A stretch of 64,000 nucleotides of DNA, from assembly GCF_038502225.1 (NCBI RefSeq), contig NC_091300.1:49404079-49468078 (forward strand), in the 5' to 3' direction. The stretch comes from Cherax quadricarinatus (lineage: Eukaryota > Arthropoda > Malacostraca > Decapoda > Parastacidae). Below, piece after piece: positions 1 to 64,000 of this stretch (position 1 is the stretch's first letter; each line of letters opens with the position of its first letter). The notes below the pieces were generated by a model. That model ran no database searches. It saw nothing but the letters and a program-made list of their open reading frames with translations, and was not told where the DNA came from. The translations under genes were made by a program, and so were the position numbers.

Positions 1-958
1 AGAAACAGGACAGCCCTGGTTGCAAAAGACGTTGAAAAAGCTTTTGACACTGGCACGAAGGGCTCAAGTACAAACTCTGCACTAACTTTAACCTGCCTCT
101 CACTACTCGTAAACTCCTCTGCAACTTTCTAGACGGCCCTACCATGAGAATAAAATTCCAAGGCTGTTACTCTGACTACTTCACACTAAATGCTGGAGTA
201 CCCCAGGGATCTGTCCTCTCCCCTACCCTCTGCATTTTATACACTAACGACATTCCAACACCTGTATACCAAAACTCCATCACACTAGCCTATGCAGACG
301 ACATTACACAACTTATCACACATGACAGTATAGATACAATCACACACAAAACAAAATGAGGTCGACAGGATAGCCATCTGGGAACAAAAATGGAGGATCA
401 AAACCAATGCAGCTAAATCCAGCATTACATATTTTAACTACAGGAAACGTGATCCTCTATTACCTGTCGAGCTCAGAACAGCTGACACCCGCACTTACAT
501 CCCCATCACACAATCTGTCACTGTCCTTGGCTTTAATCTTGACTACCTTCTTCGCTTACACGGACACATTCACTCAAGACATGCAATAGCTAGTAAGGCT
601 CTTGCGGGCCTCTACAAACTGAAACATGCCTCCCAACGCACCAAACTACACCTCTACAAATCCCTAATACGTCCTCTGATAACTTACTCTCCTCTGGCCC
701 TCTCTCTTGCAGCTAAAACGAACTTACTTAAACTGCAGCGTGTCCAGAACAAGGCGCTGCGCTGAGTGCTTGATGTCAGTTGGGAAGACTTCGCCACAAG
801 CGAGTCTCTCCATGCCCAATTAGACATCCCTGCGCTGAATCTGTGCTGGAAGACGCTCAGTGACAGACAGATAGACGAACTTGAGGCACGACACGACTAC
901 TGGACCTCTCTCCTTGACGAAGACATTCGCAGACCCACAAACCAACACAACCTTTTCT
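1..958 (+). pseudogene. Jockey-like LINE ORF2 fragment (RT to C-terminus), decayed
   Basis: This is a decayed piece of a non-LTR retrotransposon reverse transcriptase. It has the palm motifs [10 protein letters not shown] and YADD around 195-305 and a C-terminal segment with LDVSWEDFATSESLHAQLDI at 767-830. The reading frame is broken several times. A deletion near position 50 removes bases that are present in the related copy at 6040-6130, and further shifts fall near 360-420. The same element recurs at 5961-7048. The Jockey/I-group assignment rests on the RT style and on the associated three-zinc-knuckle ORF1, and is an inference. The 5' end lies outside the window. The 3' end is cut at 958 by a hammerhead-bearing insert. 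Confidence 0.75.
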
Positions 959-990
959 GGAATTAAGACACATGTGCAACATCTGGGTAT

Positions 991-1034
991 CTTTATTGTA
1001 GACGTTTCGCCATCCAGTGGCTTTATCAATACAA
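991..1034 (-). ncRNA. Hammerhead ribozyme, family C (U3-A8)
   Basis: On the minus strand the core reads TTGATAA, an extra A, a GCC/GGC stem II, GAAA, ACGT and cleavage base C. The helix I strands are GTA and TAC. Position 3 is U and position 8 is A, keeping the 3-8 pair of the hammerhead fold. Folded by hand; activity not tested. Confidence 0.7.
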
Positions 1035-1059
1035 ATCCCAGGACATAACTTGAAGATAG

Positions 1060-1094
1060 CACCGTAGTCTTGGAGATTCTCCAAGACTACGGTG
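1060..1094. repeat. Palindrome, 17-bp arms, 1-nt centre
   Basis: Perfect inverted repeat with arms 1060-1076 and 1078-1094. It forms the hinge between the two facing family C units. A closely similar palindrome closes the family C unit at about 5928-5960. Confidence 0.85.
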
Positions 1095-1178
1095 CTCTTC
1101 GCACCTACTGCTAAGTTGAGGGACTGATTACCTCATCTTCTGTACATAGTTCTACTATCTTCAAGTTATGTCCTGGAA

Positions 1179-1223
1179 TTTGTATTGATAAAGCCACTGG
1201 GTGGCGAAACGTCTACAATAAAG
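1179..1223 (+). ncRNA. Hammerhead ribozyme, family C (U3-A8)
   Basis: Core TTGATAA at 1185-1191, stem II GCCAC/GTGGC, GAAAC at 1206, ACGT helix III, cleavage after C, then TAC pairing with the GTA before the core. AATAAAG and a TTGCACATG box follow, as in the other family C units. Confidence 0.72.
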
Positions 1224-1295
1224 ATACCCAGATGTTGCACATGAGTCTTAATTCCATCTTGTTGGTATTGTATACCATTCTTGTACAACCTTTTC

Positions 1296-1358
1296 TGAAC
1301 ATTAAAATGGTATAAAATACCGACAATCTGTCGGTATTTTATACCATTTTAATGTTCA
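1296..1358. repeat. 30-bp-arm palindrome of the family A/C terminal box
   Basis: Arms 1296-1325 and 1329-1358 are perfect reverse complements around a 3-nt loop. The arm is the conserved terminal segment that ends TGTCGGT and continues as a TATTTTATACC hairpin in family A. The palindrome lies between the second and third copies of the AACCTTTTCT target string, so two inverted unit ends appear joined here. Confidence 0.85.
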
Positions 1359-1385
1359 ATCTGTCAGACCTACACAACCTTTTCT

Positions 1386-1570
1386 ATTCTGAAACGTTTC
1401 GCCTACACAGTAGGCTTCTTCAGTCGAGTGCAGAAAGTAGGCGGGAGCAGTAGAGATGTGAAGACGATGTAATCAGTCCATCACCCTTGAAGTCGTAGAT
1501 TTGAGGTTGTCAGTCCTTCAGCCTGGAGAAGTTCTGTTCCAAAGTCTGGAACTAACTGAAGATCGGTTAT
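1386..1570 (-). mobile_element. Family A-like hammerhead unit (solo)
   Basis: Minus-strand unit related to the 429-bp array at 44-47 kb. It contains the ribozyme at its left end, then the GATTACATCGTCTTC and GGACTGA-like leader elements, and a GTTCCAGACTTTGGAAC hairpin shared with the ribozyme-less copy at 40325-40613. Both solo copies of this subtype abut (TA)n arrays. A third copy of the target string AACCTTTTCT precedes it at 1376-1385. Confidence 0.65.
1389..1436 (-). ncRNA. Hammerhead ribozyme, family A
   Basis: Minus strand: CTGAAGA core (1417-1423 on the plus axis), extra A, 6-bp stem II GCCTAC/GTAGGC, GAAAC and ACGT. The third helix I pair is mismatched (C opposite A), unlike the array copies from 45.2 kb onward. 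Confidence 0.7.
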
Positions 1571-1575
1571 GTATG

Positions 1576-1661
<86 letters not shown>

Positions 1662-1665
1662 TATA
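1571..1665. repeat. (TA)n microsatellite with TATG start
   Basis: Alternating TA with a few interruptions. It separates the family A unit from the family D unit. Confidence 0.95.
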
Positions 1666-1705
1666 TATATGTAAAGTAAAAGGACACAAGTGCAACTAAT
1701 GTGAC

Positions 1706-1746
1706 ATTTATTGTGGCAACGTTTCGCTCTCCAGGAGCTTTATCAA
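1706..1746 (-). ncRNA. Hammerhead ribozyme, family D, helix I truncated
   Basis: Minus strand core TTGATAA, stem II GCTC/GAGC with CTGGA loop, GAAAC, ACGT, then GCC. The upstream helix I strand is replaced by the junction with the facing copy, so this copy is probably not self-sufficient. Confidence 0.6.
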
Positions 1747-1747
1747 T

Positions 1748-1795
1748 AATGGCTTGATAAAGCTCCTGGAGAGCGAAACGTTGCCACAATAAATG
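1748..1795 (+). ncRNA. Hammerhead ribozyme, family D (U3-A8)
   Basis: Helix I TGGC pairs with GCCA; core TTGATAA; extra A; stem II GCTC/GAGC; GAAAC at 1774; ACGT; cleavage base T. The U3-A8 pair replaces the usual C3-G8. Confidence 0.68.
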
Positions 1796-1857
1796 TCACA
1801 TTAGTTGCACTTGTGTCCTTTTACTTTACATATTGTCGGTAATTCTACCAACTTTAT

Positions 1858-2044
<187 letters not shown>

Positions 2045-2280
2045 AGGGATGTATCGGATGTGAAAATTTAGATATGGCGGATGCGGATGTGTATTCGGAT
2101 GTCTTACTCATTTTGCGGATGCGGATGCAAATGTGGATATCTGCTTACAGTACAATTGGGATGCGGATGCGAATTGCGGATGTCACATCTTGACATCCGC
2201 CGGATGCGGATGCGGATTTTGCAGGAAAGACATAGAACACCATTTTTTTTTTTACCGTATGAGAAATACTCTTGTTGAGT
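2045..2280. repeat. Degenerate GGATGC-rich repeat
   Basis: The hexamer GGATGC and variants recur on both strands (for example around 2075-2125 and 2155-2215). No coding frame is convincing. It may be a small non-autonomous DNA transposon, but terminal repeats were not identified. Confidence 0.5.
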
Positions 2281-2420
2281 GAGGGACTGAACACATCGAT
2301 TCCATTCTGAGGCACTGATTACCTGAAACTCCTCTCCTTATGCCTTCCTGCTTTGTATTGGACTGATGAAGCCACTGTGTGGCGATACGTTTCTTCAGTA
2401 AAGATTCCCATATGTTGCAT
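2281..2420 (+). mobile_element. Family B hammerhead unit, decayed
   Basis: Diverged family B leader (GAGGGACTGA, GATTACCT) followed by a ribozyme at 2351-2403. The core CTGATGA (2363-2369) and stem II GCCAC/GTGGC are intact, but the catalytic GAAA is GATA, so cleavage should be lost. It is joined to a family C unit at about 2510. Confidence 0.6.
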
Positions 2421-2509
2421 AAGTGACATTCTTCAAGCTGTCAGTTTCCAAACCATTTATCACATGCTTATTTGTATTTAACACCATTTCAACAATTTCA
2501 CCATAGTCC

Positions 2510-2625
2510 TACTGTCTTCAAGTTATGTCCTGGAATTTGTATTGATAAAGCCACTGGATGGCGAAACGTCTACAATAAAGATACCCAGATGTTGCACATG
2601 TGTCTTAATTTCATCAATTTCACCC
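2510..2625 (+). mobile_element. Family C hammerhead unit fragment
   Basis: Solo family C fragment with ribozyme at 2538-2580: GTA helix I, TTGATAA core, stem II GCCAC/GTGGC-like, GAAACGTC, TAC. AATAAAGATACC and TTGCACATGTGTC follow. All catalytic positions are present. Confidence 0.68.
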
Positions 2626-2926
2626 TCACTCAAGGAATGCACAACAGGTGGAGTTTTGTAGAGATGACTGATGCTCCACACAAAAGAAAGAAGGAACACT
2701 ACAGCAAGCCTACTGGCCCGTGCGAGGCAGGTCCAATTCTCCCACCTTGGGTAATTTCAAATTTAGGTTGGATAAATACAAGAGTGAGAAGGGTTACATT
2801 TGAGTGGGACTTTCACGTGAGTAAATAGAATTATCAAAGCTTATTATGATCGAGGCTAGAACCTTAATCAGCTGTAAAGAGAGATTGAGCAAATATATGA
2901 GTGGGAGGGGATGAGTTTGATTGGTT
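2626..2926 (+). repeat. CR1 family 2 3' tail fragment and flanking repeat
   Basis: Contains AAGAAAGAAGGAACACT and CCTACTGGCCC, the motif block found in the 3' untranslated tail of the CR1 family 2 copy at 55616-55775 (there on the minus strand). The rest, with GGTTGGATAAATACAAGAG, resembles the end of a LINE ORF2 but is too short to translate with confidence. Confidence 0.5.
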
Positions 2927-2992
2927 GTGCAAGAATGGTATATAATACCGACAAGATGAAATTAAGACACGTGCAACATCTGGGTATCTTGA
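2927..2992 (-). repeat. Family C terminal fragment
   Basis: Minus-strand copy of the end of a family C unit (TTGTGCAAGAATGGTATA through GGTATCTT). It breaks off before the ribozyme core and abuts the Jockey ORF1 pseudogene. Confidence 0.6.
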
Positions 2993-3317
2993 GATCAGTC
3001 TCCCTACGATTCCCGTTGGGGAGGGTAACCTCTACCTGTTCGACAATGTTTGCACATCGTGTTAAAATCAAACCAGCCAGTGGTGTTATAAATGATTCCA
3101 CTAAACTATTACTTGCTGCCGCTATGAGGACCTGCCTACATCTCAAATTCACAGCTATCCACTCACTCAAGGATTCCTTTATTGTCGTCTGCACCGACGA
3201 CAATGAAGCAGCTAAACTTATGGACGACACTGCAATGAACACATTACGGGACCGACAATTCATCATATCACCGTCTCCCTCCTTGATAAATTAGACACAA
3301 GTGCAACTCTTGGGTAT

Positions 3318-3369
3318 CTTTATTGAGGAAACGTTTCGCCACACAGTGGCTTCATTAGTCCATACAAAG
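3318..3369 (-). ncRNA. Hammerhead ribozyme, family B, G5 lost
   Basis: Minus strand core reads CTAATGA instead of CTGATGA, so the catalytic G5 is an A. The remaining stem II, GAAAC and ACGT are intact. Probably inactive. Confidence 0.65.
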
Positions 3370-3754
3370 GAGAATCTTGAAGAATAGGAGGAGAATGAGG
3401 TAATCAGTCCCTCAACCTTGAGTCGATGTGGTCAGTCCATCAATCTTGAATAGAATACGGCATACGTGCTGAGAAGGAGCTTATAAACCGTTGGCAGGAG
3501 AGGTGAAGCAGTCAGAGGCAGTGTAACACTTATTCAATGTTGAAGTAGGTCGTGCCCAAGAATTAGGCAAGCGACCTACTTCAACATTGAATAAGTGTTA
3601 CACTGCCTCTGACTGCTTCACCTCTCCTGCCAACGGTTTATAAGCTCCTTCTCAGCACGTATGCCGTATTCTATTCAAGATTGATGGACTGACCACATCG
3701 ACTCAAGGTTGAGGGACTGATTACCTCATTCTCCTCCTATTCTTCAAGATTCTC

Positions 3755-3806
3755 CTTTGTATGGACTGATGAAGCCACTGTGTGGCGAAACGTTTCCTCA
3801 ATAAAG
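3755..3806 (+). ncRNA. Hammerhead ribozyme, family B (C3-G8)
   Basis: Consensus core CTGATGA at 3766-3772, extra A, stem II GCCAC-TGT-GTGGC, GAAA at 3787, helix III ACGT, then TCC. Helix I proximal pairs are GGA with TCC, and distal CTTT pairs with AAAG across an internal loop. This is the clearest textbook-type core in the window. Confidence 0.8.
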
Positions 3807-4125
3807 ATACCCAAGAGTTGCACTTGTGTCTAATTTATCAACATGTCGGTTCTCTGAACTATTCATCTACAAACCTGTCAGACACTGCACCTTCTTGGGA
3901 TCTTAATACTTGGGAATTCTTCGCTTGCCTAATTCTTGGGCACGACCTACTTCAACACTGAATAAGTGTTACACTGCCTCTGACTGCTTCACCTCTCCTG
4001 CCAACGGTTTATAAGCTCCTTCTCAGCACGTATGCCGTATTCTATTCAAGATTGATGGACTGACCACATCGACTCAAGGTTGAGGGACTGATTACCTCAT
4101 TCTCCTCCTATTCTTCAAGATTCTC

Positions 4126-4177
4126 CTTTGTATGGACTGATGAAGCCACTGTGTGGCGAAACGTTTCCTCAATAAAG
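4126..4177 (+). ncRNA. Hammerhead ribozyme, family B, second tandem copy
   Basis: Identical ribozyme to the copy at 3755-3806, 371 bp downstream. Two ribozymes in tandem would release a unit-length RNA of 371 nt if both cleave. Confidence 0.8.
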
Positions 4178-5501
4178 ATACCCAAGAGTTGCACTTGTGT
4201 CTAATTTATCAACATGTCGGTTCTCTGAACTATTCATCTACAAGTCTCCCTCCTTGCTGGCGAAACGTTCAGTTTTTGTTAAACAACTGGATAAGATAAT
4301 CACATCCATACCAACGGATGAACTGAAGACCTCTATCGAAGTCCAAAACACCTGGGCCTCTGTAGACACCATCACACGAATTCCCAATGCCTCATCTATG
4401 ATCAAAATAACCTTTTCAAACATAGATATGGCTAAACAAACACTCGCTAATGGACTAGCTATCTCATATTACCACATGCATCCACGCCACATTGAACCTG
4501 AACGTTTTGCCCATGTCTTTTCCTGTTGAAACTGTTACTCTTATCAACATTCAACAAAGGACTGTCCCATTAAAGACAAAAAGTTCTGTTCTACCTGTGG
4601 AAAAGAAGGTCATAACTTCAAAGCCTGCACCACCACCAATGCCACTCCAACATGTCTTAACTGCAAGCTAAATGCCCACTACGAAAAGAAGTAATGTCGA
4701 AAAAAATTAAAGAAGAAACCTAGAATAGTCCCAAATCGCCGACATATACCGCCATTTCAAAACTCAAGTCGGACACCACCAGAATTCTACAAGCCACACA
4801 GCAGTCATCTCTATCCAGCAATTCCCTTTCTGCACTCCCTGACGCTGCTCCCTCTAAGGTGTTGTACTGCATGATGTATGCACACCTTGCAAATGCAGCA
4901 AACCCAGGCACATTCAACACTACAATTAACGAACTATTCCGTCTTAACAACATGCCGTCATTCAACTTTCCTGACTCGCCAACATCACAGGACTTCCTCA
5001 AGATTATCCCAAACATCGCTAACTTCAGGCCCAAATCCTAACTCTGCCCCAAAAAACACTCCTGAACCACGCCCAGTGACCACTGCCACCTCTCAACAAC
5101 CACCAACAACCAGCCAGACCGCAAATACTCTAGACTCCCAGCCTCCTCTTGACACAATCACTGTAGAAACAATTGAACAAGAATTTCCTGACGAATCCCC
5201 CGACGAAGCAGATAGCGACGACTCCAGCACACCCTCTTGGGAAAACCTTACTTTCTACACCTCTCCCTCGAACGCTGACACCATGACCTGCTCTGAACTC
5301 TACAAAGGCCTCGGTGATGGAACAGTCAAGTATGCCTGCGAATCACCTCTTCACTTCACACTCACGCAAGTTCTTGAGTTCATCAAGCCTCTTCGTTTCA
5401 CTTTTTCCAACAAGACAACACTATACCACCTCTCCAGGAGCAGCTTCAAGAAGTTTGCAAATGGCTCCACTGCAAATCTGCCTCCTCAACTACTAAAATA
5501 A

Positions 5502-5797
5502 CCTCCCACATGTTTGCTGCCCTCTGATGGTCCTACCTGCCTGCCCTCTCCTGCGACCTGAAAACTTCCAGCTCTCGAGACTCAAAGACCTCACCTACCA
5601 CGAGACTGTTGCATACACAGCTTGCTCTCTTCCCGTTTTTTCTCCAAGTCTGTCCCACGATCGCCTTAGCTGCTGGGTCAAGCCCTGGCTCTATTTCTAC
5701 AACTAAGAACACTCCTTTCCAGCGTTATTCTTCGTCTGTCCCGTCTTCCCCTCTCATCCCATTGGGATCTTACCTGCACTTGCTTGCTTGCTTGCTG
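5502..5797 (+). repeat. 3' region of the ORF1-only Jockey-like element, with CTTG tail
   Basis: Follows the ORF1 stop directly. It contains CCCACGATCGCCTTAGCTGC, GGCTCTATTTCTAC and CCCATTGGGATCTTACCT, and ends in CTTGCTTGCTTGCTTGC (about 5778-5794). The same block follows the ORF1 copy at 42021-42279 (minus strand) and follows ORF2 at 7049-7314. That makes it a 3' untranslated region. Here and at 42 kb, ORF2 is absent between ORF1 and this region. Confidence 0.65.
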
Positions 5798-5960
5798 GGT
5801 ATCTTTATTGTAGACGTTTCGCCATCCAGTGGCTTTATCAATACAAAGTCTAAGACATAACTTGAAGACAGTAGGACTATATACAGAAGATGAGGAAATC
5901 AGTCCCTCAACCTTGGAGTAGGTGCGAAGAGCACCGTAGTCGTGGAGATTCTCCACGACT
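5798..5960 (-). mobile_element. Family C hammerhead unit (solo)
   Basis: Minus-strand family C unit that ends in a short palindrome at about 5928-5960 and abuts the Jockey RT fragment. The ribozyme occupies 5803-5847: GTA/TAC helix I, TTGATAA core, GCCACTGGATGGC stem II, GAAACGTC. Confidence 0.68.
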
Positions 5961-6339
5961 ACTGATGGTCAATTTGGCTTCAGAACTCACAGATCCACAC
6001 AGGATGCCATTAACATCATTCTCAACTACATCCACATAAACACAAAACAAAGAAACAGGACAGCTCTGGTCGCTAAAGACGTTGAAAAGGCTTTTGACAT
6101 TGTCTGGTATGAAGGGCTCAAACACAAACTTTGCACTAACTTTAACCTGCCTCTCACTACTCGTAAACTCCTCTGCAACTTCCTAGACGGCCGCACTATG
6201 AGAATCAAATTCCAAGGCTGTTACTCTGACTACTTCACACTAAATGCTGGATCTGTCCTCTCGCCTACCCTCTACATTTTATACACTAACGACATTTCAA
6301 CACCTGTATACCACAACTCCATCACACTAGCCTATGCAG

Positions 6340-6487
6340 ACATTACACAACTTGTAAAGTAAAAGGACACAAGTGCAACTAATGTGACATTTATTGTGGC
6401 AACGTTTCGCTCTCCAGGAGCTTTATCAAGTCCTTTTACTTTACATATTGTGGGTAATTCTACCAACTTTATTACATTACACAACTT
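6340..6487. mobile_element. Short family D hammerhead insert with 14-bp target-site duplication
   Basis: The 14-mer ACATTACACAACTT is present at 6340-6353 and 6474-6487, flanking a 120-bp insert. The uninterrupted target is visible in the sister LINE copy near 302-315. The insert has a minus-strand ribozyme (6388-6433) and the family D terminal sequences, but its upstream helix I strand has been replaced. It is a recent, precise, non-autonomous insertion. Confidence 0.82.
6388..6433 (-). ncRNA. Hammerhead ribozyme, family D, shortened
   Basis: Minus strand core TTGATAA, stem II GCTC/GAGC, GAAAC, ACGT. Only one of the three proximal helix I pairs is retained, because the unit is truncated just upstream of the core. 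Confidence 0.55.
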
Positions 6488-7048
6488 ATCACTCACGCCA
6501 ATATAGATACAATCACACACAAAACACAAAATGAGGTCGACAGGATAGCCATCTGGGAACAAAAATGGAGGATCAAAACCAATGCAGCTAAATCTAGCAT
6601 TACATATTTTAACTACAGGAAACGTGATCCTCCATTAGCTAGTAAGGCCCTTGCGGGCCTCTACAAGCTGAAACATGCCTCCCAACGCACCAAACTACAC
6701 CTATACAAATCCCTAATACGTCCTCTGATAACTTACTCTCCTCTAGCCCTCTCTCTTGCAGCTAAAACGAACTTACTTAAACTGCAGATTGTCCAGAACA
6801 AGGCGCTGCGCTGGGTGCTCGATGTCAGATGGGAAGACTTCGCCACAAGCGAGTCTCTCCATACCCAATTAGACATCCCTGGGCTGAATCTGTACTGGAA
6901 GACACTCAGTGACAGACAGATAGACAAACTTGAGACACGACACGACTACTGGACCTCTCTCCTTGACGAAGACATTCGCAGACCCACAAACCAACACAAC
7001 CTTTTCTACTCCTTGCATGATCCTGCTCCTAACCCTATTTACAAATAA

Positions 7049-7314
7049 CCTTGGATTCTGTGACAGGTACCTTCTCTGACAGGTACCATTCTCTGACCCA
7101 GTTTCGCGTTAGGTTTAAGGTAAGACATAGCTCAATTCTACACTCCTCTCCAGCGCTAATCTTCGCCTGTTCCGTCCTCCCCGTTCACCCCACCTGAGTC
7201 CCAATAGAAGAGCCTGAATTTCTCTTCTCAATATCTGCCCCACGATCGCCTTCGCTGCTGGGTTAAGCCCTGGCTCTATTTCTACGACTAAGAACACTCC
7301 TATCCAGCGCTATT
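7049..7314 (+). repeat. Jockey-like LINE 3' untranslated region
   Basis: Downstream of the ORF2 stop. Contains the CCCACGATCGCCTTCGCTGC and GGCTCTATTTCTACGACTAA block also found after both ORF1 copies. Two copies of the ACACTCCT-CCAGCGCT phrase suggest a small internal duplication. Confidence 0.6.
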
Positions 7315-7414
7315 NNNNNNNNNNNNNNNNNNNNNNNNNNNNNNNNNNNNNNNNNNNNNNNNNNNNNNNNNNNNNNNNNNNNNNNNNNNNNNNNNNNNNN
7401 NNNNNNNNNNNNNN
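7315..7414. other. Assembly gap, 100 N
   Basis: Exactly 100 N. The 12-mer TCCAGCGCTATT ends the left flank (7303-7314) and starts the right flank (7415-7426), so the two contigs may overlap and the true gap could be nil. Confidence 0.99.
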
Positions 7415-7438
7415 TCCAGCGCTATTCTTCGTCTGTCC

Positions 7439-7480
7439 CTTCTTCCTCACTCATCCCATTTGGGATGAGCGAGGAAGAAG
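7439..7480. repeat. 20-bp-arm inverted repeat
   Basis: Arms 7439-7458 and 7461-7480 are complementary with one mismatch around TT. The left arm is the end of the Jockey 3' region (TCATCCCATTTGGG), so an inverted piece of the tail is joined here. Confidence 0.75.
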
Positions 7481-7561
7481 CTATCCTGAGCAATCGTTCG
7501 TTCTGTAGGTTATAAGTGATCAAGGTCCCAGGACCGAAACGTTTTCTAATAAATATGTCAT
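7481..7561 (+). mobile_element. Family E hammerhead unit fragment
   Basis: Contains the ribozyme at 7509-7554 followed by AATAAATATGTCAT and then a long (TA)n. The unit is 5' truncated. A fuller family E unit lies on the minus strand at 41265-41452. Confidence 0.62.
7509..7554 (+). ncRNA. Hammerhead ribozyme, family E (G3-C8)
   Basis: The core reads GTGATCA (7516-7522), so position 3 is G and position 8 is C, the swapped form of the usual C3-G8 pair. An extra A follows, then stem II GGTCC/GGACC, GAAAC, ACGT, cleavage base T. Helix I TTATAA faces TTCTAA with one mismatch. Confidence 0.68.
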
Positions 7562-9416
<1,855 letters not shown>

Positions 9417-9435
9417 ATATATATATATATATATA
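9417..9435. repeat. Short (TA)n
   Basis: Links the CR1 fragment's 3' end to MITE copy 2. Confidence 0.9.
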
Positions 9436-10194
<759 letters not shown>

Positions 10195-12561
10195 TTATTT
10201 GTCCAGTGTATTATTAAATTCTTCCCAAATTCTATTAATTATAAATGGATCTAATTTATATAAACCAAAGGAAATATTCATATTATTGTCAAAACTGCTT
10301 TTTATGAAACAAGATTCAATTATATTCCTGTCGACCATGGACTTGCTTGATACTACTTTCTCAACTTTTTGAAAATCAATTGGATGGTTAAAATCTCTTA
10401 CATGAATAAATAGAGCATTGGAATCTTGTCCAGTTCTAATGCTATATTTATGTTGTTTTAATCTTAGTTCGAGATTTTTACCAGTTTGACCGTAATAAAC
10501 TTTATCGCAAATTTTACAAGGAATCTTATAGACACATCCATCAGCATTTTGGGGGGAATTCTTTATCAAAAGTTTTTTTACTGTATCAAGATTTTTGAAT
10601 ACAACTTTAATATTAAAAGTCTTAAGAAGAGAAGGCATATCAACCAAGTTTTCATGGTAAGGGAGAACCAACATATTTTTAGTTGAATAAGGCTGGTTGT
10701 CCCTTTTTGGATTGTAAAAAGTATTTCTAGCAACTTTAAAAGATTTATCAATTACATTTCTTGGGTATTTTAAATCATTACCTATTTCATAAATTTTGGA
10801 TATTTCCTCATCTATGAACTCAGGACTACAAATTCGTAAAGCTCTCAAAAACATTGATGAGAAAACAGACAGTTTGACTCTATCTTGATGCGAGGAATAA
10901 TAGTGGACATAGGAACAGTTATTTGTAGGTTTTCTGTAAATTTTAAATTTGAATTCATTATTACCCTTAATAATTAAAACATCTAGAAAAGGCAATGAGT
11001 TATTTTCTTCAAACTCAACAGTAAAGTTTATAGAATGGGCTAAGCTATTTAATTTTCCAAGGAAATGGTGTATATCTACATTTTTGGGCATAAGACACAA
11101 AATATCATCAACATATCTGAACCATTTAGCTCTATTAGGGAGGATTGTGTTAAGCAACCTTGTTTCAAAAAATTCCATGTATAGGTTACTAAGAACAGGT
11201 GAAAGAGGATTTCCCATTGCCATACCAAACTTCTGAGTGTAAAACTTATCATTAAATACAAATTTTGCATCAACAATGCAAAGTTTAATAAGTTTAATGA
11301 TAGTAGGAACTGGCAATGGTAAATCATAGTTAACGAGTTCTTCAGATAAGAAACTTAATAAATCATCAACAGGAACTTTCGTAAACAAGGAAGTAACATC
11401 AAAACTAACCATGTTAAAATCATTTAAGTCAGTCAAGGAGCTTAATTTATCAACCAAGTCTATGTTGTTTTTAACATTAAAGTTAGAAATTTTGCCAACA
11501 ATAGGGCTCAAAATATCAACAAGCCATTTGGATAATTTATATGAAACTGACCCTATGGAGCTAATAATTGGTCTGACTGGATTCCCTGGTTTGTGTGTTT
11601 TTATTAGTCCATACATGTAAGGTAAAGATGGATTAGTGGAAGTAAATTGTTTGACTAATTCATCTTTGCCTTTCAGTAGAAGTTTTATTGTTTTATTGAA
11701 ATTGCTGTTAACGGTTTCTAGGGGATTTTTCCTAAGTTTAGAATAGGTTTCAGTATCATCTAAGAGATTATTCATTTTTTCTTGGTAATCATTTTCTTTC
11801 ATAATTACTATTGCATTTATTTTGTCTGCTTTAGTAAGGCGCAAATTTTTATTGTTATTAAGTGTATCATAAGACTTAAAGAATCTTTGAGGGCAATTGG
11901 GAATGTTTGGTTTTAACATAGAGCTATATACCATTCCTTTACTAATATTAATTTCATCAGAGGATAAATCAGAAAATTTTTCAAAGTTACAAAAGGCTTT
12001 TGCAATTTCAACATTATTAAGTTTTTTTGAAGTTGCAAAACTTAGGCCAAAACCTAGAGCAGCAGTTGTATGTTTGTCTAAAATTTCATCTGATAAGTTA
12101 ATTACAAAATTGTTATTAGCATGCTTTGTCCAATCACTATTTTCAATTAAAATGTCTAATTTTCTTTGTAGTTTGCTCTTGAGTTCATTACAAATTCTTC
12201 TGAGTTTATTATAGCAATGATCCAACATACTGTGTTTCCATTCTGATGGAATGGCCTGATTAAAAGAGTATTTTTTGTTTCTCAATATTTTGAATGCTTC
12301 CTTCTCCTGTATTTTAGTTATTTCAATATGTTTCTGAAGAATAATTCTCATAAAATCATCAAAAGGACGATCTCTCATGTCAAGGAGTCTATTGGGTAAA
12401 AGAGACTTGGGCAGAACTTGTTCATTTAAACAATTTTTTAAAAAATTAAGTCGAATTTTTAACTTGTGGGACTTGATCAGTGCAGAAGAAAACTGTGAAA
12501 CAAAAGATATATGATTAGGAAAGCTTATCGAGAACATTCTGAAGAGTCGTGTGGTATCCAT
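10195..12561 (-). CDS. PLE-1 copy 1: Penelope-like reverse transcriptase/GIY-YIG endonuclease
   Basis: Intact 788-residue polyprotein of a Penelope-like retroelement, which copies its RNA at a nicked target. The start is chosen at the ATG at 12561 (MDTTRLFRMF). The open frame runs on to a TTG inside the ribozyme, but a TAG stop lies just beyond. RT motifs include FDVTSLFTKVP, GMAMGNPLSPVLSNLY and FRYVDDILC (YVDD near residue 483). The C-terminal GIY-YIG domain starts near residue 672 with CVYKIPCKICDKVYYGQTG, the conserved R in LELRLKQHK and a candidate catalytic E in NIIESCFI. A 76-nt leader would separate the predicted ribozyme cleavage site from the ATG. It is the only complete copy here, near-identical to copies 3 and 4, so the family is young. 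Confidence 0.93.
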   Translation of the reverse strand: MDTTRLFRMFSISFPNHISFVSQFSSALIKSHKLKIRLNFLKNCLNEQVLPKSLLPNRLLDMRDRPFDDFMRIILQKHIEITKIQEKEAFKILRNKKYSFNQAIPSEWKHSMLDHCYNKLRRICNELKSKLQRKLDILIENSDWTKHANNNFVINLSDEILDKHTTAALGFGLSFATSKKLNNVEIAKAFCNFEKFSDLSSDEINISKGMVYSSMLKPNIPNCPQRFFKSYDTLNNNKNLRLTKADKINAIVIMKENDYQEKMNNLLDDTETYSKLRKNPLETVNSNFNKTIKLLLKGKDELVKQFTSTNPSLPYMYGLIKTHKPGNPVRPIISSIGSVSYKLSKWLVDILSPIVGKISNFNVKNNIDLVDKLSSLTDLNDFNMVSFDVTSLFTKVPVDDLLSFLSEELVNYDLPLPVPTIIKLIKLCIVDAKFVFNDKFYTQKFGMAMGNPLSPVLSNLYMEFFETRLLNTILPNRAKWFRYVDDILCLMPKNVDIHHFLGKLNSLAHSINFTVEFEENNSLPFLDVLIIKGNNEFKFKIYRKPTNNCSYVHYYSSHQDRVKLSVFSSMFLRALRICSPEFIDEEISKIYEIGNDLKYPRNVIDKSFKVARNTFYNPKRDNQPYSTKNMLVLPYHENLVDMPSLLKTFNIKVVFKNLDTVKKLLIKNSPQNADGCVYKIPCKICDKVYYGQTGKNLELRLKQHKYSIRTGQDSNALFIHVRDFNHPIDFQKVEKVVSSKSMVDRNIIESCFIKSSFDNNMNISFGLYKLDPFIINRIWEEFNNTLDK

Positions 12562-12834
12562 TAATGCAATAAGATCACAGTAAACAGGTGATTTCAGAAT
12601 ATGCAAAACAACCACTCTGAAAGAATAGAGAAATTCCAAGCGCTTTCGTGACTACTCACATTATCAAGGAACTATGAAAGTAAAGCATCCAAGGAAGCTA
12701 TATAAGGGGTCTGGCCAGCACCTCACTATCAGATCCCACAACGGTTAAACACGTGACGCGCGGCGAGCCAACTTGGATAGGTCCTTTGCACAACTCACCA
12801 ACAAACTATTCTACCCAAGAAAATTTAAAAATTA
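12562..12834 (-). repeat. PLE-1 pLTR shared by copies 2 and 1
   Basis: The 273 bp between the stop of copy 2 and the start of copy 1. It serves as 3' repeat of the truncated upstream unit and 5' repeat of the complete unit, the tandem arrangement typical of PLEs. It contains the ribozyme and the CTTATATAGC box. Confidence 0.85.
12632..12673 (-). ncRNA. Hammerhead ribozyme, family F (PLE-1 pLTR)
   Basis: Same fold as 9991-10033. Predicted cleavage lies between minus-strand T at 12638 and G at 12637, giving the 5' end of the copy 1 transcript. Confidence 0.8.
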
Positions 12835-13287
12835 TTATTTGTCCAGTGTATTATTAAATTCTTCCCAAATTCTATTAATTATAAATGGATCTAATTTATA
12901 TAAACCAAAGGAAATATTCATATTATTGTCAAAACTGCTTTTTATGAAACAAGATTCAATTATATTCCTGTCGACCATGGACTTGCTTGATACTACTTTC
13001 TCAACTTTTTGAAAATCAATTGGATGGTTAAAATCTCTTACATGAATAAATAGAGCATTGGAATCTTGTCCAGTTCTAATGCTATATTTATGTTGTTTTA
13101 ATCTTAGTTCGAGATTTTTACCAGTTTGACCGTAATAAACTTTATCGCAAATTTTACAAGGAATCTTATAGACACATCCATCAGCATTTTGGGGGGAATT
13201 CTTTATCAAAAGTTTTTTTACTGTATCAAGATTTTTGAATACAACTTTAATATTAAAAGTCTTAAGAAGAGAAGGCATATCAACCAA
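12835..13287 (-). pseudogene. PLE-1 copy 2: C-terminal GIY-YIG part only
   Basis: The last 150 residues of the PLE-1 protein, starting at VDMPSLLKTFN and identical to copy 1. It is truncated at 13287/13288, where the sequence flips to the plus-strand copy 3. It lies head-to-tail upstream of copy 1. Confidence 0.88.
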
Positions 13288-14846
13288 AACTTAGGAAAAA
13301 TCCCCTAGAAACCGTTAACAGCAATTTCAATAAAACAATAAAACTTCTACTGAAAGGCAAAGATGAATTAGTCAAACAATTTACTTCCACTAATCCATCT
13401 TTACCTTACATGTATGGACTAATAAAAACACACAAACCAGGGAATCCAGTCAGACCAATTATTAGCTCCATAGGGTCAGTTTCATATAAATTATCCAAAT
13501 GGCTTGTTGATATTTTGAGCCCTATTGTTGGCAAAATTTCTAACTTTAATGTTAAAAACAACATAGACTTGGTTGATAAATTAAGCTCCTTGACTGACTT
13601 AAATGATTTTAACATGGTTAGTTTTGATGTTACTTCCTTGTTTACGAAAGTTCCTGTTGATGATTTATTAAGTTTCTTATCTGAAGAACTCGTTAACTAT
13701 GATTTACCATTGCCAGTTCCTACTATCATTAAACTTATTAAACTTTGCATTGTTGATGCAAAATTTGTATTTAATGATAAGTTTTACACTCAGAAGTTTG
13801 GTATGGCAATGGGAAATCCTCTTTCACCTGTTCTTAGTAACCTATACATGGAATTTTTTGAAACAAGGTTGCTTAACACAATCCTCCCTAATAGAGCTAA
13901 ATGGTTCAGATATGTTGATGATATTTTGTGTCTTATGCCCAAAAATGTAGATATACACCATTTCCTTGGAAAATTAAATAGCTTAGCCCATTCTATAAAC
14001 TTTACTGTTGAGTTTGAAGAAAATAACTCATTGCCTTTTCTAGATGTTTTAATTATTAAGGGTAATAATGAATTCAAATTTAAAATTTACAGAAAACCTA
14101 CAAATAACTGTTCCTATGTCCACTATTATTCCTCGCATCAAGATAGAGTCAAACTGTCTGTTTTCTCATCAATGTTTTTGAGAGCTTTACGAATTTGTAG
14201 TCCTGAGTTCATAGATGAGGAAATATCCAAAATTTATGAAATAGGTAATGATTTAAAATACCCAAGAAATGTAATTGATAAATCTTTTAAAGTTGCTAGA
14301 AATACTTTTTACAATCCAAAAAGGGACAACCAGCCTTATTCAACTAAAAATATGTTGGTTCTCCCTTACCATGAAAACTTGGTTGATATGCCTTCTCTTC
14401 TTAAGACTTTTAATATTAAAGTTGTATTCAAAAATCTTGATACAGTAAAAAAACTTTTGATAAAGAATTCCCCCCAAAATGCTGATGGATGTGTCTATAA
14501 GATTCCTTGTAAAATTTGCGATAAAGTTTATTACGGTCAAACTGGTAAAAATCTCGAACTAAGATTAAAACAACATAAATATAGCATTAGAACTGGACAA
14601 GATTCCAATGCTCTATTTATTCATGTAAGAGATTTTAACCATCCAATTGATTTTCAAAAAGTTGAGAAAGTAGTATCAAGCAAGTCCATGGTCGACAGGA
14701 ATATAATTGAATCTTGTTTCATAAAAAGCAGTTTTGACAATAATATGAATATTTCCTTTGGTTTATATAAATTAGATCCATTTATAATTAATAGAATTTG
14801 GGAAGAATTTAATAATACACTGGACAAATTTTCTTGGGTAGAATAA
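13288..14846 (+). pseudogene. PLE-1 copy 3: 5'-truncated RT/GIY-YIG
   Basis: Begins inside the protein at LRKNPLETV, runs through TSLFTKVP, YVDD and the GIY-YIG domain, and stays open. The first in-frame ATG is at 13410 (478 codons). A small deletion after LDK replaces the normal stop, so the protein would end FSWVE. It is joined head-to-head to copy 2 at 13287/13288 and head-to-tail to copy 4. Confidence 0.88.
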
Positions 14847-15090
14847 CTTGGGGGTGAGTTGTGCAAAGGACCTATCCAAGTTGGCTCGCCGCGCGTCACG
14901 TGTTTAACCGTTGTGGGATCTGATAGTGAGGTGCTGGCCAGACCCCTTATATAGCTTCCTTGGATGCTTTACTTTCATAGTTCCTTGATAATGTGAGTTG
15001 CCACGAAAGCGCTTGGAATTTCTCTATTCTTTCAAAGTGGTTGTTTTGCATATTTTGAAATCACCTGTTTACTGTGATCTTATTGCATAT
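14847..15090 (+). repeat. PLE-1 pLTR shared by copies 3 and 4
   Basis: Plus-strand terminal repeat with CTTATATAGC at about 14947-14956 and a ribozyme at 14979-15020. It ends ACTGTGATCTTATTGCAT before the truncated copy 4 coding region. Confidence 0.85.
14979..15020 (+). ncRNA. Hammerhead ribozyme, family F, stem II altered
   Basis: Core TTGATAA and AGCGCT helix III are intact, but stem II reads GTGAGTTGCCAC, a shorter stem than the GTGA/TCAC of the other three copies. Confidence 0.7.
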
Positions 15091-17265
15091 CGTCCTTTTG
15101 ATGATTTTATGAGAATTATTCTTCAGAAACATATTGAAATAACTAAAATACAGGAGAAGGAAGCATTCAAAATATTGAGAAACAAAAAATACTCTTTTAA
15201 TCAGGCCATTCCATCAGAATGGAAACACAGTATGTTGGATCATTGCTATAATAAACTCAGAAGAATTTGTAATGAACTCAAGAGCAAACTACAAAGAAAA
15301 TTAGACATTTTAATTGAAAATAGTGATTGGACAAAGCATGCTAATAACAATTTTGTAATTAACTTATCAGATGAAATTTTAGACAAACATACAACTGCTG
15401 CTCTAGGTTTTGGCCTAAGTTTTGCAACTTCAAAAAAACTTAATAATGTTGAAATTGCAAAAGCCTTTTGTAACTTTGAAAAATTTTCTGATTTATCCTC
15501 TGATGAAATTAATATTAGTAAAGGAATGGTATATAGCTCTATGTTAAAACCAAACATTCCCAATTGCCCTCAAAGATTCTTTAAGTCTTATGATACACTT
15601 AATAACAATAAAAATTTGCGCCTTACTAAAGCAGACAAAATAAATGCAATAGTAATTATGAAAGAAAATGATTACCAAGAAAAAATGAATAATCTCTTAG
15701 ATGATACTGAAACCTATTCTAAACTTAGGAAAAATCCCCTAGAAACCGTTAACAGCAATTTCAATAAAACAATAAAACTTCTACTGAAAGGCAAAGATGA
15801 ATTAGTCAAACAATTTACTTCCACTAATCCATCTTTACCTTACATGTATGGACTAATAAAAACACACAAACCAGGGAATCCAGTCAGACCAATTATTAGC
15901 TCCATAGGGTCAGTTTCATATAAATTATCCAAATGGCTTGTTGATATTTTGAGCCCTATTGTTGGCAAAATTTCTAACTTTAATGTTAAAAACAACATAG
16001 ACTTGGTTGATAAATTAAGCTCCTTGACTGACTTAAATGATTTTAACATGGTTAGTTTTGATGTTACTTCCTTGTTTACGAAAGTTCCTGTTGATGATTT
16101 ATTAAGTTTCTTATCTGAAGAACTCGTTAACTATGATTTACCATTGCCAGTTCCTACTATCATTAAACTTATTAAACTTTGCATTGTTGATGCAAAATTT
16201 GTATTTAATGATAAGTTTTACACTCAGAAGTTTGGTATGGCAATGGGAAATCCTCTTTCACCTGTTCTTAGTAACCTATACATGGAATTTTTTGAAACAA
16301 GGTTGCTTAACACAATCCTCCCTAATAGAGCTAAATGGTTCAGATATGTTGATGATATTTTGTGTCTTATGCCCAAAAATGTAGATATACACCATTTCCT
16401 TGGAAAATTAAATAGCTTAGCCCATTCTATAAACTTTACTGTTGAGTTTGAAGAAAATAACTCATTGCCTTTTCTAGATGTTTTAATTATTAAGGGTAAT
16501 AATGAATTCAAATTTAAAATTTACAGAAAACCTACAAATAACTGTTCCTATGTCCACTATTATTCCTCGCATCAAGATAGAGTCAAACTGTCTGTTTTCT
16601 CATCAATGTTTCTGAGAGCTTTACGAATTTGTAGTCCTGAGTTCATAGATGAGGAAATATCCAAAATTTATGAAATAGGTAATGATTTAAAATACCCAAG
16701 AAATGTAATTGATAAATCTTTTAAAGTTGCTAGAAATACTTTTTACAATCCAAAAAGGGACAACCAGCCTTATTCAACTAAAAATATGTTGGTTCTCCCT
16801 TACCATGAAAACTTGGTTGATATGCCTTCTCTTCTTAAGACTTTTAATATTAAAGTTGTATTCAAAAATCTTGATACAGTAAAAAAACTTTTGATAAAGA
16901 ATTCCCCCCAAAATGCTGATGGATGTGTCTATAAGATTCCTTGTAAAATTTGCGATAAAGTTTATTACGGTCAAACTGGTAAAAATCTCGAACTAAGATT
17001 AAAACAACATAAATATAGCATTAGAACTGGACAAGATTCCAATGCTCTATTTATTCATGTAAGAGATTTTAACCATCCAATTGATTTTCAAAAAGTTGAG
17101 AAAGTAGTATCAAGCAAGTCCATGGTCGACAGGAATATAATTGAATCTTGTTTCATAAAAAGCAGTTTTGACAATAATATGAATATTTCCTTTGGTTTAT
17201 ATAAATTAGATCCATTTATAATTAATAGAATTTGGGAAGAATTTAATAATACACTGGACAAATAA
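15091..17265 (+). pseudogene. PLE-1 copy 4: RT/GIY-YIG lacking about 65 N-terminal residues
   Basis: Nearly complete. The pLTR is fused directly to RPFDDFMRII, so the first 60-70 residues of copy 1 (MDTTRLF to LLDMRD) are absent. The frame is then open to the stop at 17265 with all RT and GIY-YIG motifs. The first in-frame ATG is at 15109. The long open frame from 14998 passes through pLTR sequence and starts at TTG, so it is not taken as the gene. Without the N-terminus it is probably inactive, though the catalytic residues are intact. Confidence 0.85.
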
Positions 17266-17620
<355 letters not shown>

Positions 17621-17666
17621 TATTTACATAATTACATGATGTTGTCCACCCTGACTCCATTATCGA

Positions 17667-20600
17667 CTAGCTATACAATGTGTGTGCATAACTAGCGTAG
17701 GAGTCAGACAAGTCAGTAGGTACGTCAATGTCACAGAAATGTACTGTTGTCCTGGGTCGCAGGCCATAAGTATGGAGCCTTACTGGGCCGTCTTCCGTAC
17801 CAGTAGTAGTGGGAGAAGGGATAGACGGTTTGTCCCTAACATTAGTCTGATCGTGGCGTTGCAACGCACGCGCCTCCAGCTCTGCTTCGGCCTGCATATG
17901 GTCCACATACTTCATGTGATCAAGGTGGGCTTCCTTGATAGTTCCCGTAGCAATCTCCCTCACCTCGAACTTATTGCCACGGAGCTGTCGTAGGACACGG
18001 TAAGGACCCACAAACTTTGGGACAAGTTTGTGCATACCTGGGGTCTGCACTGGGTTGAGCAACATAACTTTGCAACCTGGTTCCACTTTGCTTTCCTTGG
18101 CGCGGGCATTGCGCTCAGACGTGAACCTATCAGTAGCTTTCATAAGGTTCTCTCGTACCCGCTGGAAGACAAGCTGCGTTGTCCTCATCTTTACTACACT
18201 GGGGTTATCAGTATCGTAAGTAGGTCTAGGTGGAGCAAACAGAATTTCATATGGTAAGCGCTTGTCATAGCCATACAAAGCAAAATGAGGTGTCTCACCG
18301 ATCGAGCTGTTGAGGGAGGAATTTAATGTACACTGAACATCTGGGATAGCCTCATCCCATGTAGTACAACTTGGGTTAACGGTTACTCTGAGCACCTCCA
18401 GGACTTTGCGATTTGTACGTTCAGCAAGACCATTACTCGCAGGGTGGCGTGGAGCTACTGGCGCTTGATGAATGTTGAATCTGGAGCAAAGATCCTGCAT
18501 TATGCCATTTATAAACTCAGACCCATTGTCTGACAGAAGGACACGTGGGCAAGTATGACGAAGAACAACATGCTCACGGAAAGCACTAGCGACCGTTTCG
18601 GCGGTTTTATCAGGAATGGGTACTAATTCACTGTACCGCGTCAAGTTATCTACCATTACAAGCAGGTGCTTATTTCCCTTCTCCGAGGTCGAGAAGTTCG
18701 TCAACAGGTCGACAGAAGTTCTCTCCCAGGGCTCCTTTGTAATGGGATACTTTAGAATGGGGTTAGGGCCTGTAATGGTACCCTTGTGCTGTAGGCAAAC
18801 AACACACTGGTGTACATGCTTGGCAATGTCCGCTGCCATCTTAGGCCAGAAATATTTCATTTGTGCCTGTTTGATACTGCGGTCCTTCCCGGGGTACGCT
18901 ACACCTGGGACATTGTGAATCAACCTAATTGTAGCTGGTATCATGGACTCTGGTATCACCAGTTGGTATATGGTTCTGCCGGGGTCCACCAGCTGTGCAA
19001 CACGGCACAGTACTCCCTGGTTGACCACCAAATCCTTCAGTGGAACGGGAGACTTGACCTGTAAGTCAACGTCCTCCTTGGTCAGGAAACGAAGGACTGG
19101 AGACCACACAGGGTCCTGTCGTTGGGCTCTCTCGAGATCCTCAACAGAGAACGAATTGCCTACACTCACGAATGCTATATGTCTCGACAGGGCATCAGCT
19201 ACAACATTTTGCTTACTTGGGACATAGCAAATTTCAGGGTTGTAGTCATTGAACGTGAGCGACCACCGAGCATGCTTTCCCGAGAGGTTCTTATTCGCAA
19301 AAAGGGCAAATAAGGGTAAATGATCTGTATAAATCTTGATAGGATAATGATAGATGATATCCCGAAAATGACTCAGGGCCCATACAATGGCTAAAGCTTC
19401 TAGCTCTGTCACTGAATAATTGACTTCCGCTTTAGTAAGGACACGGCTAGCATAGGAAATAGGCTGTTGCTTACCATTAGATTCCTGTGACAAGACTGCA
19501 CCGATGCCAACTTTGCTGGCATCAGTCGTCAAGGTAAATGCCTTGGTGAAATCAGGGAATCTAAGGGTTGGGGCTGATGTTAACTTGTTCTTAAGAATGA
19601 CAAAAGCTCGTTCCTGATCACACGTTCACTCAAAAGGGGCATCCTTCTTAAGTAAGCGTGTCAGGGGTGCAGCAATGGTGGAGAAACCTGCGATAAAGGT
19701 GTGGTAGAAACCCGCCAGGCCTATGAAGGACCGGACTGCATCCGCCGTCATGGGTCTGGGGAATTTCTGCACGGCCGAGATTTTAGACTCGTCCGTCTTT
19801 ATGCCATTCTGAGTCACTACGTGACCCAGAAATTTTATTTCCTTCCGGAGGAAATGACATTTGGAGAGCTTTACCTTAAGATTTGCCTGAGCTAGCCTGT
19901 CCAATACCCTGTCAAGTTTCTCAAGATGTGACGGGACATCTTGCAACATGACTATGAGATCATCCAGGTAGACCATGAGCGTGCCACCTAGGAGGGTACG
20001 GAAAATTGTCGTCATCAAACGACTAAATGTGATTGGGCTTCCGCGCAAGCCGAAAGGCATCATCCTGAACTGGTAATGACCAGTTGGAGTAGAGAAAGCT
20101 GTCAACTCTCTGCTCTCATCATCGAGGGGGATCTGCCAGAACCCTTGAAGAAGATCAAGAGTTGAAAAGACCTTATTATCGCCGATGTTCTGCAACAGGT
20201 CGTTCAGAACTGGCAATGGAAAGCGGTCTGGGATGGTACATGCATTCAGTTTCCTGTAATCGATAACAGGGCGCCAGGTTCCGTCTTTCTTGGGAACCAG
20301 AATAAGGGGAGCATTCCACGGGGAAGTGGACTCCTCAATAACTCCATCACGGAGCATCCGTGTAATGAGTTCTTCGGCGAAGACTCTTTGCGCATGTGGC
20401 AGGCGATACGCAGGTACATAAATGGGTTTAGTACCTTTGTCAAGTGGAATACGGTGAGAGATCAGTGGGGTCAAACCCATTGACTCACCTTCTAGTGCGA
20501 CTGCAGAACGTGCACGATTGAGAACCTGGAGAAGTTTTGGGACCTCTTCAGGATAATCTGTCAATGCTAGATCATCTTCCTGCACTGGCCGGGTGTTGGA

Positions 20601-20780
20601 AGAGTCAGCAGCAGACTCGCCTGGGAGAACTGCACTCACAAGGAAGTCAACTGGGGCTTCACCCTCCACTCTCACCGGGAGAGGGAATCTGACAAGGTCG
20701 ACAAGTGAGGTATTCTTCCGCAGGGGAAATTCTCGACTATGCATGTTGACAACAAGGACTGGGTAGGAGTGAGTACACAA
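17667..20780 (-). pseudogene. Ty3/Gypsy pol (RT, RNase H, integrase) with one in-frame stop
   Basis: Pol of an LTR retrotransposon. The first part (20780-19626) has the RT with KKDGTWRPVIDYRKLN and YLDD near residue 271. A TGA at 19626-19628 interrupts it between RT and RNase H. The same frame continues with RNase H (TTDAS, ELEALAIVWAL, YTDH, VADALSR) and integrase with D275, D335 and E371 counted from 19532, spacing DD35E. The integrase zinc motif keeps H206, C243 and C246, but the second histidine position reads AYPG. Gag and protease are not recognised upstream and no LTR was found, so the element is truncated at both ends. Confidence 0.88.
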
Positions 20781-20994
20781 CGGACAGTGTGAGGGAGTGA
20801 CCGCAAGCCAGTCCGTGGAGGGGGAGCACTTGTGTCTGTCAAGTCAGTCGGCCTAGGAGTGAGGGAGAGGCATGGGCCGGCAGGCTGGCATGCCTACCTA
20901 GAGGCCTGGCTACAGAGGGCAGCACCTGAGTGGCGCGAAATATGAACTAAGCTGGCAGACAGCATGGGCTGTCTGTGCAGACAGTACAGGCTGT
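20781..20994. other. Unassigned spacer
   Basis: GC-richer stretch with GGCTGTCTGTGCAGACAGTA inverted motifs around 20965-20990. It could be leftover Gypsy 5' sequence, but no protease or gag motif is visible. Confidence 0.4.
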
Positions 20995-22930
20995 CTACAC
21001 ACCTCGTCATGTACCATGATTCATTGTTGCCTCCCTGTCAGGTATTCTCTGATCCAGTGCCTTTCCTGTTATGTGTGCCTGATCCTCTAGCTTTTGCATT
21101 AACCTCTTCTGAGGAACTATGTCGGAGGCCTTCTTGCAGTCCAATAACATGCAGTCTATCCACCACTCTCTCTCGTGTCTTACTTCTGTTACCTTGTCAC
21201 CAAACACCAGTAGGTTTGTGACATAGGATTTTCCTTCCCTGAAACCGTGCTCGTTGTCATTTATAAGCTTGTGTCTTTCTAGGTGCTCCACCACTCTAGT
21301 CCTGATCTTCTCCATAACTTTGCATACCATACACATCAGTGACACAGGTCTATAGTTTAATGCCTCTTGTCTGTCCCCTTTATTAAAAATTGGGACTATA
21401 TTTGCCTTCTTCCATACCTAAAGTAGTTGCCCAGTTTCAATGGATGTGTTGAAGATTTTTGTTAGTGGCATACACAGCATCTCTGCTTCCCTCTAAGAAC
21501 CCATGGAGAGATGTTGTCTGGTCCCACCACCTTTGAGGTATCAAGTTCACATAGGAGCTTCTTCACCTTCTCCTTGATTGTGTGTATTTCATTCAGCACT
21601 TGTTGGTGTACCTCCCTATTCTGAATTCCTGGAGTCCTTCCTCTCTCCACTGTAAATACTTTAAATCTCGTGTTGAGCTCCTCACATACCTCTTGGTCGT
21701 TTCTTGTGAACCCCCCACCTTCCTTTCTCAGCCTGATTATCTGGTCCTTGACGGTTGTTTTCCTCCTGATGTGGCTATACAACAGCTTCAGGTCAGACTT
21801 GACTTTTCATGCTATGCCATTTTCGTATTGTCGCTGAGCCTCCCTTCTTATCTGTGCATATTCGTTTCTGGCTCTTCTGATAATCTCTTTATTTTCCTGG
21901 GTCTTTTGTCTTCTGTACTTTTATCATTCTCTATTCCACTTAGTTTTTGCCTCCCTACACCTTAGGGTGAACCAAGGATTCGCTCTGGTCTTCCCATTAT
22001 TTCTGTTTCCCTTAGGAACAAAACTCTCCTCTGCCTCCTTGCATTATGCTGTCATATAGTCCATCATTTCTTGTACTGGTTTTCCTGCCAATTCTCTCTT
22101 GCACTGAACGTCTTGCAGGAAGTTCCTTATGCATCTGTACTCCCTCCTTTTGTAGTATGGTTTTTACTCATCCTTTTCCTGCTACCCTCTCTACTTGTAG
22201 TTCAGCTATGTAATCAAAGCACAGAGCTACATGATCACTAGCTTCAAGGGACCTTTCGTATGTGATATCCTCGATGTCAGAACTACTCAAGGTGAATACA
22301 AGGTCCAGTCTTGCTGGGTAATCCTCACCTCTCTCTCTGGTAGTGTCTCTAACATGTTGATGCATGAGGTTTTCCAGTACCACATCCATCATCTTGGCTC
22401 TCCATGTTTTGTGACCCCCATGGGGCTCCAGGCTTTCCCAGTCGATCTCCTTGTGATTGAAATCACCCATAACTAGTAACTTTGCTCTCCCCATGTGAAT
22501 TCTTCTCGCCACCTCGGCTAGTGTGTCAACCATTGCTCTTGTTGTATTCTTCTCTTGGCCTCCTGCAGTTCTGTGGGAGGTTGTACATTACAGCATTACC
22601 ATCTTATGGCCCTCAGACTGGATTGTTCCTACTATGTAGTCCCTTTCGCCCATTCTATCAATTCCTTCCATTTCCTCAAATCCCCATCATTTTTTAATAA
22701 GCAGTGCAACTCCTCCTCCCCCTCTTCTCTCTCTATCTTTTCTCAGGATTTGATAACTGGGCGTAAAGATTGCATCTGTTATCACCCTGGTGAGTTTCAT
22801 TTGTGAGTGCTATTATATCTGGGGATGTCTCCTTGATTCTTTCATGCCACTCCTAACATTTATTTGTTTTTCCATCTGCATTTGTATACCACACCTTCAA
22901 CGTCTTTTCTAAAACTGTGGTTTGGGGGAT
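20995..22930 (-). pseudogene. CR1 family 1, copy A, ORF2 (endonuclease and RT N-part)
   Basis: CR1-type LINE ORF2, 3'-truncated in the RT near 20995. From the 5' side: LKVWYTNADGKTNK (endonuclease start, about 22860-22900), GDFNHKEIDW (22430-22470) and SDHVALCFDY in an apurinic-type endonuclease, then an RYRRQRTQENKE-like linker, SKVVGPDNISPW and QHGFREGKS-like RT motifs. Many stops and frameshifts. It lies upstream-to-downstream in the same orientation as copies B-D. Confidence 0.78.
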
Positions 22931-23900
22931 ACATTGGAGCTGGGGAAGGAGACCTGATGAGGAACTATGGGTGGAGTTTATAATGAGGTGGGTGGGGGCA
23001 TTGGGCATGGTATGTGTGTTTTGGGTTAGAATGCTTGGTTGCATTGGGGTTGTCCTGGTTGGGGGATTTCTGTAGGTGGTTGTGAGGGAGGTTGTATTTG
23101 ATCTTCCTTCTGAGTCTAGGTTCTCCTGTCTATCTCCATCTTCACCTCATTTCCCTCCTTTCATCTCAGTACCCTCTCTTTCAGTTTCTGCCTTTCTTCT
23201 AGTGTTCTGTTGCAGTCGAGATACACCCTCCGGTACGCCAAGATGTCCCTTAGTCTTGCTTGTTTCGAACCACTTCTGCCTTAAAAATAACTTTGACCAG
23301 CCAGTGTCTTCCTTTTGCATATCCTCGTTCTCAGAAAATTTGTCAGCTAGGCAATGTCATCTTCTACTATTGCTTTCTTGATACTTTCAATCGCTTTTTT
23401 CTCCCTCCCCTTGTCTTCTTGCTTCGTAAGTTTCTCCCTCAACTTCCTGGAGCTCATAAACAAATGGTCTGTTGTTTTTCCTTCTCAGCTTTCCCTGGGC
23501 ACTGCTGTGGTCTGCTGGGGCCTCTGTATATAGCTTAGATCTTTCATTTTCTACAGACCCCTTGATTGTTCCTGATGTGATCCTCTTTTTTTCTCAGGCT
23601 CCACGATGGTCTGATAGGGCCTCTGCATACAGTTTTGCTCCTTCGTTCCCTACAGTCCCCTTGTTTGTGACTGAGGTAGCAGTTTCTGATGTCATGCCAG
23701 CATTGCTCTTTAGTTCATTAGGCTTTTTCAGATTTTTCAGTTCCTCTTGTAATCTCTGAATCTTAGCCTCTGCTGCTGTGACTTGCATCTTCCACTTCTT
23801 GCTCTCAGCAGCTATCCTCCCCTCCATTTTTATGCTAAGCTCTTCTAGCTTCCTTCCCCACTCATGTTCACTTTTCATGAGCTCTGCTACTCAATTTTCC
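22931..23900 (-). pseudogene. CR1 family 1, copy A, ORF1 with coiled coil
   Basis: Fragments of a LINE ORF1 RNA-binding protein. The best frame (23878-23594) is a charged heptad-rich helix with KMEGRIAAESKKWKMQ and RLQEELKNLKK, a likely trimerising coiled coil. The downstream part, matching the RRM-like segment of copy D (30662-30994), is broken. Coiled coil plus RRM order is usual for L1-like and some CR1/L2 ORF1s. Confidence 0.62.
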
Positions 23901-23984
23901 TTCCCTGACTCATCTTCCAGTCCCCTGTTTTTCCATCCTGCTCTCTGGCAAACCATTTTTTTTTATTGCCACAGGATGAAAAAC

Positions 23985-24315
23985 TTATGTATTTATGTGT
24001 AGTTGTTTGCGATATGTTTGTCTGAGTGTGTGGGGGGGGGTGGAGGGAGGGAGAGGAGGAAGCTGAAGACAGAGGCGAAATGGGAGAGGTGGGGAGGGGG
24101 AAAGAGGGGGGAATATGGAGAGAGAGAGAAGGGAGAAGCAAAGGGGGAGAGAGAATGGGAGAGGGAGAAGGGGAATGATGGAGAGGAGGAGGAGGGGGAG
24201 GAGGAGGGGGAGGAGGAGGAGAGTGAGAGAGAGGGGGGATCAGGGGAGTGGGAGAGAGGTGGGGGGAGGGTGCTGGGGGAGAGAGTGTGTGTGGGTCTGT
24301 ATATGTGGGAATGTA
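23985..24315. repeat. G-rich purine tract, putative 5' region of CR1 family 1 copy A
   Basis: GGGGAGG/GAGAG-rich on the plus strand. A parallel tract (31620-31955) lies at the same place upstream of copy D ORF1, supporting a shared 5' untranslated region. Confidence 0.6.
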
Positions 24316-26548
24316 CTCACCTATTTTTGGTTGCAGGGGTCGTGTGTGTGTATGTACTCACCTGTATGTGCTTGCAGGGGTCGAGTCATAGCTCCTAGCC
24401 CCGCCTTATCACTGGTCGATACTAATTCACTCTCTCCCTGCTCCATGATATTTGTCATACCTCTTCTTAAAGCTATTTATGGAACTTGCTTCCACTACTT
24501 CACTCTCCAGATTATTCCAGTTCCGGACAACTCTAAGACTAAAGAAATACTTCCTAACATGCCTATTACTCATCTGGGTTTTCAGTTTAAAATTGTGTCC
24601 CCTTGTTTCTGTATCCCATCTCTGTCCACCTTGTCAATGCCTCTTAGTATTTTATACGTTGCTATCATGTCTCCCCTATCCCTCCTGTCCTTTAGTGTTA
24701 TCAGGTTGAGTTCCCTTAACCTCTCCTCATAAGACATATTCCTCAGTTCCGGGACTAATCGTGTTGCAAATTTTTGCACTTTTTCCAGTTTCGTGACGTG
24801 TTTGACTAGGTGAGGCTTCGAAACTGGCGCTGCATATTCCAGTATAGGCCTGACGTACACGGTGTACAATACCATGAATAACTCTTTACTCAGATGTTTA
24901 AACGCCAATCTCAGGTTTGCCAATCTCCCATATGCTGCAGCAGTTATTTGATTGAAGTGTGCCTCAGGGGATATGTTCGTTATAATGCTTACCCTAAGAT
25001 CCTTTTCTTTAACTGACGTTTGCAGCTGTTGGTTTCCTAACCTGTACTCCGTCTGCGGTCTTCTGTGTCCTTCCTCAATCTTCATGACCTTACACTTACT
25101 GGGGTTAAACTCCAGGAGCCATTTGTCGGACCACACTTGTAGTTTGTCCAGATCCCCTTGTAATCTTAACTGATCCCGCCCACTTGTATTCTCCTCATCA
25201 GTTTCACATCATCAGCGAACAGTGACACTTCTGAATCTATTCCTTCCACCATGTCATTCACGTATACAAGAAACAGCACCGGGCCTAGGACTGAACCTTG
25301 TGGAACCCCACTCGACACATTCGCCCACACTGACACTTCAGCACGTACCAACACACGTTGTTTCCTTCCTGTCAGGTATTCCCTGACCCATTGCAGTACT
25401 TTCCCTGTTATTCCTGCCTGCTACTCTAATTTTTGCACCAGTCTCTTGTGTGGTACTGTGTCAAAAGCCTTCTTGCAATCTAAAAAGATGCAATCTACCC
25501 ATCCCTCTCTCTCCTGTCTTACTTCTGTTACCTTATCGTAGAACTCAAGTAAATTTGTGACACAGGATTTCCCATCTCTGAAGCCATGCTGACTGTCATG
25601 TATGAGCCCAATCTTTTCAATGTGTTCCACTACTTTTCTCCTGATAATCTTTTCCATGACTTTACATACTATACAAGTCAGTGACACTGGTCTGTAGTTT
25701 AATGCTGCCTGTCTGTCCCCTTTCTTAAAAATTGGAACTACATGTGCTGTCTTCCACGCCTCAGGCAACTGCCCTGTTTCGATAGATTTACTGAAGATTG
25801 CTGCTAATGGCACACACAGTTCCTCTGCTCCCTCTCTCAGTATCCATGGAAATATGTTATCTGGGCCCACTGCCTTTGAGGTATCGAGTTCGTCTAGCAG
25901 TTTCTTCACCTCTACCTTGGTTATGTGTATTGTGTCCAGCGCCTGCTGGTGCACCCTACCTCCACAGTTTGCTGGAAGCATTCCTGACTCTATTGTGAAT
26001 ACTTCTCTAAATCTTTTGTTTAGTTCATCACATACTTCTTGGTCACTCTTCGTCAGCTCCCCTCCTTCTTTCCTCAGCCTGATTACCTGGTCCTTGACTG
26101 TTGTTTTTCTCCTAATGTGACTGTATAACAACTTTGGTTCAGATTTGGCTTTTGATGCTATGTCGTTCTCGTATTGCCTCTGGGCCTCTCTCCTTATCCT
26201 TGCATATTCGTTTCTGGTTCTTCTGCTCAGCTCCTTGTTTTCTTGAGTCCTTTGCCTTCTATACCTTTTCCATGCTCTAGCACACTTGGCTTTGGCCTCT
26301 TTACACCTCCAATTAAACCATGGGCTCACTCTGGTCTTACCATTTTTTCTGTTGCCCTTTGGTATGAACCTTTCCTCTGCCTCCCTGCACTTAGTGGTTA
26401 CTATTTCCATCATTTCATTTACTGTCTTTCCATCTAGTTCTCTTTCCCACTGCACTTCATGCAGGAAACTTCTCATTCCTATGTAGTCCCCTTTTTTGAA
26501 GTTTGGTTTCTCTCTTTGTTCTCGTGCTGCTGCGCTCTCCACTATTAA

Positions 26549-26550
<2 letters not shown>
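24316..26550 (-). pseudogene. CR1 family 1, copy B, ORF2 (linker, RT, C-terminus, 3' tail)
   Basis: 5'-truncated copy beginning after (AC)n at 26551. The 5'-most frame (26550-25421) has KKGDYIGMRSFLHEVQWERE, the SKAVGPDNIFPW motif, QHGFRDGKS and FLDCKKAFDTVPHKRL. The frame shifts near 25420, then [19 protein letters not shown] and FADDVKLM (25354-25166), then the C-terminal DRRDRGDMIATYKILRGID (24660-24700). The 3' tail at 24316-24420 has the GGTTGCAGGGGTCG and GTACTCACCT motifs typical of this family. Confidence 0.82.

Positions 26551-26605
<55 letters not shown>
26551..26605. repeat. (GT)n microsatellite between CR1 copies B and C
   Basis: Pure GT on the plus strand. On the minus strand it directly follows the copy C 3' end GTGAGTACACAC, so it may be the LINE's own tail. 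Confidence 0.93.
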
Positions 26606-26608
<3 letters not shown>

Positions 26609-27927
26609 CACCTAGTTGTACTCGCCTAGTTGTGGTTGCAGGGGTCGAGTCATAGCTCCTGGCACCGCCTCTTCATTGGTCGCTACTGGGTCACTCTCCC
26701 TGAACAATGAGCTTTATCATACCTCTACTTAAAGCTATGTATGGATCCTGCCTCCACTACAACGCTTCCCAGACTATTCCACTTCCTGACTACTCTGTGA
26801 CTGAAGAAATACTTGTGAACCCTTGTTTCTGTTCCCATCTCTAACCTTGTTATTCCGCGCAGACGTGCTTGACCCTTCTGTCCTCCAGGTGTGGATTCCA
26901 AATTGGTGCTGCATACTCCAATATGGGCTTGACGTATATGGTGTACAAAGTCTTGAACGATTCCTTACTGAGGTATTGGAAAGCTATCCTTAAGTTTGCC
27001 AGACGCTGGTATGCTGCAGCAGTTATCTGATTGATGTGCGCTTCAGGAGATGTGTTCGGCATTATACTCACCATAAGATCTTTTTCCTTGAGTGAGGTTT
27101 GCAGTCTTTAGCCACCTAGACTATACTCTGTCTGCGGTCTTCTTGGCCCTTCCCCGATCTTCATGACTTTGCATTTGGCGGGGTTAAATTCAAGGAGCCA
27201 GTTGCTGAACCAGCTTTGTAGCCTGTCCAGGTCTCTTTGTAGTCCTGCCTGATCCTCGAACGATTTGATTCTCCTAATTAACTTCACATCATCTGCAAAC
27301 AAGGACACTTCTAAGTCTATCCCTTCCGTTATGTCATTTACATATACCAAAAACAGCACAGGTCCTAGGACTGACCCCTCTGAAATCACGCTTGTCACAG
27401 GCGTCCACTCTGACACCTCGTCACCTACCATGATTCGTTGTTGCCTCCCTGTCAGGTATTCTCTGATCCATTGCAGTGCCTTTTCTGTTATGTGTGCCTG
27501 ATCCTCTAGCTTTTGCATTAACCTCTTGTGAGGAACTGTGTCGAAGGCCTTCTTGGTCTGGTGCCGTGCTCCTTCCTTGAGTGGAGGTGACCAGACTGGG
27601 TGATTCATTGGGCTTATCAGGGGGGGGGGGTCACATGGACCTGCTCTGCATGGGTCCGTAGGCCTGTTGCAGTGTTCCTTCTTTCTTATGTTCTTATGTT
27701 CTTGCAGTCCAAGAAAATGCAGGTTATCCACCCCTCTCTCTCTTGTCTTACTTCTGTCACCTTGTCATAAAACTCCAGTAGGTTTGTGACACAGGATTTT
27801 CCTTTCCTGAAACCGTGCTGGTTGTCGATTATACACTTGTTTCTTTCCAGGTGCTCCACCACTCTCCTCCTTATGATCTTTTCCATGACTGTGCATACTA
27901 TACACGTTAGTGACACAGGTCTGTAGT
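26606..27927 (-). pseudogene. CR1 family 1, copy C, RT and C-terminus, split by a CR1 family 2 tail
   Basis: RT fragment with IIRRRVVEHLERNKCI, QHGFRKGKSCVTNLLEFYDK (27916-27720), then KKAFDTVPHKRLMQKLEDQAH and FADDVKLIRRI (27550-27255) and a decayed C-terminus. Its 3' tail at 26606-26690 contains GTTGCAGGGGTCGAGTCATA. A 148-bp insert at 27556-27703 interrupts it. 5'-truncated at 27927. Confidence 0.8.
27556..27703 (+). mobile_element. CR1 family 2 3'-tail insertion ending (TTCTTATG)n
   Basis: Carries GGTCTGGTGCCGTGCTCC, CATGGACCTGCTCTGCATGG and TTCTTATGTTCTTATGTTC, matching the 3' untranslated tail of family 2 and its octamer repeat. The hexamer TTCTTG occurs at both borders (a possible short target duplication). 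It shows family 2 active after family 1 copy C. Confidence 0.65.
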
Positions 27928-28065
27928 TGTGTATGTGTGTGTGTGTGTGTGTTTCTGTGCGGAATAATATGAGTGTGGCTTTATAAAGTGTGTGAAAAGT
28001 AGTGGGTGAGATTGTGTGTTATTGTGTATGAATGTGTATGTGGAATTTGTGTGACACATAGTCTG

Positions 28066-28252
28066 ATGATAAATTAGACACATGTGCAACTCTTGGGTAT
28101 CTTTATTGAGGAAACGTTTCGCCACACAGTGGCTTCATCAGTCCATACAAAGGAAAATCTTGAAGAACAGGAGTAGAATGAGGTAATCAGTCCCTCAACC
28201 TTGAGTCGATGTGGTCAGTCCATCAATCTTGAATAGAATACGGCATACAGTG
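28066..28252 (-). mobile_element. Family B hammerhead unit inserted in the repeat
   Basis: ATAAATTAGACAC start and GGCATAC end match the family B insert at 3286-3550. The sister repeat at 31990-32575 lacks it, so it is an insertion. No ORF. Confidence 0.72.
28101..28152 (-). ncRNA. Hammerhead ribozyme, family B, intact core
   Basis: Minus strand CTGATGA, stem II GCCAC/GTGGC, GAAACGTT and TCC with GGA in helix I. All catalytic positions are consensus. Confidence 0.78.
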
Positions 28253-28671
28253 CTCTTCCTGACCTGTCCCACACCCACCTATTAGCTTTATGTCTTCTAT
28301 GCTTCATCTGTCTCCTCGCTCTATTCTATTATAAATTGCCAATTGCTATTCGTTATCGAGTATTTGATATCCTATTCTTTATCATAGTAAGAGAGTTGGA
28401 CCGTTCACGAACAGCTTGGCGGTAAATTGGAACTCAACACCCGACTCCCAGCAAACCTCGCATAGGTTAGATATTTGCGATGCAGCCTGCAGCAGCCTGC
28501 AACAGCCTGCAGAAGCCTGTAGATTGTCCAACTCGATGTGATGTCCTGGCGTATATCCACTTCTGTTTTTTGTCATATATAATATAACCTATTCACTGTA
28601 TTTCTTTCACTGGTCACACATTTATTTCACTTTATTATCTTTCTTGGGTGACACGTGGCAACGTCGCTTGT

Positions 28672-30645
28672 GTGTGTACTCACCTATTTGTGGTTGCAGG
28701 GGTCGATTCATAGCTCCTGGCCCCGCCTCTTCACTGATTGCTACTAGGTCCTCTCTCTCCCTGCTCCATGAGCTTTATCATACCTCGCCTTAAAACTATG
28801 TATGGTTCCCGCTTCCACTACGTCGCTTTCTAGGCTATTCCACGGCCTGACTACTCTATGACTGAAGAAATACTTCCTAACATCCCTTTGATTCATCTGA
28901 GTCTTCAACTTCCAATTGTGACCTCTTGTTTCTGTGTCCCATCTCTGGAACATCCCGTCTTTGTCCACCTTGTCTATTCCGAGCAGTATTTTATATGTCG
29001 TTATCATGTCTCCCCTGACCCTCCTGTCCTCCAGTGTCGTCAGGCCGATTTCCCTCAACCTTTCTTCGTAGGACAATCCCCATAGCTCTGGGACTAGTCT
29101 TGTTGCAAACCTTTGTACTTTCTCTAATTTCTTGACGTGCTTGACCAGCTGTGGGTTCCAAACTGGTGCTGCATACTCCAGTATGGGCCTGACGTAAATG
29201 ATATACAGAGTCTTGAGCGATTTCTTACTGAGGTATCGGAACGCTATCCGTAGGTTTGCCAGACGCCTATATGCTGCAGCAGTTATCTGATTGATGTGTG
29301 CCTCAGGAGATATGCTCGGTGTTATACTCACCTCCAGATCTTTCTCCTTGAGTGAGGTTTGCAGTCTTTGGCCATCTAGACTATATTGTGTATGCGGTCT
29401 TCTTTGCCCTTCCCCAATCTCAATGACTTTGCATTTGGCAGGGTTAAACTCAAGGAGCCAGTTGCTGGACCAGGCTTGTAGCCTGTCCAGGTCTCTTTGT
29501 AGTCCTGCCTGATATTCGTCCGATTTGATTCTTCTCATTAACTTCACATCATCTGCAAACAAGGACACTTCTGAGTCTATCCCTTCCATTATGTCGTTCA
29601 CATATACCAAAAACAGCACAGGTCCTAGGACTGACCCCTGTGGAACCCTGCTTGTCAGAGGCGCCCACTCTGACACCTCGTCACGTACCATGACTAGTTG
29701 TTGCCTCCCTGTCAGGTATTCTCTGATCCATTGCAGTGCCTTTCCTGTTAAGTGTGCCTGATCCTCTAGCTTTTGAAGTAACCTCTTGTGAGGAACTGTG
29801 TCGAAGGCCTTCTTGCAGTCCAAGAAAATGCAGGTTATCCTCCCCTCTCTCTCTTGTCTTACTTCAGTCACCTTGTCATAAAACTCCAGTAGGTTTGTGA
29901 CACAGGATTTTCCTTCCCTGAAACCGTGCTGGTTGCCAATTATACACTTGTTTCTTTCCAGGTGCTCCACCACTCTCCTCCTGATGATCTTCTCCATGAC
30001 TTTGCATACTATTCACGTTAGTGATACAGATCTGTAGTTTAATGCCTCATGTCTGTCTCCCTTTTTAAAAATTGGGACTACATTTTCCATTTTCCATACC
30101 TCAGGGAGTTGCCCAGTTTCAATGGGTGTGTTGAAGATCTTTGTTAATGGCACACACAATATCTCTGCTCCCTCTATATGGACCCACGGAGAGATGTTGT
30201 CTGGTCCTACTGCCTTTGAGGTGTCAAGTTCACATAGCAGCTTCTTCACCTCCTCCTTGGTTATGTGTACCTCAACCAGCGCTTGTTGGTGTACCCCCCT
30301 GTTCTGATTTCCTGGAGTCCTACTGGTTTCCACTGTAAATACTTCTTTAAATCTCGTGTTGAGCTCCTCACATACCTCTCGGTCGTTTCTTGTGAACTCC
30401 CTATCACCCTTCCTCAGTCTGATTACCTGGTCCTTGACTGTTGTTTTCTGATGTGGCTATACAACAGCTTCGGGTCAGACTTGACTTTCGATGCAATGTC
30501 ATTTTCATATTGTTGCTGAGCCTCCCTTCTTATCTGTGCATATTCGTTTCTGGCTCTTCGGCTAATCTCTTTATTTTCCTGAGTTCTCTGTCTTCTGTAC
30601 CTTTTCCATTCTCTAGTACACCTAGTTTTTGCCTCCCTACACCTG
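28672..30645 (-). pseudogene. CR1 family 1, copy D, ORF2 (RT and C-terminus)
   Basis: Best preserved copy of the family: an uninterrupted 417-codon frame (29997-28744) with VVEHLERNKCIIGNQHGFRE, AFDTVPHKRLLQKL, GSVLGPVLFLVYVNDI, FADDVKLM, ILEYAAPVWNPQLVKH, DRRVRGDMITTYKIL and a complete C-terminus. Upstream frames (30333-30013 and 30640-30423) supply TSKAVGPDNISPW and the RYRRQRTQENKE linker but are shifted. The endonuclease is missing: at about 30645 the linker is joined straight to ORF1, an internal deletion. The 3' tail with GGTTGCAGGGGTCG is at 28672-28740. Confidence 0.85.
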
Positions 30646-31560
30646 TCGCGGTCACAAACTGCTAATCCCCAAAGCAGCTCAGGGTCTGTGACCTCACGTG
30701 ACGACTGACCACTGACCACTGTGTTCTGTCGAGGTCGAGATACACCTTCCTGTATGCTGGCATGTCCCTTAATCTTGCTTTCTCCTGCAGGATCCTGTTC
30801 CGAGTCGATTCTGCCTTGAAAGTCACTTTCACTGGCCGGGTTCTTCTTCTTGTAAACCCCCCTATTCTCCAAAAATTTTCCAGCTGGGTCATGTCATCTT
30901 CTCCTATTGCTTTTATGATGCTTTCAATGGTTTTTTTTACCTTGTTTTCTTGCTTCATATGTTTCCCCTTCAATTTCCATACACAAAGACTCACCTCTCC
31001 CTTTCAATCTCCCAATGTGTATCCTTGTGTATCCACTCATTCAATTTATTTTCCTCCATTGCAGCTTTCCTTTCTTCAGTTTCACTATCTATTGTACTTG
31101 GGCTCAGTGGCCTGTCATTTTCCCTTCTCGGCTTTCCCTGGGCTCTGCTGTGGTCTATTAGGGCCTCCACATATAGCTTAGCTCTTTCCTTTACTACAGT
31201 CCCCTCTGATAGAACTTCTACATGCAGTTTTGCTCCTTCTTTCCCTACAGTCCCCTTATATGTGACTGAGGTAGCAGTCTCTGATGTCATTCCCAAAATG
31301 TTCTTTAGGCTGTTTCAGATTTTTTTCAGTTCCTCTACTAATCTCTGTATCCTAGCCTCTGCTGCTATGACTTGCATCTCCCACTTCTTGCTTTCCATAT
31401 CTATCCTCTCTTCCATTCTCATGCTAAGTTCTTCTAGTTTCTTTTCCCATTCTTGTTCCCTTTTTGTGAGCTCTGCTGCCCAGTCTTCCTTTGCAGATTC
31501 ATCCTCCTGTCCATTGGTTTTCCTTCCTGCTCTCTGGCAATCTTTTTTTTTTTATTTTGA
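30646..31560 (-). pseudogene. CR1 family 1, copy D, ORF1 (coiled coil and RRM-like)
   Basis: LINE ORF1 fragment. The N-terminal coiled coil region is read from 31540 downward in broken frames. The segment at 30994-30662 contains IIKAIGEDDMTQLENFWRIG and RPVKVTFKAESTRN followed by ILQEKARLRD, a pattern seen in RRM-type LINE ORF1 proteins that bind element RNA. Stops and a deletion into ORF2 make it non-functional. Confidence 0.65.
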
Positions 31561-31619
31561 TTGCCCCAGAAAGGAAAACTTATGTAATTCTGCATGTTAG
31601 GTTAGTAGTGTGTTTGTCC

Positions 31620-31895
31620 GACTGTGGGGGGGGGAAGGTAGAGGAGAACTGTGGATAGTGGTTATATGGGAGAGGGGTGGGGAGGGGGATTTAGGGGGGA
31701 ATATGGGGAGTGAGAAGGAGGGAGAAGCAAGGGGGAGAATGGGAGAGAGAGAGGGGGGAAAGAGGGAGAGGTGGGGAGGAGGAGGGTGACTGAGAGAGGG
31801 GGGGATCAGGGGAAGGAGTGAGAGGTTGGTGGGGCAGGGGGGAAGTGTATGTGTGAGTCTGTATATGTGGGTGAGTGGGTGGGTGTGTGTGTGTG

Positions 31896-31955
<60 letters not shown>
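31620..31955. repeat. G-rich tract and (GT)n, putative CR1 family 1 5' region
   Basis: Purine-rich GGGGGAGAATGGG-like sequence passing into (GT)n from about 31880. Parallel to 23985-24315. Confidence 0.7.
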
Positions 31956-31957
<2 letters not shown>

Positions 31958-32010
31958 CACATAGTTGAGGTTGCAAGGGTCGAGTCCAAGCTCCTGGCCC
32001 CGTGTGTGTG
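31956..32010 (-). repeat. CR1 family 1 3'-tail snippet
   Basis: GTGCTCACATAGTTGAGG and TTGCAAGGGTCGAGTCC match the family's last ~50 bp only. A severely 5'-truncated insertion. Confidence 0.65.
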
Positions 32011-32580
32011 TGTGGGGGGGAATTATGTGTGGAATTATGTGTGGGTTTATTAAGTGTCTGAAAAGTAGGTGGAATTGTGCATTGGAGTGTTATGTGGAGT
32101 CACAGTGGTCCCTTACCTGACCACAACCTCTTGTGACCTGACCCACACCGTCCTGTGACTTGACGCACACCTACTTGCAATGCTGCCCTCTATGCTTTTA
32201 CTCCCACCTAGGCTTATAGTAACTTACTCGCCTTGTTCCATAGAATACCAATTGTTATTCCTTATTGAGTACTTGAGTGCCTATTCTTTGTCATGCTAGG
32301 AGAGTTGGACCATTCACAATCAGTTTGGCGGTTAATTGGAACCCAAAACCCCACACCCAAACAACTATGCATAGGTGATTACAGAACTTGCAATGCAGCT
32401 GTAGCAGCCTGTAGAGTGTCCAGCTCGATGTGACGTCCTGGCGTAGATCCACCTCAATTTCTTCTCGTTATATAATGTACCCTATTCACTGTATTTCTCT
32501 CACTGGTCACACGATTGTTTGACTTTATTATCTTTCTTGGGTGACACGTGACAGCATCGCCTGAGCCCTACCTGCTCTGG
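32011..32580. repeat. Diverged repeat unit, copy 2 (empty of the family B insert)
   Basis: Homologous to 27928-28671 without the hammerhead insertion. It provides the pre-insertion reference. Confidence 0.6.
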
Positions 32581-32757
32581 AACCACCACCACGCTTTACT
32601 TTGCAGATCACTTACAAAATTGTGGCTCTCCCAACACTTATGTGGCTCAGGCAGATTGTAAATGGCTTCAAGGAATTGTTCACTACCTTAACACACTTAG
32701 CAACACTTGCAGTACACTTGGGTAGTCCTCAAAAACACTTATATTCGCAGATAGGTA
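32581..32757. other. Unassigned spacer
   Basis: No convincing frame or repeat seen. Confidence 0.4.
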
Positions 32758-32870
32758 AACATAAGAACAATAAAAAGAAGGAACACTGCAGCAGGCCTAC
32801 TGGCCCATGCAAAGCAGGTCCAAGTCTCCCACCAGCCCAAGCCAATGCCCCAGCCTAAAAAATAAACCAT
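32758..32870 (+). repeat. CR1 family 2 3'-tail fragment
   Basis: ACATAAGAACAATAAAAAGA, CTGCAGCAGGCCTACTGGCC and CAAGCCAATGCCCCAGCC belong to the family 2 untranslated tail. Confidence 0.65.
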
Positions 32871-33045
32871 ACCATGGGCAGGGATAGAACCCGCGATCAG
32901 AGACTCTCAAAACTCCAGACCGTCACGTTAACCACTGGACCAGCTAGTCACAAGAAGATTCGTCCAACTAGGTATATTTCTACACCATAGGAAAGTTAGC
33001 ATAGGCACCACTATGACCACAAAAGCAAGTTAATACAGCCTAGTC
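32871..33045 (-). mobile_element. tRNA-derived SINE copy
   Basis: Minus strand has an A-box-like TGGTCCAGTGG and a B-box-like GCGGGTTCTATCCC, spaced as in a tRNA, with GGAGTTTTGAGA between, and a 5' leader with ATACCTAGTTGGACGAATC. Further copies lie at 34191-34888. It has pol III promoter elements but no coding capacity. Confidence 0.75.
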
Positions 33046-34190
33046 AGGTCAGGTTATATTCACTTAAGGAAGGAGAACAACATCTGACCGTCATAGCAGC
33101 ACAAACTAGTCAGATCTAACTCACACCCACCCACACCCACTCATGTAATTATCTAACCTAACATTTTAGCTTCTATGACGGTACTCGGGAGTTTGTTCCA
33201 CTCATCCACAACTCTATTAGCAAACCAGTGCATACCTATATTCTTCATGAATCTGAATTTTTCCAGCTTAAAACCATTGCTGCGAGCCCTGTTTTGGCTA
33301 GATATTTTTAGCACGCTATTTACATCCCCTTTATTTATCCCCCCTAATTCAACGCCTTTCTAGAGAGTGCAGATTCAGAGCCCTCAGTCTATCCTCATAG
33401 GAAAGATTTCTGAAATATGGGATCAACTTTGTCATCATCCTTTGTATATTTTCCAGAGCATTTATATCCATTCTGTAATACGGTGACCAAAACTGTGCAG
33501 CATAATCTAGATGAGGCCTAACCAAGGATATATAGAGTTGAAGAACAACCTGAGGACTCCTATTATTTATGCTTCTTGATATCAAGCCAAGATATTCCGT
33601 TTGCTTTATTGTGAACACTAATGCACTGTTGTCTTGGTTGTGCACTGTTGTCTTGGTTTCAGATTACTGCTAACCAGAACTCCTAAATACTTTTCGCAAA
33701 CAGTAATATTTAGATCTACATTATTTAGTTTATATGTGCCACGGTTATTTTTCTGTCCAGTGTTTAGAACTTCACATTTGTCAATATTAAACTGCATCTG
33801 CCACTTTTCCGACCATTGCATCAGTTTATTTAAATCTTCCTGGTGTGCTCTAATGTCCTGGTCAGAATGAATTCGTAGGCCTATTTTGGTGTCATCGGCA
33901 AACTTTCTTATATCGCTCTTTATGCCCCCATCAATGTCGTTTATGTAGATTGTGAACAGCAGGGGGCCCAACACTGACCCCTGTGAAACACCGCTCGTGA
34001 CGTTTCCCCACTCTGATTTCTCCCCATTTATGCAAACTCTCTGCTGCCTATTTATCAACCATGCCTCTAGACAAGAAAAAAAATTCTTTCTCCTATTCCG
34101 TGCACATTAATTTTCCTCAAGTTTCTGATGTGTGACTCTATCAAAAGTTGTACTGAAGTCCATATACACAATATCATGACTCACGAAATC
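33046..34190 (-). pseudogene. CR1 family 2 LINE, 3' part (RT and C-terminus), decayed
   Basis: Minus strand: [43 protein letters not shown] (34058-33618), RPHLDYAAQFWSPYY (33645-33349) and the tail with CACACCCACTCATG at 33130-33150. Frameshifted against the intact copy at 55776. A family 2 copy continues at 34889-35945 across the SINE block. Confidence 0.8.
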
Positions 34191-34888
34191 GTAATGACAC
34201 GATTGCGGGCGGGGAGAGATCCCACGATCAGAGAGTCTCAAAACTCCAGACCGTCGCATTAGCCACTGGACCAGCTAGCTACAATAAGGTTCGTCCAACT
34301 AGGTATATTTCTACACCATAGGAAGGTTAGCATAGGCACCACTGTGACCACAAATGCAAGTTTTTACAGACGAATCTCCAGCTAGCACGGCCGTGACGAA
34401 CTCTAGCTCAAGTCCCCTCAAAGCCGCCAACATGACTCTCGAAATCGTAATGACACGATTGAAACAAACCATACCACGGGCGGGGATAGAAATATACCTA
34501 GTTGGACGAATCTTTTTGTGGCTAGCTGGTCCAGTGGCTAACGCGACGGTCTGGAGTTTTGAGACTCTCTGATCGCGGGTTCTATCCACACCCGTGGTAT
34601 GGTTTGTTTGCAATCGTGTCATTACGATTTCGCAAGTCATGTTGACGTCTTTGAGGGGACTTGAGCTAGAGTTCGTCACAGCCACGCTAGCTGGAGATAT
34701 GTCTGTAAAAACTTGCATTTGTGGTCATAGTGGTGCCTGTGCTAACCTTCCTATGGTGTAGAAATATACCTAGTTGGACGAATCTTATTGTGGCTAGCTG
34801 GTCCAGTGGCTAACGTGACGGTCCGGAGTTTTGAGACTTTCTGATCGCGGGTTCTATCCCCACCCGTGGTAGGGATAGAACGCCCCTT
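34191..34888. mobile_element. tRNA-SINE block forming a large inverted repeat
   Basis: A minus-strand SINE unit (34191-34488) and plus-strand units (34489-34888) face each other; long arms around 34200-34488 and 34590-34888 are near-complementary. Each unit has the A-box-like TGGTCCAGTGG and B-box-like GGGTTCTATCC. The plus-strand side contains two tRNA-like heads about 275 bp apart, so the unit itself is partly tandem. It sits in, and has replaced part of, CR1 family 2 RT sequence. Confidence 0.75.
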
Positions 34889-35945
34889 TGTAAAACCATG
34901 CTGAGATTCGTTGATTAATTCATGCCTATTAAGAGTTCTACGAAATGCCTCGGCAATTATTGATTCCATAAATTTTCTCACTATGGAGGTAAGGCTTATT
35001 GGTCTATAGTTCGAAGCTAAGGACCTGTCACCTGCCTTGTAAATAGGTATCACTTTTGCCATTTTCTACTTATCTGGCACTATGCCAGTTTGTAGTGATA
35101 TTGAAAAGATTAGCCAAAGGTTTGATAAGTTCCTCTTTGCTTTCCTTTAAAACCCTTGCAAACAAATATCAGAGCCTGGGGATTTTTTAGGTTTTAATTT
35201 CTCTATTTGTCCGAGGACCATGTCACTAGTTACCCCAATCATGCATAGTATATTATCATCCTGTTCTACACAATTTATTATTTCTGAAATGTCGCTAGTA
35301 TCTTCCCGAGTAAAAACTTAGAGGAAGTAAGTGTTGAAAAGTTCACACATTCTTATCACTCTCAGTGATCTGACCAGAGTTACTCTTAAGTGGGCCTATC
35401 TTGTCCCTAATCTTGCTTCTGTATACCTGAAAGAACCCTTTTGGGTTAGTCTTTGAATCTCTTGCGACATTAGCCTCATAATCCCTTTTCGTTTTTTTTA
35501 TTCCTTTTTTATATTTCTCTTTAACTAAATATATTGATTTCTTAACTGCCCTTCTCCTCTTTTGATTCGCCTATATATGCCTCTCTTTTGATCAATGAGA
35601 TGTTTAAAGCTATTGTTTATCCATTTAGGTTAATTTTTGTTTGATCTAATTTCCCTACTCGGAACAAAAGTTGTCTGGGCAGCTAGAATTATGCTCTGAA
35701 ATACATCATATTGGCAACCAACACCACCTACCTGACCCTCTAGTTGGTTCTTTTACAAACTGTTTTAAAAAGCAATCCTGAACCGTATCAAGAAAGTCAC
35801 TAGACTCAAATTTCCTGTCACATTATTCCAATCAGTTTGTTTAAAGTTAAAATCTCCCATTAACACAACATTTTCATATCTAGATGTCTTATGAATTTCG
35901 TCCCATATCAGCTTACTGCACTCCCTATCAAGGTTTGGAGGCCTG
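34889..35945 (-). pseudogene. CR1 family 2 LINE, 5' part (endonuclease, linker, RT start)
   Basis: Minus strand: VIPIYKAGDRSLASNYRPIS and LTSIVRKFMESIIAEA at 35062-34900, linker with VYRSKIRDK-like frames, and endonuclease pieces near 35700-35940. Multiple indels. It flips at about 35946 into a plus-strand fragment of the same endonuclease region. Confidence 0.75.
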
Positions 35946-36190
35946 TAGTAAGCTGCTGTGAGACGAAATTCATAAGGCGTCTAGATATGAAAATGTTGTG
36001 TTAATGTAAGATTTTCACTTTAGACAAGTTGATTGAAACAATATGACAGGAAATATTGAGTCTAGTGACTTTCTTGATACGGTTCAGGATTGCTTTTTAG
36101 AACAGTTTGTGACAGAACCAACTAGAGGAAGCAATCTGTTTGACTTGCTTCTTGCCAATAAAGAATCACTAATTAATAATGTTGAGGTGT
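35946..36190 (+). pseudogene. CR1 family 2 endonuclease fragment, inverted copy
   Basis: Plus strand: SSDFLDTVQDCFLEQFVTEP and NLFDLLLANKESLINN (36043-36186). The same region occurs on the minus strand at about 35720-35940, so the LINE 5' end is inverted and duplicated here, as in twin priming. Confidence 0.75.
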
Positions 36191-37415
36191 TGTTCTGTAA
36201 GGCTATTCCTGCAAGCTTGCTCCGTGAGTCAGTGTGGTTTCACCAAATTCTCCCCTTCATTTCACGATTATTGCTGAAATTCATAGTGGATGTTATACCT
36301 ACGAAGCATGCAAATATTGTAGCTCTTAGAAAACATGTTGATTTGGGTATCAAACAAATGGCCGAAAATTTGAGCTTACCAAAATCATCTGTTGGTCAGA
36401 TTCTGAAGAGAACTGACGACTCAGGATGGGTATGGGGTGCATATTTGACATATTAAACTAAATGGAGTTTGTGGAGCGTTGCGTCTAGGAAGATGTTAAA
36501 GAAAGCGCAAGACAACATCTCAAGATGGCAAGGTTATCATAAGAAATAGTGTGAAGGATCCCAAGAAAACCAGCAAAGATCTACAGAGAGATTTGGCCTC
36601 ATGTGGTGAAATGCTGATTCTTCAACTGCTCGTTGAAGGCTCCTTGAAGTTGGTAAAACTACCAAAAAGCTGGTAAAGAAACAGTTATTGACTACTGCTA
36701 TGAAGAAAAAATGGCTGCGGTGGGGAGAGACGATAGAAGAATGGAGAAGTTGTATTTTCAGATGAGGTGCATTTTGAAGTATATGGATACAGATCAGTAG
36801 TAGTGAGACGGAGCGGAGGTGAACTTCTTTGAAATGGACACCCCCAGTAAGCGACAAAACACCAACATAAGATTTTTTGGGTAGTTTTACTGATAAAGGC
36901 TCAGGACTGCTTGTTATTGTTGAGGGAACAATGAACTGTGACAAATACAAGGCAATCATGGCAACTCATTTGCTTCCCATTGTGGATAAAGACTTTCCTG
37001 ATGGAGAAGGCATTTTACAGCTGGACCTTCCTCCATGCCATGCTTCCAGGAAAATACTGATATTCTTCGAAGAGAGTGGGCTAAGCATTCTAAATTGACC
37101 TGGAAACTCTCCTGACCTTAACCCAGTTGAGAATCTTTGGGCAAAAACCAAACACAGGACTGTTCAACTGTGGAGAAGCTAATTATTGCTGTTATTAGGA
37201 TCTGGTACCACGACGAAGAACTTGCCAAAATGTGTTCAACAGTGGTCGATTCTATGCCAAAGTGTGTAGCAATGCTTATAAAAACAAAGAGTAGTCATAC
37301 CTATTACAAAATCATTTATCTGTCATGTCATCGTCATGTATTTTTCAAATGACCATTAATTTCCCCCAAAAATGTCTTTTTTCATCGCTGTCCCAATTAT
37401 ATGCCTCTCGAAACT
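36191..37415 (+). pseudogene. Tc1/mariner-type transposase, decayed
   Basis: A DNA-transposon transposase in pieces. An N-terminal helix-turn-helix reads KQMAENLSLPKSSVGQIL (36351-36404). The catalytic core keeps LDLPPCHASRK in place of the usual second-aspartate DNAPxH motif (37021-37053), and a frame beyond a TGA reads PGNSPDLNPVENLW, the glutamate-bearing DDE motif of Tc1-type enzymes (37099-37140). Several stops and shifts. CCCAATTATATGCC near 37390 resembles the end of such elements, but matching terminal repeats were not found. It is inserted in, or adjacent to, the CR1 fragment. Confidence 0.78.
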
Positions 37416-37419
37416 ACTG

Positions 37420-38578
37420 CACCAAAACGATATGGTCTTGGATACAGAGGAAAATAAACAGGATACAGATGTAGTATACACAGATTTTGCAAAAGCCTTT
37501 GACAAGTGCGATCATCGTGTAATAGTACACAAAATGCGTGCTAAAGGGATAAATGGCAAAGTGGGCAGATGGATCTTCAACTTTCTAACCAATCGAACAC
37601 AGAGAGCAATGGTAAACATTGTTAAATCGGAAGCTGCCATAGTGAAGAGCTCTGTTCCACAAGGCACAGTACTCGCCCCTATCCTGTTCCTCATCCTCAT
37701 ATCGGAGACAGACAGAGATGTAAACCATAGCACCATATCATCCTCCGCAGACGATATTAGGATCTGCATGAGAGTGTCATCCATTGAGGACACGGTAAAT
37801 CTCCAAGAAGATATAAACCAAGTTTTTCAATGGCAACCGAGAACAATATAATGTTCAATAAAGACAAATTCCAACTACTCCGTTATGGAAAACTGGATGA
37901 AATAATAGTTAGAACTGAGTATACTACAAACTCTAATCACACAACAGATCAGAAAAGTAACGTGAAGGACCTGGGAGTGGTAATGTCTGATGATCTCACC
38001 TTCAAGGATCACAGCAGTGCCAATATCACATCTGTGAGGAAAATGATAGGACAGATAATGAGAAAATTCAAAACAAGAGATACCAAGTTAATGATGATCC
38101 TTTTTAAATCACTTGTTCTCTCTGGGCAGGATTACTCATGTACATTAACATCTCCATTCAAGTCAGGTGAAATTGCAGATCTAGAGAATGTACAGAGAAA
38201 CTTTACTGCACGTATAAGTTCCGTCAAAAGCCTTAACTACTGGGAACGCTTGGAAGCACTTAACTTGTACTCACTGGAGTGCAGGAGAGAGAGATATGTC
38301 ATAATCTACCCCTGGAAAATCCTAGAGGGACTCGTCCTTAATCTGTACACAGAAATCACTCCCTACGAAGGCAAAAGACTTGGCAGGCGATGCAACGTAC
38401 CCCAATGAAAAGTAGGGGCACAATTAGTATACTAAGAGAAAACACAATAAGTGTCAGGGGCCCAAGACTGTTCTACAGCCTCCCACCATCCATAAGGGGA
38501 ATTACTAATAGACCCCTAGTTGTCTTCAAGAGGGAGCTCGACAGATACCTAAAGTCAATGCCAGATCAGCTGGGCTGA
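37420..38578 (+). pseudogene. LINE RT fragment (CR1/Crack-like group) with 3' end
   Basis: RT from TDVVYTDFAKAFDKCDHRVI (37470) and SVPQGTVLAPILF to SADDIRICMRVSS, where the catalytic FADD has S for F. Frame shifts at about 37830 and again near 38390, ending in GPRLFYSLPPSIRG and FKRELDRYLKSMPDQ. A C-terminal SLECRRERYVIIYPWKILEG is reminiscent of CR1/Crack-type LINEs, a tentative clade call. Inactive. Confidence 0.75.
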
Positions 38579-38760
38579 AGTTCGTACGTTGGATTCCATG
38601 CGACCATCAGTAATAGCCTAGTTGATCAGGCCCTGATCCACTGGGAGGCCTAGTCACGAACCTGGCCGCGGGGGCACTGATTCCCGGAATACCTTCCTGT
38701 CCGCCTACTAAAGTGACCAGTACTGTCACTTCTAGAACCCTTCTATATCTCTTCCTTTTT
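38579..38760 (+). repeat. 3' untranslated tail of the LINE at 37420
   Basis: TAGTTGATCAGGCCCTGATC, CACTGGGAGGCCTAGTCACG and CCGCGGGGGC follow the last coding fragment directly. Confidence 0.6.
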
Positions 38761-39395
38761 CTTGATAAAATCAGTATGCTTGTTCCTTAGATGAGCAGAC
38801 AGTTTTCTATTATTATTATTATTATTAAAGATTCGCCGGTATTCTTCCGGCCCGGGCCTTTTCCAAGTGGTTATACTTTCATTATTCAGTATTTTCTGGC
38901 AAGTAACACATTAACCCTCGTGAGGGCAAATTAAAAAGAGATTGCAAGTGTTTAGGGGGAACTTTCCCATATTAATAACTGTGCCTACGAATCGAACCTG
39001 GAAACTTTCGGTTGTGTTCAGAATGCTCCTTCTCGTGATATACGCGCTACACACTTTCTGTCATGAAAGTGATTATATCCATCCTAAAGACGTTCTTGAA
39101 AAATCTAATTCGATGTAGTTTTAAATTTTGTTGTTACATTGAGCGGAAAGCGCTAAACACGTAGTGGTCACACAGTGCGTCGGAAATGGGAGGTAATCCT
39201 ATTAGGTTTGATATAGGAGTTAAAAGTCCTTTACCAACATCATGACGCCGTCCGTGAAATACACTGCTTCACAAATGCCATTTTCTTACTCTAGCTCTAA
39301 TAAACAATTCTCTAATATGAATCTTAAAAACAATCTGAAACTTAACATTTAACGAGGAGTTGCATGGGTAGGTGTTTACCTGTCTAGTATTTTGT
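38761..39395. other. Gene-poor spacer with a (TTA)n run
   Basis: A short (ATT)n lies at about 38808-38827. A B-box-like GGTTCGATTCG on the minus strand near 38994-39004 hints at an old tRNA-derived repeat, without a clear A box. Nothing else recognised. Confidence 0.4.
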
Positions 39396-39399
39396 TCAG

Positions 39400-39695
39400 T
39401 TATATAATCTTCAAGTTACCGAGCTGTAACCTAACGTATGTGTTTTCATCGTCACTCAAAGTACCAAGGTCGCCACTGGCTTTCACAGTGTTTCTTGTGC
39501 TTCTAAGTTTCTTTTTTGTATTCTTGAGCACTGAGCACAGAGGACTAAGCAAACCATTCAGTCAAGTACCGGAAGCTTCTCTCGAGGCTCGCCATAAATC
39601 CACTAGATATCCCAAATTCACTTTGGCCTTGCCGAGCTCACCAACCGTAAGATACCTGACATCTTATGTGCCACAATCAACCTTGTATGCATTAT
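39400..39695 (+). CDS. Candidate host exon with a membrane-anchor-like segment
   Basis: The only open stretch in the window not assigned to an element. The frame is open from before 39392 to a stop at 39707. A pyrimidine-rich acceptor-like TATTTTGTTCAG ends at 39399 and a strong donor-like GTGAGT starts at 39696, before the stop. The peptide includes SPLAFTVFLVLLSFFFVFLS, a 20-residue hydrophobic segment like a type II signal anchor, followed by a polar stem-like region. There is no ATG in the frame, so it would be an internal exon or start upstream. The function is not recognised, and a chance ORF remains quite possible. Confidence 0.25.
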
Positions 39696-39709
39696 GTGAG
39701 TTAAGGTAA

Positions 39710-40324
39710 TTCTATAGGTTCAGTGCACCTTGAACTCTTCCTACAATAAGTCAGTTGGCTAGTGTCCACATATCACATTACATGGGTAAAACAACCATTT
39801 GTCATGTGAAATCTTGAACTCACCACCACTGCCTCACCACTAAGCAGACGATTTTAGCGAAGTCAAGATGCGTAACCCCCAGGTTAGTATTTCAGCGTGT
39901 TTACAAGAACCTTAAGAAGACAACTGACTCATCGGGTCATAACCTCCCTAGCAACAAATATGAAGTGAGGGAGACTGCTACTTGGACGACCAAGGAAGCG
40001 CATCATGACTACATGAAGTTCGTGGACAATGATTAGCTAGGCCAAAGCCGCACTGGAGAAAGCAATATCTAGATCGCATGACCAAGTGCTCCTGCTCCTG
40101 ATGAGTCTACTTCCCCCTCTGCTTCCCCTTCCACTCCTTCCTCCTCAAACGTTAATGACTCGCTGTCCCTGTCCCGCATTCGTAAGACCTTCAGTCCAGA
40201 CCAACCGTGCACTACTACTGTAACATAGACCCTTCCCTGTTGTCTCTGACTCTCACACAGAGTACGCTCACTGTCTATTACGTAGATGAACTAGGTGTCA
40301 ACACCCACGGGAGTTGCCTAAATG
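39710..40324. other. Unassigned spacer
   Basis: No element family recognised. A Ser/Pro-rich frame around 40090-40200 (TCCCCCTCTGCTTCCCC) is compositional. Confidence 0.4.
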
Positions 40325-40613
40325 TTGCCTATGTGTCTTATCTACCAACCTGTCGGTATTGTATACCATTTGATAATCCTTCTGTAAGACACTGCAACAC
40401 AATGGCATCTTAGTACAGAAGAGAAAACACCTTGGACAACTTTTTCAAGTGAGAATTGTTTGATCTGAGAGGGACATGACCTCCCAGTGGCTACATTCTC
40501 ACTACTAGTACTCCACACCTCTCCTTCCGACAGTATTTAAGTCTTAACACTGTCGCTTGATCTTCATTTAGTTCCAGACTTTGGAACAGAACTTCTCCAG
40601 GCTGAGGGACTGG
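40325..40613 (+). mobile_element. Family A-like unit without its ribozyme
   Basis: Carries the family A body: CCTGTCGGTATTGTATACC, GACACTGCAACACAA, GAGAGGGACATGACC, a TATTTAAG box and GTTCCAGACTTTGGAAC. It breaks off at GAGGGACTGGC into (TA)n exactly where the sequence leading to the ribozyme should begin. Confidence 0.65.

Positions 40614-41202
<589 letters not shown>

Positions 41203-41264
<62 letters not shown>
41203..41264. repeat. (TA)n microsatellite
   Basis: Joins MITE copy 3 to a family E unit. Confidence 0.95.
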
Positions 41265-41267
<3 letters not shown>

Positions 41268-41452
41268 TATTAGAAAACGTTTCGGTCCTGGGACCTTGAT
41301 CATTTCTAACACACAGAGGTAGAAAGACATTATATATATAGGCGGAGAGTGAGGTGTGAGTGACGCATGGTGACGTGAAGAATGTCATGTTGGGATGAGG
41401 ACGAGTAGACGATGAGATCATGTGACTCCTGTCTTGTTGGGTTGGTGGTGCT
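41265..41452 (-). mobile_element. Family E hammerhead unit
   Basis: Minus strand. The ribozyme is at 41268-41309, with a CCTATATATAATGTC TATA-like box 20-30 nt upstream of it and a body with GACGTGAAGAATGTC-type sequence. Bounded by (TA)n at the left and a CR1 family 2 tail at the right. Confidence 0.62.
41268..41309 (-). ncRNA. Hammerhead ribozyme, family E, position 3 mutated
   Basis: Helix I is a perfect 6-bp TTAGAA/TTCTAA. The core reads ATGATCA, so C8 is kept but position 3 is A rather than the G seen at 7516, breaking the 3-8 pair. Stem II GGTCC/GGACC, GAAAC and ACGT are intact. Confidence 0.65.
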
Positions 41453-41763
41453 TAAGAACATAAGAAAGAAGGAACACTGCGACAGGCCTACTGACCCATG
41501 CGGAGCACGTCCATGTCCCCCCCGGGATTAGACCAATGACCCACCCAGCCTGGTCATCCCCACTCAAGGATGGAGCACTGTACTAGACCCAGCTGCACAA
41601 GCTAGTCAGGTCCAACTCACACCCACCCACACCCACTCATGTATTTATCTAACCTATTTTTAAAACTACACAACGTTTTAGCCTCAATAACTGTACTAGG
41701 GAGTTTGTTCCTCTCATCCACAACTCTATTACCAAACCAGTGCTTTCCTATATCCTTCCTGAA
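41453..41763 (-). pseudogene. CR1 family 2 host copy, 3' tail and C-terminal end
   Basis: Minus strand. Tail with TTCTTATGTTCTTAAG at its end (41453-41470), CCTACTGACCCATGCGG, and CACACCCACTCATGTATTTA, then the C-terminal coding end up to ATCCTTCCTGAAT. The rest of this LINE copy resumes at 47036, after a 5.3-kb insertion. Confidence 0.75.
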
Positions 41764-42020
41764 TGAACATTAAAATGGTATAAAATACCGACAGGTTGTT
41801 AGGTAAGACACATATGCAACAGTTAGGTATCTTTATTTTGAAACGTTTCGCCTACACAGTAGGCTTCTTCAGTCGAGTACAGAAAAGTTGATAGAAGCAG
41901 AAGATACTTGAAGACGATGTAATCAGTCCATCACCCTTAAAGTTTTGAGGTGGTCAGTCCCTCAGTCTGGAGAAGAGCATTGTTCCATAGAATGAAACAA
42001 TATGGAGATGAAGTGCAAAG
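41764..42020 (-). mobile_element. Family A hammerhead unit, inverted left flank of the array
   Basis: Minus-strand unit with the ribozyme at 41828-41888 and the GGGACTGACCACCTCAAAAC leader, facing the plus-strand array that starts at about 43905. The Jockey ORF1 copy lies between the inverted ends. Confidence 0.78.
41831..41888 (-). ncRNA. Hammerhead ribozyme, family A
   Basis: Minus strand CTGAAGA, GCCTAC/GTAGGC stem II, GAAACGTT; CGA faces TCA in helix I, so the third pair is mismatched. Confidence 0.72.
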
Positions 42021-42279
42021 CAAAAGCAAACAAGTTTAGGTAAGATCCCAATGGGATGAGCGGGGAAGACGGGACAGATGAAGAATAGCTCTGGAGAGGA
42101 GTGTTCTTAGTAAGAGAAATAGAGCCAGGGCTTAACCCAGCAGCTAAGGCGATCGTGGGGCAGACTTGAGAACAGGAATAGCAGGGACTGTTGCATTGAA
42201 CTTGTGGTAGTTGAAGTCTTGAATCTTGAGTAGCTGGCAGCAGGCTAGGTCACATCAGAGGGTAGAACACATATGGGAG
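42021..42279 (-). repeat. 3' region of ORF1-only Jockey-like element
   Basis: Minus strand: CCCACGATCGCCTTAGCTGC, GGCTCTATTTCTC, CCCATTGGGATCTTACCT and a CTTGTTTGCTTTTGCTTT tail next to the family A unit. Same layout as 5502-5797: ORF1 stop, this block, CTTG-type tail, no ORF2. Confidence 0.65.
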
Positions 42280-43818
42280 TTATAGGAGTAACTGAGGAGG
42301 CAGGTTAGCAATGGAGCCATTTTCAAACTTTTTGAAGCTGCTTCTAGATAGGTGGTATAATTTAGCCTTGTTGCTGAAGGTGAAACGTAGAGGCTTGATG
42401 AACTCAAGAACTTGGGTGAGTGTGAAGTGAAGCGGTGATTCACATGCATACTTGACTGTTCCAGCACCGAGGCTTTTGTAGAGTTCAGTACAGGTCATGG
42501 TGTCAGTATTTGAAGGAGAAGTGTAAAAGGTAAGGTTTTCCCATGAGGGTTTACTGGAGTCGTCGTTATCTTCCTCTTCTGGAGTGGATTCACTGGGAGA
42601 ATCTACAATGGTGGTAGCAGGTGACTGAGGTTCGACAGGAGCAGCTGTGAGGTGTAATGGTTGTGTAACAGCAGGCTGGGAGAGGTGGGAGGCGGTGGTT
42701 GAGGCAACTTGATCAACGTTGTCAGCGGTGGAAGTGGTTATAGAAGTTACAGGAGCAGTTGCTTGGGCAGGAGACAGGTCTGTAGGTGCAGTAAAGTTCA
42801 GGACGTTGGGAAGGATCTTGAGGATGTCTTCTGAAGGTGTGGATTCCGGAAAATTGAAGGCAGGCATGTTGTTCAGACGGAATAGTTCGTTAATAGTGGT
42901 GTTGAAAGTGCCGGGGCTTGCTGCGTTTGCAAGGTGTGCATACACCATGCAGTACAGCACCTTGGAAGGAGCACCGTCGGGGAGTGGAGAGAGGGAGTTG
43001 CTGGGCGATGGTGCCTGTAGATTAGCGTGTAGAGTCTTGATGGCGTCGGTTTGTGGTTTGGTTATTGCAGCATATGTCGGTGAATTGGAGGTTTTCTTCA
43101 GAACTTTAGTTTTCTTCAATATGATTTCTTTCCTGAGTGGGCACTTAGCTGCAAGGGTATGATGATTACCCTTGCAGTTAAGACATGTTGGTGTTGTAGT
43201 AATGGTGCAGGATCTGAAATCGTGTCCATCATTCCCACATTTTGAACAAAACTTCTTATTCTTGATGGGGCAGTCCTTGGTGGTGTGATTATAGGAGTAG
43301 CAGGTCCAGCAGTGGGAGATGTATGTGAAACGTTCTTGTTCTATATGACTTGGGTGAATGTGGTAATATGAGATGGCCAGACCGTCAGAGAGAGCTTGGG
43401 CAGCCATGGAGATGTCTGAGAATGTAATCTTTAGCATTGATGTGGCGTTGGGGATCTTTGAGATGCTGTCTACCGAGGCCCACGTGTTTTGTTCCTCAAT
43501 AGATGTCTTCAGTGCTTCAGTAGAGAGAGAGGTGACGATATTGTCAAGTCTTTTCACAAAGACCGAACGTTTCGACTTCAAGAATGGAGACGGGGATAGA
43601 GTGAATTGTTGTGTTTGTAGGGTCCTGATTGAAGAGTCGTCCATTAGTTTTAGTGCTTCCGTGTCATCTGTGCAGACGACAATGAAGGAGTCTTTCAGAG
43701 AGTGGATTGCCGTAAATTTGACCTGCAGGCAGGTCCTAACGACGGTAGCTAAAGCTAACTTCGAGGAGTCATTTATTGCACCATTCACAGGCTTGATTTT
43801 CACACGATTCGACAGCAT
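42280..43818 (-). CDS. Jockey-like LINE ORF1, Gag-like protein with three zinc knuckles
   Basis: Intact 512-codon ORF starting at MLSNRVKIKP (43818). The frame is open 36 codons further, but the sister copy at 3048 also starts MFAHRVKIKP. The protein would coat element RNA. The N-terminal half has two repeated RRM-like stretches (FIVVCTDDTEALKLMDDSSI and MLKITFSDISMAAQALSDG). Three CCHC-type knuckles follow: CWTCYSYNHTTKDC, CSKCGNDGHDFRSC and a variant CLNCKGNHHTLAAKC (residues 170-226 from this Met). Then come a Thr/Pro/Ser-rich linker, an acidic EEEDNDD patch and a conserved C-terminus with FTLTQVLEFIKPLRF. No ORF2 follows. It lies between inverted family A hammerhead units. Confidence 0.85.
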   Translation of the reverse strand: MLSNRVKIKPVNGAINDSSKLALATVVRTCLQVKFTAIHSLKDSFIVVCTDDTEALKLMDDSSIRTLQTQQFTLSPSPFLKSKRSVFVKRLDNIVTSLSTEALKTSIEEQNTWASVDSISKIPNATSMLKITFSDISMAAQALSDGLAISYYHIHPSHIEQERFTYISHCWTCYSYNHTTKDCPIKNKKFCSKCGNDGHDFRSCTITTTPTCLNCKGNHHTLAAKCPLRKEIILKKTKVLKKTSNSPTYAAITKPQTDAIKTLHANLQAPSPSNSLSPLPDGAPSKVLYCMVYAHLANAASPGTFNTTINELFRLNNMPAFNFPESTPSEDILKILPNVLNFTAPTDLSPAQATAPVTSITTSTADNVDQVASTTASHLSQPAVTQPLHLTAAPVEPQSPATTIVDSPSESTPEEEDNDDSSKPSWENLTFYTSPSNTDTMTCTELYKSLGAGTVKYACESPLHFTLTQVLEFIKPLRFTFSNKAKLYHLSRSSFKKFENGSIANLPPQLLL

Positions 43819-43904
43819 TGTGAAAAGGATATCACGTTTGTAGAATATAAATTCTACACCCCGACGGGGTCGAAGAGAGGCTTCTTGCGGTGTAGAGCAA
43901 CTGA
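43819..43904. other. 5' leader remnant of the ORF1 element
   Basis: Contains CCCGACGGGGTCGAAG and the join to the family A array. No separate feature recognised. Confidence 0.4.
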
Positions 43905-43926
43905 ACAGAAGTACTGCTTCTATCAA

Positions 43927-43983
43927 CTTTTCTGTACTCGACTGAAGAAGCCTACTGTGTAGGCGAAACGTTTCGAAATAAAG
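43927..43983 (+). ncRNA. Hammerhead ribozyme, family A, array copy 1
   Basis: Core CTGAAGA at 43942; helix I CGA pairs with TCG after the cleavage base; distal CTTT pairs with AAAG. Confidence 0.78.
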
Positions 43984-44193
43984 ATACCTAACTGTTGCAT
44001 ATGTGTCTTACCTAACAACCTGTCGGTATTTTATACCATTTTAATGTTCATTCTGTCAGACACTGCAACACAAGGGTATCTTGGTACAGACCACTTCGAC
44101 AACCTCTACTAGTGACAACCTCCACTAGTGAACGGCTGGGTTTGAGAGGGACCTGACCTCCCAAAGCAACCTACGTTCTCACCTCCTGGCTAC

Positions 44194-44203
44194 TATATAA
44201 AAG
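44194..44203 (+). promoter_or_regulatory. TATA-like box of a family A monomer
   Basis: TATATAAAAG lies about 155 nt upstream of the copy 2 ribozyme. Equivalent GCTATAAAAG boxes recur in each later monomer (for example near 44621, 45048 and 45477). A match to a pol II TATA box; no promoter activity is shown. Confidence 0.45.
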
Positions 44204-44342
44204 CTCCATCCTGTCACTTCATCTTCATATTGTTTCAGACTACGGAACAATGCTCTTCTCCAGACTGAGGGACTGACCACCTCAAAACTTTAAGGGTGAT
44301 GGACTGATTACATCGTCTTCAAGTATCTTCTGCTTCTATCAA

Positions 44343-44398
44343 CTTTTCTGTACTCGACTGAAGAAGCCTACTGTGTAGGCGAAACGTTTCAAATAAAG
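44343..44398 (+). ncRNA. Hammerhead ribozyme, family A, array copy 2
   Basis: Core at 44358; CGA faces TCA, so the third helix I pair is a C-A mismatch. Confidence 0.75.
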
Positions 44399-44767
44399 AT
44401 ACCTAACTGTTGCATATGTGTCTTACCTAACAACCTGTCGGTATTTTATACCATTTTAATGTTCAATCTGTCAGACACTGCAACACAAGGGTATCTTGGT
44501 ACAGACCTGCAATCAACTTCGACAACTTCCACTAGTGAGAGCGGCTGGATTTGAGAGGGACCTGACCTCAACATCTGAGTTCTTACCTCTCCTAGTGACC
44601 TACGTCTCACCTCTTGGCGCTATAAAAGCTCCATCCTGTCACTTCATCTCCATATTGTTTCATACTATGGAACAATGCTCTTCTCCAGACTGAGGGACTG
44701 ACCACCTCAAAACTTTAAGGGTGATGGACTGATTACATCGTCTTCAAGTATCTTCTGCTTCTATCAA

Positions 44768-44824
44768 CTTTTCTGTACTCGACTGAAGAAGCCTACTGTG
44801 TAGGCGAAACGTTTCATAATAAAG
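44768..44824 (+). ncRNA. Hammerhead ribozyme, family A, array copy 3
   Basis: Core at 44783; CGA faces TCA as in copy 2. Confidence 0.75.
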
Positions 44825-45195
44825 ATACCTAACTGTTGCATATGTGTCTTACCTAACAACCTGTCGGTATTTTATACCATTTTAATGTTCAATCTGTCAG
44901 ACACTGCAACACAAGGGTATCTTGGTACAGACCTGCAATCAACTTCGACAACTTCCACTAGTGAGAGCGGCTGGATTTGAGAGGGACCTGACCTCTCAAC
45001 ATCTGAGTTCTTACCTCTCCTAGTGGCCTACGTCTCACCTCTTGGCGCTATAAAAGCTCCATCCTGTCACTTCATCTCCATATTGTTTCATACTATGGAA
45101 CAATGCTCTTCTCCAGACTGAGGGACTGACCACCTCAAAACTTTAAGGGTGATGGACTGATTACATCGTCTTCAAGTATCTTCTGCTTCTATCAA

Positions 45196-45252
45196 CTTTT
45201 CTGTACTTGACTGAAGAAGCCTACTGTGTAGGCGAAACGTTTCATAATAAAG
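45196..45252 (+). ncRNA. Hammerhead ribozyme, family A, array copy 4
   Basis: Core at 45211; the upstream strand is now TGA, restoring a U-A pair with TCA. Confidence 0.78.
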
Positions 45253-45624
45253 ATACCTAACTGTTGCATATGTGTCTTACCTAACAACCTGTCGGTATTT
45301 TATACCATTTTAATGTTCAATCTGTCAGACACTGCAACACAAGGGTATCTTGGTACAGACCTGCAATCAACTTCGACAACTTCCACTAGTGAGAGCGGCT
45401 GGATTTGAGAGGGACCTGACCTTCTCAACATCTGAGTTCTTACCTCTCCTAGTGGCCTACGTCTCACCTCTTGGCGCTATAAAAGCTCCATCCTGTCACT
45501 TCATCTCCATATTGTTTCATACTATGGAACAATGCTCTTCTCCAGACTGAGGGACTGACCACCTCAAAACTTTAAGGGTGATGGACTGATTACATCGTCT
45601 TCAAGTATCTTCTGCTTCTATCAA

Positions 45625-45681
45625 CTTTTCTGTACTTGACTGAAGAAGCCTACTGTGTAGGCGAAACGTTTCATAATAAAG
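45625..45681 (+). ncRNA. Hammerhead ribozyme, family A, array copy 5
   Basis: Core at 45640; TGA/TCA helix I. Confidence 0.78.
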
Positions 45682-46053
45682 ATACCTAACTGTTGCATAT
45701 GTGTCTTACCTAACAACCTGTCGGTATTTTATACCATTTTAATGTTCAATCTGTCAGACACTGCAACACAAGGGTATCTTGGTACAGACCTGCAATCAAC
45801 TTCGACAACTTCCACTAGTGAGAGCGGCTGGATTTGAGAGGGACCTGACCTCTCAACATCTGAGTTCTTACCTCTCCTAGTGGCCTACGTCTCACCTCTT
45901 GGCGCTATAAAAAGCTCCATTCTGTCACTTCATCTCCATATTGTTTCATACTATGGAACAATGCTCTTCTCCAGACTGAGGGACTGACCACCTCAAAACT
46001 TTAAGGGTGATGGACTGATTACATCGTCTTCAAGTATCTTCTGCTTCTATCAA

Positions 46054-46110
46054 CTTTTCTGTACTTGACTGAAGAAGCCTACTGTGTAGGCGAAACGTTT
46101 CATAATAAAG
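46054..46110 (+). ncRNA. Hammerhead ribozyme, family A, array copy 6
   Basis: Core at 46069; TGA/TCA helix I. Confidence 0.78.
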
Positions 46111-46482
46111 ATACCTAACTGTTGCATATGTGTCTTACCTAACAACCTGTCGGTATTTTATACCATTTTAATGTTCAATCTGTCAGACACTGCAACACAA
46201 GGGTATCTTGGTACAGACCTGCAATCAACTTCGACAACTTCCACTAGTGAGAGCGGCTGGATTTGAGAGGGACCTGACCTCTCAACATCTGAGTTCTTAC
46301 CTCTCCTAGTGGCCTACGTCTCACCTCTTGGCGCTATAAAAAGCTCCATCCTGTCACTTCATCTCCATATTGTTTCATACTATGGAACAATGCTCTTCTC
46401 CAGACTGAGGGACTGACCACCTCAAAACTTTAAGGGTGATGGACTGATTACATCGTCTTCAAGTATCTTCTGCTTCTATCAA

Positions 46483-46539
46483 CTTTTCTGTACTTGACTG
46501 AAGAAGCCTACTGTGTAGGCGAAACGTTTCATAATAAAG
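46483..46539 (+). ncRNA. Hammerhead ribozyme, family A, array copy 7
   Basis: Core at 46498; TGA/TCA helix I. Confidence 0.78.
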
Positions 46540-46911
46540 ATACCTAACTGTTGCATATGTGTCTTACCTAACAACCTGTCGGTATTTTATACCATTTTAA
46601 TGTTCAATCTGTCAGACACTGCAACACAAGGGTATCTTGGTACAGACCTGCAATCAACTTCGACAACTTCCACTAGTGAGAGCGGCTGGATTTGAGAGGG
46701 ACCTGACCTCTCAACATCTGAGTTCTTACCTCTCCTAGTGGCCTACGTCTCACCTCTTGGCGCTATAAAAAGCTCCATCCTGTCACTTCATCTCCATATT
46801 GTTTCATACTATGGAACAATGCTCTTCTCCAGACTGAGGGACTGACCACCTCAAAACTTTAAGGGTGATGGACTGATTACATCGTCTTCAAGTATCTTCT
46901 GCTTCTATCAA

Positions 46912-46968
46912 CTTTTCTGTACTTGACTGAAGAAGCCTACTGTGTAGGCGAAACGTTTCATAATAAAG
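46912..46968 (+). ncRNA. Hammerhead ribozyme, family A, array copy 8
   Basis: Core at 46927; TGA/TCA helix I. The array ends 68 bp later at ATTTTAATGTTCA, the same terminal sequence that opens the inverted unit at 41764. Confidence 0.78.
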
Positions 46969-47036
46969 ATACCTAACTGTTGCATATGTGTCTTACCTAA
47001 CAACCTGTCGGTATTTTATACCATTTTAATGTTCAT

Positions 47037-48930
47037 TCTAGATATGAAGCCAAGAATTCTTTTAGCTTTATTGCGAACACTAATGCACTGTTGTCTTGGT
47101 TTTAGATTACTGCTAACCAGAACTCCTAAATCCTTTTCGCAATCGGTAGTATTAAGATCTACATTATTTAGTTTATATGTGGCATGGTTATTGTCCTGTC
47201 CAACATTTAGAACTTTGCATTTGTCAATATTAAACTGCATCTGCCACTTCTCCGACCATTGCATCAGTCTATTCAAATCATCCTGGAGTGCTCTAGTGTC
47301 CTCATTAGAATGAATTGGACGGCCTATTTTGGTGTCATCAGCAAATTTGCTTATGTCGCTATTTATTCCCTCATCTATGTCGTTTATGTAAATTGTGAAC
47401 AACAACGGGCCCAACACTGACCCCTGAGGAACACCGCTTGTGACGTGCCCCCATTCTGATTTCTCCCCATTTATGCAAACTCTCTGCTGCCTATTTGTCA
47501 GCCATGCCTCTACCCAGGAAAAAAATTTCTCCTCCTATTCCGTGTGCCTTAAGTTTCCTCAATAGCCTCTGGTGTGGAACTCTATCGAAAGCCTTACTGA
47601 AGTCCATATACACAATATCATATTCATTACCATGATCTACCTCCTCAAACACCTTAGTGAAAAAAGTTAGTAAATTCGTAAGACAGGAACGCCCCTTTGT
47701 AAAACCGTGTTGAGATTCATTAATCAATCTGTGCCTGTCAAGATGGCTACGAATTGCTTCGGCAATTATTGATTCCATAAATTTTCCCACTATGGAGGTA
47801 AGGCTTATTGGTCTATAGTTCGAAGCCAAGGACCTGTCACCTGCCTTGTAAATAGGTATTACATTTGCCATTTTCCACTTATCAGGCACTATGCCAGTTT
47901 GTAGTGATATGTTAAAAAGATTAGCCAAAGGTATGCTAAGTTCCTCTTTACATTCCTTTAACACCCTTGCAAACAGTTCATCAGGACCTGGGGATTTGTT
48001 AGGTTTTAGTTTCTCTATTTGTCTGAGGACCATGTCACTAGTTACCGCAATCGTACATAGTTTATTATCATCCTGTTCTACATAATCTATTATTTCAGGA
48101 ATATCGCTAGTATTTTCCTGGGTGAAAACTGAGAGGAAGTAGGTATTGAGAATTTCACACATATCCTTATCACTGTCAGTGATCTGACCAGAGTTACTCT
48201 TAAGTGGGCCAATCTTGTCCCTAATCTTACTTCTGTATACCTGAAAGAACCCTTTTGGGTTAGTCTTTGAATCCCTTGCGACCTTAGCCTCATAATCCCT
48301 TTTTGCTTTTCTTATTCCTTTTTTATTTCTCTCTTTAATTGAATATATTGATTTCTTAACTGCCCATCCCCTCTTTTGATACGCCTATATATGCCTCTCT
48401 TTTGACCAATGAGATGTTTTAATCTATTGTTCATCCATTTGGGATCATTTTTGTTAGATCTAATTTCCCTACTCGGAACAAAAGTTGTCTGGGCAGCTAG
48501 AACTATGCTCTGAAAAACGTCATATTGGCAACCAAGATCACCTACCTGACCCATAGTCAGGACATCCCAATTTAGCCCACCCAGGTAATTTTTCAGTCCC
48601 ATGAAGTCGGCCAAGCGAAAATCTGGGACAGAGATTTGATTGCAGTTATCTGGGTAATTCCATGATATATTGAAACTAAGTGATTTGTGATCACTTTCCC
48701 CAAGCTCATCATTAACCTCAAGATTATTAATTAGTGAATCTTTGTTGGCAAGAACCAAGTCAAGCAGATTGTTTCCTCTAGTTGGTTCTGTCACAACCTG
48801 TTCTAAAAAGCAATCCTGAACCGTATCAAGAAAGTCACTAGACTCAAGATTTCCTGTCATATTGTTTCAATCAATTTGTCTAAAGTTAAAATCTCCCATT
48901 ATCACAACATTTTCATATCTAGATGCCTAA
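47037..48930 (-). pseudogene. CR1 family 2 host copy, RT, linker and endonuclease C-part
   Basis: Minus strand frames: SSNLKPRQQCISVRNKA and FADDTKIG with [13 protein letters not shown] (47417-47016), then a shift near 47490 and [31 protein letters not shown] and NKSPGPDELFARVLKECKE (48162-47491), then DFLDTVQDCFLEQVVTEPTR and ELGESDHKSLSFNISW (48860-48312). Close to the intact copy at 55776 but with at least three frameshifts. It ends at TTTCATATCTAGATGCC, where PLE-2 is inserted. Confidence 0.85.
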
Positions 48931-48963
48931 CACAAATAACCCGCACATAAAAGAGAGAAGCTT

Positions 48964-49013
48964 ACGACGACGTTTCGGTCCGACTTGGAGCATTTACAAA
49001 GTCACACTAACCA
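48964..49013 (-). ncRNA. Decayed hammerhead ribozyme of PLE-2
   Basis: Minus strand: GAC/GTC helix I, stem II TCC-AAGTC-GGA with flanking bases, GAAACGTC. The catalytic strand reads TTTGTAA in place of CTGATGA, so the G5/A6 positions are not conserved. Homology is clear but activity is unlikely. Confidence 0.42.
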
Positions 49014-49077
49014 GAAGTGGAGCAGGACGGCTATATATAGGCAGGAAGAGGTGGTGGTAGTAGTAGTAGTAGTAGTA

Positions 49078-49222
49078 CAAGAATGGTATATAATACCGAC
49101 AAGATGAAATTAAGACACATGCGTCCGGGCATATCGTAGCCATCCAGCCAGCCACTGGATGGCGAAACGTCCACAACAAAGACACCTAGACGCTGCACAT
49201 GTGTCTCAATTTCATCAGTAGT
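49078..49222. mobile_element. Family C hammerhead fragment inserted in (GTA)n of PLE-2
   Basis: Opens with ACAAGAATGGTATATAATACC in the minus-strand sense and continues with a plus-strand GCCACTGGATGGCGAAACGTC and CACATGTGTCTCAATTTC. GTAGTAGTAG repeats border both sides. The catalytic TTGATAA strand is missing, so it is an inverted chimera without a working ribozyme. Confidence 0.6.
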
Positions 49223-49484
49223 AGTAGTAGTAGAAGAGGTAGTAGTAGTGGTAGTGGTAGTAGTGGGGAATAAGGAGGGCGAGCCAGTCAAATACAAGGG
49301 AAGGGGAGCACTGCAAGGGAGCTAGGTGCCCACAGAGGGAGAGCAAGCGCACAGAGGTGCGTGAAAGGGGAAGTGATGAAATAAATAAGAAGGAACAGAA
49401 ACACGAGACAGAAGAAAGAACCCAGAGGAGAAAAAGGAAAGAGGAAAGGGGAAGAGGGAGAATACAAAAAAAAAAAAAGAGGAA

Positions 49485-50729
49485 TCAGGTTAAATCACGG
49501 GTGTTCTGAAGTTTGGAGCATTTTACAATGTAGTGGGAGAGGAAGGCATCTACAGAGACGAAGCCAGGACTAAGATTCATACAAGGAAAGTTGTGTATTA
49601 GAGAGGATTCAACTAGACGGCGACTGTTCGAGTTGGAAGTAGGGAAGACAGTTTTAGCAGAAGACCAGTCAATAGGATGGCTATGATCTCTGACGTGACA
49701 GAAAAGAGCATTGTTAGTGTCGGCAAGCCTAACACTATTTTTGTGCTCCCTAAGTCTGTCAGAAAGAGATCGACCAGTTTCTCCAAAGTATTGAAGAGGA
49801 CAGGAGGAGCAAGAAATAGAGTAGACACCAGGAACATCTGTAGAGGGAGGAGAGGTATGAACGAGATTAGTGCGAAGAGTGTTAGTCTGGCGGAAGGTAA
49901 GCTTGATGTCTAAGGGACGGAGAGAATTGTTGAGATTAGAAAGACCGGAAATGTAGGGAAGGCAGAGGATAGAAGAGTTCCCAGGAGTAGAGAGTTTGGG
50001 AGAGAAGAAATTACGTTTAGCACGTGAGAGGGCAGAGTCTATGAAATGGGAAGGGTAGCCAAGACGGGAAAACGAATTATGAAGAGTGGAAATTTCTGCT
50101 GGAAGGAACTGAGGATCACAGATGCGGAGGGCACGGAGAAAGAGGGAGATAAGAACACTTTTCTTGACAGGGGAAGCATGATAGGAAAAGTAGTGAATGT
50201 ACATGCCACTGTACATAGGTTTTCGGTAAACGAACAAGGAAAAACCTGTATCTGAGCTGTGGACATGGACATCAAGGAAAGGAAGCAAGGAATTAGATTC
50301 CCATTCAGCTTAAAACTTAATGGAAGGGGCAAGATTATTAAGAGCTTCAAGAAAAGGTTGGAAGAGACTGGAGTCATGAGGCCACAGAGCAAATATGTCA
50401 TCCACATAGCGGAGCCAGAGTGAAGGTTGCACATCGAGGGTAGGAAGAAGAACAGTCTCGAAGTATTCCATGTAAAGATTAGCAAGGACAGGAGAGAGAG
50501 GAGAGCCCATAGTGACACCGAAGGTTTGAGAATAATATTTCCCTTGGAAGGAAAAGGAATTAGAGTCCAGAGGCGGATAAGATCAAGAAAAACATCAGTA
50601 GGTATAGGGAGACGTAGAAACCCTTCATGGGCCTTCTCTCTAAGGAAATCAAGGACATCATCAAGAAGGTCATTGGTGAAAAGGGACTCAACGTCAAGAC
50701 TAAGCATCTTACAGGTTGGGAGAGAGTGA
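49485..50729 (-). pseudogene. PLE-2 reverse transcriptase/GIY-YIG, C-terminal half
   Basis: The 5' frame (50707-50560) has LSLDVESLFTNDLLDDVLDF, then a frameshift. MGSPLSPVLANLYMEYFET and LWLRYVDDIFALWPHDSS follow (50510-50310), and after another shift a 267-codon frame (50288-49485) contains LPFLDVHVH, the GIY-YIG segment GVYSISCSSCPLQYFGETGR with SDRLREHKNSVR, and SRRLVESSLI with the candidate catalytic E. It is 5'-truncated in the RT. The N-terminal third is absent and the frame is broken at least twice. Confidence 0.85.
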
Positions 50730-50745
50730 ACCCGTTAAATGAAGT

Positions 50746-51300
50746 CTTATTGCACTCCCTACCAAGGTTTGGGGGCCCATAAATCACACCCAAAATTAAT
50801 TTGTCACGTCCCTCGAGAAACTGTAGCCAAACCGATTCTGTGTTCGATGTTTCTAATCTTATATCATGTCTAAGACAACAATTTAAATTTTCTCTGACAT
50901 ACATCGCCACACCACCACCCTTCCTGTTGACCCTATCAGTGTGGAATAGTTTATAACCCTCTATGTTGCATTCAGAAGGCATTTCTCTATCTTTCAGGTT
51001 GAACCAGGTCTCTGTTATACCAATAATATCTATATTACCTACACTTGCAAGTAATTTTAGTTCATCTATCTTATTTCTTAGACTCCTACTATTTGTATAG
51101 TAAACCTTAAGGGACCTAGTCACTCGTTGTCCTCTACTATCTCTCTTTGTTTGTTGATTAATTGATTTGCCATTACTAGCAACTTTATTTTGAATATTGT
51201 CTTTTAAACATATCCCTGAGGTATCCCGGTAATAACTGCTGTTTTTAACCCTAATGCTGCAGCCTGATTGTTTCCCACAAACACCCATACCTCTATAATC
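50746..51300 (-). pseudogene. CR1 family 2 host copy, endonuclease N-part
   Basis: Minus strand MGVCGKQSGCSIRVKNSSYY start, LKVYYTNSRSLRNKIDELKL, IIGITETWFNLKDREMPSEC and LILGVIYGPPNLGRECN. It continues the LINE copy at 47037-48930 across PLE-2. No stop is seen in this part. Confidence 0.8.
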
Positions 51301-51765
51301 TATTAGTTTAAATTCCTAGACAAGTCATCAATTACCCTCTCAATTAAATTGGCTAATGCAACCACTCCATCCCCAGAGAGATGAACCCCATCCCTTGCAT
51401 ACATATCATGTTTGCCAAAGAAAAGGTCCCAGTTATCAATGAATGGGATTGCAAGTTCCTTGCAGTACCTGCCTAGCCAGCGATTTATACCAATTGCCCT
51501 AGACATCCATTCATTGCCCACTCCCTTTCTAGGCAAGATGCTACATATGACTGGGATCCCTCCCTTAGATCTAACTACTTCTATGGCTGACCTTTACTTA
51601 TCCAGCAGCTCCTCTCTCCTGCCCTTCCCAATGTCATTACCCCCAGCATTAAGACAGATAATGGGCTTGTTCCCATTACCTGCCATAATATTATCCAACC
51701 TGCTGACTATGTCATGTATGCCAATGTTTTTGAAATTTTGTAGTTTCCAGTGTTATGTTCTATAG
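51301..51765 (-). pseudogene. CR1 family 2 ORF1 with SGNH-esterase-like domain
   Basis: C-terminal half of CR1 ORF1: GNKPIICLNAGGNDIGKG (block with GGND, around 51640-51700), an in-frame stop after ELLDK, then GNEWMSRAIGINRWLGRYCK, AIPFIDNWDLFFGKHDMYAR and DGVHLSGDGVVALANLI (the D-x-x-H block). CR1-type LINEs often have such an esterase-like ORF1 domain. The 5' part is cut where PLE-3 begins. Confidence 0.75.
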
Positions 51766-52225
51766 TGTCGGTGACGGCGATTAGTGAGGCTTCTTGGCAC
51801 CGTCGGCGTCTGAGGTCTGGTTCTGTGAGAACGAGTTGTACCTCATTCCAGTTCATCAAATGCCCCGTGGAGTCTCTGTGGAGGACACAGGCGTACCTTA
51901 CATCGTTTCTGTTAGAGGCATTTCGATGCTCATTCAGGGGGACTGCAAGATCTCTGCCTGTCTCGCCTACATATTTCTTGGGACAGAATCCACAGGGAAT
52001 AGTGTAGACGCCTGCTGTAGAAGTTAGAGGTGTGGGGCTGCGTTTCGTAGTGAGGTCTTTGCTAGATAATGTGCCCGGCGAGTATTCGTGGCAACATCAC
52101 CACATGGGAGCACTATGAACTGCTTAAGGGGTTGTTCCATGGGCGGTTTGTTGAGAATAGCTTGTGCCTCTAGTCTGCAATCTCGGATGAAGAAAGATGG
52201 GAACTGAAGAACGGCAGAATATATA
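51760..52225 (-). pseudogene. PLE-3 C-terminal fragment with GIY-YIG domain
   Basis: Minus strand (mixed frames): EQPLKQFIVLPCGDVATNTRR, then AGVYTIPCGFCPKKYVGETG, RDLAVPLNEHRNASN and CQEASLIAVTDTIEHNTGN. The GIY-YIG motif and the downstream E are visible. Only the end of the protein is present. It abuts an inverted N-terminal fragment at about 52226. Confidence 0.72.
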
Positions 52226-52654
52226 CTCAGCCAAATTACTACTGCCAACATCCAACAGAAATTGAAGTTATCACGAAAACTACAAGACCTGTGCTCCCAC
52301 AGCAAATGGAGCGAAATGGGACGACCAGAAATCATAAATAACTTATCTTCCTATACACTAACCGTCACCGAGACAGAAGCCCTCAGCCTAGGGCTCAAGT
52401 TTACTACCGGCATCAACAAGAAACATAATCTGGTGGATATGGTAACCAAGAACCCACCTTTTGGAGGCTCCGAGTTTCAAAAAGGCTTTGTTCAGGAATT
52501 ATCACTGCTGCAGCTACTGAGCCTTCAAGACCGGTCATTCCCAGAAGATACATCCAAGCACTCTGGGACTTGGCTAACAACGATGATATCGTCATTACAA
52601 CCGCTGACAAAGGAAGTGTGGTATTACTCGACACTGTCGAGTAACACCACACCA

Positions 52655-52655
<1 letters not shown>
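52226..52655 (+). pseudogene. PLE-3-like N-terminal fragment
   Basis: Plus strand: KLQDLCSHSKWSEMGRPEII, ETEALSLGLKFTTGINKKHN, and after a shift ALWDLANNDDIVITTADKGS, a motif typical of the region before the PLE RT. It ends in (TA)n. It is opposite in orientation to the fragment at 51760-52225, so this insertion is internally inverted or composite. Confidence 0.68.
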
Positions 52656-52721
<66 letters not shown>

Positions 52722-52731
52722 AATATATATA
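52656..52731. repeat. (TA)n microsatellite
   Basis: Between the PLE-3 fragment and a tRNA-SINE. Confidence 0.95.
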
Positions 52732-52870
52732 TCAATAACAACACTGCGACTAGCCGAGGACTCGAACCCATGTAGTTTTGGCCCGCTTCATGGTGAGAGA
52801 AAATCACATGACGCTCTAACCGGCTGGACCACCAAATCCTACAAGAATCAAGCACCCAGCAGAGCTAGGT
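52732..52870 (-). mobile_element. tRNA-derived SINE, second family
   Basis: Minus strand has the A-box-like TGGTCCAGCCGGTTAGAGCG and a canonical B-box GGGTTCGAGTCC about 40 nt apart, ending in (TA)n. Different from the SINE at 32.9 and 34.2 kb. Confidence 0.72.
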
Positions 52871-53752
52871 GTTTTACCTTGATCCGAGGAAAGCTTGGTG
52901 GGCATCTGTGCAAGGGTTTGAATGGGGTTGCTTGAGCATGTTGACTCCAATGACGACATTTCTTTCAGTGACACGATCTCTGATGCTTGGGATCTCAAGT
53001 TCTTTTCGCATATTTAGAATTTTCGCAGTACGAGGGCAACCTAGAATAATCTGCATTCTCTCGTTCTGAAGTTTTTCCAGCCCTCCAGCCCTCCAGCCCT
53101 GACACAAGAGCAATTAGTGTGCGGCATAATCAACCAATGATCTAATACAAGCAAAATACATCATTTTAGCAATTTTAACATTAGCACCATACCTGGGATG
53201 AAAACTTGCCACAACTCAAGTGCTCTCAGCCTTTCTTTGTATTGGCGACAAAGTCTTGTTGCAGCAAGTCTAAGTAATGGGACCTCAAAGCCTAGATACA
53301 GGTATCTAGGTTATATATTCTAGTCAACACCCATGATACAACATGATCCTGCGTACTGTGTCTCTCTCTGTCGAGAACACCTACTGAGTATCTTTGTTTT
53401 CTCAGTAGAGATAATCAACCCCAGGTCCTGACACGAGGTTAAGAATCTTGGGTGTTGGAGAATCAGGTGATATAAATCATTATATCATCAACAAAGCTAA
53501 TCATATAATGATCAGGCTGGCTAGGCATAGTATTTAGTAAAGCATTAATTAGTAAGGTGGAACTGAGCACACATCCCTGTGCGGTTCCTAATTCAAAGTC
53601 TTTGGTTACACTTCTGTGCCCCTGGAATAATACAGAAGATTTCCTGTTGGACAGGTAGCCTTTATTACAACGGAGAAACCATCGTCCTTTATCCATTCTA
53701 GCAAGTTTACTAATGATTACATGTCGGTTGGCTACATCAACAACAGATTTAA
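52871..53752 (-). pseudogene. LINE RT fragment (Jockey/I-like), 3' part, decayed
   Basis: Minus strand: RHVIISKLARMDKGRWFLRC, GTAQGCVLSSTLLINALLN and SFVDDIMIYIT (53720-53463), then a C-terminal LEKLQNERMQIILGCPRTAK and KELEIPSIRDRV (53080-52950). The RT palm is FVDD. Its upstream part continues at 54736-55150 beyond the family C tandem. Broken by stops and shifts. Confidence 0.68.
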
Positions 53753-53819
53753 GTTGTGCAAGAAAGGTATAAAATACCGACAATATGAAAGTTAAGACAC
53801 ATGTGCAACATCTGGATAT

Positions 53820-53863
53820 CTTTATTGTAGACGTTTCGCCATCCAGTGGCTTTATCAATACAG
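53820..53863 (-). ncRNA. Hammerhead ribozyme, family C, tandem copy 1
   Basis: GTA/TAC helix I, TTGATAA, GCCAC/GTGGC-type stem II, GAAACGTC. U3-A8 pair. Confidence 0.74.
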
Positions 53864-54226
53864 ATTCTAGGACATAATAGGAAGACAGTAGAACTATATA
53901 CAAAAGATGAGGTAATCAGTCCCTCGGCCTTGGAGTTAGTGTTCACAGCATCGTGGTGGAGGAGAATCTGGAGCAAAGGCAAGAAGATTGGCGTTTATAT
54001 AGGCGTCAGTGGATAGGGACGGGCATCAGACGAGGGCAAAGTCACTGGTAGGCGGGATTCCCCAGTGGAAGTAGGTCCTTCCCAAAGAGATGGGTTAGAT
54101 GCAGCAGCCGTGAACCAAGCCTCTGAACCAAGATTCCATGATGTTGCAGTGTCTGACAAGTTGTGCAAGAAAGGTATAAAATACCGACAATATGAAAGTT
54201 AAGACACATGTGCAACATCTGGATAT

Positions 54227-54270
54227 CTTTATTGTAGACGTTTCGCCATCCAGTGGCTTTATCAATACAG
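54227..54270 (-). ncRNA. Hammerhead ribozyme, family C, tandem copy 2
   Basis: Same as copy 1, 407 bp away. Confidence 0.74.
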
Positions 54271-54623
54271 ATTCTAGGACATAATAGGAAGACAGTAGAA
54301 CTATATACAAAAGATGAGGTAATCAGTCCCTCGGCCTTGGAGTTAGTGTTCACAGCATCGTGGTGGAGGAGAATCTGGAGCAAAGGCAAGAAGACTGGCG
54401 GTTATATAGGCGTCAGTGGATAGGGACGGGCAGCAGACGAGGGCAGTCACTGGTAGGCGGGATTCCCCAATGGAAGTAGGTCCTTCCCAAAGAGATGGGT
54501 TAGTTGCAGCAGCCGTGAAGGTCTTGTAGATGTCCTCTGAACCAAGATTCCATGATGTTGTGCAAGAAAGGTATAAAATACCGACAATATGAAAGTTAAG
54601 ACACATGTGCAACATCTGGATAT

Positions 54624-54667
54624 CTTTATTGTAGACGTTTCGCCATCCAGTGGCTTTATCAATACAG
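54624..54667 (-). ncRNA. Hammerhead ribozyme, family C, tandem copy 3
   Basis: Same as copy 1. The unit is truncated about 70 bp beyond. Confidence 0.74.
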
Positions 54668-54735
54668 ATTCTAGGACATAATAGGAAGACAGTAGAACTA
54701 TATACAAAAGATGAGGTAATCAGTCCCTCGGCCTG

Positions 54736-55150
54736 ATTACCGGAAGGTAGTGTATGAGCTGTCAGTGTGCAGGGTAAGACAGGTAGTTATGTAATGATGC
54801 ACGTTCCTTCCGTGCATAGAAACCATACAACAGGGTAGACAGAAATTGTGTGATTCTGTGCATGAGACGATTTACAAAAATCTCACAAATGTTTTACACA
54901 GGCAGCTAGTAGGAGATATTGGGCGAAATGCATTTTCATGATTGGGCTTTGGAATGGGAATGATGAAGCTGCTGGTCCAAGATTTAGGGAGATCCCCAGT
55001 TACTTAAATCATGTTGTATAATTCAAGTAAAGAATTATCTGATACTCGGAATAACAATCTGAGAATAGTGTATATAATATCATCCTTCCCGGGTGACGTG
55101 GAGTTGCTTTTAGTGCTGCATAAAGTTCAAAGTTAGTGAAGGAAATGTTG
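54736..55150 (-). pseudogene. LINE RT fragment, upstream part of 52871-53752
   Basis: Minus strand mixed frames: LGPAASSFPFQSPIMKM and its neighbour frame with FIIPIPKPNHENAFRPIS, an RT motif block that normally precedes the region found at 53463-53720. The pairing with the distal fragment is an inference from order and orientation. Confidence 0.5.
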
Positions 55151-55178
55151 CATAAAACAAATCAGTCTCTCCCCTGCA

Positions 55179-55615
55179 TCATGTTTGTCCATTAATTTCG
55201 TGTGTGACACTTGGAGGATTGTCATAGCTAGGTGTAGCAGCCGGAGCATTGACTATTTCATTCGCACCATGTAATGAATCAATAATCCTGCCTATTTTTA
55301 TATCGTCAGCGAATTTGCTCATATTACTTGTTTTTCCCTCGTCAAGGTCATTAATGTATATTATGAACACTGGGCCCAAAACTGATACTTGTAGAACGCC
55401 ACTTGTGACTGATCCCCACTCAGATTTCATCCCATTTATGCAGACTCTCTGATTTCTGTTGGTGAGCCGTGGCTCGAGCTATGACAGGACTCATCCCCTG
55501 GTACCATGTGCTGCCACTTTCCCTAAAAGCATTTGGAGTGGTACTCTGCCAAAACCTTCACTAAAATCCAAATAATATCGTATTCTTTTCATGATCAACT
55601 GACGCAAAAGTTTTA
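55179..55615 (-). pseudogene. CR1-like RT fragment, third family
   Basis: Minus strand: MKSEWGSVTSGVLQVSVLGP, IYINDLDEGKTSNMSKFADD and IKIGRIID (55430-55240), preceded by a decayed KTFGRVPLQMLLGKV-like stretch near 55500-55560. It resembles family 2 at lower identity. The usual GVPQGS is GVLQVS. Confidence 0.68.
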
Positions 55616-55775
55616 CTGGAGAAAGAACACTGCAGCAGGCCTACTGGCCCATGCGAGGCAGGTCCAAGTCTCCTACTGACTTAAGCCAATGCCCCAACCT
55701 AGTCAGGTCACGTCACATTCACTTAAGGAAGGAACACGGCAACTGACCTAGTAGCACAAGCTAGTCAGTTCCAAC
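55616..55775 (-). repeat. CR1 family 2 3' untranslated tail
   Basis: Directly downstream of the intact ORF2 on the minus strand. The reference for the fragments at 2.6, 27.6, 32.8 and 41.5 kb (CATGGGCCAGTAGGCCTGCT). The octamer TTCTTATG tail is missing here. Confidence 0.7.
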
Positions 55776-58706
55776 TCACGCCCACCCACACCCATTCATG
55801 TATTTATCTAGCCTATTTTTAAAACTACACAACGTTTTAGCCTGTATAACTGTAACTGGGAGTTTGTTCCACTCATCCACAACTCTATTACCAAGCCAGT
55901 GCTTTCCTATATCCTTCCTGGATCTGAATTTTTCCAACTTAAAACCATTGCTGCGAGTCCTGTCTAGGCTAGATATTTTCAGCACGTTATTTACATCCCC
56001 TTTATTTATTCCTGTCTTCCATTTATACACCTCAATCATATCCCCCTTAATTCTACGCCTTTCTAGAGAGTGCAGATTCAGGGCCCTCAGTCTATCCTCA
56101 TAGGGAAGATTTCTGATACATGGGATCAACTTTGTCATCCTCCTTTGTATGTTTTCCAGAGCATTTATATCCATTCTGTAATACGGTGACCAAAACTGTG
56201 CAGCATAATCTAAATGAGGCCTAACCAAGGATATATAGAGTTGAAGAACAACCTGAGGACTCCTATTATTTATGCTTCTTGATATGAAGCCAAGGATTCT
56301 GTTAGCTTTATTGCGAACACTTATGCACTGTTGTCTTGGTTTCAGATTACTGCTAACCAGAACTCCTAAATCTTTTTCGCAATCCGTAATATTAAGATCT
56401 ACATTATTTAGTTTATATGTGGCATGGTTATTTTCCTGTCCAACATTTAGAACTTTGCATTTGTCTATATTAAACTGCATCTGCCACTTCTCCGACCACT
56501 GCATCAGTCTATTCAAATCTTCCTGGAGTGCTCTAATGTCCTCGTCAGAATGAATTCGACGGCCTATTTTGGTGTCATCGGCAAACTTGCTTATGTCGCT
56601 CTTTATGCCCTCATCTATGTCGTTTATGTAGATTGTGAACAACAGGGGGCCCAACACTGACCCCTGTGGAACACCGCTCGTGACGCTTCCCCACTCTGAT
56701 TTCTCCCCATTTATGCAAACTCTCTGCTGCCTATTTGTCAACCATGCCTCTATCCAGGAAAAAATTTCTCCTCCTATTCCATGTGCCTTAATTTTCCTCA
56801 ATAGTCTCTGATGTGGGACCCTGTCAAAAGCCTTACTGAAGTCCATATACACAATATCATATTCATTACCATGATCTACCTCCTCAAATACCTTAGTGAA
56901 AAAAGTTAATAAATTCGTAAGGCAGGAACGCCCCTTTGTAAAACCATGCTGAGATTCGTTGATTAATTTATGCTTTTCAAGGTGGCTACGAACTGCCTCG
57001 GCAATTATTGATTCCATAAATTTTCCCACTATGGAGGTTAGGCTTATTGGTCTATAGTTCGAAGCTAAGGACCTGTCACCTGCTTTGAAAATAGGTATCA
57101 CATTTGCCATTTTCCACTTATCTGGCACCATGCCAGTTTGTAGTGATATGTTGAAAAGATTAGCCAAAGGTTTGCTAAGCTCCTCTTTACATTCCTTTAG
57201 AACCCTTGCATACAGTTCATCAGGGCCTGGGGATTTGTTAGGTTTTAATTTATCTATTTGCCTAAGGACCATGTCACTTGTGACCCTAATCGTGCATAGT
57301 TTATTATCATCCTGTTCTACATAATTTATTATTTCTGGAATATCGCTAGTATCTTCCTGTGTAAAAACTGAGAGGAAGTATGTGTTAAAAATTCTACACA
57401 TTTCCTTATCACTGTCCGTGAGCTGACCCGAGTAACTTTTGAGTGGGCCTATCTTGTCCCTGATCTTACTTCTGTATACCTGAAAGAATCCTTTTGGGTT
57501 AGTCTTCGATTCTCTTGCAACTTTAACCTCATAATCTCTTTTTGCTTTTCTTATTCCCTTTTTTATTTCTCTCTTTAACTGAATATATTGATTTCTTAAT
57601 TGCCCCTCTCCTCTTTTGATTTGCCTATATATGCCTCTCTTTTGACCAATGAGATGTTTTAATCTATTGTTCATCCATTTAGGATCATTTTTGCTTGATC
57701 TGATTTCCCTATTTGGAACATAAGTTGTCTGAGCAGCTAGAACTATGCCCTGGAAAACGTCATATCGGCAATCATCACCACCTACCTGACCCATAGTCAG
57801 GTCATTCCAGTTCAGCCCACCCAAGTAATTTTTCAGTCCTATGAAATCAGCCAAGCGGAAGTCAGGGACAGAGACTTGATTGCCATTATTAGGGGAATTC
57901 CATGATATATTAAAACTGAGTGATTTGTGATCACTTTCCCCAAGCTCATCATTAACCTCAAGATTATTAATTAGCGTTTCCCTGCTGGCAAGAACCAAGT
58001 CAAGCAGGTTATTTCCTCTGGTTAGTTCTGTCACAAACTGTTTTAAAAAACAATCCTGAATCGTATCAAGAAAGTCACTTGACTCTAAATTTCCTGTCAA
58101 ATTGCTCCAGTCAATCTGTCTATAGTTGAAATCTCCCATTATCACAACATTTTCGTATGTAGATGCCTTACGAATTTCATCCCATAGAAGTTTACTGCAC
58201 TCCCTATCAAGATTTGGGGCCCTGTAAATCACACCCAAAATTAGTTTTTCACGGCCCTCGAGAAGCTGTAACCAAACAGATTCAGTGGCTGACGCTTCTA
58301 ATTTTATATCTTGTCTAACACAACAATTTAAATTGTCTCTGACATACATCGCTACTCCACCACCCTTCCTGTTGACCCTGTCAGTGTGGAATAATTTATA
58401 GCCTTGTATGTGACATTCAGAAGGCATCTCTCTATCTTTCAGATTGAGCCAGGTCTCTGTTATAGCAATGATATCTATGTTTCCTGCACTTGCAATTAAT
58501 CTTAGCTCATCTATCTTATTTCTTACACTCCTGCTATTAGTATAGTAGACCTTAAGGGAGCTAGTCCCTTGCTGCCCTCTGCTGTCTCCCTTTGTTTGCT
58601 GACCTGATCTATTGTCTTTATTTATAACTTCATGATGAATGTCTTTTATACATTTACTGTTTTCAACCCTAGTGTTGCAACCTGACTGTTTCCAACACAC
58701 ACCCAT
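55776..58706 (-). CDS. CR1 family 2 LINE ORF2: endonuclease and reverse transcriptase, intact
   Basis: A 976-codon ORF without interruption, the complete enzyme of a CR1-type non-LTR retrotransposon. It starts MGVCWKQSGC. The AP-type endonuclease spans about residues 51-260 (LKVYYTNSRSVRNKIDEL, IIAITETWLN, GDFNYRQIDW, SDHKSLSF). The RT follows, with [62 protein letters not shown] and catalytic FADD near residues 708-711. The C-terminus has RPHLDYAAQFWSPYY and RRRIKGDMIEVYKWKTG, characteristic of CR1. All catalytic motifs seem present. The copy may be recent, but ORF1 upstream is damaged, so it is not autonomous as it stands. Confidence 0.93.
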   Translation of the reverse strand: MGVCWKQSGCNTRVENSKCIKDIHHEVINKDNRSGQQTKGDSRGQQGTSSLKVYYTNSRSVRNKIDELRLIASAGNIDIIAITETWLNLKDREMPSECHIQGYKLFHTDRVNRKGGGVAMYVRDNLNCCVRQDIKLEASATESVWLQLLEGREKLILGVIYRAPNLDRECSKLLWDEIRKASTYENVVIMGDFNYRQIDWSNLTGNLESSDFLDTIQDCFLKQFVTELTRGNNLLDLVLASRETLINNLEVNDELGESDHKSLSFNISWNSPNNGNQVSVPDFRLADFIGLKNYLGGLNWNDLTMGQVGGDDCRYDVFQGIVLAAQTTYVPNREIRSSKNDPKWMNNRLKHLIGQKRGIYRQIKRGEGQLRNQYIQLKREIKKGIRKAKRDYEVKVARESKTNPKGFFQVYRSKIRDKIGPLKSYSGQLTDSDKEMCRIFNTYFLSVFTQEDTSDIPEIINYVEQDDNKLCTIRVTSDMVLRQIDKLKPNKSPGPDELYARVLKECKEELSKPLANLFNISLQTGMVPDKWKMANVIPIFKAGDRSLASNYRPISLTSIVGKFMESIIAEAVRSHLEKHKLINESQHGFTKGRSCLTNLLTFFTKVFEEVDHGNEYDIVYMDFSKAFDRVPHQRLLRKIKAHGIGGEIFSWIEAWLTNRQQRVCINGEKSEWGSVTSGVPQGSVLGPLLFTIYINDIDEGIKSDISKFADDTKIGRRIHSDEDIRALQEDLNRLMQWSEKWQMQFNIDKCKVLNVGQENNHATYKLNNVDLNITDCEKDLGVLVSSNLKPRQQCISVRNKANRILGFISRSINNRSPQVVLQLYISLVRPHLDYAAQFWSPYYRMDINALENIQRRMTKLIPCIRNLPYEDRLRALNLHSLERRRIKGDMIEVYKWKTGINKGDVNNVLKISSLDRTRSNGFKLEKFRSRKDIGKHWLGNRVVDEWNKLPVTVIQAKTLCSFKNRLDKYMNGCGWA

Positions 58707-58720
58707 ACCTCTATCTTCTA

Positions 58721-59020
58721 TCAGTTTAAAATCCTAGGCATTTTAGCAATGGCCCTCTCGATTGAGTTTGCAAGTGCTACCACCCCTGCCAAAGAGAGAT
58801 GTACCCCATCCCCTGCATACATATCATGTTTGCCATAAAAGTTGTCCCAGTTGTCAATGAATGGAATTGCAAGTTCCTTGCAGTATCTGTCTAGCCAGCA
58901 ATTTACACCAATTGCCCTAGATAACCATTCATTGCCCACCCAACCTGTTGACTATGTCACTAACACCAGCTCCAGGGAAGCACACTCTATCTCTTACCTT
59001 CTTATTCCTATTACAGAAAG
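58721..59020 (-). pseudogene. CR1 family 2 ORF1 remnant (SGNH-like), internally deleted
   Basis: Minus strand: NKKVRDRVCFPGAGVSDIVN (about 59015-58955) is joined directly to GNEWLSRAIGVNCWLDRYCK and DGVHLSLAGVVALANSIERA. The intervening segment with the GGND block, present at 51600-51700, is deleted. Stop at 58721, 15 bp before the ORF2 start at 58706. Confidence 0.72.
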
Positions 59021-59969
59021 CACGGTCCATATAATACGGAACGTTTTTGAACGTTATGGTACTGTGCATCTGGCAATGGCAGGTACCTGGGTGGATGGGG
59101 CGTACGCCGGCTGGCCGGAGGGTACGTTCAACCTAAAGATGACGCTGAGGCATCCCATCCCGTCGTTTGTCATCCTGGACGACTTTAGGACGCAAGTGAT
59201 GGTGTATTACGCAGGGCAGCGCAAGACCTGCAGGCTATGTGGTGCTTATGACCATATGGCAGCACAGTGTGAGAGGCAGCAGCAACGACAGGTTGCAGAC
59301 AGAAGGACGGAGCGAGGGCCTGACCCGAAGGCGGGGCCTGCCAGCGGGACGCCTGTAAAGGGCCATAGTTCGTCTTGGAGCGAGGAGGTGGAGAGAGAGT
59401 TCCCGACGGTGGGGTCGAGCCCATCAATGCCTGTAGAATCTACAGTCTCCGCTTTGGTGGAAGGGGAGACCAAGTTGAGTGGAGGAGAACGAGCAGAGGA
59501 TGTGGCTCTGGAGCAGTTGACGGAAAAGTTTTTGGAGACGAAGAGAGCTGGAGATGATGTACAATCGGTGGTGGGACCTGAGGAGAGTGAGGACGAGAGG
59601 AGAGACAGCCAGCTGACTGCAGGTGCCTCTTCTACGGGAATGGTGACCGTGGTCGAGGTGGCGGCGGAGGTGCATTGTGAGGCATCCCCCGACCAGACCA
59701 TGGATGCAGAGAGTGTTCGGCGGAAGAGGGCGGCAACGCACTCTGATTCCGATGATGTCTTGACCCCGGCGCAAAGACCGGGGAAGAAACCGTGGGCTGA
59801 TGTGGTGAGTGGAGGCGCCACAGGTGTGTCCGGTCAGGTGTTCGACCGGGGAGGGAATAGAGCTCACTGTGGTGAGCATGGTGGGAAAAATAGGAAGGCT
59901 GGTGACGTGTCTATGAAAGGAGTTACAGGGCAGCGTGTAAAACCCTTCAAGAAGGTTTCAGGTGTATGA
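59021..59969 (+). CDS. Tx1/L1-like LINE ORF1, C-terminal part with CCHC knuckle
   Basis: 5'-truncated ORF1; the frame to its left is antisense CR1 sequence. It starts near TESTVHIIRNVFERYGTVHL, has the IPSFVILDDFRTQVMVYYAG segment and a zinc knuckle CRLCGAYDHMAAQC, then a long charged, Ser/Glu-rich tail with KRAATHSDSDDVLTPAQRPG. The QxxTCRxCGxxDHxAxxC pattern is usual for ORF1s of Tx1/L1-like elements. The stop TGA at 59967-59969 overlaps the ORF2 start codon (ATGA), suggesting translational coupling. GC-richer than its neighbours. Confidence 0.78.
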
Positions 59970-62900
59970 CTGTGAATGTAAATGGGTTGTGTATGAATGT
60001 GAAGCGTTTGTGGCTCCAGGGGTTTCTGAGGCGTCATGCCATAGATATTGTATTCATGCAGGAGCATAACTTTAAGGCGGGTCGGGATTTGAATGTGGAC
60101 GGATATCGTGTGTTTGTGGCATATTCGGACCGTTTGAAAGGTGGGGTTGGAATTCTGATTCGGGAGACAAGCCCGTTTGTTGTAATTAGATGTGAGGGAG
60201 GGGAGGAGGGTAGGGTACTCCGGGTAGATGGATGGTGGAGAGGTGAGCGACTGGCAGTGGTTTGTGTGTATGCGCCGGCGGAGCGTGATGTACGGGTGAA
60301 GAATGAATTTGTGCGTGATGTTTTGGTTTATTATTTGAGATCTCTTCCCTCGGTAACAATCATGGGCGGTGATTGGAATTGTATAGTACGTAGAAAGGAT
60401 GTGGAGCCACGGGGGGCAGGGTGTTTTTTGGTTAGCCTAAGGGATCTTTTGCTGGGCGTGGGGTTAAGGGATGTTATTGGAGGTGGGGACCTAATGGTTG
60501 AGCATACGTTTCATAGACAGGGATACGCGGCCAGGCTCGATAGGTTATATGTGACGAGAAGTGTGCGAGTGATGTGTGTGCGTACGGTGGAAGCTGTTTA
60601 CACGGATCATAGAGCTGTTTATACGGACTTGACTTGGGCCAGCTTACCTAAGAGGTATCCAGGGTATTGGAAGTTAAATGTGAGACTTCTTGGGGTGGAG
60701 GAGGCGGGGTTAGATTTTAGGACAATGTGGGAGAATTTGTGGGGAGAGGGTAGGGATGTGGGTGACTTGCTGGGGTGGTGGGATGGGGTAGCTAAGGAGA
60801 GGATCCGGCGGTTTTATGTGCGATGGGGAAAGTACCAGGGTTGGATGACGTACGGGTTGCAGCAGTATTTCGAGGGTAGGTTGCAAAGTTGTTATGAGAG
60901 GGGCGTGCAGGCAGGGCAGTATCCCATGGAGGAAATCGAGTTGTTAAAAGGAAGGATTCGTGATTTGCAGAATGATAGATTTGATGCGGTGAGAGTGCAG
61001 GGTGGAATTGAAGAGGCGGTGTGGGGTGACCGACCATCGGCCTGTGTGTTAAGGGGACAGAGGCAGCGACGTATGGCTATGGAAATTGATAGGCTGGTGG
61101 TACATGAGGACTTAGGTGGATATAGGGCGGGACATGAGTTAAGAACAACGGAGGCAATGAGTGATTACGTTGATAGGTGGTTTGGAAAAAATTTACTGAG
61201 TGTAGGGGTGGATGGGGAGGCTTTCGGGAGGTTGGGGGAGAATGTATCTTGTGTGCTAAGTAGCAGTGATCGCATGGCGTTGGGGGGGGATATTGAAGAA
61301 GGGGAGGTGTGGAGGGCTTTGGAGGGGATGGCACGTGGTAAGGCTCCAGGTCTGGATGGCTTGCCCTGCGAGTTTTATGTGAGCCATTGGAATGTGTTGA
61401 AGTCCTTCTTAGTAGAACTAATGAATACGATGAAAAGGGAGGGGAGGATGGGCAGGTTGCAAGGAACTGCGGTTGTGGTTTTAGTGCCAAAAGGTAAGAA
61501 ACAGGACACGGTGCGGGACTTTAGGATAATATCATTGCTGTGTGCTGATTATAAGATTTTTGCAAAAATTTTAGGAAATAGGATGAAGTGTGTGGTGGAT
61601 AGAGTGGTTGCGAGAGGACAATATGGTGTGTCTGGGAGGACGATGTATGACGGGCATAGTATTATAAAGAATTTTGTGGAAGGGTCGGGAGGGGAGCAGG
61701 GGGGGGGTGTCTTAGCGTTAGATTGGCAGGCGGCGTATGATAGTGTAGAACGTGAGGTGTTGTGGTATATATTAAGGAGGCAGGGTTTTGGGGAGGAGGT
61801 GGTACGTTGGGCAGAGACATTGTATACAGGTGTGGGAGTGTGTGTACAAGTAAATGGGAAATTGGGGAAGTGGGTATCCATGGGTCGGGGTATTAGGCAG
61901 GGTTGTCCCCTGTCTCAATTGTTGTTTGCCTGTTTAACAGACCCTTTCTATAGAAAGGTGGAAGCGTGTATGGAGGTGGATTGGGGAGTAGGAAGTGGAG
62001 TGCAGGGAATAATAGGGTATGTGGATGACACGACAATACTCGTGCGAACGCAGAGGAGTTTACGTGCGGTTGGAGATGTTATTGATAATTTCGCGGGGGT
62101 TACCGGGTTAAGAGTTAATGTGGAAAAATCAAAATTACTGGTCTTAGGAGATTGGGTGGGAAGAGAGAGTTGGGGAAGGAATGTACGTTGGAATATGGTG
62201 GACAGGATAAAAGTGTGTGGAATAGTGTATATGCGTAGTGCGAGAGAGGCGAGGATGGTTAATTCTGGACTTGTTGTGGATCGAGTGGTGGGGCGATTGG
62301 ATGGGTTGAGACCAACTCATTTGACAGTACATCAGCGTGCGATTGTTGTGAATGTGTTGTTATACAGTAAAGTCTGGCACGTGGCTGCGGTATATCCGTT
62401 AGCAGGTCCGGATGTTACGAGGCTGTTAAAGAGGGTTTTCCATTTTCTTTGGGGTTCCGGGTGTGAATGGTTGAGTAGGAGTGTGGTTACTTTACCGGTC
62501 AACAGAGGAGGATTGGGGTTGATTGATTTACGGTTAAGAGTCAAGTGCATTTATTTGAAGTGGGGGTTACGCCGTGTGCGGGGTCATGCAGGGAGGGGCG
62601 TGAATGGCTTGCATGAAGAGGTGCGAATGTGGTGGGGAGGGTCGGAGATGAAAGTGTGTGAAGACGTGTTGCGGGCGTTGCTGCATGTACGGGACCCTAA
62701 TAAAGTTCGAGTGGGTGTTTTAGAGCGTGTTGTAAGGGCGAAGGTAGTCGTGAAGGCTGAGAGTATCTACCCTATGTATGCGTGGAAGGATATATGGGAA
62801 AGATTACGGTTGATGCGCGTGCGTCCAAATGTGCGAGAGGTATTTTTCCGTTTTCTCCATGGTATACTGCCGTCGGGTGCTGCACTTAAGGAAAGAGGGT

Positions 62901-63295
62901 TGATGGTGGAGGGCGCGTGTCGGGTGTGCGGGGATGAGGAGACTGCGTTTCATGTAGTGTATTTTTGTGATAATTTGGGGAGTATCAGGGAATGGATGGG
63001 TAAGGTTCTGAGGACAGTGGGAGGAGGCGGGATATTAGTATTGAGGGCGTTAAGTTTGGACGTGGGAGGCGTCGAGGCGCCTGTGCAACGTGCAATCACG
63101 TATATAATTGCGGATTTTGTTTTTGTATCCTGGGCAATGAGAAGGAATGGGGATTGGGAGGTGCGCAAAAGGGTGTTGGCGGGGACCATTTATAGAACGT
63201 TGTGTTATAATCGGGAAATATATGGAAGTCGCTGGGACCAGGCTTTTTCAGCAGGGTACCGTAGTATGAGTGTGAGAGCATTGTTAACGTTGTGA
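59966..63295 (+). CDS. Tx1/L1-like LINE ORF2: endonuclease, reverse transcriptase, C-terminal zinc motif, intact
   Basis: An uninterrupted 1109-codon ORF. AP endonuclease at residues 1-230: VNVNGL, MQEHNF (near 30), GDWNCIV (near 134), ARLDRLYV and YTDHRAVYTDL (near 213). RT: GKAPGLDGLPCEFY, VVLVPKGKKQDTVRDFRIIS, LALDWQAAYDSVEREV, RGIRQGCPLSQLLFACLTDP and catalytic YVDD at 685-688. A C-terminal zf-RVT-like motif CRVCGDEETAFHVVYFC lies at about 985-1001. The order and RGIRQGCPLS motif fit the Tx1/L1 group rather than CR1. Start chosen at the ATG overlapping the ORF1 stop. The coding strand is strikingly rich in G and T, unlike adjacent LINEs. Confidence 0.93.
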   Translation: MTVNVNGLCMNVKRLWLQGFLRRHAIDIVFMQEHNFKAGRDLNVDGYRVFVAYSDRLKGGVGILIRETSPFVVIRCEGGEEGRVLRVDGWWRGERLAVVCVYAPAERDVRVKNEFVRDVLVYYLRSLPSVTIMGGDWNCIVRRKDVEPRGAGCFLVSLRDLLLGVGLRDVIGGGDLMVEHTFHRQGYAARLDRLYVTRSVRVMCVRTVEAVYTDHRAVYTDLTWASLPKRYPGYWKLNVRLLGVEEAGLDFRTMWENLWGEGRDVGDLLGWWDGVAKERIRRFYVRWGKYQGWMTYGLQQYFEGRLQSCYERGVQAGQYPMEEIELLKGRIRDLQNDRFDAVRVQGGIEEAVWGDRPSACVLRGQRQRRMAMEIDRLVVHEDLGGYRAGHELRTTEAMSDYVDRWFGKNLLSVGVDGEAFGRLGENVSCVLSSSDRMALGGDIEEGEVWRALEGMARGKAPGLDGLPCEFYVSHWNVLKSFLVELMNTMKREGRMGRLQGTAVVVLVPKGKKQDTVRDFRIISLLCADYKIFAKILGNRMKCVVDRVVARGQYGVSGRTMYDGHSIIKNFVEGSGGEQGGGVLALDWQAAYDSVEREVLWYILRRQGFGEEVVRWAETLYTGVGVCVQVNGKLGKWVSMGRGIRQGCPLSQLLFACLTDPFYRKVEACMEVDWGVGSGVQGIIGYVDDTTILVRTQRSLRAVGDVIDNFAGVTGLRVNVEKSKLLVLGDWVGRESWGRNVRWNMVDRIKVCGIVYMRSAREARMVNSGLVVDRVVGRLDGLRPTHLTVHQRAIVVNVLLYSKVWHVAAVYPLAGPDVTRLLKRVFHFLWGSGCEWLSRSVVTLPVNRGGLGLIDLRLRVKCIYLKWGLRRVRGHAGRGVNGLHEEVRMWWGGSEMKVCEDVLRALLHVRDPNKVRVGVLERVVRAKVVVKAESIYPMYAWKDIWERLRLMRVRPNVREVFFRFLHGILPSGAALKERGLMVEGACRVCGDEETAFHVVYFCDNLGSIREWMGKVLRTVGGGGILVLRALSLDVGGVEAPVQRAITYIIADFVFVSWAMRRNGDWEVRKRVLAGTIYRTLCYNREIYGSRWDQAFSAGYRSMSVRALLTL

Positions 63296-64000
63296 AAGGG
63301 GGGGGGGGGGAGTGAATTTCAGGGGATGGAACGGGCTTGTCTCCGGGGTTGGGTATGCACAACGGCTGGTTTACTGTGTGTATCTGTGTAATGCGTGGTT
63401 GAGGAAAATGTGGTTGTGTGAGTGGATGTGGTGGTGAAGTTATATGTGTTATAGATGTCTTAAGTCAGAGTCTACTGCCTTCTTTCTTTGTTGAAGTACT
63501 TGATGTACCTTTCGGCTATGGCCTGGCAAACGGGGTTTTGTGTGTTTGTACCGAGCATTTTATTGCTATGTTATATAATGTGTATAGCCTGTAGATGAGT
63601 GCGGAATGATTATGGCTTTTCTAGTTTTGTGGCTGACTCGTAAGACTTGTGGTAAGGCGAGTATGTGTGACTGTAGGGAACTTATGTACTGGGAGTTAGG
63701 TGAGTAAGAGTATGTACTTTGTTTTATCATGAGATTGTGATGTAGGTTCTTTCGGTTATCGATTATTTGTGTTGGTTGTGAGTAACCGATATATTTATAT
63801 ATTTATCATACTATTCTTCTTATTGTATTGTATTGTGCATTGGCAATGTCCCAGTATATTATGTAAATAGTGTATACCCGAAGGGATTATGGTTTTATTT
63901 ATATTATTGAACCTGCTACAGGGGTCACCTACATGTTATGTTCTTGTTGTTGTTCTTGTGTACATAGGGTTAAGATTGCCCATCTTCTTAATGTTATGTT
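63296..64000 (+). repeat. 3' flank of the Tx1/L1-like LINE, probable 3' UTR
   Basis: Opens with a G-run (63298-63310) and remains GT-rich, like the ORF2, to at least 63450, then becomes AT-richer with TATTTATATATTTATC near 63790. No poly(A), target duplication or next element is recognised before the window ends, so the 3' border is unknown. Confidence 0.5.

Follow-up and report, generated by a model that had tools for sequence, protein, structure and literature searches.

PLEs and retrozyme-like units are known kinds of element, and an earlier proposal has PLEs moving the retrozymes. Hammerheads in PLEs were reportedly first treated in Cervera 2014 and Lunse 2017. In the Poseidon PLE of Anolis (PAc), as set out in the main account by Frangieh (2024, PMC11167929), the protein cuts and extends both DNA strands, reverse transcription starts at two internal RNA sites that match the genomic tail, and the commonest start lies in a stem-loop 111-118 nt into the ORF, with the hammerhead cut 26 nt in. 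Penelope of Adineta vaga, in the passages on its structure by Arkhipova (2013, PMC3846280), has head-to-head inverted pLTRs with an optional 31-bp tail at one of them, target duplications of 8, 9 or 10 bp with none at some copies, a TATA box 20 bp before the initiator, and captured host genes. Metazoan non-LTR retrozymes are described by Cervera and de la Pena (2020, PMC7229834) as units of 150-450 bp that occur alongside PLEs, and a weak helix III is described there for the amphibian retrozymes too. Hammerheads with a U3-A8 pair had, according to the corresponding passage of the 2011 survey, not been seen in nature before it (Perreault 2011, PMC3088659). As discussed in 2020, the enzyme that moves animal retrozymes was left open, with PLEs as a strong candidate. 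The role of the minimal hammerhead in PLEs has been called a mystery. Literature searches on hammerhead ribozymes with crayfish or crustacean retrotransposons, and on the motif letters, returned no earlier description of the locus presented here, and retrozyme borders matching PLE tails were not found among the matches listed for titles and abstract openings on retrozymes and PLEs.

The window, by which the whole 64-kb stretch analyzed is meant, is eukaryotic DNA dense in transposable elements, and all element comparisons at the DNA level were confined to it. LINEs with reverse transcriptase and endonuclease are abundant, and a LINE gag-like frame at 42283-43860 has 66% identity over 97% to a Cherax quadricarinatus protein. 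Frames of the LTR retrotransposon type lie at 17667-20843 (minus), where a 652-aa frame (17667-19625) matches RNase H and integrase models. Two long frames of 376 and 1129 aa at 58839-63295 (plus) are LINE-like on reading; the plus strand is G-rich over 60001-64000, with a skew of 0.48-0.55, overlapping them. A run of 100 N at 7315-7414 is an assembly gap within a LINE 3' region. Pieces at 49485-50734 (minus) and 52208-52723 (plus) resemble, by eye, a second, decayed PLE; the scanned stretches 49488-50309 and 52208-52720 gave no Pfam matches.

Anatomy and controls of the hammerhead motif

Families were lettered by helix I (B, GGA/TCC; C, GTA/TAC; D, TGGC/GCCA; E, TTAGAA/TTCTAA; F, AGTTCC/GGAATT), with letters B-F following the first-pass annotation of this DNA and letter A given to a 429-nt array absent from it. 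Both strands were searched with a descriptor that was composed after the first look at the motif and consisted of the core, stem II, GAAA, helix III, NUH, a helix I of at least 3 bp, and a pairable 3-8 position. This returned 21 complete minimal type I hammerheads, compared with 0 in each of 20 dinucleotide shuffles. A 27-base pattern derived from families B, C, and D, with up to three mismatches permitted, had 15 matches (13 exact and 2 with one mismatch) against 0.00 expected from 100 shuffles. Among 32 candidates listed by hand, broken ones included, the core is intact in 28 (A 10/10, B 3/5, C 7/8, D 3/3, E 1/2, and F 4/4), and 21 combine an intact core with a helix I of at least 3 bp. The four broken candidates are C at 49171 (without the core), B at 2391 (GAT for GAA), B at 3330 (CTAATGA), and E at 41276 (A3-C8). 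An exact search of IMG/VR and GTDB contigs with the hammerhead patterns for B, C, and D gave 0 matches.

A MAFFT alignment of the six hammerheads was misregistered, and pairs were counted on hand-set segments. With one hand-picked representative per family (in D the only one that has helix I, in E the one whose core is paired), standard pairs were found in 47 of 48 cells, covering helix I, the 3-8 pair, and four stem II pairs in the six families, whereas the count averaged 28.0 and never exceeded 44 when the 3' strands were permuted among families, 0 of 20,000 block permutations being as good. At the 3-8 position, families A and B have C-G and families C, D, and F have U-A; G-C occurs in a single E copy, the helix I of which is imperfect. 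Within the 429-nt A array, helix I is CGA/TCG in the first copy and TGA/TCA in the last five, with two mismatched CGA/TCA copies between. Helix I is only 2-4 bp long in families A and B, and helix III is a palindrome without a loop, ACGU or AGCGCU. The window hammerheads are predicted to self-cleave after H17. When hammerhead pairs from families A, B, C, D, and F were co-folded, a double hammerhead formed for F only; A and B paired through the GAAACGUUUC palindrome in a 10-bp duplex that sequesters the core, and C and D paired through other helices.

The first-pass annotation had read these repeats as type I hammerheads, and the order of the parts, the identity of the core, and the covariation support that reading for A, B, C, D, and F; for E it is marginal, as no copy of the two is fully intact, one having a helix I interrupted after 2 bp and the other an A3-C8 core. 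Its claim that helix I covaries between families holds, and the A array extends it to copies within a family. The TGGC/GCCA helix I of D is as described but occurs in one of three copies. The covariance-model check that it proposed had a divided outcome: comparison between families shows covariation, but no Rfam model scored above threshold. The whole window contained no Rfam family at the gathering score and no hammerhead at E up to 10, narrow searches on F, C, and A stretches returned no hammerhead, and the sole hammerhead match in any of these searches was RF00008 (type III) at 14.5 bits and E 0.63 in a 71-nt stretch at the B site. The models miss the window hammerheads probably because helix III is a bare palindrome, so that this stem is lost to them.

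Elements, borders, and target sites

Feature coordinates are given in Table 1.

TABLE 1 Hammerhead-bearing elements and associated features in the window
Feature	Position	Strand	Description
Family C duplication of 960-1284	947-959 / 1285-1297		13 bp
Family C head-to-head insertion	960-1284		In LINE reverse transcriptase gene; hammerheads 996-1034 (minus) and 1180-1218 (plus)
Family A piece	1296-1563	-	Hammerhead core intact, helix I 2 bp
Family D head-to-head insertion	1671-1859		Between AT repeats; hammerhead 1750-1786 (plus); minus copy with intact core, without helix I
Family C insertion, one orientation	2503-2614	+	Hammerhead 2537-2575; 10-bp duplication 2493-2502 / 2615-2624
Family B target site duplication, GTCTCCCTCCTTG	3273-3285 (left) / 4244-4256 (right)		13 bp, of insertion 3286-4243
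Family B insertion	3286-4243		Inverted unit head-to-head with 1.8 direct units of 371 nt
Family B hammerhead	3763-3797	+	Site of the first-pass annotation (3755-3806); intact; GGA / CTGATGA / A / GCCAC-TGT-GTGGC / GAA / ACGT / T / TCC
Family B hammerhead, second tandem unit	4134-4168	+	Intact
Family C fragment, one orientation	5795-5962	-	Hammerhead 5808-5846
Family D duplication of 6354-6473	6340-6353 / 6474-6487		14 bp
Family D head-to-head insertion	6354-6473		120 bp, in LINE reverse transcriptase gene; core intact, helix I lost at junction
Family E hammerhead	7510-7549	+	G3-C8 core, helix I interrupted after 2 bp
PLE (F), head-to-head	9925-17503		Long left end, short right end, both inside AT repeats
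F hammerheads	9991-10032, 12632-12673	-
F hammerheads	14979-15020, 17433-17474	+
PLE reading frame	10195-12651	-	818 aa stop to stop; reverse transcriptase and GIY-YIG
PLE reading frame, 5'-truncated	14992-17265	+	757 aa stop to stop
Family B fragment, one orientation	28067-28254	-	Intact hammerhead 28110-28144, short end
Family E hammerhead	41270-41309	-	Helix I complete, core broken (A3-C8)
Family A inverted unit	41761-42015	-	Other end of the array's composite insertion; core intact, helix I 2 bp
Family A array	43914-47039	+	7.3 units of 416-429 nt; eight hammerheads
Family C head-to-head insertion, degenerate	49078-49219		In AGT microsatellite; hammerhead broken
Family C tandem array, one orientation	53751-54734	-	Units of 407 and 397 nt; hammerheads 53826-53862, 54233-54269, 54630-54666
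Stem-loop directly 3' of hammerhead, B	3799-3905	+	From folding
Stem-loop directly 3' of hammerhead, A	43976-44088	+	From folding
Stem-loop directly 3' of hammerhead, C	54127-54232	-	From folding

The F frames are surrounded by four hammerheads, and the two copies stand head-to-head, so that the hammerheads lie in inverted pseudo-LTRs. The protein matches RVT_1 at E 2.8e-12 and GIY-YIG at E 3.6e-4, the latter with 21.2 bits, just below the cut-off of 22.6. Its best relative among the matches listed has 65% identity over 96%; PF01541 is present in at least eight of its relatives by precomputed annotation, and five named relatives come from Oratosquilla, Penaeus, and Cherax, both among the 120 listed of 160. 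Together with the gag match, these names suggest that the DNA belongs to a crustacean and probably to a decapod. The link to PLEs and animal retrozymes drawn in the first-pass annotation was thus right, since F flanks an 818-aa frame with both domains. F is accordingly classed, on its encoded protein, as a true PLE separate from the A-D lineage: similarity between F and A-D was not significant, with a best E of 0.12 among the listed lines. Families A-D are homologous and have a common module of ~110 nt. A model built from two A copies, one B, two C, and one D gave 32 matches at E up to 1, and both E copies, which were outside the model set, matched it at rough E-values of 0.0067 and 0.011. A-D are one lineage of relatives, not independent families, and E is probably kin to it, marginally linked. 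The first-pass annotation, with its inventory of at least six families, overstated their independence, and such inventories are not new in kind, 16 families having already been reported in one coral genome.

The A-C families consist of noncoding tandem units of 371 nt (B), 397-407 nt (C), and 416-429 nt (A) with a type I hammerhead, and no PLE frame of at least 130 aa was found inside the A-D insertions of the window. Full A-C units have the order TATA-like box, minimal type I hammerhead, common stem-loop. The box starts upstream of the cut by 157 nt in B, 172 nt in C (with a second box at 71 nt), and 194-195 nt in A; in F it starts at 67 nt. The same stem-loop architecture with an apical hairpin was obtained for A, B, and C, one copy each, at z-scores of -4.00, -4.04, and -4.31. 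In a five-copy alignment, 2 of 25 pairs changed on both sides, and paired cells amounted to 96.5%, compared with a shuffled mean of 94.3% and with 30-43% when the partner was slid by 1-3 columns. The case for the stem-loop rests on folding and the common architecture, because 25 of 500 shuffles reached the observed values and covariation is weak. The F region past the hammerhead folded at z -0.15, with 87 of 200 shuffles as good, and no shared stem-loop is claimed for F for that reason. AATAAA stands a few bases past the cleavage site in most A-E copies, at the foot of the stem-loop (43976-44088, 3799-3905, and 54127-54232); as a poly-A signal, it could compete with cleavage or set the RNA 3' end near the short border. 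Circular RNA from the A-C units is putative; one-unit circles of A, B, and C folded at z -5.05, -2.62, and -2.03 relative to 50 mononucleotide shuffles, with 57-61% of bases paired, a result given no weight here.

Borders were set by hand, six of them by duplications and the rest by BLAST ends and homology. Borders within microsatellites may be off by a few bases, and one end each of D 6354-6473 and C 49078-49219 was placed by eye. Three of 18 rows were omitted, namely one array-internal position and two E rows merging with AT repeats. The remaining 15 ends fall into two classes by distance past the cleavage site, a short one of eight ends (35, 41, 44, 44, 46, 47, 47, and 48 nt) and a long one of seven (71, 72, 77, 77, 77, 78, and 79 nt), with none between. 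In A-C, these positions flank the apical hairpin of the common stem-loop, the short border lying before the hairpin and the long border past it, ahead of the returning strand. The two borders of F flank a short ATCAC/GTGAT repeat, as seen by eye. Seven insertions are head-to-head with the unit 3' side outermost at both ends (C 960-1284, B 3286-4243, D 6354-6473, D 1671-1859, F 9925-17503, C 49078-49219, and A 41765-47036). Six of them have one end of each class, and the A insertion has two long ends. The B insertion, which lies in a LINE gag frame, has a short left end (44 nt) and a long right end (78 nt), and the hammerhead on its left side (H17 at 3330, minus strand) carries the broken core CTAATGA. 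Insertions that retain the hammerhead run on across the cleavage site.

Twelve border pairs, that of F included, were tried, and four of them have clear target duplications (B 13 bp, D 14 bp, C 13 bp, and C 10 bp). Of the eight pairs without a clear duplication, three are in microsatellites, F among them with both borders in AT repeats, and the other five are not convincing, three having repeats of 7, 6, and 6 bp, the A composite having no repeat, and an old B copy having a 10-bp repeat that lies ~30 nt outside its borders. Random border pairs had a repeat of at least 10 bp in 9 of 300 cases and of at least 13 bp in 4 of 300 (4 and 2 of 257 outside repeat arrays). Joined flanks of the B insertion align gap-free to another gag copy at 71% over 164 positions, and those of the D insertion align to another LINE copy at 91% over 322, with no gap at the join and 17 gap positions elsewhere. 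Up to the duplication, the left flank of C 960-1284 is 96% identical to LINE copy 2. By eye, ACAACCTTTTCT occurs three times in a row between the C and A pieces at 947-1400, as if one regenerated site had been hit more than once. AT microsatellites lie at or near D, E, and F borders (1861-2043, 7560-7779, 9825-9924, 17504-17618, and 41202-41263).

The eight cores of the A array are all intact, and helix I has at least 3 bp in six of the eight. Units 3-7 differ at 0-3 positions and unit 1 at 66-68, being ~85% like the others. An origin of the array from one circle copied round and round is not favored, as unit 1 is 85% identical. The composite at 41765-47036 reads as an inverted A unit and the A array placed head-to-head, together with a LINE gag region that ends at its 3' tail. 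It holds a LINE gag frame and lies in one LINE copy that, compared with the copy at 8319-9415, lacks about 356 bp of target; the captured gag region is joined to the A unit 20 nt after the start of the TATA-like box. It looks like template jumping onto LINE RNA.

Proposed mechanism and alternatives

We consider it likely that the repeats comprise short noncoding insertions (A-D, and probably E) and one coding PLE (F), and that A-D were moved by a PLE-type protein with reverse transcriptase and GIY-YIG domains. The basis is the hammerhead anatomy and its covariation, the folded stem-loop, the two border classes, the duplications, and the empty-site relatives. From it we infer transcription, cleavage, the identity of the enzyme, and the order of steps in a cycle of the following kind. 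A tandem locus would be transcribed from the TATA-like box, and the hammerheads with their palindromic helix III (ACGU or AGCGCU) would yield RNA of unit length by cleaving, probably as paired dimers. RNA with an intact site, either uncut or cut and re-closed, would then be bound by the PLE reverse transcriptase plus GIY-YIG protein, which would nick both target strands. The cDNA would start 3' of the hammerhead, either 35-48 or 71-79 nt beyond the cleavage site, and cDNAs primed from both target strands would meet head-to-head and leave target duplications. The template is taken to be uncut or re-closed at the cleavage site because the hammerhead-bearing insertions span it, and cleavage itself may serve to release units or to form circles. 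The same spanning of the site and the PLE-like structure favor PLE-type mobilization of the noncoding units. As F has no significant similarity to A-D and its fold is not unusual, we infer machinery shared between A-D and F from geometry. The mechanism would not differ between the two identities that A-D may have, stand-alone elements of the retrozyme type or solo pseudo-LTRs belonging to a PLE encoded elsewhere. Points that weigh against this overall reading are the Rfam result, the short helix I and core-sequestering duplex of A and B, the weak covariation in the stem-loop, the eight border pairs lacking a clear duplication, and the several pieces that stand in a single orientation.

As a tentative extension, itself somewhat doubtful, the hammerhead and the ~80 nt of the stem-loop region may form a self-sufficient mobility module, on which a PLE protein supplied in trans would start cDNA on either side of the apical hairpin from both cut strands, mobilizing elements down to 120 bp; the hammerhead would be kept beside the start site, with its fold as well as its cleavage selected. 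If so, retrozyme-like elements and PLEs would have one insertion mechanism in common.

Movement of A-D by LINEs, whether the gag/reverse transcriptase LINE or others in the window, with the inverted structure produced by LINE twin priming, is quite improbable. The window offers abundant LINEs with reverse transcriptase and endonuclease, duplications of 10-14 bp fit LINEs too, and in the A composite an A unit is fused, 20 nt past the start of its TATA-like box, to a LINE gag region. Twin priming inverts the 5' part of one cDNA; here, however, both outer borders are unit 3' ends and fall into the two position classes that the PLE insertion also has, and the flanks examined have no A-run or LINE-type tail. 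Another reading, also unlikely, keeps the PLE protein and makes the hammerheads catalytically dead relics that serve it as an RNA or DNA recognition sequence, with cleavage having no role. It would account for hammerhead-bearing insertions that cross the cleavage site and for the short helix I in A and B, and the PAc account reports that hammerhead mutants leave insertion in vitro unaffected; however, the same account reports that PAc RNA cleaves once protein is added (PMC11167929), and compensatory changes in helix I, the 3-8 pair, and stem II are not expected of a site recognized by sequence only.

Growth of the tandem arrays as satellite DNA by unequal crossing-over, with the hammerhead hitch-hiking, we regard as very improbable for the repeats as a whole: it leaves the single and head-to-head copies with duplications and their fixed borders unexplained, even though the 0-3 differences among units 3-7 of the A array and the 66-68 of unit 1 are as local duplication gives. 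Unequal crossing-over may account for the length of the A array. Chance matches to the motif, with which the absence of Rfam models above threshold would agree, have a negligible probability and were refuted by the shuffle and permutation controls (0 in 20 for the descriptor, 0 in 100 for the 27-base pattern, and 0 in 20,000 permutations).

Comparison with described elements

The locus adds structural support for PLEs as movers of nonautonomous hammerhead elements, together with a very small candidate module. Its noncoding hammerhead elements share with the neighboring PLE the two kinds of end position, a property that can be counted genome-wide, and the 120-bp insertion is a small substrate for the in vitro PLE assay described for PAc (PMC11167929). 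F is like known PLEs in having a reverse transcriptase and GIY-YIG frame bounded by minimal-hammerhead repeats in head-to-head copies, and in having two alternative 3' borders about 35 nt apart. Some of the A-D copies are also like PLEs, with six head-to-head insertions, an optional tail of 30-40 nt, and target duplications, but A-D differ from PLEs in having no PLE reading frame. The distance from start to cut that follows from the PAc positions is 85-92 nt, near the 71-79 nt border class of the window. The TATA-like box, the tail at one end only, and the captured gag region of the A composite likewise resemble what is described for Adineta. Target duplications span 10-14 bp in the B, D, and two C insertions, compared with 8-10 bp in Adineta, for which the passages on structure mention no hammerheads (PMC3846280).

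Families A-C are like the metazoan retrozymes, as portrayed in PMC7229834, in consisting of noncoding tandem units that carry a type I hammerhead, occur alongside a PLE, and at 371-429 nt fall within the published size range. Invertebrate retrozymes are portrayed with a canonical hammerhead and a stable helix III, whereas A-C have a 4-nt palindrome without a loop, as in PLEs. The satellite hammerheads of newt and axolotl resemble those of the window in their weak helix III, for which the text on them expects dimers to be necessary (PMC7229834), but their helix III is described as a stem of one or two pairs with a tetraloop, and that of the window is ACGU or AGCGCU with no loop. The G3-C8 pair of the one E copy differs from U3-A8, which alone is reported in nature in the pertinent part of PMC3088659, and a G3-C8 swap appears among the PAc mutants in PMC11167929. 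Families C, D, and F share U3-A8 with the hammerheads reported there by Perreault in 2011 (PMC3088659).
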